Origin: Hygrocybe punicea | Taxonomy: Eukaryota > Basidiomycota > Agaricomycetes > Agaricales > Hygrophoraceae | Direction: 5' to 3' | Assembly: GCA_963556145.1 (NCBI GenBank) | Contig: OY744462.1 | Coordinates: 4,340,001-4,404,000, forward strand | Length of the DNA stretch: 64,000 nucleotides | In this document: positions 1-64,000 of the stretch, one piece after another | How the letters are laid out: each line of letters starts with the position of its first letter | Numbering within the stretch: position 1 is the stretch's first letter | Position numbers and translations under genes: made by a program | The notes under the pieces: model-generated | What the model saw: only the letters and a program-made list of their open reading frames with translations | Told to the model about the DNA's origin: nothing | Database searches by the model: none

Positions 1-2
1 CG

Positions 3-734
3 AGACTTCGGCACACAAGCAGCCCGCCCACACGCCACGCCAGCCACACAGAGCTCAAGCCGGGGCACCATCAGGTCATCGCCGATCTCAATGAGCTGTT
101 CGCATGCAAGCCGACCATTGAGGTGTTCGACCGGCGCTGGAGGCAGGACGCGGTGCTTGAGGTGGGAGGACGGCCCTTTTATTTTTGATTCCAGTGGCTG
201 ATGGGGGGAGGATCAGGGCCCGTTGTCAAAGTGCGAGGGCTTTAACGAGTATGCAGCTCAGGTATGTTCGTTGTTGACCCCACTTCATTGCGTGGAAACT
301 GACCGAATCGTGGGCCACAGTGGTATGCCTTGGTGCGGCTTGAGCTTTAACACCAACGCTATATTGACAGCTGTGATATATAGGCAAAGCTGTGTTCCAG
401 ATCGGAAACAGTGCGAAATCGGGTCATGTCCTCGACGGACTCGCCTAACCGTCTCGTCTACACCCAAGCACAGGAATATACATTTCGCTTGTTCGGCCAC
501 AAGAAGGTGCGGGTGTGTCCAGTTTGCAATACTTGTACACTGATCATCGGCTGTGGACAGGTCATCGAGTCCATCGTGATTGTGGACTTGGACGACGACG
601 ACAAGATTGTTCGGCTCATTGACAAGTGGGGTGGGAAGGAGCTCCCGACAAGGTATGGCGCGCTGTTTCTGCGGTGTGTGAATGCCAAGGTGACTCCTTG
701 GCTTGTGAGAGTTCCCAAGGCGAACCAAGTGTAA
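3..734 (+). CDS. NTF2/SnoaL-like fungal protein, 5' end outside window
   Basis: No enzymatic role can be assigned. The reading frame is recovered from five exons: <3-161, 211-261, 321-332, 384-506 and 561-734 (TAA). All junctions are phase 0 and GT-AG. The product contains ELKPGHHQVIADLNEL, FDRRWRQDAVLE, a CEGFNEYAAQ segment, WYALAKL, then RVMSSTDSPNRLVY and ALFLRCVNAKVTP. This order resembles a widespread uncharacterised mushroom protein family with an NTF2/SnoaL-like fold (family recognised from memory). The third exon is only 12 nt and encodes WYAL. Intron 507-560 is a multiple of three without a stop, so the frame stays open if it is retained. The 3' end lies 76 bp upstream of the next start, in tandem. 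The start codon is outside the window. Confidence 0.7.
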
Positions 735-810
735 TATTATTATTTATTTATTTATTTACTTCATGTCACTTTCATAAATTCCTTTCCCGGACGCAGACTT
801 GCCACCGATC

Positions 811-2031
811 ATGCATACTCGTACGGTCGTCAACATTCTTCGCTCACCCTTTGCCTGCCTTTGCATTCGCTCGCCGTCTCTTTCCCAAAAGTGCAATCGC
901 CTTTTCTCATCGACGCCCAACCGCTTCCGCTCCCAGCCTAGTTCCCCGCTGCCCCTCGTGGGCGTCACTGCCGCCCTCGCGGCCGCAGACGACCCCTCTA
1001 CCATCCCAAAGCCCACAATCTTCGATGAGTTCTCGCTCTCCGGCCGCGTTGCCATCGTCTCTGGTGGAAACCGTGGACTTGGGCTGGAGATGGCGCTCGC
1101 CATGTGTGAGGCACGTGCACGTGCAGTCTACTGTGTAGACCTCCCGGAAATGCCGTCTGTCGAGTGGGAGCGCACCCGCGCATATGTACATCGGATGGGT
1201 GGTGGGGTGAGGCTGGAATACATGTGTGCTGACGTACGGGATCAGCGCGGGATCTGGGACAAGGTTGCCAAGGTGGGGGACCGCGAGGGCCGTGTTGACG
1301 TATGTGTTGCTGCAGCAGGGGTGTTGGGGCCGCATATTGACTGTTTAGAATACCCTGCGGCGCAGTTCGAGGAGGCGAGGAGGACAGCTTTCTGGCGCTG
1401 TTTCCTATGCTCATGGATATTGTTGCAGGTGATGGATGTTAACACCAACGGAGTTTTATTTACCGCACAGGCTGCAGGGCGGCAGATGGATCGGTTTGGC
1501 ATCGCAGGTAGCATTATTCTAGTGGCATCGATGAGCGGGAGCATCACAAACAAGGTAAGCGTATCGTCGACCGAGGAATGACGCTGAACGATATGCTGAT
1601 ACAGGATCACGCATGGGTTCCGTATAACACAAGCAAATCTGCAGTACTACAGATGACGCGCAGCATGGCTTGCGAGCTCGGAAAGAAAAGGATTCGAGTA
1701 AACTCGCTGTCTCCGGGACACATCTACACTCAGTGAGTGGCGGCACCTTCGATCCGCAGATGAAACGAACGCTGACGTCGCCACATAGAATGACTGCGGA
1801 ATATCTCGACAAGCAACCTCATCTGCTGGACAAGTGGTCCAGCTCGAATCCGATGGGACGTATCGGTAGGCCAGATGAGCTGCGGGGGGTGATTGTGTGG
1901 TTGGCGAGTGACGCATCAAGTTTCTGCACTGGGAGCGAGTAAGTGTTGTGATATATATAATATAAATTGGCCACTGATTGGTGTGTCCACTGTTCAGCAT
2001 CGTTGTGAGTGGTGGACATCACGCGTGGTGA
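811..2031 (+). CDS. Short-chain dehydrogenase/reductase with mitochondrial-type leader
   Basis: Classical SDR, an NAD(P)-dependent oxidoreductase, probably acting on a polyol or ketose (sorbose reductase/arabinitol dehydrogenase-like, inferred from overall pattern). Exons: 811-1374, 1429-1554, 1605-1732, 1789-1938, 1998-2031; 333 residues. The Rossmann glycine motif SGGNRGLG is near residues 84-91. A VNTNG segment, the active-site serine in VASMSG (about 222-224), the YNTSK catalytic Tyr237/Lys241 pair and SPGHIYT follow in the usual order, and the protein ends in a GGHHAW tail. The first 60 residues are rich in Arg/Ser/Ala and poor in acid, as in a mitochondrial presequence, which is longer than a typical SDR N-terminus. 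Intron 1375-1428 begins with GC. It is in frame and open, so its retention would add 18 residues inside the fold; homology favours removal. Substrate unknown. Confidence 0.85.
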
Positions 2032-2224
2032 GAAGAAAAAAATGGATATTACATGTAAATACTAGTAGAAATGTGACTGGGTCACGGATGTGACAGACTG
2101 TCGATGAAGTGCTGCGGAATGGTCCATTGCTGCGCAGTGTGAGCTCGCCGTCAACGACGACACTCTCTGGCTCGCAGTGCGCAGTATACAATCCAATATC
2201 CCCCCTTTCTTCCTCCCAGTCGCA

Positions 2225-5200
2225 ATGCACCTCGATTCTCCCTCTGATCCACCAAAACCACCCAGGAAACTCAAGGAACGCGATCCTCTCCACAGAGACC
2301 CTGCCCCCACGGATATCGCAGAGAGAATGATTGCAATGCAGCGCAGGAATGCAGTGTGCGCCAATTCCTTTCCGTCCTTCATTATCTTCCTGACCACCTC
2401 CTACAGCGCAAACCGTCCAAGGGAACGTGCGGACCGCCTCACCCGCTCCCCAGAGAAGTCTCCCAACCCAACACCACCCTCATCTGCCACCAGAATACCC
2501 CCAACATCTCCCCGCAAACAGCACCCGCACTCCCATGTCATCCTCCCCCGAACCGAAGCAGACCCCGACGACTTCTCCCGCCGCCTCAAAATCTCTACGT
2601 CCCCGAGCCCACGCACATCGCCCCAGTCTAAGGCCCCAAACGTCAAGCTCTTCAACCATGAGACAGACCCGATACCGATGCGTCACACCGTCGAACCAGA
2701 GTCCGTCTCCGACACCGCCAGCAACTCTTACCTCCCACGTGGCCCTCCCCACAGTGCTGCCCGCGATCCCCACTCCCGCCAGCTCTTTGATCACCGCAAG
2801 CACGATCCAGTGCGCTTCGCTGTCCTCGCACGCCCGCACGGTCGCCCGACCCCCACCCCCAAGTCCTCTGCAGACTACGTCTCCGCCTCTTCCACTTCCT
2901 CGTACGGCAACTCCGTTACCTCTTCCAACTTCACCCTCTCCTCGAACACGGACGATTCATCGGCATCCTCTGCCTTGTTCGAACGGCAGGGCAGGCCGAA
3001 TGAGGATCCTGGGAACAACGTGTTCGCTATCCAACTCAAGAAACTTTATCGCACCATCTCCTCCCTGGAAGACAAGGTGAAACAACATGATGCAGATGAG
3101 ATGGCAGAGGATGGCAGGATTATGCTCCAAGTCGAAAACAACGACGATCTGGAAAAGGAAAAGTGGAAGAAACAAATCGTCAACTACAAAAGGTGAGCGT
3201 CTCACCCCGTCGCGTGCTCCTCAACTTATCCAATATTAACTCTTTCTCCCAGACTCGCCGAACTCATACACAACCTGCTCGAAATCTCCCTTGCTCCTAG
3301 TGTCCCCGCCTCCCTCCGGAATATCCCCACAAAATACAACATCATTATCCGCCTTTGGACCTACGCTTTCCACAAGCCTCTGGAATCCCTCCGCCGCGCC
3401 TCCTTCACATCCCTGCTTGCCTTCGAACACCTCCAGGACTTTATCTACTATGCCTACACTTTTTATACCGGACTCCTCGAGGAACCCACCCTCAGTACCT
3501 TCAAGGGCGGTTGGCTCGAGGCTCTCGGTGACCTCGCACGCTATAGAATGGCCGTGGCCGCCATGGTCACTGGTACCATTGGCAGTGGACCCGCGCTTAC
3601 TACTGATGCGGTCTCTTTGGCGGCGGCGGCAGCTGCTGCCGATGGCGCCCTACAACCGACCACCTCTGACTCGGACTCCAAATCCGTCAGTGATGCGCCT
3701 GCTGACCGCGTCAACGAGTCGCCTTCGCCGAGCGTCGGTGTCGCCGCGGCGCGATTGCTTGATATCGAACCAGAGAAGGAGCGTTGGCGGGGGATCGCGC
3801 GAGACTGGTATGGAGCTGGATTGGCCGATACACCTGGGACGGGAAAGCTGCACCACCACCTAGGGCTATTAAGTCGCGAGGTCGAGGGCGAAGAATTGCG
3901 GGGGATCTACCACTTCATCAAAAGGTGTGGTGATTTTCATCTCTTTCTTTCTTGAAGGGACTGAATCTCTTCTCTAGTTTGACGACGCTCCATCCGTTCA
4001 CGACATCCCGAGAGTCTATCCTACCTTTATGGTCAGCATCCGCACAGGCGAGGCGAATGCTCCCTGATGCACGTGCCCCTGACCTTTTCGTGCTGCTGCA
4101 CGGCATGCTCTTCACTAACATTCAGCTGGATGACTTCCAGCCCACCCTCGCACGCTTTGTCGAACGGCTCGAGATTGAGGGTGCAGAGGAACGGGAGTGG
4201 GTCATGATGGCCGTGGTCAACATCAGCGCCGTGCTCGAGTACGGCAAGCCAGGGGGTGTTGTGAAGAAACAAGGAGGCGTTGGTGGAAGGGAGTCCACGA
4301 CTGGACCCACAGGGATGCGCGTGATGGCGAAGCGCGGAGCCTTGGATGATGAGAAGATGGATGTTGACGAACAGCGTAGTGAGTACGAGCCGAAGCTTGC
4401 GCCCCATGTCACCGCCATTCAGACGTCCCCCGTCCTCGCGAACGCCCTCGCAGAGGCCGGGCCAGCGCCTCCTGCGCCGTTCAAACTTGCGCTGCAACTC
4501 ACATTCGCAATGTTGACCCACGTACTGCGCTGCCCAACGCGACAGGCATTACCCGTCGCACATGCAGTGCTGAACCCGTACCTGACGGTGCTGCTGACTT
4601 TCCTTGCAACTGTGTTACGGCATGCCGCTACACTCGAGATTCTTGAACGTGCCGTTCCGTGGGAAGAGCTCGCACAATTCTTTTCGCGTGTACCGCGGAA
4701 CGTGATGGCATCACAGGGCCTTGTGCTCGGGCAGCCACAGACGCAGGCGCCGGGTGAGCGCTGGACTATGCTCACAAGTGCATGTGCGCCACCACTACCA
4801 GAAGACTGGTGTATGCGTGGGATGGAGTGGGTTGGGCGGCGGGTGTATGAGCGTGGGTTCTGGAAGATCGCTGAGGATAGACGGCCGGAGCTTGAGGTGC
4901 TTGATAAGAGTGAAGCGAGGGAGATGGCTGACGGAATTATCGAAGATGGAGACGAAGACGAAGAGGGTAAGAAAAAAGGAATTTGGGGGGAGAATACCCG
5001 GCGGTGGGTGAGGGTTTTGAGGTGTGCGGTTGGGCTTGCCGGCGCTGTAAATGGGTTCACTTGGATGGAGGGCACGCGAGAGTGGAAAGTCGAGGGGGAA
5101 CTGGAGGCGAAAGTGAAGCGTTGGCGAAGAGAGGACAGGATTGAACGTGAAGAAGAGGAGAAACGACGGATGGGCAGGAGGTGGTCGGATGATTCAATGG

Positions 5201-6045
5201 ATGTGGATGAGGAGGATTGTGTGGACGATGACACATCGGAGAGTGAGGATGATGATGATTCCGAGGATGTCAAGGCTCTAAAGGTATGTCGTTACCGTTC
5301 CTCGTTCACAACAGTTGCAGACTCTTCATGAAGGCAAGGCGACGCTATCTGCGGAGTCTGTTGCAGACTGCCCAACACGACTCCATGGCTTTTTCACCAC
5401 CATCGCGCCGGGTCCGGCCACGAAAACCGCGCAAAGAAGGTCTCACCCGACCGTCACTGTCAATCATTGCGGGCTACACTGTTCTTGTCGTCGACACTAA
5501 TATCCTCCTTTCCTCCCTATCCATGTTTGCTTCCGTTGTCAAAAGCCTCCGCTGGACTGTCGTTGTGCCGTTGCCCGTCATTATGGAGCTTGATGGTCTT
5601 GCTATCAACACAACGCAGCTGGGTGAAGCCGCCCAAGGTGCACTGGCGTACATCACCTCGCACGTGCGATCACACTCCGCTTCCCTCAAGGTGCAGACGT
5701 CCAAGGGCAACTATCTGACGACGCTGAGTGTTCGCGCGGAGCAAGTTGATTTTGATGATGGGAAGTCGCGCGAGCGGAACATGGACGACTTGATCCTGAA
5801 GGCGGCGATTTGGCAAGATGAGCATTGGATCGATCGGTCTGCGATGCTCAATGATGATGGAGCCACGAAGGATACGACGCACGCCGAGAAGGTCGTTCTG
5901 CTCAGTCTGGACCGAAATTGTGAGTTCATAGTTGATGATAGGTATCTTTGTTGAAAGAATTCTAGTGCGTCTGAAGGCTCGGTCGAGACAGCTTCCTGCT
6001 GCAAGCGAGAAGGACCTGGCTTCTATTCTCGCGGCAGGAACCTGA
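2225..6045 (+). CDS. EST1/SMG6-like protein with C-terminal PIN domain
   Basis: Probable fungal EST1A/SMG6-family protein, acting in nonsense-mediated mRNA decay and/or telomere maintenance. Exons: 2225-3192, 3253-3924, 3978-5283, 5334-5919, 5966-6045; about 1,203 residues. A Ser/Pro-rich N-terminal region is followed by the 14-3-3/TPR-like EST1 region (from about residue 260) and the EST1 DNA/RNA-binding-like block containing GTGKLHHHLGLLSRE and FTTSRESILPLWS. An acidic linker leads to a PIN domain with VVDTNILL, VIMELDGL, MDDLIL and LLSLDRN, which supply the four acidic positions expected of an active nuclease. The last intron, 5920-5965, restores LRLKARSRQL after DRN. Intron 5284-5333 ends in AAG, the only acceptor in correct phase. 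An extra in-frame intron (2356-2406, GTGCGC...CTACAG) is possible and would remove 17 hydrophobic residues. The alternative is a SMG5-like role, but the intact acidic residues favour SMG6. Confidence 0.85.
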
Positions 6046-6557
6046 TGCCCGCCGTGTACTGGTCACCACCACCTGATGCTAGGACCGCCTACGCCAGGAA
6101 AATGTGGAGGTGCTATAAAGTGTTGTACAGTGGCATTTGATACATACGCCACTTTATAACACTGGGTAATACCTAGCCAATTTCCTGATGTGGTCTGTCG
6201 CTTTGAACCGGCCTGGTTGTGGGCGCTGCATCCTTATCCGTGATCCACTGCGTTCGTTAAATGAAGATGAGCGTTTGCGGAAATTCATTGCAAAAAACGT
6301 ATACGGAAGTTGATTGGACGGGTTTATCCGACTTGGAATATTTATTTTCCACAGGTATCCTTTCATTTGTTGCTTGCATACCCTCCGCCACCATACCTAT
6401 CTTAACACACCTTCCTGTTGTACCACTTGTACCGCAATCAAAGAAAATCAATTGTTCTCTTCAGAGCTCGCACTGAACTTGATTCAAATATCTCTTGCCA
6501 TCATTTCGCTTGTACTATAGTATTACATTTCTGTGCTGTCGCCTGCTCTATACCCAA
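6046..6557. other. Convergent intergenic spacer
   Basis: This spacer lies between the 3' ends of the EST1/SMG6-like gene (plus) and NDK (minus). It presumably holds both 3' UTRs. Short reading frames here show no recognisable protein and no repeat was identified. Confidence 0.5.
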
Positions 6558-7251
6558 TCACTCAAAGATCCAAGTTTCCAAGGAGCTGGTATATTGAATA
6601 CCTCTCTCAGGAAACCAGCTGCCGGAAAGGGCAAATCAGTGTTGTAAGCACGTAGGAACCACATCCGACATACAGTTTGATCTCTCTTTCGGCACTTTCG
6701 ACAGAATCTGAGCCGTGGCAGATGTTGCGACCGACAGAGAGGGCATAATCACCACGGATCGAACCTGTCAAAATGTACCGACGGTCGGTAAAGAGAGAAG
6801 AAGTCCAAGCTGTGCACTGTACGCACCGGGAGGCGAGTGTAACGGGTTGGTTGCACCGAGCATAGTGCGCGCAGTTTTGACAGCGTCGAGCCCTTGCCAG
6901 ATCATGGCGACGACGGGACCGGAAGCCATGAATTTGACGATGCCGGGGAAGAAAGGCTTTCCTTTATGTTCGGCGTAGTCTTGAGGGAAATTATCTGTTC
7001 ATAAACCAGGACGCCAAAGAGGTGATTCGAAGACTGACGTTCTTCGAGGTGTTCAGGGGTTGCATGGACCATCTTGAGAGCAATCAACTTGTAACCGCGT
7101 TCTTCGAACCTGGCAATAATCTTCCCGACGAGCGAGCGTTGTACGCCATCGGGCTAACTCGACATTACTAGATTATCTATCTTGATTTTGTAAACGGTGA
7201 CGGCAATGTACTCGCCTTGATCATGATGAAGGTACGCTCTTGAAGAGACAT
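6558..7251 (-). CDS. NDK1: Nucleoside diphosphate kinase
   Basis: Transfers the gamma-phosphate of ATP to NDPs through a phosphohistidine intermediate and maintains NTP pools. Exons on the minus strand: 7251-7216, 7153-7039, 6994-6827, 6764-6674, 6618-6558; 156 residues, the normal length for a eukaryotic NDK. Visible signatures: TFIMIK-PDGVQR, the [14 protein letters not shown] helix/strand, [25 protein letters not shown], and the active-site block RNICHGSDS with the catalytic histidine at about residue 123, then a C-terminal WIFE. Intron 1 (7154-7215) has a GCGAGT donor directly between Lys and Pro of the invariant IKPDG motif, so it must be spliced and is a GC-AG intron. Intron 2 is only 44 nt. 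The gene is divergent from QCR7. Confidence 0.95.
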
Positions 7252-7657
7252 GGTGGTGGTTACGGAAAGAGAGAGGGGCTGATCAAATTTGCGGTTGTCT
7301 CAAATTTATGCACGTTCTGGATATCGATCTTTACATACTCATAATCGATATCATCGATATCCGTCTTATAATTACACCCGCCAAACTCAGCTTTTTATCA
7401 TCAAATTGTGAGAAGAAATACCTTCCAACGGGTGATTTTTATTATACTGTACTAATTCATTCAATTCGCCGGCACGTGACTGTGTGAAAACTCCCAATAA
7501 ATCTGAAAAATTGAGAAAAAATTAAATCCGGTGTCAAAAAAAATCCGTGTGACGCGTGACCGGCGAATTGAATGAATTAGTACAGTAATAATTTTGAATT
7601 TTCAGCACAAAGCTTGACTAACTCTAATGTGCAAATAGATTATACATTACCGTGACG
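7252..7657. promoter_or_regulatory. Bidirectional NDK/QCR7 promoter region
   Basis: This is the only spacer between the divergent starts of NDK (7251, minus) and QCR7 (7658, plus), so it must hold both promoters and 5' UTRs. It is AT-rich and includes a short ATCGATAT-rich stretch near 7321-7356. A MITE-like inverted repeat occupies 7441-7592. No convincing TATA box was singled out. Confidence 0.6.
7441..7592. repeat. MITE-like terminal inverted repeat element
   Basis: About 150 bp bounded by inverted repeats of roughly 30 bp. The left arm (about 7444-7472) contains TACTGTACTAATTCATTCAA followed by TTCGCCGG. The right arm (about 7560-7590) is its reverse complement and starts with CCGGCGAATTG. 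The inner sequence is AT-rich and codes for nothing. Size and structure fit a non-autonomous DNA transposon; the superfamily cannot be set because the target duplication is ambiguous in the TTATTA/TAATAA surroundings. Confidence 0.75.
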
Positions 7658-8211
7658 ATGTTTGGACCCCTGGGCATTTCCTTCGCACCATATGTGCGCT
7701 CCTCTCGCTCTCTCTACAAGTGGATGAAGCCAGTGGCTACCTGGTACACGAAGCTTTCTGGTTACAGAAAAATGGGATTCCGATACGACGATCTCCGTGC
7801 GTGTCAGGAATCAGGATTTTTCCTGCAAGTTTCAACATACTGACATTTCCGTATTGTCAGTTGTCGAGGAACGCCCAGACGTTCAGAGAGTAAGGTTGTC
7901 ATCTCAGAACAGAATAAGCGCGCAATTTGATCACCTTTGGCCCAGGCACTCAAACGGTTGACTCCTCATGAACAGTACGACCGGGCATGGCGTTTCAAAC
8001 TTGCTTCTCAATGCAGCGTCCTGCATAAACCTCTTCCCGAGAAGCAATGGGTCACCCCCGAACAGGTATGTCCACTTCCTATGCTGGCTTCGATGCCTTT
8101 TGACTACTTTCAATCCAGGATATCCGTTATCTCAAAGGTCATGTACAAGATGTTACGAACGAAGACCAAGAGAGACACGTATGGGACTCCATGACGGTCC
8201 AAAGAAAATAG
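7658..8211 (+). CDS. QCR7: Cytochrome bc1 complex subunit 7 (QCR7, 14 kDa)
   Basis: Small matrix-side subunit of mitochondrial respiratory complex III. Exons: 7658-7796, 7861-7889, 7946-8065, 8119-8211; 126 residues, as expected for QCR7. The signature runs through the exons: KMGFRYDDLLVEERPDVQRA, then LTPHEQYDRAWRFKLA, LHKPLPEKQW and the C-terminal DIRYLKGHVQDVTNEDQER segment. The 29-nt second exon codes for the conserved EERPDVQR part, so both short introns are needed. The chosen ATG is the first one giving the conserved N-terminal block; no cleavable presequence is expected for this family. Shares its promoter with NDK. Confidence 0.95.
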
Positions 8212-8626
8212 ATATCCAATGTAGACTGAGACTACACCCAAATATTTCTTGAGTTTGCGCCGGGATAAAATTATTGTGGGTAACCGGCAATGCTCACTCG
8301 GAGTTTGAAAATTTGAACATTACTCGAGTTTAAAAAATAATTTTACTCAAGTCTAATAGACGAGAGCCATTTCCTCCGCGTGCCTTCTCCGGATTGTCTC
8401 GCCATATCCCTCACTGCAGGCGTATCCGCACCTCCTATCTTGGGTGAGGCTTTATAATAGGAGTTGTCTCAGGACAGCCTCCTCATCACCACGACATTGC
8501 CTCACCCAGGTTAGCGTATCCTCTTCTCTTCTTATGAAGTTTATTCATAACTTTATCTCACCCAGAGTTAAATATATTTTTTATTTTCTCTCGAGTTCAT
8601 CATTTGAATAAATCCATCAACATCTT
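8212..8626. other. AT-rich spacer and probable 5' non-coding end of the DIRS-like element
   Basis: No gene. From about 8,440 on there is a stem-forming pair (GGGTGAGGC near 8443 and GCCTCACCC near 8501) and a further CTCACCC copy near 8564, just upstream of the gag-like frame. These may be part of the retroelement's terminal repeats, but the matching terminus beyond 37.8 kb was not found, so the 5' boundary is undefined. Confidence 0.35.
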
Positions 8627-9922
8627 ATGACACTCAATGATAGCGATCCAGGGTCTTCCGGAAGGGGGCTCTCAGCTGACACGTACACGCAAGCATCGAG
8701 CTCAGAGTCTCAAACAGTCGCTAATTGGATTCGCGAAGGACAGGCCATCCCTCCTCCGTCGAATGCAGCCAGAAACTCAGGAGCTTTCGGGTCCGTTGCT
8801 CGCTCGGATGTCACAAGAGAATGTGAAACGATCCTCGACTGTTTTCGAAAAGGCTCTCAAATGAAATCCGGAGCCTTCCTTGCTCTCACGGATGCAATCC
8901 CAGGTTCCAGAGACTTCGGCAGTCCTGGAAGCGCCACGCTTGCTTCCTATCTTGAGATTCTCAAGAACTCTGGACAATTTCCATTTCAGATCGCGCCACT
9001 CGTACCCGATCCTTCACAGGCCATACCAACATCGGACCCTCCGGAACCCGCAGGCGCGACTGTCCCTGCTCGACCGGATGACTCCCGCAAATCCTCTCCC
9101 GAACTTGACACCGTGCGGAAAAGTTGCAAGGTTGATGACGCCACCCTTCCTTGGGTCGTGTCAAACGTCATCGCAGATGCCGTTCTCAGCCCAGAACTTG
9201 CCAAAACGCGAGCACTCTTACTCGAGTTCGCCAAAGACCCAAAGTATGTCCTCAGTTCATTACTTAACTCTACCAGCCACGTCTCCTTCCCTGAGTCAGA
9301 ATGGGCCGCTCTCATCAAAGGCCAAGCCGTCAACCTCGACAAGGTTATCACCAGTCACCACTCAGTATCTCATGACACACAGACGACTCAAAGAATCGCC
9401 GACGGCGTCGAGCTTCGCTTTGGTACATCCGACCCCATCAGGAATGTCAAAACACTTGGAGAGTGGGTCATCGCCTGGGGAAAAGCCTCCGAGGCCACCC
9501 TCTTGGTTTTCCCACACTGCGATCGCGAGCTCAAAGTCTACCAGCACTACGTCCTCGAACTCCTCAACAGCGCCGACACATCCATTCATGATCGCGTCAT
9601 CCTTCTCGACAAGAAAATACGCACCGAAGTTGCCTCCCGCCGCGACCTCCTCAGCGATTTCTCTTGCTTTGCCCACTGGGAACGCTCCTACCTTTCCGAT
9701 TTTGGGACAGGATACATTAATTCTTCACCCCAGCAGCAACGGGATGTCCGAACTTCAACCAATCGTGGACGATCTGACACAAAGAAGAAGGCGGAGCCTT
9801 GCCGACGTCACAATGACGGAATATGCCCCTCGAGCGCATCCCAATGTCGATATCTGCATGTCTGCTCAACCTGTTGAAAGAGTGACCACACCGCTCCTTT
9901 CTGCAAGTCCACGAAGCCTTGA
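8627..9922 (+). pseudogene. Gag-like protein of the DIRS-like element, one in-frame stop
   Basis: A 416-codon frame starts at 8627 and stops at TGA 9875-9877. Translation past this stop continues to TGA 9920-9922 and completes a second Cys/His motif (CSTC, then DHTAPFC). The frame before the stop ends in a CCCH-like finger (CRRHNDGICPSSASQCRYLH). A C-terminal finger of this kind is typical of the gag-like protein that precedes RT in mushroom tyrosine-recombinase retroelements. A TTG-rich acidic N-terminal half shows no domain. The RT frame overlaps its 3' end. Confidence 0.7.
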
Positions 9923-11765
9923 TGTCACCTCTCGTGAGTCCCGTCCCCACCTTTTTCGTAATTTCCTCTGGTCGAACCTTGACACCGGCACCTATCCTTC
10001 TGCACTTACTTCCGAGTCTGATCCACCACTCCCTCAACCCCCTTCCTCTGAATACACTGATGCCCTTGTTTCTACAATCTCCCAACATCCTGACTTGTTC
10101 AAGATCGTCACTCCAATCCACGTCGCTACCTTTGGTCTGCTGCTCACTTCTCACCCAAACCGTCCTTTCGTTCTCTCAGTTCTTACAGGGCTTCATCAAG
10201 GATTCTGGCCATGGTTGGTCTGGGACCCCTCGTATCCGACCACACTTGATGCATCACACTGCCTGCCAAAAACTGAGAAGGAACGTGCCTTCATTTGCTC
10301 TCAACGTGATAAGGAAGTTGCACTAGGTCGTTTCTCACCTTCTTTCGGCACAGAGCTTCTACCAGGTATGTACAGCATGCCTATCCATGCTGTCCCAAAA
10401 CCGCGATCGGTCAATCTCCACCTCGTCGTCGACCACAGCACAGGTATTCATTCTCTCAACTCACTCATCTCTCACTCGGCGATCGTAGGCTCACGCCTCG
10501 ACATGTTGCACAACCTTGGACAGGCTTTACTCAATTTCCGATGAGATCATGGTATTATTCCCCTGACACTCTTTAAGTCTGACATTTCTCAGGCTTACCG
10601 TCGGATGCCACTACACTTCCTTTACCAAGCCAAGCAAATCGTAACGATCGATGGCGAGCAGTTTGTAGATCGCAACAATAATTTCGGGAACAGGGGTGCC
10701 TACCGCATCTGGGCCGCCTTCATGGCACTCGTCATTTGGATCACTATATACATCAAGCATCTCGCAGATCTCTTTACATATGTCGACGACACATTCTCCT
10801 TTGAGGTCACTGGTCACCTTGCTTACTATGCCCCTTACGACACGTGGTACCCGCACAAGCAGACTCAGCTCCTCCTACTCTGGGATGAGATTGGCCTCCC
10901 CCATGAGAAGGAGAAGCAGGAGTTTGGTGACACACTGATGATCATTGGTTTTGAATGTGATGCTAATGTGATGACTTTCACCATGGTACCCGCAGCTCGC
11001 ATCGACCTTTTGAATGCCATCATTGAGTTTGTCGACGCACCTCAAGGCGGCCGCCGGCACTCACTGCGCAAATTCCAATGCATGGCTGGGTGGGTCAATT
11101 GGTCTCTAAATGTTTTCCCCCTCTTGCGACCTTCACTGTCCAACATCTACGACAAAATGGCTGGAAAGTCAAACTCGGACGCACTCATTTTCCTCAACAA
11201 AGCTGTCATTGCTGACTTAATGTGGCTGCATCATCATGTAGAATCTGCTGTCGGGGTGCATGTCCTCAATGCTTCTGTTTGGGGGCCTCTGGATGCTGAT
11301 GTTACAATCTATGGTGATGCCTGCCTCACCGGTCTGGCCTTCGTCTACCCCTCCACTGGACTAGCCTTCCAGCACCGACCCCCTTCGTATGCCCCTCCTG
11401 GCAACATTTTCTACCTCGAAGCCCTCGTGGTACTTTGGGCTCTTGAGCATGCCGCTAGTGCTTCTTTCTCGGGTCGCTTGGCAATTTACACTGACAGCAC
11501 AAACACGTTTGACATGTTCAACAGCCTCTCAGCAAAACCACTTTACAACGAGATCCTCAAGAGTGCAGTTGATATCATGATTGCCCACTCCATTGACCTT
11601 CGTGTATGCCTCATCGAAGGTTCTTCCAACACCGTCGCAGATGCCCTGTCTCGCGATCGTGTTGACGTAGCACTTGCACACCAGCCTAACCTCCGGCTTC
11701 GGATCCACCCACTACCCAACTTTGAAAAACCCCCTCGAATTGCACTGGGGTCGCCACCGCAATGA
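9860..11765 (+). pseudogene. Reverse transcriptase-RNase H of the DIRS-like element
   Basis: Copies element RNA into DNA and removes the RNA strand. RT palm motifs are visible: FKSDISQAYRRMPLH, RNNNFGNRG and the catalytic LFTYVDDTF. RNase H follows with a GDAC strand, LEALVVLWALEHAA, IYTDSTNTFDMFNSL and the terminal NTVADALSRDR. An in-frame TGA at 10542-10544, just before the first catalytic block, separates two open stretches in the same frame (to 10544 and from 10605). Apart from this stop the catalytic residues look intact. The true start is unclear because the frame is open upstream, overlapping gag. Confidence 0.85.
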
Positions 11766-12139
11766 CCACCCCACCCCCCCGGTCCCAGCAGCGCCTTCGT
11801 GAGCCGTGGACCCTCGAGCGTTTATTACATGAATGCTCAATAGCTTTAGGCCTTTCTATTGACAAATCTACTCGTTCCACTTACAGTTCTACTCTCAATT
11901 CCTACATCGCTTTTTGCAAAATCCACCATTTCCCCATAGACCCCACACCAGAAACCCTCAGCTTTTTCGTCATCTTCATGTCCACCCACATCAAACCTTC
12001 TTCAGTGGACAACTACCTGTCAGGAATTGCAAATCAACTAGAGGACCACTTCCCCAATGCTTGTAAACACCGCAACAGTCACCTGGTTTCCAAAACGCTT
12101 GCGGGTTGCAAATGCCGTTTTGGCTCTTCAACAAACCGC
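11762..12139 (+). pseudogene. Tyrosine recombinase, N-terminal half (split)
   Basis: Begins with ATG overlapping the end of the RT-RNase H frame (ATGA-type overlap). The stretch from about 11,800 to 12,139 has the SAM-like core-binding domain of a tyrosine recombinase: STRSTYSSTLNSYIAFC, a THIKPSSVDNYLSGI helix and a KTLAGCK segment. It is cut after FGSSTNR by the gypsy-1 LTR. The catalytic half lies 25 kb away at 37,201. Confidence 0.85.
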
Positions 12140-12924
12140 TGTAGAGGCAAGGTCGGGGTGGCAGCGGAATAAAGATCCTAACCTGTGGTGTCAGCATAGA
12201 AGTGACTAGGAATAGTCTAACAAGCTTCAGTAAGATGATAGGATATAAGTGGTAAGAAGCCGCCGAGTAAACTACTGAAATCTATCAAGACCGGTTGAAG
12301 CCAACGATGTCGGGTACGGCGGGTCGGGTGTCGGGTGACGAGGGACGTAGAGATAAAGGTGGTAGAACGATGGGGAGAGCGTCGAGGAATCCGACGAGTA
12401 ATGTGTGCGATGGATTTTACTGATAGACTAATTCTCAGAGAGAGGAAACGGAGGAACTGGTTTCTTATTCAGAGACGGCACTTGGGCACCGTTTTTATAC
12501 TACAAATTTCTGTACCTAGATTCGGACGAGAGTCCTTGGCCGATGAGAGAAAACAAAGGAGAATAAAAATGGAGAAGTAGGAAGAGGGTTGCGAGGTGAA
12601 CATGACAGGGAAAATGGGTGGAAGATGTAAAAACCCATAAAAGATGTAATATACTTTACTATATCTCCATAAGGGAGATGCTAGGCACAAATAAGACAAG
12701 TCCGATGTTGGAATCCCAGTCCGATGAGATCGATCTTTGATATTTGAAGTTCCGTGAGTTTTAGGAGGTGGACCGACCAGGTACGTGAGCGGCCGTGCTA
12801 GTCGGTATGCATCAGGTTACGTCGGGTTGCATCAGGTTCGAGCGTGGGTTGCTAGAGACGTCGGGTTCAAACGGATTCGTGAAATATCGAGTTTATGGCC
12901 TCAGAGGGTCGAGGACCCTCTACA
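12140..12924 (-). repeat. Gypsy-1 LTR (3' LTR with respect to pol)
   Basis: 785 bp, TGTAGAGG...CCTCTACA, matching 36403-37196 almost throughout. I see about 20 substitutions, mostly C/T or G/A at CpG positions, plus a 9-bp indel near 12,300. Preceded by CCGC, the 4-bp target duplication. In minus orientation a purine stretch (AAGGAGA) abuts the LTR, as a polypurine tract would. Confidence 0.9.
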
Positions 12925-13095
12925 TCTCCTTGGGTCTTCTAATAGAGACCATCCGTGGTCGAGAATATGAGGTCTCCAAATGCGGGTCGCGAGTGTGGCC
13001 AATCACGTGAGCCGCCAAACAACGGCAAAGTAAATAAATAAATAAAAAATCTCTTCGTTGATCCGACTTTTCCTCTACACCATCACACGTCCACA

Positions 13096-13275
13096 ATGTC
13101 CGATCTCTATGACGCATATTATTCCTTCGTCGACAGCATCGATCCCGAGATCCGGCCGGACTACGAAGAGGCCGTCAACGCGGTGGCCGAGTTCCACAAT
13201 GACCGATTCGTGACGATGACCAAGGGTAACGAGGGGTTGGCGAGGCAATGGTTGACCGGCCGTAAAAGGGCAATG
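13096..13275 (+). pseudogene. Antisense Zn-cluster gene of gypsy-1, exon 1
   Basis: The ATG at 13096 opens a 60-codon exon (MSDLYDAYYSFVDSIDPEIR...). It ends at ATG|GTGAGT, and an intron from 13276 to TCTGCTAG (about 13330) follows. The next exon is not here: gypsy-2 has inserted at the junction and exon 2 resumes at 27016. Encoded on the strand opposite to gypsy-1 pol. An AT-rich stretch (about 13030-13055) upstream may be its promoter. Confidence 0.7.
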
Positions 13276-13333
13276 GTGAGTAATGTAATCGATGACCCGC
13301 ATCCTAGCCCAACTAACATTGGTCTGCTAGCGT

Positions 13334-13489
13334 TGGAGTGGTACCGAGGACGCTCAAGGGATCACTACAGAATCGGGGTCTGGATGGGATGATGGAATGG
13401 GACGACTCCCGCTACCACAGGAAATGACTACATAAGGAGATCCAACCATGGGACCTGGGTCACGTGACGGCCCAGGTACAACTACTACA
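13334..13489 (-). repeat. Gypsy-2 3' LTR
   Basis: In minus orientation it begins TGTAGTAGTTG and ends CCACTCCA. It includes the short palindrome GGGTCACGTGACGGCCC. Preceded on its coding side by the polypurine tract at 13494-13507. The boundary could be 3 bp longer (CGT is shared by both copies), but the GCGT target duplication supports 156 bp. Confidence 0.9.
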
Positions 13490-13493
13490 AGTA

Positions 13494-13507
13494 CCCCCCT
13501 CCTCTTT
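13494..13507 (-). promoter_or_regulatory. Polypurine tract of gypsy-2
   Basis: On the minus strand this reads AAAGAGGAGGGGGG, four bases from the 3' LTR. This is the expected plus-strand DNA primer for an LTR retrotransposon and fixes the element's orientation. Confidence 0.75.
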
Positions 13508-13523
13508 AGCAACGTCCTCATTG

Positions 13524-16500
13524 CTAGGGAACAACCTCCTCATCACGAGTCGCGTCTGGGTCAGCCTCCTGGCCAATCCTCTCTGGATCCAAACTAGGCT
13601 CATTGGTGTCGGTGCTGCGCGGTCGAATGCTCTCGGCATGCGCCAACCTGGTGCCTGCCCTGGGCTCGAAGGTTCGAAGTCGGCGGGCGTTGAAGGTACC
13701 TGGTAGGGCAATGCCCTCCAGAGTTTCCAGGGAGTAGGAATTGCGTATTCGGGCTACGATGCGGTGGGGTACGGACCAGCGTGGTAGTAGTTTGCGTTCA
13801 CTAGAGTAGACATTGATCAGGTCACTGCGATATACTTGTACTAGCTGGCCAGATTTAAATATAACTTCTCTGGGGGCGTGTTGGAGGACCCTGGCGTCGA
13901 AAATTGCCTTGCGGTTTGCTGCGTGGTCCACGGCGCAAGCGTGACCGTCTAACCGCTGTTGCTCCGCGTAAGCGAGGTGAATTGCTATTGCAGTGTCTGT
14001 GGGTAGTGGGGTGGCTTCGGGGTCGTCTGGGGCTCGGGAGTTCACTGCTAAACCGAATAGTAACTCATTCGGGGAAAATTATAGTGATGGAAGGATTCTA
14101 TCAGATAAAGCTTTCACCACAGCATCCAAATGTTGGGGCCAATTTTTTGGGATGTTGTTGACGGCCATTAGCTCATACTCATCCTCTCCGAGTCCGGGAG
14201 CGCACAGTCGTTTAAGGGTGTTCAGGAGTATCTTGTTTGATCCTTCTATGAGTCCGTTGATCCAGGGGGAGTACGCGGCTACGACATGGTGTTTAGTTCG
14301 GACACTAGCACAGTAGTTTCGCACCACGTCGCAGTCAAAGTGGGAACCTCCGTCGGTCATGAATACCGTGGGTGCGACGAATGCATTGCTGATTCGTTCC
14401 AAGCTTTCCACGGTGGCTTTTCCCGTGGTGGATTTGATCTTGAACGCGAATAGTTTCCTGGAGAATACGTCAGCGTAGAGGCCTATCTTTGTGTACCCAC
14501 CCTTTCCCGTCGGCATAGAGGTGTAGTCGCCTACGAGCAGCTCGAAAGGCTGGCTCCTGACGATTGGTCGGAGTAGGGCGTGGACGTGGGTGGTCCCGAA
14601 GTTCTTGCACCGCCCGCACTGGCGTATCGCCGTTGTTATTGATGCGTCGAGGAATGGGGTGCATATTTTGTCCAACAGCTGCATTTTGATTAAGTCACGT
14701 CCCATGTGGGTTTTGTCGTGCTCCAATTTGGCGAGCGCTGTCGCCTCCGCTTTGGTGACGCACTCTCGGCGTGGTGTGGCCCTCGCGGGTGTGGGGTTGC
14801 CCAGCTTCCACAGGCGTCCCTCCTCAATGAAGAAGTCTCTTGCTCGGTGGGTCGCGCGTCGTTTGTCACGCTCAGATGGGTTGTCGGGGTTGTCGAGTAA
14901 GGCATCTATGATCTCGACGAACACGAGTTCGTCTTGGAAGCGGTTGCGTAGCGATTGGTGGGTGTCTGGGGTGGCATCAGTTAACGTGAAGAGGTCGTAG
15001 GCGAGGCCGCGTGAGACCTCCCAGTCTGGTGAAACAGACCAGCTGCTCCCGTCCCCCGGTATCCTCGGGAGCTCTTCGTCTTTGCGGCTGAGTGCATCGC
15101 CCACGAGGTTCACTCTGCCCGGAATGTGGCGGACGTCGGTTATCTGGTGGGCTAGCACCCCGTCTCTCCAGCGTGCGTGGGTAGCGTTAAGGTCAGTGCT
15201 GTTTAGAACGTCACGCAGGGCCTGGCAATCCGTCTCCAGTTCGACGGGGAACCCCCAAATGATGTTGTCAAATTTGTCCAGCGCAAACTTGAGGGCCGCA
15301 AATTCGAGCAGGAATGGCTTGTAGCGTTCTTCAGCGGTGGAGGTGCATTTAGAGGCGTATGCGATGGGGTGTAGGCTTGTTATTACTTTGCCACCGGGTC
15401 GTGTTACGCTCATCCTCTGGGAGAGGACTGCTCCGAAACCCTCTTTGCAGCCGTCCGTCGTGACGATGAAGGGCGTTCCGTCGAACCGCGGCGCTGAGAG
15501 AACTGGGTTAGTGGTGAGGACTGTCTTCAAGTCGAGAAAACACTTCTTGTGTTTTTCGGTCCATCTATTGGCAAGCTTGACGCCTCTCAGCGCTGCGCGA
15601 TATGCTGATTTCCCGGCGTTTTTTGGTATGTCGGCGGAGCGTAGGAGGTCGGACAGTGGCTGCGCGAGCTTGGCGTAGCCCTGAATGAGATCTCTGAAGT
15701 ATCCCGTTAAGCCGAGGAAGCTGGAGAGGGCGAGAAGGTCCGGTGGTGCCCTCCAATCGACCACGGCGGTGACCTTGGTCTCGTCGGCTTGGACACCGTC
15801 GGGTCCGACTTTGGATCCTGCAAATATAATTTCTGTCATGAAGAATTTTGACTTTTTCGCTGATAGGGATAGGCCTGTCTCGCGGACCCTTTGAAAGAAG
15901 CGCCGTGTGCGCTCTAGCATCTCGTCGAAGTCATCCCCAGCTGTTCCGCCATTGTCCACGAAAAGTTCGAGCTGCAAAGTTGTGAGTATGTCTCCGAGGG
16001 CCTGGGCTGTGGTGTGTGCAAAGGTTGAGGGGGCGCCGGTGAGGCCGAAGGGCATCCATTTTTGTGTGAAGAAGCCGCGACCTTTGATGTAGAATGCTAA
16101 ATACGGCCTGCTTTCCTGAGGGATGACGACTGCGTAGAAGCCCGACGCGAAGTCGAAGCCATGCACCCACCTGTGTCCACTTAGGCGTTGCTGTTTTGCG
16201 CGGATGTCGCCCTGCGGCATCGGAAACACTTCCGTTACATTGTTTAGTGCTTTGTAGTTTTGGCAGAACCGCCACTTCGCGGGTTTTGTGGTTTCCGGGG
16301 GTGGTGTTTCGGGTGGCTGTCGTGGCTCTAGGTTGTGCGGTGGTGGGAATCCGTGGGCGGCGCATTCCTCGTTGACCCGGTACTGCAGTTCCTCCATTGG
16401 GAGTCCTGGGCCATCGTGGGCTTTGTGTCCCAGGACGATGGGTGAGGCGCATTTCACGTCCTCCGGTCGTATTGGTTCTATGATGTCGGCGGCCAACAAC

Positions 16501-17400
16501 TCGTCTATGGTTTTGTTGAGGAACTCGCGTTGTGCTACGTTGAACTGCCGCTGTCGAGGTACCCGTTTTGGGAACACTGTGTTGGGAGGTATGTGTATTC
16601 GGTGTTCAGCGCCGGGGACAGGGCTCACCTCGCTCACGGATAGAGCGAAACAGTCCGCGAACTCGCGAAGCAGGTCTTCCGTTTGTGTTCGTTGGGTGGG
16701 GGTGAGGTCGTGTCCGAGTTTAACGTTGGCCAGTACTGCTTCGACGCGCTCTTTCTTGAATGGGTGAGTTTTCCTGGTGAAGATTGATTTATCTGCGTCC
16801 AAGTCGACCTCCGGTTGCATGTCTCCAATGTTGTCGTCGTCCTGTTGGCAGTGTTCCTGGGTAGTATAGATCGGTTGGCTTGGTACTGGCTTGGGCGGGC
16901 GTTCGGGCATCATGTGGGTTGTGGTCTGTGGCGGTGCGTGGTCAAACGAGGTGGTTCTTCTGCGTCGGTCGCGGCGTCCCTTGCGGCGGCTCGTCCGTTC
17001 CTGAGTTTTCTCAACGCCGTCTATGTCGCATTCGAGCTGTGCGGTTCTCGATGGGCCAGCCGGGTGTCTCGGCATGCGGTATCCTTGGAGTTCGGGTGGT
17101 AGGTATGCGGACCTGTTGTTTGCCCGATCGAGCGTTTCGCCCAGGATCGTATCCTCGAGTCTGGCGAGCGGAGCGAACGCGTTGTGGGAACGGGTATGTG
17201 TTTTTCCTTCTTTACTGGGCGGTTCGTCGTTCACTAGGCTGGTGGGTATTTGTGGGTATCCGTGTTCGCGGCGCCAAGATAGGCCGACCCCTGCGGCGAT
17301 TGGTCTCGGTGTTAGGGCTGCTGCTTGAAGGGTGTCGCTTAGTGTCGTTGTAGCTGGGTGGGTTGGGGGTGGTTGGGGGTCATCGTTGGTGTTGTTGTCG
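13524..17400 (-). pseudogene. Gypsy-2 pol: RT, RNase H, integrase and C-terminal tail
   Basis: Long minus-strand frame with RT, RNase H and integrase in order. RT: HRIHIPPNTVFPKRVPRQRQF, KWRFCQNYKALNNVT, MPFGLTGAPSTFAHT. The position of the catalytic FVDD reads FVDN (codon at 15951-15953), so the second metal-binding Asp is Asn. RNase H: VTTDGCKEGFGAVLSQ, ELETDCQAL and GDALSR. Integrase: H-H-C-C finger (HDKTHMGRDL...CGRC) and catalytic GDY, TDGG and INGLIEGSNK. A TAA at 14079-14081 interrupts the frame, which continues (FSPNELLFGLAVNS) to 13524 with a chromo/SH3-like tail. Upstream, the frame is cut at 17400 by the palindromic element; residues NTNDD on this side join KKILNDN at 24481. Confidence 0.92.
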
Positions 17401-17700
17401 CAGTAGACCCAGTCGTTTTGGTTAACCCAATCGCAGATATAGTTGCAAAAGGTAGGTACACATAGCGCAGTTGCTTGCTGGGGGGGTAGGTTAACCCAAG
17501 AGACAGCTCTTGCTGGGGAAATGTGGGGTGGTAGGTTGACCCAGGTACAGCTCTTGCTGGTCAAGGTTGGCAGGGTGGGTCAACCCAGTGTCAGCTCTGC
17601 CATGGGGTAGGTTAACCCAGGACAGCTATTCTGGGAAGGTTGGGTTGACCCAGGTCCAGCTGTGCAAGCAACGTGGGTTGACCTGGGTTGACCGTGGACC
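17401..17700. repeat. Outer terminal inverted repeat, left
   Basis: Nearly identical in reverse complement to 24181-24480. Contains several GGTTAACCC/GGTTGACCC motifs that recur as the core of the internal 34-bp repeats, suggesting graded subterminal protein-binding sites. Confidence 0.85.
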
Positions 17701-18840
17701 AGCTCTTGCTGCAGGCTTGGGTTGACCTGGGTCCAGCTGTTGCTGCAGCACTGGGTTGACCCAGGCCCAGCACTTCCTGCAGGGTGGGGTGGCTGGGGTC
17801 CAGGTATTGCTGCAGCACCGGGTTTACCAGGGTTCAGCTATTGCTGCAGCACTGGGTTGACCGGGGTCCAGATATTGCTGTGGCACCAGGTTGACCCAGA
17901 TCCAGCACTTGCTGCAGGGCTTGGGTTGACCTGGGTCCAGCTATTGCTGCAGCACTGGGTTGATCTGGTTCCAGCACTTGCTTTGGGGCTTGGGTTGACC
18001 TGGGTCCAGCTCTCCCTGCAGGCTTGGGTTGACCAGGGTCCAGCTATTGCTGCAGCACTGGGTTGACCAGGGTTCAGGTATTGCTGCAGCACTGGGTTGA
18101 CCGGGGTCCAGCTATTGCTGCAGGACCGGGTTGACCTGGGTCCAGCACTTGCTGCAGCACAGGGTTGACCTGGGTCCAGCTATTGCTGCGGCACCGGGTT
18201 GACCGGGGTCCAGATATTGCTGCAGCACTGGGTTGACCCAGATCCAGCACTCGCTGCCGGGCTGGGGTTGACCAGGGTCTAGATATTGCTGCAGCACCAG
18301 GTTGACCGGGGTCCAGCACTTGCTGTGGGGCTTGGGTTGACCCAGGTCCAGCTCTTCCTGCAGGCTTGGGTTGACCTGAGTCCAGCTATTGCTGCAGCAC
18401 TGGGTTGACCAGGGTCCAGATATTGCTGCAGCACTGGGTTGACCCAGATCCAGCACTCGCTGCAGGGCTGGGGTTGACTGGGGTCTAGATATTGCTGCAG
18501 CACTGGGTTGACCTTGGTCCAGCACTTGCTGCAGCACTGGGTTGACCAGGGTTCAGCTATTGCTGCAGCACTGGGTTGACCAGGGTCCAGCACTTGCTGC
18601 AGCACTGGGTTGACCAGGGTTCAGCTATTGCTGCAGCACCAGGTTGACTGGGGTCCAGCACTTGCTGCGGGGGTTGGGTTGACCCAGGTCCCACTCTTCC
18701 TGCAGGCTTGGGTTGACCGGGCTCCAGCTATTGCTGCAGCACTGGGTTGACCTGGGTCCAGCACTTGCTGCAGGGCTTGTGTTGACCAGGGTCCAGCTCT
18801 TGCTGCAGCACTTTGTTGACCCACATCCAGCACTCACTGT
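17700..18840. repeat. 34-bp subterminal tandem repeat array, left
   Basis: Repeated unit of 34 bp: TGGGTTGACC, a variable base, GGGTCCAGC, then ACTT or TATT, then GCTGCAGCAC. About 33 units judged from array length. Unit variants (GGTCCAGATATTGCTGCAGC, GGTTCAGCTATTGCTGCAGC, CTTCCTGCAGG) occur in higher-order blocks. All reading frames stay open through long stretches because 34-bp units cycle frames; they are not genes. Confidence 0.9.
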
Positions 18841-19079
18841 AGGGTAGGTTGATTGGGGTCCAGCCTGTCCTGTAGCATTGCATTGACCCCAGACCCACCC
18901 ATGTCACAGGTTTGGATTCATGAGGGTCTGGCCATTGCTCCAGCATTGGGTTGACATGGCCCTGCTCTTGCTGCAGAATAAGGTTGACCCTGGCCCAGCT
19001 CTCACTGCAGGATTAGGTTGACCAGGAGCCCGCTTTTGCTTTGACATGGGCCCAGCCACATCCCACTCTGCCTGCATGT

Positions 19080-19495
19080 ATTTAATGTTGACAACATTGC
19101 CAGAGCTCACAACAACTCAAGCCAATATTTATTCAGAACCTGCCATATATATAAAGTAATCAAAATGTTTCAATCTGTACTTCACATAAATGTATGATGT
19201 AATATAATTTGAATGCAATTATTAATAGCACAGGGAATAGCAAAATTACACAATTATTATTTTGACACTGCACAATATCTTACTTTTACTATCAGCCATC
19301 AGCCATTACAGGAGCTACTTATCCCCAATGCCAATCTATGGCAAAACCAGAAATTACCCCACTTGGAATATTGTGCTTTTCTATTTAATATTGCTCAATT
19401 CTCTATTGGAATCAATATATATAACCTTACTATTACTTAAAATAGACACATACATTTAATGATTATTAAAATACATAATTAAATAGTAAAGGGCA
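19080..19495. other. AT-rich inner arm of the palindrome, left
   Basis: AT-rich, non-coding. Aligns in reverse complement with about 22,065-22,440, sharing blocks such as AACTCAAGCCAATATTTATT, CAGAAATTACCCCACTTGGA and ACATAATTAAATA. The level of mismatch is much higher than in the outer arms. Confidence 0.7.
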
Positions 19496-19498
19496 GGA

Positions 19499-20220
19499 GG
19501 CAGGTGAGAGGAAGGTGGGTGTGGACTGGGAGGAAGGGTGTGGGTGTGGGAGGAAGGTGGGTGTGGGTGTGGGAGGAAGGTGGGTGTGGAGTGGGAGGAA
19601 GGTGGGTGTGGGAGTGGGAGGAAGGTGGGTGTGGAGTGGGAGGAAGGTGGGTGTGGAGTGGGAGGAAGGTGGGAGTGGGAGTGGAGGAAGGTGGGAGTGG
19701 GAGAAGGGAGTGGGAGTGGGAGAAGTGGGAAGGTGGGAAGGCAGGAGGCAAGGGCAGCAGGGAGAGGGAGAGGGAGAGGGAGAGGGAGAGGGAGAGGGAG
19801 GAGGAGAGGGAGGAGGAGAGGGAGGAGGAGTGGGCGGAGAGTGGGATGTACGTACCCGTTGCGTTCCCCTCGTCCTCGTCGTCTTCGTCTACGTCTCCGT
19901 CGTCCCCGTCCCCGCCGTCCCCGTCCCCGTCGTCCCCGTCCCCATCGTCCCCGTCTCCACGTTCCGGTCCCTGTCGTTCCCGTTCCCGTCGTTCCCCTCG
20001 TCGTCGTCATCGTCCTCGTTGTCGTCGTCATCCCCCGTAGTCCTCGTTGTCCGCTGGATCGTCGTCGTCGTCTCCCTCGTCCTGTCGTCTCCGTCGTCCT
20101 GTTGTCCTCTCGCTGGCCGTCTCCGTCCCGTCGTCGTCCCCTGGCTGGCCGTCTCTGCCCTCGTCGTCTCTGTCCTCGTCGTTGCCGCTGTGGTTGTCTC
20201 GGACGTCTGTCTCGGTCGTT
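19499..20220. repeat. G-rich minisatellite and GTC/CGT-rich microsatellite, left arm
   Basis: First a G-rich tract (19499-19845) built from GGTGGGTGTGGGAGGAA-like units with many GGG runs. Then a pyrimidine tract (about 19860-20220) built from CGTCGTCCCCGT-like units. The long Arg/Thr/Pro-rich frames here on both strands are products of the low-complexity DNA. The mirrored versions lie at 21530-22060 in the other arm. Confidence 0.8.
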
Positions 20221-20229
20221 GGCGCATCC

Positions 20230-20611
20230 TCGTACCCGGCCTCGCGGCCTCGTTTCCGTGGCCGTTTTCATCGGCATCCGTTCTGTTTGCTGGGGTGGCC
20301 GTGGCGTTGTTTTCTGGGCTGGTGTTGGGTTCGCCTGTGTTTGTCGTGGGTGTAGCTGCAATCATTATAAACATTAGCATACAACTCACAAAAAATTCAA
20401 AAAAGACATTACCTTGGGTGCTCTTCTGCACCCGTTTCCTGTTGTTGACGCGTTCCTGTTGTTGACGCGTTGTTGAAAACGAGTCGTTTGAAGTCGCGTG
20501 AAAGCCAACCGGCAGTTGCCGATTTCCCAAACGGGTTCGAGTTGCCCAACACGGATGTGTGGCTGAAGCTTTTGAATCTTCTGGCATGCACAACAATGCA
20601 TGCATACCCAA
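20230..20611 (-). pseudogene. Coding-like remnant in left inner arm (ATRTRLGNRQ peptide)
   Basis: Minus-strand translation of 20385-20611 includes ATRTRLGNRQLPVGF followed by a Gln/Arg/Asn-rich stretch. The mirror region at 21240-21375 encodes ATRTRLGNRQPPACV. Conservation of this peptide while the surrounding DNA has diverged suggests a former gene in each half. GT and AG sites (ACC|TTACC near 20412 in reverse) would allow splicing into the acidic, Arg/Thr-rich frame that follows. No known domain. Confidence 0.35.
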
Positions 20612-20639
20612 AGTCAGATCCTCAAAAGATGTAAATATA

Positions 20640-21235
20640 GTATACCTACCCTCATGTCAAATTTTGTATTTTATTCGGCCCTGCGTAAAGAGCTATTCAC
20701 CATTTATTCCATTCCTCTGCCAGAATTGGACCCTTAATGATCTAACTTTGTCTTAAAAATCTGAAATTAATCTAAGGAGTACTTGAAGAAGTACTCATTG
20801 TGGTACACATAAGTGCCTGATTGTTGGTGGACCAGGACCTTTGTTGCAGCCAAGCAAATGCACAGAATTGTGCATTGTGGCTGACCCATCAACCGAGTCC
20901 AAACTTCAGCTTTACTCTGAACCTTTCATTTCTTGGCTACAACAGATTTCTGGGACCACCAAGTGCCAGGCACTGATCATCAATACAATAGATACTTTAC
21001 ATAGTAGTTTCACAATTATTTTCATATTTTTCAGAGCAATATTGGTAAAGTTGCACTTTAAGGGTCTGAAATTGGCAGGGAGGTATCAATGAATCATAAA
21101 TATCTCTCTATGTAGGGCATAATAAAATACAAAATTTGGGGAGGATGTAGTTATAGGCTACTTCTATCCCCTCATGGTCTTAAATGTGTTACAAAGTTGT
21201 TGTGCTCTATGCAATAACATTGAGAAAAGTCAGAT
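20640..21235. other. Apex of the palindrome
   Basis: The two half-units meet here, around 20,890. Short blocks such as AAATTTTGTATTTTATT, AAGTGCC and GCAGCCAAG/CTTGGCTACAAC pair across the apex, with many mismatches and indels. No gene and no unique spacer is apparent. Confidence 0.6.
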
Positions 21236-21239
21236 CATG

Positions 21240-21669
21240 CTTACATATAAGGCAACTCGCACCCGTTTGGGCAATCGGCAACCTCCAGCGTGCGTTCAAT
21301 CGTCGGCGATTCGTCGCGTACTCCACGATGCGTCCACGAAAACAGCAGCAGCAAAATCAAGTAGAAGGTAAGTAGATTTCTCAAATTTATTATCCATTAC
21401 TATGCTAGCTAATATTGTTGTTTTTATGTAGAACTTTCTCATTGCCGTGCCGGGAATGGACCGCAACACGCTTGCCCGCGCCACGTCACGTCAACGCCAA
21501 ACTGAAGGGCCGAAACGGCGGATGGCAGGCAACGACGAGGACAGAGGCGATGAGGGCACAGACGGCCAGCCAGGGAAGACGACGGGGACGGAGACGGCCA
21601 GCGAAGAGACGACAGGACGACGGAGACGACGACGACGATCCAGCGGACGACGAGGACTACGGGGGATGA
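21240..21669 (+). pseudogene. Coding-like remnant in right inner arm (ATRTRLGNRQ peptide)
   Basis: Plus-strand mirror of the left remnant. ATRTRLGNRQPPACV is followed by MRPRKQQQQNQVE and a clean GTAAGT...TGTAG intron-like segment (about 21368-21430). Beyond it a low-complexity frame reads GDEGTDGQ or DDGDDDDDPADDEDYGG depending on frame. Suggests a two-exon gene with an acidic tail that degenerated separately in each half. Function unknown. Confidence 0.35.
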
Positions 21670-22060
21670 TGACGACAACGAGGACGATGACGACAACGAG
21701 AGGAACGACGAGAACGGGAACGACAGGGACCAGAACGGCGGGGACGGGGACGACGGGGACGAGGACGGCGGAGACGTAGACGAAGACGACGAGGGCAACG
21801 GGAACGCAACAGGTATGTACATCCCACCCCTCCGCCCTCGTCTCCTCCCTCTTCCTCTGCCTCTCCCACTCCCACTCCCTGCTGCCCCTCCCTCCTCCCT
21901 TCCATCCTGCCCTTCACCCTCCCTTCTCCCACTCCCACTCCCACTCCGTTCGCCCACACCCACACCCATACCCATACCCACACCCACACCCACACCCACT
22001 TCCAGTCCCAGTCCCAGTCCCAGTCCCAGTCCCACTCACACCTACCTTCCTCCCCCCCAA
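21530..22060. repeat. Microsatellite and C-rich minisatellite, right arm
   Basis: Reverse-complement counterpart of 19499-20220: GACGACGAGGAC-like units, then CTCCC/CCCACACCCA-like units (about 21825-22060). Shorter than the left counterpart, so both tracts have changed copy number. Confidence 0.8.
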
Positions 22061-22699
22061 CCCCTTTATTATTTAATTATGTATTTGGATAAAATAATAA
22101 TTAATTTGATATGTCCATTCTAAGTAATAGTGAGTGTTTGTGTACTGATTCCAATTGAGATTTGAGTAATATTAAATAAAAAAGGCACAAAATTCCAAGT
22201 GGGGTAATTTCTGGTTGTTATATATATAAATTTTGTTTGGGAATAAGTAGCTCATGTGAGAGATAAAGCTAAGAGTGAGAGATTGTGCATTTTCAAAATA
22301 AGAATGTTGTAATTTTGGTATTACCTGTGCTTTGAATTATTGCATTTGAAATTATATTACATTTGAAGAAACTGAGACGTTTTCTTTACCGGATATTGCA
22401 TTTTCTGAATAAATATTGGCTTGAGTTGTTGTGAGCTCTGGCAATGTTGTCAACATTAAATACATGCAGGCAGAGTGGGATGTGGCTGAGCCCGTGTCAA
22501 AGCAAAAGCGGGATCCTGGTCAACCTAATCCTGCAGTGAGAGCTGGGCCAGGGTCAACCTTATTCTGCAGCAAGAGCAGGGCCATGTCAACCCAATGCTG
22601 GAGCAATGGCCAGACCCTCATGAATCCAAACCTGCGACATGGGTGGGTCTGGGGTCAATGCAATGCTACAGGACAGGCTGGACCCCAATCAACCTACCC

Positions 22700-24190
22700 T
22701 ACAGTGAGTGCTGGATGTGGGTCAACAAAGTGCTGCAGCAAGAGCTGGACCCTGGTCAACACAAGCCCTGCAGCAAGTGCTGGACCCAGGTCAACCCAGT
22801 GCTGCAGCAATAGCTGGAGCCCGGTCAACCCAAGCCTGCAGGAAGAGTGGGACCTGGGTCAACCCAAGCCCCGCAGCAAGTGCTGGACCCCGGTCAACCT
22901 GGTGCTGCAGCAATATCTAGACCCTGGTCAACCCCAGCCCGGCAGCGAGTGCTGGATCTGGGTCAACCCAGTGCTGCAGCAATATCTGGACCCCGGTCAA
23001 CCCGGTGCAGCAGCAATAGCTGGACCCAGGTCAACCCTGTGCTGCAGCAAGTGCTGGACCCAGGTCAACCCAGTGCTGCAGCAAGTGCTGGACCCAGGTC
23101 AACCCAGTGCTGCAGCAATATCTGGACCCTGGTCAACCTGGTGCTGCAGCAATAGCTGGACCCAGGTCAACCCAAACCTGCAGGAAGAGCTGGACCTGGG
23201 TCAACCCCAGCCCTGCAGCGAGTGCTGGATCCAGGTCAACCCGGTGTTGCAGCAATATCTGGACCCCGGTCAACCCAGTGCTGCAGCAATACCTGGACCC
23301 AGGTCAACCCAAGCCTGCAGGAAGAGCCAGACCTGGGTCAACCCAACCCCCGCAGCAAGTGCTGGACCCCAGTCAACCTGGTGCTGCAGCAATAGCTGAA
23401 CCCTGGTCAACCCAGTGCTGCAGCAAGTGCTGGACCCTAGTCAACCCAGTGCTGCAGCAAGTGCTGGACCCTGGTCAACCCAGTGCTGCAGCAATAGCTG
23501 AACCCTGGTCAACCCAGTGCTGCAGCAAGTGCTGGACCCCGGTCAACCCAGTGCTGCAGCAAGTGCTGGACCAAGGTCAACCCAGTGCTGCAGCAATATC
23601 TAGACCCCAGTCAACCCTAGCCCTGCAGCGAGTGCTGGATCTGGGTCAACCCAGTGCTGCAGCAATATCTGGACCCCGGTCAACCCGGTGCAGCAGCAAT
23701 AGCTGGACCCAGGTCTCCCTGTGCTGCAGCAAGTGCTGGACCCAGGTCAACCCGGTCCTGCAGCAATAGCTGGACCCCGGTCAACCCAGTGCTGCAGCAA
23801 TACCTGAACCCTGGTCAACCCAGTGCTGCAGCAATAGCTGGACCCTGGTCAACCCAAGCCTGCAGGGAGAGCTGGACCCAGGTCAACCCAAGCCCCAAAG
23901 CAAGTGCTGGAACCAGATCAACCCAGTGCTGCAGCAATAGCTGGACCCAGGTCAACCCAAGCCCTGCAGCAAGTGCTGGATCTGGGTCAACCTGGTGCCA
24001 CAGCAATATCTGGACCCCGGTCAACCCAGTGCTGCAGCAATAGCTGAACCCTGGTAAACCCGGTGCTGCAGCAATACCTGGACCCCAGCCACCCCACCCT
24101 GCAGGAAGTGCTGGGCCTAGGTCAACCCAGTGCTGCAGCAACAGCTGGACCCAGGTCAACCCAAGCCTGCAGCAAGAGCTGGTCCACGGT
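22700..24190. repeat. 34-bp subterminal tandem repeat array, right
   Basis: Inverted counterpart of the left array, roughly 44 units by length, so about ten units (some 350 bp) longer. Individual variant units keep the same order near the outer end, while the inner part has extra blocks. This indicates expansion or contraction after the arms were formed. Confidence 0.88.
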
Positions 24191-24480
24191 CAACCCAGGT
24201 CAACCCACGTTGCTTGCACAGCTGGACCTGGGTCAACCCAACCTTCCCAGAATAGCTGTCCTGGGTTAACCTACCCCATGGCAGAGCTGACACTGGGTTG
24301 ACCCACCCTGCCAACCTTGACCAGCAAGAGCTGTACCTGGGTCAACCTACCACCCCACATTTCCCCAGCAAGAGCTGTCTCTTGGGTTAACCTACCCCCC
24401 CAGCAAGCAACTGCGCTATGTGTACCTACCTTTTGCAACTATATCTGCGATTGGGTTAACCAAAACGACTGGGTCTACTG
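24181..24480. repeat. Outer terminal inverted repeat, right
   Basis: Reverse complement of 17401-17700 with very few mismatches (for example CCTAGG for CCCAGG near 24118, just inside). Ends GACTGGGTCTACTG directly before GTTGTCG. Confidence 0.85.
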
Positions 24481-25105
24481 GTTGTCGTTTAGTATCTTCT
24501 TCCAGCCGCCATTGTGTGGTACGCTCAGCGTGTCGTCTTCGTAGTTATGGATGGCCCTATATTGCTGGAGCAACGGCTTCCCAAATAGGAGTGACCAATT
24601 GCCTCCGCTTGGGAATACCTCGAACGTAGCGCGTCTGTGCAGTCCGTCGAGGTCTACGTCGCCGGTCCATTGGCCCTGCGATGGTATTTTGGCTCCGTTT
24701 GCCATACGTAGCGTCATGCGCGATGGGAACAGTGCGCCGAGCCGATCTCTGTACTTTTTGTATGTTGACGTGCACATGGAGTTTACCATGGCCCCGTTGT
24801 CGAACAGACTTTTTATTCTGTAAGGAATTCCTTGTGGGCCTCGGAGGCTTATTGGGTGGATGAATGGTTTCGCTGGTAGAGCGTCTCTCTCAATCACATA
24901 CGGGTCAATGGTCTCGTGTTTGGGTATATGGTACACGGTGTTCGTACTGACTAGGGGGTCTGTGTCCGTATGCGCAGTTGTATTGAGGGGGCTCATCCGT
25001 GTGTCCCCGACCCATCCCGTACTTTGGTCGGGGACCTGCATGTCCACCTGGTGATTTTGTTGGGCCGCCCGACTTTCGTCTATGCGGACGGCCCTTCGCC
25101 ATTTC
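24481..25105 (-). pseudogene. Gypsy-2 protease region (start of pol)
   Basis: Minus-strand frame, open from about 25,105 through MDMQVPDQ, to the insertion point of the palindromic element at 24481. A retropepsin-like segment IKSLFDNGAMVNSMCTS is followed by ATFEVFPSGG and LLFGKPLLQQY, the flap and C-terminal strand of LTR-element proteases. The frame is -1 relative to gag and overlaps the gag stop, suggesting -1 frameshifting for pol expression. The sequence after KKILNDN continues at 17400. Confidence 0.75.
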
Positions 25106-26423
25106 CCTGGCCGTCGTCGAGCTCATTCGGGTAGTTGTAGGTTCTGTACGGTTGCTCGTAATTGTCGTATCCGTAGTGGTGATCGTGATATCCGTGGCCG
25201 ACGAAGTTTACGTTTTGGGTGAGGTAACGTTCCTTTGCTGCTTCACGGCTTATGCGACTGGCGACGCGGCGCCATGTTCGTTCCTGATCGGGGATTGGGA
25301 TACGGGGGCAATCGGGGTCCCCGGTTCGGTGACCTGCTCTGCCACAGTCCCAGCACTCGCGCGATCCGAGAGGTGCTGTTCCGGGTGTTAATGGGAATGG
25401 GTGGAGCTCGTCGGGATGGCCGTTGGGGTTTGCGCGGTTCCATGCGATTACTTGTGTGTTATATGCAGCGTGGCCGGCTTCGGTGTCGGGGTGGTGCGGG
25501 AGGTTGATGTTTCGTAAGTCGTGGTGCCTTGTGGCGAAGGGGCGGTCTGCGGTGCTAGTTGTGAACAGAGGGCCGGGCGTTTGTCTTCCCATGCCTAGGG
25601 CTCCTAGGCCCGTGCCTCTGTAGGGTCGAATGGTAGATCCCCTTCCTCCGAACAGGTTCCCGCGGCCGCCTGCGTCTCCTCCAAAGGGGTCGAATGTGGG
25701 GGCTCGTGTAGCGTGTGGTTGGAAGCTTTGGGGGCTGGTGTATGGTCGGGGACCTGCGTTTGAGTGGATGTGGGTGCTGGCGAATGAGTCGCGGAGGGTC
25801 TTGGTTGGTGAGTTCCCTACTCGTGCTAGTCTGGCGGTCTCCTCATTTCTTTTGTGTTTGTCTACCGTCTCCTGGAGGTAGATGACGTCGATGGTGCGTA
25901 CCGTTTCCGCGAGCTCTTTGTAGTCCGCACGGGGTTTGTCTCGAATGAGGTCGCGAATGGGTTCCGGTAGTGCGTCGAACACGTCCTGTAACAAGAGTCC
26001 TCCTTTGTCCTCTGCATCGCGTACTTTTGCCGCTAACCCGTTTGCCCATTTTACGTGGGTGCATACGTCTTTTGATCCTGTTGTTTTTGTTTTTGTACCT
26101 AATTCTCCCGCTGTAATGGTCCAGTCTTTAAGGGCTCGGACTTGTTCGAGTTTGGAGGGTTTGGGCACGGCGTTTTTGGGCCACTCCTTGTCGAACGCTT
26201 CGACGAGTTTGTCCCAGTCCTTTTTGGTGTCGTCCGGTAGTTCGTCGTACCATAGATCAGCGGTTCCTCCATAGTCGAGATTATTGCGGAAGCATTCGAT
26301 CTTCTTTTTATCCGTGTTGTACTCTTTGTCTTCAATTTTGATATTGATTTCGCGAAGGAACTGGCCCGGTGCCGTTTTTTCATCGGGGCCGCCGTCCCAG
26401 CGCAGGGCTCTGGACTCGGTCAT
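25080..26423 (-). CDS. Gypsy-2 Gag, intact frame
   Basis: 447-codon minus-strand frame. Nucleocapsid/capsid-like protein packaging element RNA. A retrotransposon-gag-type block (RWDGGPDEKTAPGQFLREIN, WYDELPDDTKKDWDKLVEAF) is followed by a disordered Arg/Gly/Pro-rich stretch and a CCHC-type knuckle CWDCGRAGHRTGDPDC near the C-terminus. Ends GEGPSA with TAG. No internal stop, in contrast to gypsy-1. Function is presumably lost because pol is broken. Confidence 0.88.
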   Translation of the reverse strand: MTESRALRWDGGPDEKTAPGQFLREINIKIEDKEYNTDKKKIECFRNNLDYGGTADLWYDELPDDTKKDWDKLVEAFDKEWPKNAVPKPSKLEQVRALKDWTITAGELGTKTKTTGSKDVCTHVKWANGLAAKVRDAEDKGGLLLQDVFDALPEPIRDLIRDKPRADYKELAETVRTIDVIYLQETVDKHKRNEETARLARVGNSPTKTLRDSFASTHIHSNAGPRPYTSPQSFQPHATRAPTFDPFGGDAGGRGNLFGGRGSTIRPYRGTGLGALGMGRQTPGPLFTTSTADRPFATRHHDLRNINLPHHPDTEAGHAAYNTQVIAWNRANPNGHPDELHPFPLTPGTAPLGSRECWDCGRAGHRTGDPDCPRIPIPDQERTWRRVASRISREAAKERYLTQNVNFVGHGYHDHHYGYDNYEQPYRTYNYPNELDDGQGNGEGPSA

Positions 26424-26830
26424 GGTGATTCGGCGGTTTTGTACTGGCGTTGGGTTGTTTTGGATGTCGGGTAGTTGTGGTGCTGGTGATGTTGGTGGTG
26501 TGTTTGGTTGACTTTGCTCTGGGGTTCTTGGGTTACTAGAGGGATCTGTGACGGACGATTCGGAAGATGTTGTTGTCGATGGTGAGCTTGGTTGGGATGG
26601 AGTGTATCGGCCGCGGTTGTCTCTGAGTCGGGTTAACGTTTTTCGTTGGTTTTGTGCGGAGCGGTATGGGTGTAGTGAAGACGTCGTGGGGAAATTGGTG
26701 GCTGGTGAGGGTGTTTTGTACTGTACTAGTATCGGTTCTAGTTCCTGGTTCTTTGTTCGTAGTTCTTTGCTCGGGTTCTGAAACGTCTCGCACTGGTACT
26801 GGTTTTGGTTCTGGGTACGTGTTTGGCTAG
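26424..26830 (-). other. Gypsy-2 5' leader
   Basis: Between the primer-binding site and the gag ATG on the minus strand. An 85-codon open frame (26536-26793) exists, but it is out of frame with gag and resembles nothing known. Confidence 0.5.
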
Positions 26831-26855
26831 GGTTCGAATGTCGCTCTCATCACCA
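26831..26855 (+). promoter_or_regulatory. Gypsy-2 primer-binding site (tRNA 3'-end complement)
   Basis: The plus strand reads like a tRNA 3' end: T-arm GGTTCGAATG, acceptor strand, and terminal CCA. The minus-strand element RNA would therefore pair with 25 nt of a tRNA starting at its CCA, three bases from the 5' LTR. The isoacceptor is not assigned. Confidence 0.8.
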
Positions 26856-26858
26856 CGT

Positions 26859-27014
26859 TGGAGTGGTACCGAGGACGCTCAAGGGATCACTACAGAATCG
26901 GGGTCTGGATGGGATGATGGAATGGGACGACTCCCACTACCACAGGAAATGACTACATAAGGAGATCCAACCGTGGGACCTGGGTCACGTGACGGCCCAG
27001 GTACAACTACTACA
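26859..27014 (-). repeat. Gypsy-2 5' LTR
   Basis: 156 bp, identical to 13334-13489 except for two transitions (CCCACT for CCCGCT near 26,935 and CCGTGG for CCATGG near 26,972). Followed by GCGT, the target duplication. Confidence 0.9.
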
Positions 27015-27015
27015 G

Positions 27016-28145
27016 CGTGCCTATCATGGGATCGTCGCCAAGCTCCAGGCTGCAGGCATCGTGCCAGTAGCCCCGCCTCTGTGGGCCGACCGGCAGTCGT
27101 ACGCAATGGACGTTGAGGATTGGCTGAAGGAGGTGACGGAATGAGAGAAGCAGGAGGTGGCCGACGTGAAACGGCGAGACGAGGAGGAGGCAGCTAACTG
27201 AGACAAAGAAGCGAAGCGGCTGGCGGTGTTAAAAGTCCAAGAGGAGGAACAAAGACGACGAGCGGCGTCTGAGGAACGATGAGACAGCCTAGAAAGGGCG
27301 AAGGAGTCGCAACACTGGAACCAAGAGGCAGACCGAGTTGAGAGGGGGTCGGCTGCATATCGGCGCAAACTTAGCAAGGAACCCAGGGAAAAGGCTATCG
27401 AGGAGGGCCCACCGGCCGCAGGTGGTCGAGAGGGCAGTCCGTGGTCGGCTGCGGTGGGTGAGGGTGAGGGCGAGCAAGAGCGGGATCAGCCGGAGACCAT
27501 GGTGATCGGGGAGTTGGAGGAGACGATGGTGAGTTTTTCCTTTGAACACTGGTTCATCGTTACTGAGACTTTTGATAGCTGACCAAACCATTTCCTTTGC
27601 AGGCTTGCACCAACTGCGTCAAGGCCGGGGAGGCTTGCCGGGGCGTAACCGGATACGTCTGCGACCGGTGCCGAAGGCTGAAGAAGAGGTGTACTAACGC
27701 TACACACTGGACGGGCGGGGGTCGGCGCAAGGTGGATACCGGAAAGGGCAAAGAGGTCGCGGTCGGCACGAGGAAGCCGTTGTCGTTCACGACAAAGCCG
27801 ATCTGCAGTAGGCCGGCCTGGGCCTCAACAAGCAAACTGCGGGTCGAGGATGTGGAATCGGTCGAGGACGATGACGAAGACGAGGAAGAGTTGGAGGAAG
27901 AGCGGCCGACAAAAAGGCTTAGGGCGGCCTTGGCAGCAAACCCGTTTGTCTTGACGATGGAAAATTACGAGCAGGTGTCGGCGCAGCTGGCGGTCCTTAC
28001 GGAGGAGCCGGGAGCCCTGGGCACCAACGTCAACCATCACCTCGTCCACTTCGGTCAAGAGTTCCAGCGGCTCCGCGTCGATCTCAAACAGTCGACCTCA
28101 AGGTTGGCGATGTTGAGGCGGGACTACGAGACCGGCCGCCTGTAA
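27016..28145 (+). pseudogene. Antisense Zn2Cys6-cluster gene of gypsy-1, exons 2 and 3
   Basis: Exon 2 (27016-27528) continues in phase from exon 1 at 13275: RAYHGIVAKLQAAGIVPVAP, then a long charged coiled coil. Three in-frame TGAs (27142, 27199, 27280) each sit where CGA would read on. Intron 27529-27602 has GTGAGT...TTTGCAG. Exon 3 begins at once with CX2CX6CX7CX2CX6C (ACTNC ... CDRCRRLKKRC), the exact spacing of a fungal Zn(II)2Cys6 cluster with a basic loop. An acidic stretch (DDDEDEEELEEE), a KRLR motif and a C-terminal helical region end at TAA 28143-28145. Probably a nuclear DNA-binding protein, inferred from the cluster. It lies between integrase and 3' LTR, opposite to pol. Inactive here. 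Confidence 0.75.
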
Positions 28146-28344
28146 ATAGAAAAAATAACGAGCCTGTGTATATATAAAAATATATTGTGTACATAAAAGA
28201 TGTATCAGCTTGTTCACCCAGCTAAGGAAAGCCGATCGGCTCCCGAAGACATAGGACTATTCGCATCATTCGTCATATCGTTAGAAAACTAAGAGGAACT
28301 AAATAAAATCGGGGTTTAACGTGGACAGAATATAAAGGAGATGC
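28146..28344. other. Spacer between antisense gene and integrase 3' ends
   Basis: Convergent 3' ends of the antisense gene and gypsy-1 pol. AT-rich around 28,150-28,200. Nothing else seen. Confidence 0.5.
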
Positions 28345-28951
28345 TTAATCGTCATCGGGTGAGGAGTCTATGGAGGGCGGGTACATCGGATCATCAAGAT
28401 TGTTTGAATCGGTATCATCGGCATCGGGATATTGTAAGAAATCGTCCAACGGTATCAATATTTTGGAGCGGGCGTGGTAGGGTACGACTTGGAAAGCGGC
28501 AAATCGAGATCTAGAAACCACACCGTCGAGTTCGGCTAGTATGTAGGATCCGCCTTCTGTTTTCCTAACGACAACCATGGGTCCAAAGTACCGCGGTTTT
28601 GCTTTACGATCGAGAGACATTTCAATACGTGAATTTCGGACGAGAACGAGGTTACCGGGTTCGAAGTCGAAGACTTTGATCGTGTTGGCGTATTTCTGCT
28701 CGAATTGCCAGGCGGACATGAGCCGAGATTTGGTAAGCTTTTCTTTGACCCGATCGAGGTCGGCTTCTCGTTTACGAAGTTGTCGGGCGCGGATGACTAT
28801 GAGGTCGGTCATAGACATTGTATCTTGCGTCGGAACCATGTACGTAGCTTCGGCAAAATCGAATGGAAAAAGCGGTTCTACTCCGTGTGTGATGTAGTAG
28901 GAGGAGTATCCGAGGCTTTTGTGTGTAGTGACCCGTTCGGCCCAAAATACG
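28345..28951 (-). pseudogene. Gypsy-1 integrase, C-terminal part
   Basis: Minus-strand frame from VFWAERVTTHKSLGYSSYYI through HGVEPLFPFDFAEATYMVP and a long linker to KVFDFEPGNLVLVRNSRIE and KPRYFGPMVVVRKTEGGSY, the SH3-like C-terminal domain of Ty3-type integrases. The frame ends at 28345 after an acidic tail. It is the continuation of the frame broken at 30630: the 5-bp duplication CATTC (minus strand) flanks the intervening solo LTR, and joining the sides gives HTVTHSVFWAERV without loss. Confidence 0.88.
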
Positions 28952-28956
28952 GAATG

Positions 28957-30624
28957 TGTTACGGATCGCTTCTGCAGCGGGCTCCGGCAACAATCAACTT
29001 AACAGGGGATCGGCTTCCAGAGGAGAGAACAGCAGCTTTCATTGTTGCTTACAGCTAAGACAACACTGCTAAGAAGGGGGGGTCAAGGTCTAATGTCATT
29101 GCGAGCCGTGGGGGTTACCCAAAACAAGATGAGTCTGCCCCAAGAACCAGACTAAACGTAAAGAAAGGAAAAGAAGAAAAAGTCCGAACCAACAACAAGA
29201 ACAGTATATATAGTGACTGGTCTTGAGGGGAGGTAAATAGAAATACAACCATGAAGCCATAACATGTCCAACTCTACCATGTGTTCACCATGAGGCGCAC
29301 ATGAGGCATCCTCATGTCGATGTTCTCGCGATCCAACTGGAGGCCCGGGTGTCATTGAGGGAGAGGTGAGGTCCAGATGACTCGGATGATTTGTCATCGG
29401 ATCATGTGATGTGCAGAATTGCCTATTCGGGGTCTACACTTGCTGTAACAAGCTGTGCAATCTGGCAAGTGCATTGCACGGTCGGGTCGAAGATGGGTAT
29501 CATCCAGTGTGGGATTGGTGATGAGAATGTCTTGAGGTGGTGTGGATGTAGTGGCAAGGTTTGCATGAAAGAAAACAAAGGAATGTGTGGAAGGAAAACC
29601 AACTAGGACGGTGGGCTAGTCGAGGTCAGACATGTGAACAGCATAAGCTGTACCGGATGACGATGTCTGTTGATGACATATCGAGGAGCGGTGTCTTGTC
29701 CTGTTTGTGGAACAAGAAGGTCCACTTGATGTCGGTATTCGTCCAAGAAAGGGTATCATTGTAAACGAGTGTGGGAGATATCAAGGTTATAGATGGAAAA
29801 GGTTAAATGAATGTGGGTCCAGGTTTCGAGTCATGGCACGAGTGACAAGCTGTGGGAACAAGTCATCGGGTACTGCATTGAAGCGGTGTCGTGCGAACAA
29901 TATGCGATAGGGGTTGGTTCACTGTTTGGGAAGTCGTATGGTCTGTGGTCGAAGTCCAAAAGAATGTGCTTCGGCAATGGTCGGATTAGAGAGAACAGTG
30001 AAATGTCCCGTGATCGAGGATTGTCCAGGGCATGCGTGCAGGTGAGGAATGTCGTCGGATCGTCAGGGAGGATAATGGTAGGCACAGAATACGAAAGTGG
30101 AAACCATATATCCGGGAATGGCAATTGTCAATTACGTGTTGAGATATTGTTGAGGTGGAAGTCAGAAGTATCAATGGTGGAAGGGTTTCGATGCCGATGC
30201 CAAAGATAGATCATAACAAAGTAGAAACCGATCAGGAAGGTGATGGCAACGCTGCCAATAACAATTACGGTAATGAGCTGTGTCGGGAGTACAGCCATTG
30301 TGAATCGGTTTGTCGTGGGATGAAGTCAACAATATGTCAGGGCGAGGGAAAAGACAATAGCGATGATGTCCGTCGGCAAGGAGACTATTCGGGTACAACA
30401 AGGTCACGTGGGATATGTCCATGGTCGGTCTGGATTGTTCTAGAAGAAGGGACAAAAAGAGAACAAGGATAAGAAAATACAAGGATGTCCGAATGAAGAA
30501 ACAATGACGTTGAAAGGAAGACAAAGGACAAAAAGAAATGAAAAAGGAAGGTGTGCAGTGCAGAATCGTCATGGTGGGTATCGGAATGGGCATCGGGGTT
30601 GGAAGCGGAGTTGGAAACGTAACA
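28957..30624 (-). repeat. Solo LTR, 1,668 bp, inserted in gypsy-1 integrase
   Basis: Begins TGTTACG and ends CGTAACA (same in either orientation), flanked by GAATG at 28952-28956 and 30625-30629. No internal coding region; reading frames inside are chance. Homologous to 41292-43570. A TATATATA box lies at 29205-29212 on the strand that matches the element orientation. Best explained by recombination between the two LTRs of a full element. Confidence 0.9.
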
Positions 30625-30629
30625 GAATG

Positions 30630-33600
30630 GGTAACAGTGTGCCATTTCTTTTCATCTCCGTCACAACTTTTCATAATGGCCTCCCGGACATCTAGGTGGC
30701 GACGCTCAACGGGTCCGTTTGCTTGTGAGTTATAGGGCGAAATGCAGATGTGCCGGATACCGTAGCGGGAGGCGAGATAGTCGAGCGCTTCTATGAACGG
30801 CTTGCCGTTGTCGGTAACGATTTCTTCGAGAGCGCCCCAACGGCATAAGATGTCTTCAAATAGGAATGTGCCGATGGTCGAGCTGGTCTCACGGCGTAGC
30901 ATTCGCAACTCGGGATAAGCGGAGAGGGAGCAACGGGCTTGGACAATGTACCGGTAGCCGCCGGATCATGGCATAAACATTGTGTCAACGTATGCTTTGC
31001 GGAATAGTGAGGCCGGTGTAGCGATGGTGGGCGGAATGTGGTGATAACGCATTTGTCGTACTTGGCACTGATGACAAGACTGGACGTACCACTTAACATC
31101 GTGGTCGAGGTGCGGCCACCAGAAACGATCGAGCAGCCGGGCGCGGACGGAGAATATACCTTTGTGGCCGAGAGAGTCATGAGCATCTTTGAGTAATTGA
31201 AGCCGATGGTCGGGTGGTATGATGAGTTTGTGTTTTCCGTGACAGTCTTTGCGCCAAAGCTTGTTATCGGTGACGAAGAACTCAAGAGAGTATCTCAGGA
31301 ACAGACAGTACTCGTCATCCGTGAAGTTCGCGGGTCGGGTTAGATCTCGTAACCAGGTCTCGACAAGAGCAAGACGAGCATCGGCCGCGCGGGCTTTATC
31401 GGATCGCGGTATGTCAGAGACGGCTTCCTGATTTGTGTAGACGAGGATGGTGGGTAACTCGTGGAGTTGGTCGGCTGTGGCACGGCAGCGGCCGCATATG
31501 GCAATCAGCTTAGATGGCATGGGGACAGGTCTGTAATTAACGACTTCCATAAAGAAACCGTAAGAGTGGTCGAGCCAATCGTCAGAGTCGTCAATCTCCT
31601 CGGGGTCTTCTGTAGCGCGGGGGCGTCTGGAGAGTCCGTCAGGTGCACTGTGTGCAGAAGCGGGTACGTGAACGAGTCTAAAATCAAATAAGAGCACTCC
31701 GGCTATCCATCGGTTGATCGTTGCATTGGGCTGGATGTCAGGGTTGTTGAGCATGCCCTTTATATATTTTGCGTCGACTTCAACGGTGAGGTTGCGGATG
31801 CCGATGATGAAGATCCGGTAGGCACGGAGGGCCCTGAAGAGGCCATAGAGTTTGAGTTTGGACTGGGAGTATCGGGCTTCGCGCTCGTTCCATGATATTG
31901 AACCAAAACGATTCGGGTAACGTTTTCCGTCGGCGCAGATTTGCATAAGAACGAAGCCGACTCCAAGAACAGATGAATCGATGGCGAGAATGACCTCCCA
32001 TTCACGCGTGTAATTGATAGCGCGCAGTGCCAGCGATGAAATGACAGCATTTTTGAGGTAGTCGATGGCGGTCTCATCTTCTTCACCAAATTCGAAGGGT
32101 ATACCTTTGCGGGTAAGATGGACGAGGGGTCGGGAGTGGAGCGAGAAGTCCTTGATAAAAATACGCAAGACACCACAGATACCGAGAAAGGCACGAACTT
32201 CGGTGAGGTTGGTCGGCAGTGGCCAATCGCGAATCTTCTGTACTTTGGAGTCATCAGCTACTCTTCCTTCGTATGTGCATCGGTGGCCAACAACCATGAC
32301 TGAGGGTTGACACAACTCGAGTTTCTTGCCGTTGAAGGTACCGCCGACATAGCGGAAACGCTGGATGACGCAGTTGACACCTTGGAAGTGCTCTCAAATG
32401 AAACGTCGGATTGCCGGGTTCTCAGGTATGGTCTCATAGGTACCGTCGGGTTGCTCGTAGCGGGTTGGAGGCCCTTTGACGGGAATATCGTCCATATACG
32501 GAACGGCAAGATGAGGGATTTCGTCACGGAGGATGTACGTGGAGTCACCGTGTAGGATCTGCGGGGAATTTGTGTATCCCATAGTGATCCGCGTAAGTCG
32601 AAGCATTCCAAGTGGAGACTGAAACATCATATAGTCCCGAGACGAGGGGTGGACGAGGGGTTGGTCGAAAGAGACGAAGAGGTCGAAAGAAGCGTAGCAA
32701 GAGTGGCTGCCAAGTGCTCGGTCATGGGCGGTACAGCGGGATCGCGGATCGTGACGGCGTTAAGCGGCTGTAGATCGTGGATGATTCGAAGGGACTTCCC
32801 ATCCTTTTTCAAAACGCAGAACCAGCGGGAGCGGTATGGCGAATTTGAGGGTTCATAGGTACCGGCGTTAATTTTGTCTTTGATGATGCCAATGACTTCG
32901 TTAAGGATGTCGGGTGGGATTGGGATATTGCGATGGACCCACGGGTCGTGCGGTACGGTGGGAATGTGGATTGGCAGGAAGTAGTCCGTATTGAACTGGC
33001 CTTTCTCGGATTCGTTCCAGGCGAAAGCGGCTTCTTGCATTTTGATGATATGGTGGCCGAGTTTCTCCTCCTCAGGCCAAAGGAATCCATCCGGGTTCAT
33101 CGGCATCACGTCATGTCGTTCCTGGGTATAGCGGGTGCCGGGTGTAAAGTCGGGCGGGTGAGTCGGGAGCATGGGTAAATCGGCTAGCGGGTCGCTGGTG
33201 ATCTCACGTATGATTCGGTATTCGTCGGGGAGAGTGGTAGAAATTGGGCGGATACGATCGGCTACCTTCTTATACTTTTTCTTGGTGACGACTCCTTTTA
33301 GGTCCCTGGTAGGGGGGGTGGTATACGAGATATAAGTAGCGTGTTCAGTAGGGGCTTTGTTACAAATATTCGAAGAAGAAATAGGTGACGCAGGAGCGGA
33401 GACGGAACAACACGAAGGAAGGGTATCGGTAGTACGTATCTGATTTTGTACATCGGTCAACAATGAAATGTACTGGGCGGCAGTCTGAGGCTGAGACGAA
33501 GAGAAATCTAAATCGATAGAAAAACATAAGTCCTCTTCTAGGGGAAACAGCAAAAGGGAAGCATAGTTCGTGGTATAGGTGTGGTCGCTTTCAAGTGGCG

Positions 33601-33691
33601 GCTTCTCATCTCCCGGTGCGTCCTTCCCGAGAGGTATCTCCGGGTCCTCGACTTTTAAAAATCCGGCTTTCCGGTGTCGGACCGCTCTCAT
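30630..33691 (-). pseudogene. Gypsy-1 RT, RNase H and integrase N-terminal/core
   Basis: RT: RSRWFCVLKKDGKSLRIIHD, then a frameshift near 32,710, then FDLFVSFDQPLVHP, MMFQSPLGMLRLTRITMGYT and the catalytic YMDDIPVKGP. A TGA at 32394-32396 follows. RNase H-like and linker regions run through 32315-30966 (EARYSQSKLKLYGLFRALRA, DGLSRRPR). Integrase: HDSLGHKGIFSVRARLLDRF and CHQCQVRQ finger, DTMF, a TGA at 30966-30968, then TDNGKPF and NSQANGPVERRH with the catalytic Asp and Glu. The copy cannot make a continuous product, but both catalytic cores are still readable. Confidence 0.88.
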
Positions 33692-34260
33692 CGGTTCTTT
33701 TGGTTGTGCTCGATGGTGGGCAAGGTGACGACGGTGCTGGTGTTTGGATCCGTGATCGTGACTTGTTGCTCTCCATTTTTATAATCCTTCGTAAGGGCCT
33801 CGGAAAGCGTGAAGAATGGGCGGCCGATGAGGATCTCGTAGGGGGCGTCGTCAACGACTTGGACTTGGAGGAAAAGATCGACGTCGCCAAAAGTGAATTT
33901 TAGGTTGGCAATCCGGCCGAGGGTGTCGTTGTCGCTTTTATTTGCCGACTGCATCCGCATCTTCATATTTTGGAGGCTGTAACCGAGTTTTTCCCAGATG
34001 TCGCATCGCATACCGATGATCATGGAGCCGTTGACGAGGACGCACTCGAATACGAATTTGCCGTTGATGAGCAGGTAGACCACATGGAGAGGGACTGAGT
34101 CACGGCTGATGACGAGTGTGACGTTTTCCTGACAATGTTGACAGGCACGAGTGGGAATTTCGGGTGCGTGAAAATGGAAGACCTCGACGTTGTTACTCTC
34201 GGCGGTGACCTTTTTTGAAGTAGTGAGGTCCTTCATGTGACGGCGGGCGTCGGACGACAT
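33688..34260 (-). pseudogene. Gypsy-1 protease-like region
   Basis: Minus-strand 190-codon frame between two TGAs. Contains FECVLVNGSMIIGMRCDIWE, a retropepsin-like segment in which the usual Asp before Gly-Ser is not evident, followed by LGRIANLKFTFGDVDLFLQV and PYEILIGRPFF, typical of this Ty3 lineage. In frame with the gag frames upstream, and shifted relative to the RT frame downstream. Confidence 0.7.
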
Positions 34261-36102
34261 GGCTAAAAGTTCTCATTGCGAAATGCAAACTTGAGAATCA
34301 AGTGCGTGGCCGATGACAGATTTGGCGATACCGGGATCTTCGATGGGGGCCTGGTAGCGGTACTGGGGGTGCGACGCGGGAAGGTTCTGGGGAGTGCACA
34401 GCATGAAGGCGGTCGGCTCGGTCGGCCGCGTGTTCGAAGGGGGGACTATGGTGATCGGCTGCTCGTTGATAGGTCTGGCCATTTTCTCGGCGGGTTTCGT
34501 GGCGGGGACGGACATGGAAGCGGCAGGTGGATTAGGATACATCTCTCTAGACTTGCCTTTTGCTTTAGAGGGGATCTCTACGCCGTCGAATCTAACCCGT
34601 TTACGAAGCCGCTGCACTTCGGCTTCCAGAACCTTAATCTGTTCGTTGTTGTCGTCGATGTCGGACGTCGTGGACTGAAAGATGTCGGCGTACTCGGTGG
34701 TGACCTCTGGTTCGTAGGTGGGTACTTCGACGGCGGAGACGAAGTTAGTTTTGACATGAGGCGGCGGGTCGCATTAGAATGGTTCTGTGGGGTTGTGGGC
34801 AGGGGGAGCGTGGTTGCTGGGGTTCTGTGCGTGCCACGCATCGAAGCGTTCCCTCATATTTTTGCCGACAATAGCCTTTGGAAGATACATTCTGTTAGGC
34901 AACACGATGCGGCCGTGCTCGTTCTTGCGGCATATTCCGTCTCGAGTGTACTGCTCGCAGATGGGACAATCGCGTATACGATGGAACGGGTCGTTGCAAA
35001 AGAGGCAGTTGAAATTGGTGAAACCCTGTCCCGCGGTGGTCGGCTCAGCCCTATTTGCACAAGGCTTTGGGGGGTTGTTATGTTCGGTGAGGGCTTGCGT
35101 GAGGACAGTGAGTTGTTGCGAAACGAGACGAAATAGGTCGGATACGTTAGGTTCGACCGGTTCCACTTTAGGAATGACCAGGTCATAGCGAGCGGGTGGC
35201 GGGTAGCGGGTGGCGGGTTCTATTGGAGTCGAGTACTGGATGGCAGCAGGCGACGTTGACGATAGACGAGAGATGGTGGACGGTTCGGCCACGGTTCCGG
35301 CCAGCAGGAAGTGGGCGCAGTTGTGGAAGTCACAGAAGTCGTAAGGGTCGCTATGGAAATGGTTCGGCTTTTGGTACTGCAGACGGGTTTTGATGTCCTT
35401 TTTAAGCTCGGCATGGAAGCTGTTCTTGTACGCGATGTTGCGTTCTCGAGGAGAGATTCAACCCTTGTCTAAGAGGAATCCTGAGATCCAGATGAACTCG
35501 CGGTAGTATTCACCAAGTTCGGCACGGGTACGGATACCATAATTGGTTTGGGTGTGCGTAAGACGGTCGAGATCCGCCATAGTGTACCGGTGATCATCTT
35601 CCGTGCCTGGGTAAAGCACAAGTACGCTCCTTTTGAATGCGGCATAATCGACACCGGTCGCGCTAGGTAAACTCGCCCAAAGTTCGTAGTCGCTAAGCGA
35701 CATGTAGCGCAGACTATGCTTGATGCGTCCCGCGTCGTCGAGAGCGGCATCGGCAGCAAGTATCTCGACTTCTTTGAAGAAGCGGTTTAGATTCAGGGGG
35801 TTCCCGTCGAAGGTCGGGGCCGTGGAGTGACCGTGAGCGGGCATCTGTCGAGGAGTAACATGGGGAATGGTAGCGGTCGAGGATCCAGTGGTAGAAGTCA
35901 TTGTGGGTGGAATGAGCTGAGATGTCGATGAAGCGGTTGTCGGGTGTACGATGAGCGGGTCGGGTAACGTGGACGATGACGGCGTAGGCGAAGATGAAGA
36001 TGGGGATGATGACGATGACGGAGTTTTCGATGTCGAGAGCGAAGACATGGATGGGGGTTCTAACGAGGTCGAAGTCGGGGATGTAGGTGATGCGGGTGTC
36101 AA
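34261..36102 (-). pseudogene. Gypsy-1 Gag region, three in-frame stops
   Basis: One minus-strand frame broken at 35458 (TGA), 34774 (TAA) and 34273 (TGA). The start region is Ser/Thr/Pro-rich. The capsid-like block FDGNPLNLNRFFKEVEIL, SDYELWASLPSATGVDYAAF and YREFIWISGFLL is followed by a CCHC knuckle (CLFCNDPFHRIRDC), then a coiled coil (EQIKVLEAEVQRLRKRVRF). All three stops can be derived from CGA or CAA by one C-to-T change. Confidence 0.8.
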
Positions 36103-36402
36103 ACTGAGATCGGATGAGTCGGGTGTTATCGTAATAATCGGTATATCGACCGATTCGAGACCATTGGATGAAAGATATAGGGGGGTGTTTGACCCTGAGT
36201 TGAGTGGGAGATTGTTATGTCGAGTGAGGTGGTCGGGTAGTAGCTGGAAGAAGTCGTCATCGATTGTCGGGTCGAAGGCAGCTAAAGAGAGTTCTTGTTG
36301 AAGAGTTCTTCGAGGAAGATCTCAAAGACGACGGTCAGAGGGAGGGATATGGGAAGAGGAAGCTATGGTGGTGCTAGACTATTCCTCGTGGTGGGCTCCA
36401 GA
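36103..36402 (-). other. Gypsy-1 5' leader with primer-binding site
   Basis: Minus-strand leader. At 36384-36400 the plus strand reads CCTCGTGGTGGGCTCCA, resembling a tRNA 3' end with CCA, two bases from the LTR. This is the expected primer-binding site position. Confidence 0.55.
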
Positions 36403-37196
36403 TGTAGAGGCAAGGTCGGGGTGGCTGCGGAATAAAGATCCTAACCTGTGGTGTCAGCATAGAAGTGACTAGGAATAGTCTAACAAGCTTCAGTAAGATG
36501 ATAGGATATAAGTGGTAAGAAGCCGCCGAGTAAACTACTGAAATCTATCGAGACCGGTCGAAGCCAACAAAGCCGACGATGTCGGGTACGGCGGGTCGGG
36601 TGTCGGGTGATGAGGGACGTAGAGATAAAGGCGGTAGAACGACGGGGAGAGCGTTGAGGAATCCGACGAGTAATGTGTGTGATGGATTTTACTGATAGAC
36701 TAATTCTCAGAGAGAGGAAACGGAGGAACTGGTTTCTTATTCAGAGACAGCACTTGGGCACCGTTTTTATACTACAAATTTCTGTACCTAGATTCGGACG
36801 AGAGTCCTCGGCCGATGAGAGAAAACAAAGGAGAATAAAAATGGAGAAGTAGGAAGAGGGTTGCGAGGCGAACATGACAGGGAAAATGGGTGGAAGATGT
36901 AAAAACCCATAAAAGATGTAATATACTTTACTATATCTCCATAAGGGAGATGCTAGGCACAAATAAGGCAAGTCCGATGTCGGAATCCCAGTCCGATGAG
37001 ATTGATCTTTGATATTTGAAGTTCCGTGAGTTTTAGGAGGTGGACCGACCAGGTACGTGAGCGGCCGTGCTAGTCGGTATGCATCAGGTTACGTCAGGTT
37101 GCATCGGGTTCGAGCGTGGGTTGCTAGAGACGTTGGGTTCAAACGGATTCGTGAAATATCGAGTTTACGGCCTCAGAGGGTTGAGGCCCCTCTACA
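36403..37196 (-). repeat. Gypsy-1 LTR (5' LTR with respect to pol)
   Basis: 794 bp partner of 12140-12924; ends CCCTCTACA and is followed by CCAC, the target duplication. Differences from its partner are mainly C/T and G/A changes. Confidence 0.9.
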
Positions 37197-37804
37197 CCAC
37201 AAGGATCTGCTGTCACGCGCTGACCTGTGCCACGCCGTCACATCCTTTGGTAACTCTCCATCTCATGATGACAAGCTTTTTATTGTGCAGCTCCTGACTG
37301 GTTTCTTCGCGCTCCTGCGGCTCGGCGAACTCACATACCCCTCTACATAACCCCCGCAAACTTTCACTACGTCACTCTGTCTCTTCCACAACAACAAGCT
37401 ACAGTTATCTTCTACCCTCCCACAAAGCGGACGCCTTCTTTGAAGGCAACACACTCCGCATTCAAAAACTCCCTGAAGTTGATGATCCCTACCACCACTT
37501 CCATCTTTACTTGGCCTCTCGCGATGACCTTTTCCCTTTTCACCCTCAGCTCTGGCTCAAGTCTGATGGCTCTGTCCCTTGCCGCTCCTGGTTCATCAAA
37601 CGCCTGCGGACTCTCTTCCCAATCACATTGGCAGGCCAGTCATTGCGTGCAGGTGGCGCCACATCTCTTGCCATTACAGGAGCACCACCGCACATCATCC
37701 AAGCAGCTGGCAGATGGTCTTCTTCCGCTTTTCAGATCTACATTCGTAAAAACCCAATTCTTCTCCATGCCTTGATCCATGGCCACCCCGCTTTCTCCAT
37801 CTGA
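37197..37804 (+). pseudogene. Tyrosine recombinase, C-terminal catalytic half (DIRS-like element)
   Basis: Resumes at AAG GAT (37201): KDLLSRADLCHAV, then LTGFFALLRLGELTYP with the first catalytic Arg. Near 37,350 a one-base shift leads to a TAA. The shifted frame continues NPRKLSLRHSV, LPSHKADAFFEGN, WFIKRLRTLFPITLAGQSLR (second Arg, Gln where His is usual) and GRWSSSAFQIYIRK with the nucleophilic Tyr, ending with TGA at 37802-37804. Integrates the retroelement's circular DNA; dead here. Confidence 0.88.
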
Positions 37805-38185
37805 CACTTTTTCAATCTCACACTATTCTACAGTTTGGTTTTATCTTACAGACTTACCTTTCCCTGGACTTTGCTTGGACACTTGGACACTGGGCGCTCT
37901 CCTGCCAGTAATCCCTTTTCATTATTTCTTTCTGTCTTATTGACATTCATGTTGTCCTCCCATCTTCTTTCTTAATCAGAACCCATCTCCTATAGGCTTT
38001 TTACCGATTGTACTCCACAAATGTCATTTTTTGATGGACTTGTTTTCTCTCCTGGCTCCAAGCCGGAGAGAGCAAGCTCCAATTATCTAGCTAATCTTCA
38101 CGTGCTCCTTAAGCAGAGTCGATTAGATGAAGTCAGAACGGTCAGTTCTATAGCAGCTTCGTACAGCACAAATGAGCATTTGTTT
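37805..38185. other. Probable 3' end of the DIRS-like element and spacer
   Basis: No gene. A short hairpin (TCTCTCC...GGAGAGA) at about 38046-38071 is present. The retroelement's 3' terminal repeat was not identified. Confidence 0.35.
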
Positions 38186-38189
38186 TGGT

Positions 38190-38804
38190 CAGGAGATAGG
38201 CGAGGATATTTTGTGATCAAATAATATGCAAATATCCAGTCACATTTTAAAACTATTTGCATTGTTATCTTGCTTGTGAAAATATTGTAGAAAATAATGT
38301 TATCTCAATGCAGTATTCATATGGAACATAGTGCATACAGAAAATACAATTATTGAGGCCTTTGTTGCTTTCATTACTGTGTACATGTATTCAGAATAAC
38401 CCAAATATTTAGGATGTCTGGCCAGATATCTGTGGATCTTATTGTCAGGCAGATCTTCAAGATATTTTGTCTTGAGATAATTCAGGCATACACCAGGTCC
38501 CAATTATCTGGAGACTAAATAGTCTAAAATTCTGCCCTCACAATAAAAGCCATAGATATCGGTCTAAAAATCCTAAATATTTGAATCATTTTCTCTTTTC
38601 TGAATATATGTTCACAATAATGAAAATAATAAAGGCCTAAATAATTGTAATTTCTGTATGCACTATTTTCTGTATGAATACCACTTTTAGATAATATTAT
38701 TTTCTACAATATTTTCACAAGTGAGATAACATCACAAATAGTTTCAAAATGTGACTGGATATCTGCATATTATTAGATCACAAAAAAACCTCATCCATCT
38801 CCTG
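38190..38804. repeat. Foldback element 1
   Basis: Inverted duplication of about 615 bp. Left arm 38190-38360 pairs with right arm 38634-38804 (shared blocks include ATCCAGTCACATTTT and GTGAAAATATTGTAGAAAAT). The pairing continues, with more mismatches, toward an apex near 38,495. AT-rich, no gene. Same head-to-head plan as the giant element, on a smaller scale. Confidence 0.75.
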
Positions 38805-39924
38805 TGAAATGATAGAAATTACATAGCTAAGCAAAGTCTTCAGAACAAGTCCTTTTTAAGCTTAGTTTACATAAGTCTAATCACAAGTCTTTCTATTATA
38901 ATGCTGCTGCCTTTGGCACACTCTGGGACTCCACTGTCTCTGGACTCCCGAGTATCTCTCGATTTTATGGGCCAGTGACTCACCACCCACATTGTTGAGT
39001 CCCAGACCTCCATCCCTCTCACCTTTTCAAGGATGCTAGAGCAAGTTCATGCCCCCCAGGCTCTCTCCTCTTTTCCTTGAGTATGTTGACACCTTTATCT
39101 CTTTTTCATCTCATCCCTCACTTACTAGCTCTCCCCATACATGTAGTTTCACACTCACAACTGTTTTTTCAACCTCCTGCCTCCCTGTGCAAAACACATT
39201 TATTACCTAAAGATTTGGGGGAAAGCTGCTGTTTCGGGGTCAGTTGTGTCCTGCTACTCTCTTCTCCTGTCCCTTAAGTTTGCCCCCTTAAAACATGACT
39301 AGATGTCTTTTGTAGCTCTTTGCAAATCATTCTGCACCAGCCACAAACACAAACAAATAGACATTTTTTGGTTCAGTAAACTTGGTGTTATTTTCCAGTA
39401 TCAGAAGTAGAATCATATCTCTTGCCCCAAAAAGATTTTTGTCTATAGGCAATCAACTTTATTAATTACAAATCCTCACTGAACCAGGTCTGATAAAGAA
39501 CGAGTCTTTTAATAAATTAAAAGAACTCATAATCAATCATATTATCCCGCGATGAAATGGGGCCTCATTAACATGAAACTCATGCTTGCATGATGGCTGG
39601 GCATTTCATATACAAATTATACCACTGAATTTCCATGGTTCAGCCAGGAAAATCCAAAAACTGAAGACTCCCTCCTCACGAATCAAATTTTCATTTTGCA
39701 GTTAAAATGCCTCATTTTTAGCACCAGCAGGTAGAGAATAATTTTTAGAACAACTTTTATGAAGATACCAAGGGAATCTAATGCACCATTCTTGAGATAA
39801 AATTCAAAAGTTCTGGATAGCATTTTTGCACATACTATATTAGGAAATCAGGTCGTTCCAACATACATGCAAACAGCTATAATTAAAACTCCATACTCTT
39901 ATTTCCCCTTCACCTCTCTACAGC
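38805..39924. other. AT-rich non-coding stretch
   Basis: No recognisable protein, repeat partner in the window or RNA gene. Short frames such as 39077-39277 show no family resemblance. Confidence 0.4.
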
Positions 39925-40643
39925 AGCTTGAAGAAAATGTTAGTAAACAAAGCCAGCCACAATTTTGCTAAGTCCGATTATAGAGTACTTGTACAAAATA
40001 CAATTCACACTGTCTAACACAATCCATCCCTTCAGTTAATGAGCTCTGGGAAACAATTATAGAAGCTCTGGATCAGAACCGACAGTGATTTGTAGGCCAA
40101 TTTGCTTTCAGAGATGGCACAGTCCTAATCAGTAATTAAATAATTGATAAAGCATGTGCATCTTGTTTTACTGCTGCTGCACTGTTATTTTATTATCCTG
40201 GACTCCTGTACATGTACCCTAGTGGTTGAGGTCACTGCTGCTGTATTTTTCAGAGTCCTAGTTAAGTAATACATGGAAGTGTGCAAATTATGCTGGTGAC
40301 TATGTCAGTTTAGACAGGTTCTGCTTCCATAAACCTCACCTCAACCACTAGGGTACATGTACAGGAGTCCAGGATGATAAAATAACAGTGCAGCAGCAGT
40401 AAAACAAGATGCATATGCTTTATCAATTATTTAATTACTGATTAGGACTGTGCCATCTCTGAAAGCAAATTGGCCTACAAATCACTGTCAGTTCTGATCC
40501 AGAGCTTCTATAATTGTTTCCCAGAGCTCATTAACTGAAGGGATGGATTGTGTTAGACAGTGTGAATTGTATTTTGCACAAGTACTCTATAATCGGACTT
40601 AGCAAAATTGTGGCTGGCTTTGTTTACTAACATTTTCTTCAGC
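39925..40643. repeat. Foldback element 2, 305-bp arms
   Basis: Left arm 39925-40232 and right arm 40338-40643 are inverted copies with only a few mismatches (for example AACCGACAG versus AACTGACAG); a loop of about 105 bp separates them. Motifs: TAAGTCCGATTATAGAGTAC and GGACTCCTGTACATGTACCC. No coding capacity. Confidence 0.88.
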
Positions 40644-40787
40644 ATTAGTTGGTTTTAAAGTTTTCTTTACTATAATCTAATCAGGCCCAATACAACAGGA
40701 CTTCCCATGCACAGACGCCTGCACTCGCCTTGGCTGCAATTGAGAGCCCATGTGCCTCTCCCTCCGTCTTACTCCGGGACCCACTCC
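40644..40787. other. Short spacer between foldback elements
   Basis: No feature seen. Confidence 0.4.
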
Positions 40788-41158
40788 TAGTGTTGCCACA
40801 GCTATAGCCGATGTTTTTTGAAAAATTGCCTTTTTAGGCTAGTAAAATTAGGCAAAATTATGAAAATATTTGAGGAGATGGGCGAAGCCAAAAGCTGGGG
40901 GGTCACTTAAGGGTGCTAAGGATTTGGGGCTCAATTCTCAGGGTTCTTCAGGGATAGCTGTTGGATGGTAGCTAGCTAGGCTCAACAGCTATGGTTGAAT
41001 AACTCTGAAGATTGGGCACCAAATTCTTAGCACCCTTAAGTGACCCCCCAGCTTTTGGCTTCGCCCATCTCCTCAAATATTTTCATAATTTTGCCTAATT
41101 TTACTAGCCTAAAAAGGCAATTTTTCAAAAAACATCGGCTATAGCCGTGGCAACACTA
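40788..41158. repeat. Foldback/MITE element 3 with TA ends
   Basis: 371 bp. Termini TAGTGTTGCCAC and GTGGCAACACTA. Inverted arms of about 130 bp each (40790-40920 and 41026-41156) are nearly perfect. If TA is the target duplication, the element is GTGTTGCC...GGCAACAC, which would fit a Tc1/mariner-type MITE. Confidence 0.85.
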
Positions 41159-41913
41159 CGGGCCACTCCCCATGTTTCAGTTTCACTTTTCATCTTATAT
41201 ACCCAGGAAGGAGACCTCCTTTCATACAGGAATTCCCGTCTCCTTCCAGGGTAAGATTACTTACTCTGTTTACTATTCTTAACTAATGTTCTGTTACGTT
41301 TCCAACTCCGCTTCCAACCCCGATGCCCATTTTGATACCTACCATGACGATTCTGCACTGCACACCTTCCTTTTTCATTTCATTTTGTCCTTTTGTCTTC
41401 TTTTGGACATCATTGTTTCTTCTTGTCCTTGTTCTCTTTTCTTCCTTTCTTCTAGAACAATCCAGACCGACCATGGACATATCCCACATGACCTTGTTGT
41501 ACCTGAATAGTCTCCTTGCCGACGGACATCACCAACATTGTCTTTTCCCTTCAATATCTTGTTTACGCTATCCCACAACAAACTGATCACAATGGCTGTA
41601 CTCCCGACACAGCTCATTACCATAATTGTTATTGGCATCATTGCCATCACCTTCCTGATCGGTTTCTACATTGTCATGATCTATCTTTGGCATAGACGCC
41701 CTTCCACCATTGATACATCCAACTTCCACCTTGACAATATATCGACACGTAATTGACAATTGCCATTCTCGGATATTTGGTTTCCATATTCATACCCTGT
41801 GCCTACCATTATCCTCCCTGAGGATCCGATGACATTCCTCACCTGCATGCGAACTCTGAACAATCCCCGATCACGAGACATTTCACTGTTCTCTCTAATC
41901 CGACCATCGCCGG

Positions 41914-42597
41914 TGTGACGGCGAGTTGGGTTGTAGATCCGAATGGGAATCTACTGTGAAGGGTGATCAGCTAGTAGAAGTGATCAAAGGAGTGGCAAGT
42001 AGAGAATCCGAGGTCACGTAAGTGGGAACCGGAGAGGATTGGACCTATCCGATTGGTCGGGTTGGTTTCCGATTGGTCGGGTTGGTTTCTGGATTGATTT
42101 GGGTGTTGGATCCGGTTGGGTCGTGAGTTGACGGAGAGTTTTTAGGTATAGTAAGGGCGGGTTTGTTACGGGATAACAGAAAGTGGTGAGAGACTTAGTA
42201 CGAAAGGGTTCTGTGCATTTTGGGGTGAAGAGTCAACTTGTATTATTGGTACAACTATCTCTACATTTTATAGTACTTAAACAAGGCGGTGCTCTGCACA
42301 GGCCAGTTAGGAGAAGAGGCAGTAAACGTCAAATCTACTGAAACATATCAACCCGATCAGTGTCTCTATGAAACGTGATAGGAACTGTAGTATAGGAGTG
42401 AACCGGTGTTGATGATCGTCGTGATGAGAACGTATACAATCGGGTTGAGCGCCGCACTGTGTTACGGATCGGATCCGGATCCGGGTTTGGTGGATTTTGG
42501 AACGTACTTCGATCGGGTTCGTTATAGGTCTTTGTGCGGATTTGGGTTGTGTCGTATATGTCAGGTTTTCGTGTATAGAGGGAACCTGCCCTCTACA
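41914..42597. repeat. Nested solo LTR, 684 bp
   Basis: TGTGACGG...CCTCTACA flanked by CCGG on both sides (41910-41913 and 42598-42601). Removing it leaves CATCGCCGGAGCATACTC, matching the uninterrupted relative (CATTGCCGAAGCACATTC on the other strand of 28957-30624). It shares the CCTCTACA end and 4-bp duplication with gypsy-1, but the body differs. Confidence 0.88.
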
Positions 42598-43312
42598 CCG
42601 GAGCATACTCTTTTGGACTTCGACCACAGACCATACGACTTCCCAAACAGTGAACCAACCCCTATCGTATATTGTTTGCACGACACCGCTTCAATGCAGT
42701 ACCCAACGACTTGTTCCCACAGCTTGTCACTCATGCCATGACTCGAAACCTGGACCCACGTTCATTTATCCTTTTCCATCTATAACCTTGATACCTCCCA
42801 CACTCGTTTACAATGATACCCTTTCTTGGACGAATACCGACATCAGGTGGACTGCATTGTTCCACAGACAGGACAAGATATCCCTCCTCAATACGTCATC
42901 GACACAGACATCATCATCCATTGGTTTTCCCTCCATACATTCCTTTGTTTTCCTTTATACCGACCTTGTCACTATATCTACACTACCTCAAGACACTCCC
43001 TTCACCAATCCTACACTGGATGATACCCCTCTTCAACCCGACTGTGCATTGCACTTGTCAGACTGCGCACTTGCCTGTTACAGCAAGTATAGACCCCGAA
43101 TTGGCAATTCTGCATGTCACATGATCTGATGACAAATCATCCGAGTCATCCGGACCTCTTCTATCCTCAACGACACCCAGGCCTTCAGTTGGATCGTGAG
43201 AACATCGACATGAGGACGCCTCATGTACGCCTCATGGTGAACACATGGTAGAGTTGGACATGTTGTGGCTTCATGGTTGTATTTCTATTTACCTCCCCTC
43301 AAGACCAGTCAC

Positions 43313-43320
43313 TATATATA
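43313..43320 (+). promoter_or_regulatory. TATA-box candidate in the solo LTR
   Basis: TATATATA in the context CAGTCACTATATATACTG, conserved in the relative at 29205-29212. Location about 250 bp before the LTR 3' end fits a U3 promoter; inference only. Confidence 0.45.
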
Positions 43321-43570
43321 CTGTTCTTGTTGTTGGTTCGGACTTTTTCTTCTTTTCCTTTCTTTACGTTTAGTCTGGTTCTTGGGGCAGACTCATCTTG
43401 TTTTGGGTAACCCCCACGGCTCGCAATGACATTAGACCTTGACCCCCTCTTCTTAGCAGTGTTGTCTTAGCTATAAGCAACAATGAAAACTGCTGATCTC
43501 TCCCTTGGAAACCCCCCCTCCTAGTTAAGTTGATTGTTGCCGGAGCCCACTGCAGAAGCGATCCATAAGA

Positions 43571-44147
43571 TGTTCCCCATTTCGTAGCTTATAGTTTTTT
43601 GGTTTTTTCTCTCTCCCACCCTTTATCCACTTACCCTTTACTGTGTATTGCATCGCACCTATCTTTCTTGTGTAATATATTTTCTTTTGGGCCCTGCCGC
43701 TGCTTCAGGGCAGGGCCACATACACTTATTCCGGACACCAAAAAACTATGGGAGACTGATTAGAGAGGAATAAGAGTTCTGAGTTTTAAAAAGGCCTTTT
43801 TGGAGATTCAATATTTCGGAAGTTCCCCCTAGGTAGTATAACCGTGTATTAGCATCTCGCCTCTCACCCTTGGAAATTTGGCTTGGCAGGAGCCTGTGTA
43901 AAACATACACATTTTCTTGGTTTCAGATTTTTATTTATTAATAAATGGTAGTGATTTTTAGAGTCACACTAATGGGTGACTTTCCATAAGGCTTTTTCTA
44001 AGATTTTGAATAAAACGCCACCTTTCCGGCAGCCCGGCCAACATTTATTTGGATATTCTAGTCTATATCCAAAACCGTAGACTAAAATAAACAATTAGTT
44101 TTGAATATTCCTGTTGCGGCTCCCGCTATATCGAGTTTGCAGGCGAC
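43571..44147 (+). other. Upstream region of the Harbinger-like transposase
   Basis: No gene. Contains a strong hairpin GGCCCTGCC...GGCAGGGCC at about 43690-43718, which may mark the transposon's left end; the matching right end was not found. Confidence 0.4.
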
Positions 44148-45499
44148 ATGGATAACTTCCACCTGCCTGAGACAGAGGCAGCTGAAGACGACATCGAGGA
44201 TGCTTCCCATAACCAACGGCTTGCAGCTGCAGTAGCATCCATGTATGCAGGTGCTGAAGAGGCTCGATTAAACCAATCCCGTATTCGCAACCCAAGCCGC
44301 CTTTATCTCTGTCGTGCACAGCTCCTCCCCAATCCCCTTATTGACACCCCTTGGGTCCAACTACGCCGGAGCCGCTCTGACAGGGCCTACATCACCACTA
44401 TGGGCTTTGATGTTGCCACCTTCAAAACCATAATCGCTGCAGGATTCAGTCGTGCATGGTATGAGACACCCATTCCACGACAAGACACGGATGTTGAGGG
44501 GACAACACGCCCTGGTCATCGATTACTAGATGCAGAAGGAGCATTGGGTCTTGTTCTCCATTATCTTAATTCTACCATGCGAGAAATAACTCTCCAAGAA
44601 ATTTTCGCCCTCATCCCATCCATCGTCTCGCGGTACCTCTGTTTTGGTCTCAAACTACTACTTCAGACACTACGCAGCTCACACGATGCCCGGATAAGCT
44701 GGTTCCATGAGCTCTCAGAGTTCGAAGATCATAGTGATCTTGTGTGCATGCGTCATCCACTTCTCGTGGGTGCATTCACCAGCATCGATGGTCTCAACCT
44801 CCCGGTCCAAATGTCGGATGACGAGGACATCGAGAATGCCACCTATAACGGTTGGCTTCATGACCATTTTATAAGTTCTGTCCTGGTCTTTTGCTCGAGT
44901 GGTCAGCTTCACTGAGTTCTGTTTTTTCATATCTGAATACAACCTTTGCAGGTCCTATAATTGCCGCCAACATCAATGCACCCGGAAGCTGGCACGATTC
45001 ACGTGTAGCACAGCCAATATACGAGCAGCTTAGGACCCTGACTCCCCCAGGATTTTTTCTTGTCGCTGACACGGCATTTCCACGTGGCACCAATCAAATT
45101 GAAGGCCATATTCGTGCTCCCCTCAAGTCCGGCCAACGCATCCTGGGAACTCCTGAGGAAGTACAGGCTGTTATGGATTTCGATCGTCAACTCCTTTCCT
45201 ACAGGCAGACTGTGGAATGGGGAAACAGAGCTATCCAAGGATCGTTTGGCTGACTGCGCATTCCTCTTGAGATCAAGAATTCTGACACTCGTGGAGACCT
45301 CATTGAGATCTGTCTTCGCCTGCACAACCTTCGGTGCCGTCGTGTTGGGTTAAACCAGATTCAGTCAGTTTACATGCTGAGGTGGAGGGATAATGCTGAA
45401 CAAGAGCAGCTGTGGAATGACTTCGAGAGTGTATTGTTCACAGATCAGCGAGATAATGATTGCGTTTCCAGGTTTCACACAGTTGCTAACTATGAGTAA
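44148..45499 (+). pseudogene. PIF/Harbinger-like DDE transposase, one nonsense codon
   Basis: Exons 44148-44901 and 44952-45499. Cuts and rejoins transposon ends with a DDE nuclease. Asp 1 is in AFTSIDGLNLPVQ, Asp 2 in FFLVADTAFPRG, Glu in VEWGNRAIQGSFG. NINAPGSWHDS and LRSSHDARISWFHE are also typical of the fungal branch. Intron 44902-44951 (GTCAGC...TTGCAG) joins VLVFCSSG to PIIAANINAP. A TGA at 45251-45253 replaces the Arg of SFGRLRIPLE; the frame then runs on through IEICLRLHNLRCRR to TAA 45497-45499. Convergent with the DUF6818-type gene. Confidence 0.85.
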
Positions 45500-45788
45500 T
45501 GATCTTCTGTTTTGGTGTTCTGCACCCTGTAATTTCTCCTCATGTAATGTTTCTTCGTACAGTTGTAACATCAAAATGCTCCCCATTTTGGGGAGCAGAC
45601 GCTTTATTTCTGGGTATAAGGACAGCGATGGGACAGACTACGATGAGGACAATGAATGAGTAATGACTGTGGCCTCACTTTGAGGTGAAGTATACGAGAG
45701 ATCAGCTGAGATGGAGTAAGGACTCTGTGGCCATGGCAGTGAGTAAGGACCGTGGCCCCCAACGTCGGGGCAATTGACAATCGATTTT
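45500..45788. other. Convergent 3' spacer of the Harbinger-like pair
   Basis: Lies between the ends of the transposase and DUF6818-type genes. No feature. Confidence 0.5.
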
Positions 45789-47730
45789 CTAATGGGGAGC
45801 GTTCTCATCATTGACATTGACATCTTGGGCTTGACAGCGTAAGGTGGGCTTGAGCTGGGCAATTTTTTGCTGGACAGCGATGGGAAGATGAGATGGCGTA
45901 GTGTTGGTGGTGGTGGCCGATTGGAGTGGACCCTCATGGTGGGATTTCAAGTCAGGACTGGCTGGCGAAATTGCTGTATCAGACGTCATCAGGAGGTGAG
46001 GAGTAGGTGATTGGCGGAATGCATACGTGCGCCTCGGTGCACGTGCAGGTGCAGGAAGCTTCTGCTTGATAGAACACTCACTATTGTCATCTGTAGCCTC
46101 GTTGTCAGTTATCCACGTAACTGAGCCACCACCTTCTGGGTAGTGAACCTCGTTTCGGATCTTATGCTTGGGCCTTTGGTCAACGGAGTGAACACGGCCC
46201 CTTGGTGTCTCCATGCCCATGCCCATGCCCCTGCCCATACCCATCTCGAGTTTAATGTGAGCCATATCGCGTGCACAGTCGGCCTCATAGACACGACCCT
46301 GTAGAGTAGTGATCTGCATGCGAAGGGACTCGATGACAGCTTGAGAATCACGATTTTGTTGAGCGCTTGCGAAAATTTGAGCACTTTGCAGGGTGCGCTG
46401 GGATCGTTCCTGTTCACAAGACTCCTGCGCTGCTGGATCAAAAGCAGCAGAGATCTTTTGTACAAAGTCTAACCCAGCACCCCCACAAGCATTGCAGTGG
46501 ATGGGGGGTTGGTCACGTATCCCTCGAACGACAGCCACTTTGGCAGGAACCTGTGTGACTTTATTGTCGGTGCTGATAGTGATGGCACTTTCATAGCCAT
46601 GGTCCTCGTCCATGTCATTGCCAAAGTCAGAGTCATTCAGCTCACGTGTACCTGCCCTCTCGTTTATCAAGACATCAATCGCATGTGCACGATCAATGTG
46701 TGGTGGGCAGGTGCCACGGCCGGTGGGCTTTGTTGTCCTCATGAGCTGGTGGACGATCATAATGAGTTAATAACCATCATCAATACATTAGTGAAGTGTG
46801 TACCTGCTTGAACTTCGTCTCTAAGGACTTTTGGGCCCTCTGCGGGCGACCCTGCCTTTGACACCATTTGGTAAACTGCACATGGACGGCCTTCCAGCCG
46901 TGTTGTCCCAATGGTAACTCAAGCTCAACGTGGTCCAGGAGTGCCTTCATGTCGTCAAGTTTGTAGTTACCAGCACCTTGAGGGCGGCCGATTCATTTAG
47001 GCATTCGTGGGTCATCGTCTCCATCACCATGGCCCTTGCACTTCTGTGGTCGATCTCTCTCAAGCTTGGCACGAAATCTAGGCTTCCGATCTAAGTCCAG
47101 CTCCTGCTTAATTCTGAGCATCGGGGCTGGCTTTCTTGGTTTGGCAGCATGTACTGATGATCACACAAGATCGCGGGCATCGACCAGCTCCTCGTCATCA
47201 GAGTCGTCACGGGGACAGAGGCCCATAGGTACTTGATGATGCAGTGGCGGCAACGCAGGGAGGTGTGAGTTGGGGTGTCCCTTGTGAGTGAGCATGAGCT
47301 GCCCAGGCCCTGATTCGTGTAAATAGTCCTGTCACAAATGCGTAAGCAGCAACGACTATTTAAAACAGTAGAGTGACTCGGACCTCATATTGGTCCACCG
47401 CAATTACAGGCGCTCCAGTAATAGGCTCATGATCAAACTGGATGTCAAATGATCTTAGCAGTGTGCCAATAAACCCAAGCCATGAGTGTACCTTGTAAGG
47501 GGAAAAGCGATAATTGCCTGGTGCAATTGGCACAGAACCCTTGCCCTATAAAAAAAGATACACAACTTGTCAGGTGCCAAGACGCCGTGAGTCAGAAGTG
47601 TGATACTCACAACAGGGAGATTGTGTTGTGGAACTCCAGTGTATGGAATCCAGTGAGAAAACGGATCTTCCCCGACAGTGTGAGGAGGATGAGCATTGAC
47701 GAGAGGAAAATTAGGACATTGAGTCGACAT
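45789..47730 (-). pseudogene. Myb/DUF6818-type DNA-binding partner of the Harbinger-like element
   Basis: Minus-strand gene. Exons about 47730-47611, 47545-47492, a further exon about 47454-47383, 47328-46804 and 46745-45789. The conserved block GNYKLDDMKALLDHVELELP, QHGWKAVHVQFTKWCQRQGR, RAQKSLETKFKQ (then intron 46746-46803) and LMRTTKPTGRGTCPPHIDRA resembles the DUF6818/trihelix-like domain of mushroom proteins. A coiled-coil stretch and basic C-terminus follow. In-frame TGAs at 47161-47163 and 46993-46995 (before IGRPQGAGNY, where Arg is expected) kill it. Harbinger transposons need a Myb-like partner protein, which fits its position tail-to-tail with the transposase. The first exon is duplicated at 55596-55741. 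Confidence 0.72.
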
Positions 47731-48785
47731 GGGGAAGTTGGTATGCATACGTGAAGAAAGGAGGGTGCAGAGACTGGGGTAAAACAGTAGAATTGCGCCT
47801 TCTTATACTGTTGGCACTCAGGTACATGGACAACATAAGTCACTCGTTTACACTCAGAAATTGGCCATTCAATTTATCACGACATGGTGTGGAATGCCAC
47901 GAAATGCAATGATTGGCAGCTGTACTGTCAATAAGACTAGGAAGTACAGTTGGAAAGAAAAAAGTTGAGTACCCAACTCACCTCATAGCAGTGATGCGCT
48001 GATGACTTCGAAAAAAGGTATGCTGAACTGCTTTCGTTGTCGAGTCCCTTGTTAAAGGTAGACAGGATGAGAGTGAATGGAGAGTAGGACGTCGGAGATG
48101 GTAATATTGCAGCATGAAACGCAGTGACCAGCCATAATGCTATAGCGAGGGCCAGTAAGTACAATTAGAATAAAATGTGTACCTAACTCCCCCCGTAGCA
48201 GTGATGCACCCAAGACTTCAAAAAATCCCATGCTGAAGTGCCTTCATCATTGAGTCCCTTGTCAAAAACAAATGGGAAGTGGGAGTAGGAGATCGGGAGG
48301 GGTAGTAATTAGTGGAACAAGCCGGGTCTAGCGAAAGTGAATTCAAGTCAGACATACTAGGGGTCAGATGGATGCGTGGGCAAGACAATGGTCGAGAGGG
48401 CTGGCTAGACAAACAGTCAGTGTGAAAGCTTGTACGGCGGGGCTGGATTAGGACAGGCGACTGGCCAGAAACGGAATGCAAGAAACTCAGGATAAGTTGT
48501 TTATTCAAGACGGGGGGTTTGGATCCCTCATCTAGGCTAGTGGTTATTGCGAGGTTGAGAATAATCTACATTTTATGGCGGGACCCTGAGCGACCCGACG
48601 TGTTGGCTGGGTTGCCTTTCGGGGTCGAATTTATGATAATATATGTTATGATGATGTATAAACGCCTACGGAAAGTCACCCAATCATCACTGGATTATGA
48701 ATGAGGCATATCTCATTTGGTGGCGAAAAAATCATCAGTCTGCTGTGCAATATCACGGCATTGCCAATACAAAACAGTTGTTGAT
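47731..48785. other. Spacer between Harbinger-like remnant and RBM5/10-like gene
   Basis: No recognised gene. Two imperfect direct repeats of about 100 bp (47975-48060 and 48180-48265: GTAGCAGTGATGC, GACTTC, TGCTGAA and GAGTCCCTTGT in the same order) lie about 205 bp apart. The right end of the Harbinger element should be here but was not located. Confidence 0.45.
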
Positions 48786-51689
48786 TCAGCTACCATACCG
48801 CTCTCGGGCCTGTGCAGATCATTCTATACTTGAGCAAAATACCGGATCCGCCGTTAACAGTAGAAACCACTCACAGCATCCTGTGCCATATGCACATATC
48901 CAGAGTACCCTTCAGAATATTTTCCTATTTCTTTACCCTTGCTAGCGCCAAGGCCTGCCCCCTGGGCGTAGATAGCCGTTTGGCTGACAGAGACATCGTC
49001 AGCACGAAATATACAAAGACGAGATATACAAACATGGGGTCAATCCTCCCCTCGCCGCTGGTCCCTAGCCCAGTACCTTCTTTCCAACCCATCAGTTTGA
49101 GTAACTTGTTTCCAACATTACTCTCGTCCTCGCCCGGATTCATCGGCGGAGGAGGTGATGGAGCTGGAGGTCCTTCGGCGTGTTTCTTCTTGCTGTTATC
49201 CTGGTCTGTCGGTAATGGTGCATCGGGCTGGTTGTGCATGATTCGGCGCTCAGATGCGCGATCACGGTATTTCGGTTGCTCCAAGGAATGACGTCCCATT
49301 GTAGACCGGGCTGCGAGGGCCTTTTGACGCGCAACAACCTGTAAATTCGGATCTCTGGAATTTTTCTGTTGTTTTGCGACCAGACAAAGGTGCATTGGGA
49401 AAAAGCCAAGTTAGACCGTTTTTGAAATATAAATTACACAGTATTAATGAAGCGAGCCTTATGCAGTTCCGATTCTTTGTTATGTCGCTTCAGTTGTTCG
49501 GTGGTCTTAAATTGCCGGGCGCAGAGAAGACACGTCAAAGCAATGATGTCGGAAAACTCGAAATCTGCATCGTGCGTCACAGAGGTTGTCGCCACCGCCT
49601 TCGGTCCACCGGTAGAGACAGTTCTATCGGCCAGAACGGGTGCGCTCGCATTCAAGGGTATAGCCTAGATATTCGCCGTGTAACATGTAAGAATGAAGGC
49701 AAATTTGACGTCGGCGGCAGAGCCAAGAAATAGATGTCACCGGAGAAGTAGAAGCAGAAGGGACATGCACATCATTATTGAGTTCGCCTTGTACTTGATT
49801 CCACTTGTTGATATTGTTGACTGTCTAGAGACAACGAGGGTGTCATCAAATGAACGGTGCATTGCTAATTTCTTGAGATACCTTTTTGCTCGCAATCAAG
49901 GGAGCAACTTTCTTGGCCCCGGCAACTGTGATAACGTAATGCATATTGCGATAGTCACGGTTCTGGGAGGTACGTACCATTGTTATCTCCGTTATTTGAA
50001 GAATGGTCGCCAGCCTCACTTGAAGCATTGGACGCACAAGGATCATCGGCTGTCGAAAATAATGGAAGAGGTCTCAATGACGCCGACCCTGAGCAGGGGT
50101 TTACTGTTAGAAAAACTGGACTCCAACAATTCGTTTGACGTACCAACTACTTTTAGGAGAGGTTTGGCTCCAGTGACTTTACTAAAACTAAGTGTGACCG
50201 GCTTATCCGATATTGGCAGAACCGATGCTTCAGCAACCGTAACATGTGCCAGAGTCTCATCGTCGTTGCCTAAAGAGTTTTGAGTGTTATAAACTGATAT
50301 CGAACTAGTAACTCAGACCTTTAACTCTCCGTTTGTCCTTCTTTTCCTTTAGAGGTGACATCGGTGGCACACCCTTCTCCACTTCAAACTGCAGTAATGT
50401 GACGGTAGATGTTTCGTCCCAATACCTGACCCAGGAACCGTCCGTCCCGCCCAAGCCCGAAGAAGAAGGAATGCACGCCTCATCGCGAGGCATGAGTTCG
50501 GCAGCAGGCTGAAATGAGTAAGGATGCGCAAACGAGGCGGCGACCGGACGATCGGATATGCGAAATCCAGACGGATGAATCTGAGAAGACATTGTTGCTG
50601 CTAGCACAACTGATGCCGACTAACCAAGAGCATCAGTAATTGAATACAACCGAAATACATGCATACTACCTGGACATCGACAAATTCAACAAAGGCAAAA
50701 CCGAAACTGGCCATAGTGACTTTGTCCTTGATGAGAATTATTCTTTTCATGCCTTTAGCGCCTTCCTTTCCAGGGCCTGAAGATGAATACATAGCCTGGG
50801 CAATCGCCTGTGGACCGGACAGGGGGTCAAGTCCCCTAAAAAGTAGCACAGGTGCCTGAGCATTCCCGATGTCTCTTGTGCCGTCATTCATATTTTGCCG
50901 GTTGAGACGGCCTTTCTCGTGAGGGGTGACGCTTTGAGAGTAATCAATCTTGACTCTGCGGCCACTGTGTGGCAAACCAGTCTCCAGTGCTTTGTAGAAA
51001 GCGGCTGTAGCAGATGCACCATGCGAGGCCGGGGGTGGAATTTGGATAAAGGGAAAAAGAGGATCCACGAACGCGCGAGCATGTTCAATTGTGGCGAACT
51101 GGGCAAATCCGAAACCTTTGGAGACACCTTTGAAAATCCAACGGCGAAAGTCACGTTAATGCATGTGCAGAAGCAGATACGAATGGGCAAGTGCCTGTTG
51201 ATCTATCTCGGATAATGGTGACCGTTTCTATAGTGCAACCACTATTGATAAGATAAGCCTGGAGCTGTGCGACACATTTCAGAACATGCTTAAATATACG
51301 ACCAATACAACGAACATCGGCCTCTGTGAAGTCTGAATCCAAACCAAGAAATATGACGTGGGGACTGGGTTCGCTAGGCAAAAGACGTTTCTTCGCAAAG
51401 GCTCGATGAGGCCTGTTATCTTGAGAGTAATCTTGTGAATTGTCATTTGGTCGACCTTGTGCAATCGATCCACCATATGTCGTTTCGTCGTGATCATAGC
51501 CCTGAACGCCCTGTGGATGCGTAACCCTGCTAGTAAGAGAAGTGAAATGCATACCCCATTATTATATTTTCTGCGCTTCCCTTCACTCTGGTAATCATCA
51601 TCCCTCTGGCGTACGTGCCCTGATCCCCCAGCATCTTGCCAGAACCCAAGTTCGTTCTTTCCTCTGTCCCAGTCACGATTGTAAGCCAT
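48786..51689 (-). CDS. RBM5/RBM10-like splicing factor (copy A)
   Basis: Nuclear RNA-binding protein predicted to act in 3' splice-site selection. Thirteen exons sum to 2,196 nt, giving 731 residues: 51689-51555, 51510-51316, 51264-51195, 51127-50670, 50619-50319, 50269-50105, 50049-49978, 49925-49882, 49824-49741, 49664-49458, 49365-49034, 48983-48875, 48809-48786. Domains: RRM1 from about residue 95 (VIFLGLDSDFTEADLQAYL, KGFGFAQF), RRM2 about 225-300 (VLLFRGLDPLSG, SFGFAFVEF), C2H2 finger about 553-577 (CLLCARQFKTTEQLKRHNKE), G-patch about 661-705 (LLKLMGWKEGTGLGTSGEGR, AGLGASKGKEIG), ending AARERYGS. This order is that of RBM5/6/10; the OCRE repeat was not seen. Two introns (51128-51194 and 49366-49457) need GC donors to keep phase. 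Confidence 0.88.
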
Positions 51690-52445
51690 ATGATGATGGT
51701 TGGAAACAAGTTTTTTTTATGTAAACATTGTACAAACAATTCATCTGTCTCCACCTATTGACAAGACAAGCCCATGATGGCTGGCCATGGTACGCAGTAT
51801 CTACGCCCTTCCTCACCAGCTTGACGTTCATCCGGAAACCTAGGATTTATAAAAGTGCGCGATCAAGGAGATGCAAGATGTCCAGTGCTCACTTTGCATC
51901 GTTAGGTTGACCCAGCCATAGAACGATGGAACCATATGGTAACTTCATCCGCGCATAGTCATTCAGTCAAGCCTTTCATTTGTATCTCAGCGCGAGGATG
52001 TCTACAAGCATTTCCGATTCACTTCGCGCACCACTTGGATAGCGCTCTGTGGGTTTATATTTGTGCCTGGTGCCATTCTATACGTCTCAAACGTTACCGA
52101 TGTAGGCCAACCCACACATTGTCAGACTATGCTTACCTATTCCTGTTCCTCCTGTAGTTGAGATGGAGCTGGGCAGGGAAACTAAAGGGGCAGTCCTTGA
52201 CGATATGCCCTCGACCAGAATAAATAACTAGAATGTCATTTATTACTCTCAACTTTCAATTGAATTGCAAGACGGCATGACTACAATACAGAGTGTAAAG
52301 CAAGAGGCGCGGAACGAACGGTGGGTCGGGTATGACGATCGAGGATAACGGGAGAATGACAACACTTAGTCGAATTTCGCATCCAATGCCTCGCCATCTG
52401 ATCGTCTTCGAGGCCGAACTGCGAACATGGAGATACAAGCCACGA
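51690..52445. other. Spacer between RBM5/10-like start and ATG8 end
   Basis: Contains the RBM5/10-like promoter (minus strand) and ATG8 3' UTR. No further gene recognised. Confidence 0.5.
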
Positions 52446-53057
52446 TTATGCATGGAATGGTAGCTCGACCCATCCTTCCATCCCGAAAGTATTCTCGCCT
52501 GAATAACTGACGTAGAGGAAATTATCCTCATCTCTGGGTAATACCAGGGTCAATATCGGCGAAACATTTGCGAAAATGCGAGAAAGACCGACTTGTGCTC
52601 TTCGTAAATGGCACTCATCAAGGCTGCAGTCGGTGGCAGAACCTCGTCAACGAAGATGAATATTGCCTTCTCTGGTGCAAGCTTGATGCGTTTGCGGATT
52701 ACATAGACAAATTGGCCTACGGTTAAGTCCTAACCATATACAATTAATGCGCGTGATAAATTGATCTCAAAGCTACACTGTTTCGACGTACGGATGGAAC
52801 CAGGTATTTCTTTTTGTCGATCGTAGGGATATCTGTCCGGTCTGCCTTCTCGCAAATTACCTGAAATGGTTGTTTTGATCAGAGGGAATGGCTTTGGATA
52901 CGCAAATACTTACAGGGATGCGGTCAGGATACTTCTGGCGGATCCGCTCCGCCTCTGCCTTGCGTTTCTCTGCCAAGCAGCGGACGATGAGTAAGACAAA
53001 GAAGGACTGCGGAGTGCACGGACCAAAAGGATGTTCGTCCTTGAACTTAGATCTCAT
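52446..53057 (-). CDS. ATG8: Autophagy ubiquitin-like protein ATG8 (copy A)
   Basis: Ubiquitin-like modifier conjugated to phosphatidylethanolamine on autophagosome membranes. Exons: 53057-53024, 52969-52914, 52860-52792, 52729-52593, 52533-52446; 127 residues. The sequence follows the highly conserved family: [79 protein letters not shown]. Gly116 of TFG is the conjugation site; the 11 residues after it ([11 protein letters not shown]) would be removed by the ATG4 protease. All four introns are GT-AG. Confidence 0.97.
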
Positions 53058-53626
53058 AGTATATAGTATCCGGCGTGAGCGGTGGTCTTGTTGTGAACGT
53101 TGGAGACAAGGGGGAAGGAACCCAACTGGTGGCCAAAGCAGACGATTACCGCGAAGATAAATAAACCGGGGAAATGACTCGAGCAACAAGGCCAAACAAC
53201 TTAGCGTTTGGACAGACATTCAAGTATTTGTGAACTTCAGCTCCGTCGCTGTACATGTATACGGATTTTCTTTGACTACTACTACGTATACCGCTGCCGG
53301 TTGTCGAGTCACGCATGTACACTCAACGTGAATATTGCAAGTATGGGGCGAGACGATCTAAAAGGCTCAGATCTTAGACATGAAGGAGCAGCAATCATCA
53401 GGAAAATGGTAAGTGATGACCATGAACTTAGGATTGGCATTTTGAGTGTTGAGAAGCGACAGATCGTGCGGGATTGAAACGGCTGGAAGGTGAGAGGAAT
53501 TGGGCCAATAGGTTCCAAGGTACACCGCAACGACTATTATAATAATCAGAAATGGGATAGATGTGATTATAATGTCCCACGCCATGACAAGTAAAGAAGA
53601 TGCTCATGCAAACTATGGTGCAAGGA
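53058..53626. other. ATG8 promoter region and spacer to formin
   Basis: Upstream region of ATG8. A minus-strand frame at 53367-53585 starts with a strongly hydrophobic stretch (MAWDIIITSIPFLIIIIVVA) and could be a small membrane protein, but no family was recognised and no splice model completes it convincingly. Confidence 0.3.
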
Positions 53627-55395
53627 TCATGTCGTTACCGCTCCCGTTGATTCCACGACTGGGGTTCGATCAAGGTCCGGCGAAGAAAGGGTATCTTCCG
53701 TACCCTCCTTCGAGGATTCAGCCAATCTAGAGTTTTCTGCGTGCTCAGTTCTTCTACGCCGTCTCCGGGAAGTCGACATAGTGGGGGTTGAGGGTGAAAA
53801 TGTTTCGAAACCGTCAGATTTCAGTCGCGCTAGCATGTCACGAGCAACGTCAGCCGCATCATTACCGGGTCCAGGTAGAGAGCTATCAATGGTCGGGATT
53901 AATGGAACTGTGGGCCTATTCTCCGTAGTACTCGGTCTCCCTCGTCGGGCCTTGCGGCCGACGGTATCGCCATTGCGCAGCTTCTCGAGGAGGGTGTCAA
54001 GAACAGAGGTATCTTCGTTCTCTTGAGCCGTTGCGGCATCAAAGGTCTTTTGGCGATTTGCCTTGCTTTCTTCGGCAACCCGCTTCCGTTTCTGTTCCGC
54101 CGTACGTTCCTCAGCTGCGGTTTGGTTCTCGGCTTTGCATTTCTACAAACCATATCCGGCGTGTTCAGTTAGTAAGTCCCTCTAAGGTCAAAGTTCGCAC
54201 CTTGTAAGATGTGACGAATGTCTTAAAGATGCCATAAAACTCAGAGGAGGACATGTTTTTGTCGTCCTCACCATAATATTTGATGACCTCAGCAAACGTA
54301 GTGTCAGCTAGGTTGACGTCGTCCACCAAATCTTCGAGTCGGGTGTTGGCTTTGCCAACAAAGTTCCACATTTGTCTGCCGTACATTTCGTTCCGATTCA
54401 TATCAGCAAAATGCTCTTCCAGCTCTGGACGGATTCGCTTCAAACCATCTCGTAGTTCGAAAAGGCCTTTTCTCACTTCTTGCAGGTTCACTAAATGAAG
54501 GCAGAGACATTAGCAGTGCAAAATCACTACATTTGGTCATCCAACCTCGATACGCTTCAGCAGGCTTGCTTAGTTCATCAAGGAACTCTTCCATGGATGG
54601 GAAATGCTTGACGACCGTTCGTTCCAGGAAATGAAGGAGCGTGGTATTATTCACCGATTTCGTATCCACTAGCTAGCCATATTAATCAGGGTTAGTATAA
54701 TGTATAGGATTCTGGCGGCATACCTCACCTTGTTGATACTGCTGACTCGGAAACCAAACGCGCCTCCTTTCACACCAGTTCCGTTCATGTAATTCCCGAT
54801 TAAAAGGATAAGCTGCAGAAGGAGGATGATTTGGCATTTGGTGAAATTCCACGTGAAGAATACCTACGCTGAGAAGTTCCTTGAAACACTTGGCGTGTAG
54901 CAGGGATTGGCCAGCCTCCGACAATTTCCTCGCACCCTGGTTACTATGGTCAGTTCTGGCAGGCAAACTCCCCGGTATTGTACGCACGTCGTCCAAGAGC
55001 GACAAAGTCTCTTCGAAAGCACACTTATAAAGCATACCTTCAATACGTGGGCCAAGACGGTCAATCTTGATAAGCTGCACCATCAGGCGATCGGAGAGAT
55101 GGAGTCTTCCGAGTTCCTCGGTATCCGCATTACGATAGACATTCAATTTACCGACCTATTGTGCTCAGTGTGATGAAAACTTGTAAATATTGATCTAACC
55201 TGCTCAGGAGTGGGAAGTACGGGTTTCAGTTCGCTTAAAAAGACCAGTGTGCATAGGTCTTGATCGAAATCTTGTATCTTCTTTGCGATGTCTTCGGGCT
55301 GCAGTTTCTTCACACGTTGTATCAAAATTTCTGTTTATGCATATCAGACGTGCGAGGTGGAAGACAGGACGTGTTCCTGACATACCAACACGTTT
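53627..55395 (-). CDS. Formin C-terminal part, truncated by the assembly gap (copy A)
   Basis: Same exons as the complete-to-window-end copy (see 61638-64000), shifted by 8,011. It covers the FH2 domain from LIQRVKKLQPEDIAKK to the DAD region and stop TGA at 53627-53629. Its upstream portion is missing because the contig stops at 55395. It is not a real truncated gene if the block is an assembly duplicate. Confidence 0.85.
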
Positions 55396-55595
55396 NNNNN
55401 NNNNNNNNNNNNNNNNNNNNNNNNNNNNNNNNNNNNNNNNNNNNNNNNNNNNNNNNNNNNNNNNNNNNNNNNNNNNNNNNNNNNNNNNNNNNNNNNNNNN
55501 NNNNNNNNNNNNNNNNNNNNNNNNNNNNNNNNNNNNNNNNNNNNNNNNNNNNNNNNNNNNNNNNNNNNNNNNNNNNNNNNNNNNNNNNNNNNNNN
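55396..55595. other. Assembly gap of 200 N
   Basis: Exactly 200 N. The flanks are not new sequence: the left flank matches 63,4xx and the right flank matches 47,585 onward. The round size suggests a placeholder gap. Confidence 0.98.
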
Positions 55596-55741
55596 CCGTG
55601 AGTCAGAAGTGTGATACTCACAACAGGGAGATTGTGTTGTGGAACTCCAGTGTATGGAATCCAGTGAGAAAACGGATCTTCCCCGACAGTGTGAGGAGGA
55701 TGAGCATTGACGAGAGGAAAATTAGGACATTGAGTCGACAT
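55596..55741 (-). pseudogene. First exon of the DUF6818-type gene, copy B fragment
   Basis: Contains exon 1 (55741-55622: MSTQCPNFPLVNAHPPHTVG...) and the first 26 bp of its intron, cut by the contig start. A consequence of the block duplication. Confidence 0.75.
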
Positions 55742-56796
55742 GGGGAAGTTGGTATGCATACGTGAAGAAAGGAGGGTGCAGAGACTGGGGTAAAACAGTA
55801 GAATTGCGCCTTCTTATACTGTTGGCACTCAGGTACATGGACAACATAAGTCACTCGTTTACACTCAGAAATTGGCCATTCAATTTATCACGACATGGTG
55901 TGGAATGCCACGAAATGCAATGATTGGCAGCTGTACTGTCAATAAGACTAGGAAGTACAGTTGGAAAGAAAAAAGTTGAGTACCCAACTCACCTCATAGC
56001 AGTGATGCGCTGATGACTTCGAAAAAAGGTATGCTGAACTGCTTTCGTTGTCGAGTCCCTTGTTAAAGGTAGACAGGATGAGAGTGAATGGAGAGTAGGA
56101 CGTCGGAGATGGTAATATTGCAGCATGAAACGCAGTGACCAGCCATAATGCTATAGCGAGGGCCAGTAAGTACAATTAGAATAAAATGTGTACCTAACTC
56201 CCCCCGTAGCAGTGATGCACCCAAGACTTCAAAAAATCCCATGCTGAAGTGCCTTCATCATTGAGTCCCTTGTCAAAAACAAATGGGAAGTGGGAGTAGG
56301 AGATCGGGAGGGGTAGTAATTAGTGGAACAAGCCGGGTCTAGCGAAAGTGAATTCAAGTCAGACATACTAGGGGTCAGATGGATGCGTGGGCAAGACAAT
56401 GGTCGAGAGGGCTGGCTAGACAAACAGTCAGTGTGAAAGCTTGTACGGCGGGGCTGGATTAGGACAGGCGACTGGCCAGAAACGGAATGCAAGAAACTCA
56501 GGATAAGTTGTTTATTCAAGACGGGGGGTTTGGATCCCTCATCTAGGCTAGTGGTTATTGCGAGGTTGAGAATAATCTACATTTTATGGCGGGACCCTGA
56601 GCGACCCGACGTGTTGGCTGGGTTGCCTTTCGGGGTCGAATTTATGATAATATATGTTATGATGATGTATAAACGCCTACGGAAAGTCACCCAATCATCA
56701 CTGGATTATGAATGAGGCATATCTCATTTGGTGGCGAAAAAATCATCAGTCTGCTGTGCAATATCACGGCATTGCCAATACAAAACAGTTGTTGAT

Positions 56797-59700
56797 TCAG
56801 CTACCATACCGCTCTCGGGCCTGTGCAGATCATTCTATACTTGAGCAAAATACCGGATCCGCCGTTAACAGTAGAAACCACTCACAGCATCCTGTGCCAT
56901 ATGCACATATCCAGAGTACCCTTCAGAATATTTTCCTATTTCTTTACCCTTGCTAGCGCCAAGGCCTGCCCCCTGGGCGTAGATAGCCGTTTGGCTGACA
57001 GAGACATCGTCAGCACGAAATATACAAAGACGAGATATACAAACATGGGGTCAATCCTCCCCTCGCCGCTGGTCCCTAGCCCAGTACCTTCTTTCCAACC
57101 CATCAGTTTGAGTAACTTGTTTCCAACATTACTCTCGTCCTCGCCCGGATTCATCGGCGGAGGAGGTGATGGAGCTGGAGGTCCTTCGGCGTGTTTCTTC
57201 TTGCTGTTATCCTGGTCTGTCGGTAATGGTGCATCGGGCTGGTTGTGCATGATTCGGCGCTCAGATGCGCGATCACGGTATTTCGGTTGCTCCAAGGAAT
57301 GACGTCCCATTGTAGACCGGGCTGCGAGGGCCTTTTGACGCGCAACAACCTGTAAATTCGGATCTCTGGAATTTTTCTGTTGTTTTGCGACCAGACAAAG
57401 GTGCATTGGGAAAAAGCCAAGTTAGACCGTTTTTGAAATATAAATTACACAGTATTAATGAAGCGAGCCTTATGCAGTTCCGATTCTTTGTTATGTCGCT
57501 TCAGTTGTTCGGTGGTCTTAAATTGCCGGGCGCAGAGAAGACACGTCAAAGCAATGATGTCGGAAAACTCGAAATCTGCATCGTGCGTCACAGAGGTTGT
57601 CGCCACCGCCTTCGGTCCACCGGTAGAGACAGTTCTATCGGCCAGAACGGGTGCGCTCGCATTCAAGGGTATAGCCTAGATATTCGCCGTGTAACATGTA
57701 AGAATGAAGGCAAATTTGACGTCGGCGGCAGAGCCAAGAAATAGATGTCACCGGAGAAGTAGAAGCAGAAGGGACATGCACATCATTATTGAGTTCGCCT
57801 TGTACTTGATTCCACTTGTTGATATTGTTGACTGTCTAGAGACAACGAGGGTGTCATCAAATGAACGGTGCATTGCTAATTTCTTGAGATACCTTTTTGC
57901 TCGCAATCAAGGGAGCAACTTTCTTGGCCCCGGCAACTGTGATAACGTAATGCATATTGCGATAGTCACGGTTCTGGGAGGTACGTACCATTGTTATCTC
58001 CGTTATTTGAAGAATGGTCGCCAGCCTCACTTGAAGCATTGGACGCACAAGGATCATCGGCTGTCGAAAATAATGGAAGAGGTCTCAATGACGCCGACCC
58101 TGAGCAGGGGTTTACTGTTAGAAAAACTGGACTCCAACAATTCGTTTGACGTACCAACTACTTTTAGGAGAGGTTTGGCTCCAGTGACTTTACTAAAACT
58201 AAGTGTGACCGGCTTATCCGATATTGGCAGAACCGATGCTTCAGCAACCGTAACATGTGCCAGAGTCTCATCGTCGTTGCCTAAAGAGTTTTGAGTGTTA
58301 TAAACTGATATCGAACTAGTAACTCAGACCTTTAACTCTCCGTTTGTCCTTCTTTTCCTTTAGAGGTGACATCGGTGGCACACCCTTCTCCACTTCAAAC
58401 TGCAGTAATGTGACGGTAGATGTTTCGTCCCAATACCTGACCCAGGAACCGTCCGTCCCGCCCAAGCCCGAAGAAGAAGGAATGCACGCCTCATCGCGAG
58501 GCATGAGTTCGGCAGCAGGCTGAAATGAGTAAGGATGCGCAAACGAGGCGGCGACCGGACGATCGGATATGCGAAATCCAGACGGATGAATCTGAGAAGA
58601 CATTGTTGCTGCTAGCACAACTGATGCCGACTAACCAAGAGCATCAGTAATTGAATACAACCGAAATACATGCATACTACCTGGACATCGACAAATTCAA
58701 CAAAGGCAAAACCGAAACTGGCCATAGTGACTTTGTCCTTGATGAGAATTATTCTTTTCATGCCTTTAGCGCCTTCCTTTCCAGGGCCTGAAGATGAATA
58801 CATAGCCTGGGCAATCGCCTGTGGACCGGACAGGGGGTCAAGTCCCCTAAAAAGTAGCACAGGTGCCTGAGCATTCCCGATGTCTCTTGTGCCGTCATTC
58901 ATATTTTGCCGGTTGAGACGGCCTTTCTCGTGAGGGGTGACGCTTTGAGAGTAATCAATCTTGACTCTGCGGCCACTGTGTGGCAAACCAGTCTCCAGTG
59001 CTTTGTAGAAAGCGGCTGTAGCAGATGCACCATGCGAGGCCGGGGGTGGAATTTGGATAAAGGGAAAAAGAGGATCCACGAACGCGCGAGCATGTTCAAT
59101 TGTGGCGAACTGGGCAAATCCGAAACCTTTGGAGACACCTTTGAAAATCCAACGGCGAAAGTCACGTTAATGCATGTGCAGAAGCAGATACGAATGGGCA
59201 AGTGCCTGTTGATCTATCTCGGATAATGGTGACCGTTTCTATAGTGCAACCACTATTGATAAGATAAGCCTGGAGCTGTGCGACACATTTCAGAACATGC
59301 TTAAATATACGACCAATACAACGAACATCGGCCTCTGTGAAGTCTGAATCCAAACCAAGAAATATGACGTGGGGACTGGGTTCGCTAGGCAAAAGACGTT
59401 TCTTCGCAAAGGCTCGATGAGGCCTGTTATCTTGAGAGTAATCTTGTGAATTGTCATTTGGTCGACCTTGTGCAATCGATCCACCATATGTCGTTTCGTC
59501 GTGATCATAGCCCTGAACGCCCTGTGGATGCGTAACCCTGCTAGTAAGAGAAGTGAAATGCATACCCCATTATTATATTTTCTGCGCTTCCCTTCACTCT
59601 GGTAATCATCATCCCTCTGGCGTACGTGCCCTGATCCCCCAGCATCTTGCCAGAACCCAAGTTCGTTCTTTCCTCTGTCCCAGTCACGATTGTAAGCCAT
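56797..59700 (-). CDS. RBM5/RBM10-like splicing factor (copy B)
   Basis: Same 13-exon, 731-residue gene as 48786-51689 at offset 8,011, with RRM, RRM, C2H2 and G-patch in the same order. All compared frames are identical, so this is probably the same locus represented twice. Confidence 0.86.
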
Positions 59701-60456
59701 ATGATGATGGTTGGAAACAAGTTTTTTTTATGTAAACATTGTACAAACAATTCATCTGTCTCCACCTATTGACAAGACAAGCCCATGATGGCTGGCCATG
59801 GTACGCAGTATCTACGCCCTTCCTCACCAGCTTGACGTTCATCCGGAAACCTAGGATTTATAAAAGTGCGCGATCAAGGAGATGCAAGATGTCCAGTGCT
59901 CACTTTGCATCGTTAGGTTGACCCAGCCATAGAACGATGGAACCATATGGTAACTTCATCCGCGCATAGTCATTCAGTCAAGCCTTTCATTTGTATCTCA
60001 GCGCGAGGATGTCTACAAGCATTTCCGATTCACTTCGCGCACCACTTGGATAGCGCTCTGTGGGTTTATATTTGTGCCTGGTGCCATTCTATACGTCTCA
60101 AACGTTACCGATGTAGGCCAACCCACACATTGTCAGACTATGCTTACCTATTCCTGTTCCTCCTGTAGTTGAGATGGAGCTGGGCAGGGAAACTAAAGGG
60201 GCAGTCCTTGACGATATGCCCTCGACCAGAATAAATAACTAGAATGTCATTTATTACTCTCAACTTTCAATTGAATTGCAAGACGGCATGACTACAATAC
60301 AGAGTGTAAAGCAAGAGGCGCGGAACGAACGGTGGGTCGGGTATGACGATCGAGGATAACGGGAGAATGACAACACTTAGTCGAATTTCGCATCCAATGC
60401 CTCGCCATCTGATCGTCTTCGAGGCCGAACTGCGAACATGGAGATACAAGCCACGA

Positions 60457-61068
60457 TTATGCATGGAATGGTAGCTCGACCCATCCTTCCATCCCGAAAG
60501 TATTCTCGCCTGAATAACTGACGTAGAGGAAATTATCCTCATCTCTGGGTAATACCAGGGTCAATATCGGCGAAACATTTGCGAAAATGCGAGAAAGACC
60601 GACTTGTGCTCTTCGTAAATGGCACTCATCAAGGCTGCAGTCGGTGGCAGAACCTCGTCAACGAAGATGAATATTGCCTTCTCTGGTGCAAGCTTGATGC
60701 GTTTGCGGATTACATAGACAAATTGGCCTACGGTTAAGTCCTAACCATATACAATTAATGCGCGTGATAAATTGATCTCAAAGCTACACTGTTTCGACGT
60801 ACGGATGGAACCAGGTATTTCTTTTTGTCGATCGTAGGGATATCTGTCCGGTCTGCCTTCTCGCAAATTACCTGAAATGGTTGTTTTGATCAGAGGGAAT
60901 GGCTTTGGATACGCAAATACTTACAGGGATGCGGTCAGGATACTTCTGGCGGATCCGCTCCGCCTCTGCCTTGCGTTTCTCTGCCAAGCAGCGGACGATG
61001 AGTAAGACAAAGAAGGACTGCGGAGTGCACGGACCAAAAGGATGTTCGTCCTTGAACTTAGATCTCAT
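60457..61068 (-). CDS. ATG8: Autophagy ubiquitin-like protein ATG8 (copy B)
   Basis: Identical five-exon gene at offset 8,011 from 52446-53057 (exons 61068-61035, 60980-60925, 60871-60803, 60740-60604, 60544-60457). Mature end at Gly116 followed by an 11-residue tail. Fungi usually have one ATG8, which supports the assembly-duplicate reading. Confidence 0.95.
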
Positions 61069-61637
61069 AGTATATAGTATCCGGCGTGAGCGGTGGTCTT
61101 GTTGTGAACGTTGGAGACAAGGGGGAAGGAACCCAACTGGTGGCCAAAGCAGACGATTACCGCGAAGATAAATAAACCGGGGAAATGACTCGAGCAACAA
61201 GGCCAAACAACTTAGCGTTTGGACAGACATTCAAGTATTTGTGAACTTCAGCTCCGTCGCTGTACATGTATACGGATTTTCTTTGACTACTACTACGTAT
61301 ACCGCTGCCGGTTGTCGAGTCACGCATGTACACTCAACGTGAATATTGCAAGTATGGGGCGAGACGATCTAAAAGGCTCAGATCTTAGACATGAAGGAGC
61401 AGCAATCATCAGGAAAATGGTAAGTGATGACCATGAACTTAGGATTGGCATTTTGAGTGTTGAGAAGCGACAGATCGTGCGGGATTGAAACGGCTGGAAG
61501 GTGAGAGGAATTGGGCCAATAGGTTCCAAGGTACACCGCAACGACTATTATAATAATCAGAAATGGGATAGATGTGATTATAATGTCCCACGCCATGACA
61601 AGTAAAGAAGATGCTCATGCAAACTATGGTGCAAGGA

Positions 61638-63914
61638 TCATGTCGTTACCGCTCCCGTTGATTCCACGACTGGGGTTCGATCAAGGTCCGGCGAAGAAAG
61701 GGTATCTTCCGTACCCTCCTTCGAGGATTCAGCCAATCTAGAGTTTTCTGCGTGCTCAGTTCTTCTACGCCGTCTCCGGGAAGTCGACATAGTGGGGGTT
61801 GAGGGTGAAAATGTTTCGAAACCGTCAGATTTCAGTCGCGCTAGCATGTCACGAGCAACGTCAGCCGCATCATTACCGGGTCCAGGTAGAGAGCTATCAA
61901 TGGTCGGGATTAATGGAACTGTGGGCCTATTCTCCGTAGTACTCGGTCTCCCTCGTCGGGCCTTGCGGCCGACGGTATCGCCATTGCGCAGCTTCTCGAG
62001 GAGGGTGTCAAGAACAGAGGTATCTTCGTTCTCTTGAGCCGTTGCGGCATCAAAGGTCTTTTGGCGATTTGCCTTGCTTTCTTCGGCAACCCGCTTCCGT
62101 TTCTGTTCCGCCGTACGTTCCTCAGCTGCGGTTTGGTTCTCGGCTTTGCATTTCTACAAACCATATCCGGCGTGTTCAGTTAGTAAGTCCCTCTAAGGTC
62201 AAAGTTCGCACCTTGTAAGATGTGACGAATGTCTTAAAGATGCCATAAAACTCAGAGGAGGACATGTTTTTGTCGTCCTCACCATAATATTTGATGACCT
62301 CAGCAAACGTAGTGTCAGCTAGGTTGACGTCGTCCACCAAATCTTCGAGTCGGGTGTTGGCTTTGCCAACAAAGTTCCACATTTGTCTGCCGTACATTTC
62401 GTTCCGATTCATATCAGCAAAATGCTCTTCCAGCTCTGGACGGATTCGCTTCAAACCATCTCGTAGTTCGAAAAGGCCTTTTCTCACTTCTTGCAGGTTC
62501 ACTAAATGAAGGCAGAGACATTAGCAGTGCAAAATCACTACATTTGGTCATCCAACCTCGATACGCTTCAGCAGGCTTGCTTAGTTCATCAAGGAACTCT
62601 TCCATGGATGGGAAATGCTTGACGACCGTTCGTTCCAGGAAATGAAGGAGCGTGGTATTATTCACCGATTTCGTATCCACTAGCTAGCCATATTAATCAG
62701 GGTTAGTATAATGTATAGGATTCTGGCGGCATACCTCACCTTGTTGATACTGCTGACTCGGAAACCAAACGCGCCTCCTTTCACACCAGTTCCGTTCATG
62801 TAATTCCCGATTAAAAGGATAAGCTGCAGAAGGAGGATGATTTGGCATTTGGTGAAATTCCACGTGAAGAATACCTACGCTGAGAAGTTCCTTGAAACAC
62901 TTGGCGTGTAGCAGGGATTGGCCAGCCTCCGACAATTTCCTCGCACCCTGGTTACTATGGTCAGTTCTGGCAGGCAAACTCCCCGGTATTGTACGCACGT
63001 CGTCCAAGAGCGACAAAGTCTCTTCGAAAGCACACTTATAAAGCATACCTTCAATACGTGGGCCAAGACGGTCAATCTTGATAAGCTGCACCATCAGGCG
63101 ATCGGAGAGATGGAGTCTTCCGAGTTCCTCGGTATCCGCATTACGATAGACATTCAATTTACCGACCTATTGTGCTCAGTGTGATGAAAACTTGTAAATA
63201 TTGATCTAACCTGCTCAGGAGTGGGAAGTACGGGTTTCAGTTCGCTTAAAAAGACCAGTGTGCATAGGTCTTGATCGAAATCTTGTATCTTCTTTGCGAT
63301 GTCTTCGGGCTGCAGTTTCTTCACACGTTGTATCAAAATTTCTGTTTATGCATATCAGACGTGCGAGGTGGAAGACAGGACGTGTTCCTGACATACCAAC
63401 ACGTTTTTTTGTCTGAGGATCAAGAACGCTCTTCAGTTCAGCACGCTTCTGTCGGACTGAAATAATGGGTTGTAAAAGATGGGTCAAATGACGCTCAAAT
63501 AACCTACCCATCAAATTCACCACAAGTTGTTTTGCCTTGAAATCCTCTTCCATTTCTGTCCAGACGCCGTCTGACTGCAGCTTCTTTAACATTTCCTGTT
63601 CCTTCTGTGGTCTCTCGTCTTTCCACAGAGTTTTCGAAACCTGCTGTTGAGGAAGCTTATCCCACTGCAATTGCTTCATCTTTGTACTCGGCGTGATGGA
63701 CAAGTCTTTGCGCGCGGACAGAAGAACATTGAGGTTCGCCCCGAGAAGTATGGATGCACGGGAATCGCTAGGTATTGATTTAGCAACCAAACAGTCTGAC
63801 GAACGTAAGGATAATGAGGAAGCTGAAGTGATTTTTCCGATATAACTAGCAGGCAGAAGTGGTGGCGGTGGTGGTGGAGGTGGATGAGGGAATAATGTTG
63901 ATAACCCAGATATG

Positions 63915-63973
<59 letters not shown>

Positions 63974-64000
63974 TGGTGGTGGTGATGGGAGGGGTGGTTG
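61638..64000 (-). CDS. Formin (FH1-FH2-DAD), N-terminal part beyond window
   Basis: Actin nucleator/elongator for polarised growth, septation and actin cables (Bni1/SepA/Cdc12-type). Exons on minus strand: >64000-63397, 63341-63211, 63166-62879, 62823-62740, 62683-62557, 62501-62212, 62153-61638. FH1: uninterrupted proline codons at 63904-63995 and 63847-63880. FH2: MKQLQWDKLP, SVLDPQTKKRVEILIQRVKK, the knob region with DRLMVQLIKIDRLGPRIEGM, LILLIGNYMNGTGVKGGAFG, TLLHFLERTVVKHFP, FYGIFKTFVTSYK. A basic coiled coil and a DAD-like motif DTLLEKLRNGDTV with KARRGR follow, indicating autoinhibition released by Rho GTPases (family knowledge). The GBD/FH3 regions would lie beyond 64000. Confidence 0.93.

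Follow-up and report, generated by a model that had tools for sequence, protein, structure and literature searches.

The 64,000-nucleotide stretch of Hygrocybe punicea contig OY744462.1 analysed here (the window) contains a 7080-bp, near-complete inverted duplication at 17401-24480, which raises the questions of how such a palindrome is built and which enzyme moves it. The original prediction described two related but diverged half-units that are joined head-to-head, transpose together and were not recognised as any known family. Sequence comparisons indicate that the element is very probably (probability about 0.86) of foldback type, non-autonomous and derived from a KDZ transposon family with which it shares the genome. 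The features of the locus are as follows.

14079-17400, minus strand: downstream part of the host Ty3/gypsy-type frame that the insertion interrupts, an ORF with Pfam domains in the order reverse transcriptase, RNase H, integrase
17394-17400, no strand: left copy of the target site duplication GTTGTCG, single copy at 18 uninterrupted paralogous sites
17401-24480, no strand: whole palindromic foldback element, 7080 bp
17401-19140, plus strand: left outer arm, KDZ-type terminal inverted repeat (TIR); first 361 bp as in the right arm, first 99 bp as at both ends of the C36 KDZ element
17684-18820, plus strand: array of ~34-bp subterminal repeats with GGTTGACC/GGTCAACC/GGTTAACC words, 36 words in the left 1740 bp
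19141-20860, minus strand: L-type left inner half, made up of an AT-rich segment, a GC-rich tract of GAC triplets (~19861-20340) and an apex segment
20861-20926, no strand: apex spacer of ~66 bp, unaligned in the apex alignment of the halves
20927-22402, plus strand: right inner half, R-type; ~66-67% identical to the L-type at the apex, GC-rich tract at ~21439-21812
22403-24480, minus strand: right outer arm with 34-bp array, 42 array words in the last 1740 bp
24481-24487, no strand: right copy of GTTGTCG, read from the sequence
24481-25047, minus strand: upstream part of the host frame, an ORF without a Pfam match on its own

The element begins with CAGTAGACCC at 17401 and finishes with GGGTCTACTG at 24480, and GTTGTCG flanks both ends. 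Alignments of the arms and of the apex confirmed the near-complete inverted duplication and its 7-bp target duplication. The joined flanks, used as a query, gave 36 matches, 18 of which cover the joint over the whole query; the others include one over 3-310 and two weak ones (67-69%) over ~270 bases. The best match is 100% identical over 313 bp. The 18 uninterrupted paralogues serve as empty sites and bear out the predicted splitting of the gypsy-2 frame by the insertion. Together, the 7-bp duplications and the empty paralogous sites support transposition of the element as a whole unit.

The two arms are identical over 361 bp and have one mismatch in 764 bp of ungapped alignment, so that the near-identity predicted for the outer 300 bp holds and only its length was set too low. 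The ~34-bp tandem repeats come next inward, with 93-96% identity between the arms where aligned and with whole-unit indels. Inward of the arrays lies a 542-bp stretch of 98% identity (18607-19148 and 22393-22934), followed by the diverged inner part. The per-window comparison thus showed uneven identity along the arms, as predicted, rather than halves that are equally similar throughout. The long TIRs of tandem subrepeats and the scant unique centre (34-bp arrays and a ~66-bp apex spacer) place the element among foldbacks. The subterminal arrays are putative transposase-binding sites.

The apex halves align at 66.8% (20515-20860 with 21282-20927, E = 2e-13). Phylogenetic analysis placed the L- and R-apex halves in two separate clades (support 100/100) across six subfamilies, and the predicted head-to-head joining of two related, diverged half-units is supported by both the alignment and the clades. 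Since these clades span the six subfamilies, the trees support a single old head-to-head fusion that precedes all six of those sampled.

Matching ends with at most three mismatches number 351 in the 92.2-Mb genome, KDZ ends counted too, and the reversed-pattern control gave 0; more than 100 related copies are present. Perfect 7-bp duplications were found in 17 of the 18 testable fetched copies. A core search of the genome yielded 447 candidates, of which 40 (the window's own among them) were scored. All 40 match at 99-100% and show a 64-67% inverted self-match, with a best E per place of 1e-9 to 1e-14. As all 40 scored places share this self-match, the palindrome can be attributed neither to chance nor to an inversion introduced locally by the assembly. 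The other two objections that the original prediction had raised against itself, a centre unique in other copies and an assembly artefact, are answered by the recurrent self-match and by the numerous ends with their duplications; L016 has an apex deletion. Five copies (L009, L010, L012, L013 and L014) have two apices, and all five contain a 100-N gap, so the doubling may be a scaffolding artefact. Six spans of more than 10 kb between matching ends were listed, and the mid-stretches of three were read. L031 was rejected as an autonomous element, having foldback arm sequence next to two LTR-type repeats that lie 4938 bp apart. For L030 and L032, likewise rejected, the mid-stretches matched no foldback sequence, and inspection by eye recognised no transposase in them; apex words are present elsewhere in both spans, which are therefore likely insertions into foldbacks.

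The termini are those of a family of KDZ transposons resident in this genome, so that the statement that no known family was recognised is incomplete, and the proposed search for an autonomous partner sharing the ends led to KDZ transposons. L038 on C3 (CxC2, E = 1.3e-35; KDZ, E = 3.3e-31) has one terminus that matches the foldback terminal sequence over 573 bp at 80%. The elements at C7:5413909-5424580 and C36:1185530-1195425, both read at both ends, have foldback-type inverted termini and 7-bp duplications (TTGGCAA and CACGTCA, respectively), and each encloses a stop-free KDZ-domain match. Their inverted arms extend over 949 aligned columns at 84% in C7 and 844 at 91% in C36. Over the terminal 180 bp the C36 element is 93-94% identical to the window element, with an exact match over the first 99 bp. 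The foldbacks and the KDZ transposons thus have termini, subterminal arrays and 7-bp duplications in common, and the foldback most likely borrows the KDZ enzyme, as judged from these shared sequences. An unrelated KDZ family (L029) has CA..TG ends, inverted subterminal arrays and 7-bp duplications (TCATGCA and CATTGTT) in both copies read at both ends. It was rejected as the mobilising partner, as L029 contains no CAGTAGACC or GGTCTACTG, and was kept as a yardstick.

Of the eight interior frames searched against Pfam, the window supplied six and L028 and L022 one each. None gave a match at E ≤ 0.05 or a KDZ match at E ≤ 0.1; the sole entry listed, PF11028 (E = 0.061), is under its cut-off. As the element holds no recognisable transposase, we infer that it is mobilised in trans. 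The GC-rich inner tracts do contain long frames free of stops, which would fit an autonomous element that encodes its own enzyme there, in possible exons that have GTATGT donors and lead away from the apex. However, several open frames overlap on both strands and amount to low-complexity versions of GAC-type triplets, the frames vary among subfamilies in a by-eye comparison, and none of the eight exceeds the curated Pfam cut-off, which makes an autonomous element extremely improbable. The tracts were rejected as exons on the shifting open frames and the Pfam results. In a search that covered KDZ domains, the transposase associated with these ends is KDZ. Another 7-bp-duplicating superfamily (P/Galileo, hAT7 or MULE) could move the element and the KDZ match could be an accidentally shared end, as 7-bp duplications also occur in Galileo, together with long repetitive TIRs (PMC3573991), and in Puccinia hAT7 (PMC12730594). 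This is very improbable, since the KDZ elements share hundreds of base pairs with the foldback, at both ends in C7 and C36, and the first 12 bp combined with sequence differing at positions 17 and 20 occur at 0 sites genome-wide (reversed-pattern control, 10 + 13).

An origin as a true dimer, in which two complete half-size transposons of one family were joined head-to-head and have moved as a composite since, would account for halves that are alignable to the apex and end in the same terminus. However, no complete single half-unit was found in a census of apex sites that lists perfect pattern matches. Among the matches listed, 79 of 91 left-apex sites have a head-to-head right-apex partner at 400-437 bp, which leaves 12 L sites unpaired, and 20 of the 99 R sites likewise have no partner. 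In the window the terminus occurs at the two outer ends only (at most three mismatches) and not at the apex, and the KDZ relatives already carry long inverted arms around genes. A dimer of 3.5-kb transposons is therefore unlikely, and it is not needed, because the arms are a KDZ-type terminal repeat, the interior half-sequence matches the KDZ pieces compared in the arrays only, and the apex is without a terminus. In the preferred reading as a KDZ-derived foldback, the outer 1.7-2.1 kb per side is a terminal repeat of KDZ type that bears the tandem arrays of subterminal motifs. Long ago and a single time, the interior would have been replaced by two related non-coding segments placed head-to-head, leaving an inverted repeat that takes up almost the entire element. 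The KDZ transposase would recognise the CAGTAGACCC ends in trans and move the unit by cut-and-paste, leaving 7-bp duplications. The inverted arms would repeatedly swap sequence through conversion or template-switching repair and, less certainly, exchange it with the ends of other elements. Such exchange could have preserved or restored identical functional ends as the apex halves diverged.

Foldback (FB) elements have long TIRs of tandem repeats around a small centre; the window element resembles FB, Tetris and Tm1 in these respects, whereas their transposase lineages and hosts differ. The best reading makes it the fungal equivalent of the Drosophila element Galileo, whose 2-TIR and recombinant-TIR (2RT) copies are gene-less and mostly TIR (PMC3573991). 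The likeness extends to 7-bp duplications, long internally repetitive TIRs, TIRs lengthened by recruited internal sequence, and chimeric copies with non-matching flanks (PMC3573991), with which L027, a copy without the duplication, may be compared. The differences are the transposase, P-superfamily in Drosophila and KDZ in the fungus, and the interior palindrome, which in H. punicea appears to have one old origin common to the six sampled subfamilies.

Kyakuja elements (KDZ stands for Kyakuja-Dileera-Zisupton) have 7-bp duplications, 5'-CA..TG-3' termini and a KDZ transposase in Agaricomycotina (PMC12730594). The H. punicea foldback has the same termini, and the 7-bp duplication is shared by the window element, the 17 of 18 copies and the C7 and C36 KDZ elements. 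However, two Laccaria Kyakuja families are reported without TIRs (Kojima 2025, PMC12730594), whereas the arms in H. punicea measure ~0.8-0.95 kb in two KDZ elements and 1.7-2.1 kb in the foldback; placement inside Kyakuja is therefore tentative. Cryptococcus KDZ1-3 likewise have a KDZ transposase with a CxC cluster, TIRs and lengths of ~9-11 kb, but their TIRs are just 139-241 bp, their duplications are 8 bp (KDZ1) or 4-8 bp (KDZ2 and KDZ3), and the accessible text describes no foldback derivative (PMC12810828). A literature search for KDZ, fungi and foldback found no report, with subscription journals mostly outside its reach and an earlier report possible. The element brings the foldback architecture into the KDZ superfamily, and a plausible autonomous partner resides in the same genome. 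It also agrees with the proposal of the Galileo authors that different superfamilies acquire long repetitive TIRs by convergence (PMC3573991). The coexistence of many recent copies with older subfamilies in a single genome would make it possible to measure directly how fast and how far arm-to-arm conversion proceeds.

Comparisons of the inner arms with the own second arm and with the best other element gave identities of 1.000 and 0.790 for L019, 0.996 and 0.802 for L020, 1.000 and 0.850 for L022, and 1.000 and 0.861 for L028. The arms of these four diverged elements, 99.6-100% identical to each other and at best 79-86% to those of any other fetched element, have therefore been homogenised within the element. 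In 12 main-subfamily copies the arms within an element are 0.936-0.987 identical and the better arm is at least 0.997 identical to an arm of another element, with no sign of recent homogenisation in the copies compared. The claim of homogenised outer ends is supported, with the 12 copies counting against it for recent time. The terminal 190 bp of L021 and L016 are closer to other elements than to their own second arm. In the terminus tree, L028 and L010 group with the main subfamily, L022 and the C36/C35 KDZ lineage (98/95), whereas in the R-apex tree they group with L019 and L020 (99/98). The alternative grouping was rejected with a p-AU of 6e-5 for the termini and just 0.029 for the R-apex, for groups named after the trees were seen. 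The L-apex tree does not settle the placement of L028 and L010, and the link of L019 and L020 to the C7/C3 KDZ ends is not firm. The disagreement of the apex trees with the terminus tree is in keeping with a tentative reading, somewhat less probable than even, of the foldbacks as end-swapping parasites: as each arm can be rewritten from its partner or from other elements, one ancient palindromic core would exchange its ends to keep up with the KDZ lineage active at the time.

The element at 17401-24480 of the window is 7080 bp long, with CAGTAGACCC at its 5' start and GGGTCTACTG at its 3' end, and GTTGTCG on both flanks forms a 7-bp duplication. Within the window, its terminus occurs only at these two ends. 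The left and right arms are identical over the first 361 bp and show 1 mismatch in 764 ungapped positions. Inward of the outer arms lie arrays of ~34-bp repeats, in which the arms differ by whole units, followed by a 542-bp stretch with 98% arm-to-arm identity, beyond which the arms diverge. The two halves of the apex are 66.8% identical where aligned, leaving ~66 bp in the centre. The element is structurally a foldback. The frame that it splits encodes, in this order, reverse transcriptase, RNase H and integrase domains, a Ty3/gypsy arrangement. A query joining both flanks with a single GTTGTCG gave 36 matches, of which 18 are full-length, one spans 3-310 and two cross the joint weakly; the remainder are the window's own flanks (two) or one-sided. 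The matching empty sites are paralogous, not allelic.

The foldback family is large, and many of its copies are recent. Searches of the 92.2-Mb genome with the 28-bp end, allowing as many as 3 mismatches, showed 179 + 172 sites, a count that takes in KDZ transposon ends too, and none for the control. Among the 100 ends listed, there are 38 adjacent pairs in facing orientation, and 32 of these have a spacing of 4-11 kb (median ~7.3 kb). The central 1040 bp of the window element has a 99-100% match at all 40 places scored of 447 candidates, its own included. Both ends lie inside the locus in 18 of the 20 copies fetched (all but L009 and L014), and 17 of these 18 have a perfect 7-bp duplication. 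The exception, L027, has mismatched 7-bp flanks and may be a recombination product of two copies, as in Galileo. Because of the 7-bp duplications and the empty sites, the foldback, judged from sequence, probably transposes by cut-and-paste. At locus L023 (201-292), the left end of the element is tandemly repeated (92 bp), and the outer copy fits the target duplication. At L031 (G000:C6:1674000-1682000), an LTR-retroelement-type repeat pair 4938 bp apart adjoins foldback arm sequence, likely a nested insertion. Many ends have CA or TG in place of CG at terminal positions 14-15, a pattern expected from CpG decay or RIP-like mutation.

Comparisons of the apex showed that its left (L-type) and right (R-type) halves are each better conserved between subfamilies than they resemble each other. 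Between the window element and the other subfamilies (L028; L009/L010/L013; L019; L020; L022), identity is 90-94% for the L-type and 87-89% for the R-type, versus 66-69% between the two types within one copy (main alignments). The apex tree, built from 24 rows of 10 elements (two of which have two apices), separates the L-type and the R-type into two clades with support of 100/100. This separation across subfamilies implies a single fusion or capture older than the sampled subfamilies, and the palindrome is, on these alignments, old. With as many as 3 mismatches allowed, the apex words have 163 L and 167 R sites genome-wide (controls 0). Pairing was compared on contigs C1-C34, where 91 of the 100 L sites listed and 99 of the 100 R sites listed are located; for 79 of these 91 L sites, an R site lies head-to-head at 400-437 bp. 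The unpaired sites among those listed (12 L, 20 R) are possibly due in part to the listing of perfect matches only. Both apex types are retained in 19 of the 20 fetched copies. L016 has lost most of its apex and still has a perfect duplication, indicating that the apex is dispensable for transposition. In L022, extra interior stretches (2086-3133 and 4052-5784) without a match to the window element flank the conserved apex.

The inner arms were compared over 216-333 columns, leaving out L016, whose right match is array. Those of L019, L020, L022 and L028 are 99.6-100% identical within the element versus at most 79-86% to any other fetched element, and those of L010 and L013 are 100% identical within the element and 99.7% to each other. 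In 12 copies of the main subfamily, the window element included, the within-element identity is 93.6-98.7%, and the better arm of each matches some other element's arm at 99.7% identity or more. Thus, homogenisation predates the spread of the main subfamily. The terminal 190 bp of L019, L020, L022 and L028 likewise show a within-element excess of identity; in most main copies they are identical within and between elements, and in L021 and L016 they are closer to other elements than within the element. The groups in the discordant-grouping tests were defined post hoc, from trees already seen. Exchange between the inverted copies would keep the arms alike, most strongly near the ends; conversion and template switching in gap repair are candidate routes, not separable here.

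The KDZ (Kyakuja-Dileera-Zisupton) profile PF18758 has at least 186 matches in the genome, where 150 of 429 candidates were scored; the 14 control genomes have no match. The abundance of KDZ/CxC2 suggests a basidiomycete affinity for the host. One match, C3:1422795, lies 2.3 kb from a foldback-type end. Its locus, L038, has CxC2 and KDZ domains and terminates in the foldback terminus; no left end was found within it. A second gene-like region (~4016-4981, minus strand) runs divergently from the KDZ gene, and neither of its frames has a Pfam match. A search with L038 showed relatives on C7, C36, C35, C39, C8 and other contigs. Those on C7 and C36 (10,672 and 9,896 bp by coordinates, sequence read at both ends) carry the same inverted terminus at both ends, with duplicated flanks TTGGCAA and CACGTCA, respectively. 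Left and right, their terminal 180 bp agree at 97% in the C7 and 99% in the C36 relative, and the inverted arms align over 949 columns at 84% and 844 columns at 91%, respectively. The C36 terminal 180 bp are 93-94% identical to those of the window element, with no difference in the first 99 bp. In the foldback arms, the words GGTTGACC, GGTCAACC or GGTTAACC occur 78 times, as against twice in the interior and 3 times in the 56,920 bp of the window outside the element; the seven KDZ arm pieces counted have 3 to 31 each.

The ends of an unrelated KDZ family (L029 and a C34 copy) are likewise CA..TG, with 7-bp duplications and with subterminal arrays in inverted orientation; thus, these traits are common to the KDZ elements read.

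Multicopy KDZ family (L039, L033, L029)
G000:C33:1960964-1973343: element of ~12.4 kb by coordinates, 7-bp duplications
Ends CAGGGC..CTGGTG: 45-bp subterminal arrays on both sides, inverted

We conclude that the foldback is, by inference, moved in trans by KDZ transposase, which would act on the ends and arrays common to foldback and KDZ elements. In blastn comparisons of the foldback interior pair with the KDZ pieces, the 30 best matches were to arrays only, and no source was found. The literature describes Kyakuja of Laccaria with 7-bp duplications, CA..TG ends and no TIRs (PMC12730594), and Cryptococcus KDZ1-3 with TIRs of 139-241 bp (PMC12810828). A KDZ-borne foldback was not found in the literature searched. 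The nearest documented case in that literature is Galileo, with 7-bp duplications, repetitive and recombinant TIRs, gene-less two-TIR copies, and chimeric copies whose flanks do not match (PMC3573991).

Elsewhere in the window, 40788-41158 is a 371-bp segment 92% identical to its own reverse complement, and 39929-40641 holds an inverted pair of 304 bp at 98.7%. Positions 47585-55395 and 55596-63406 are an exact direct duplication of 7811 bp separated by a 200-N gap, suggestive of a duplication made in assembly where scaffolds were joined.
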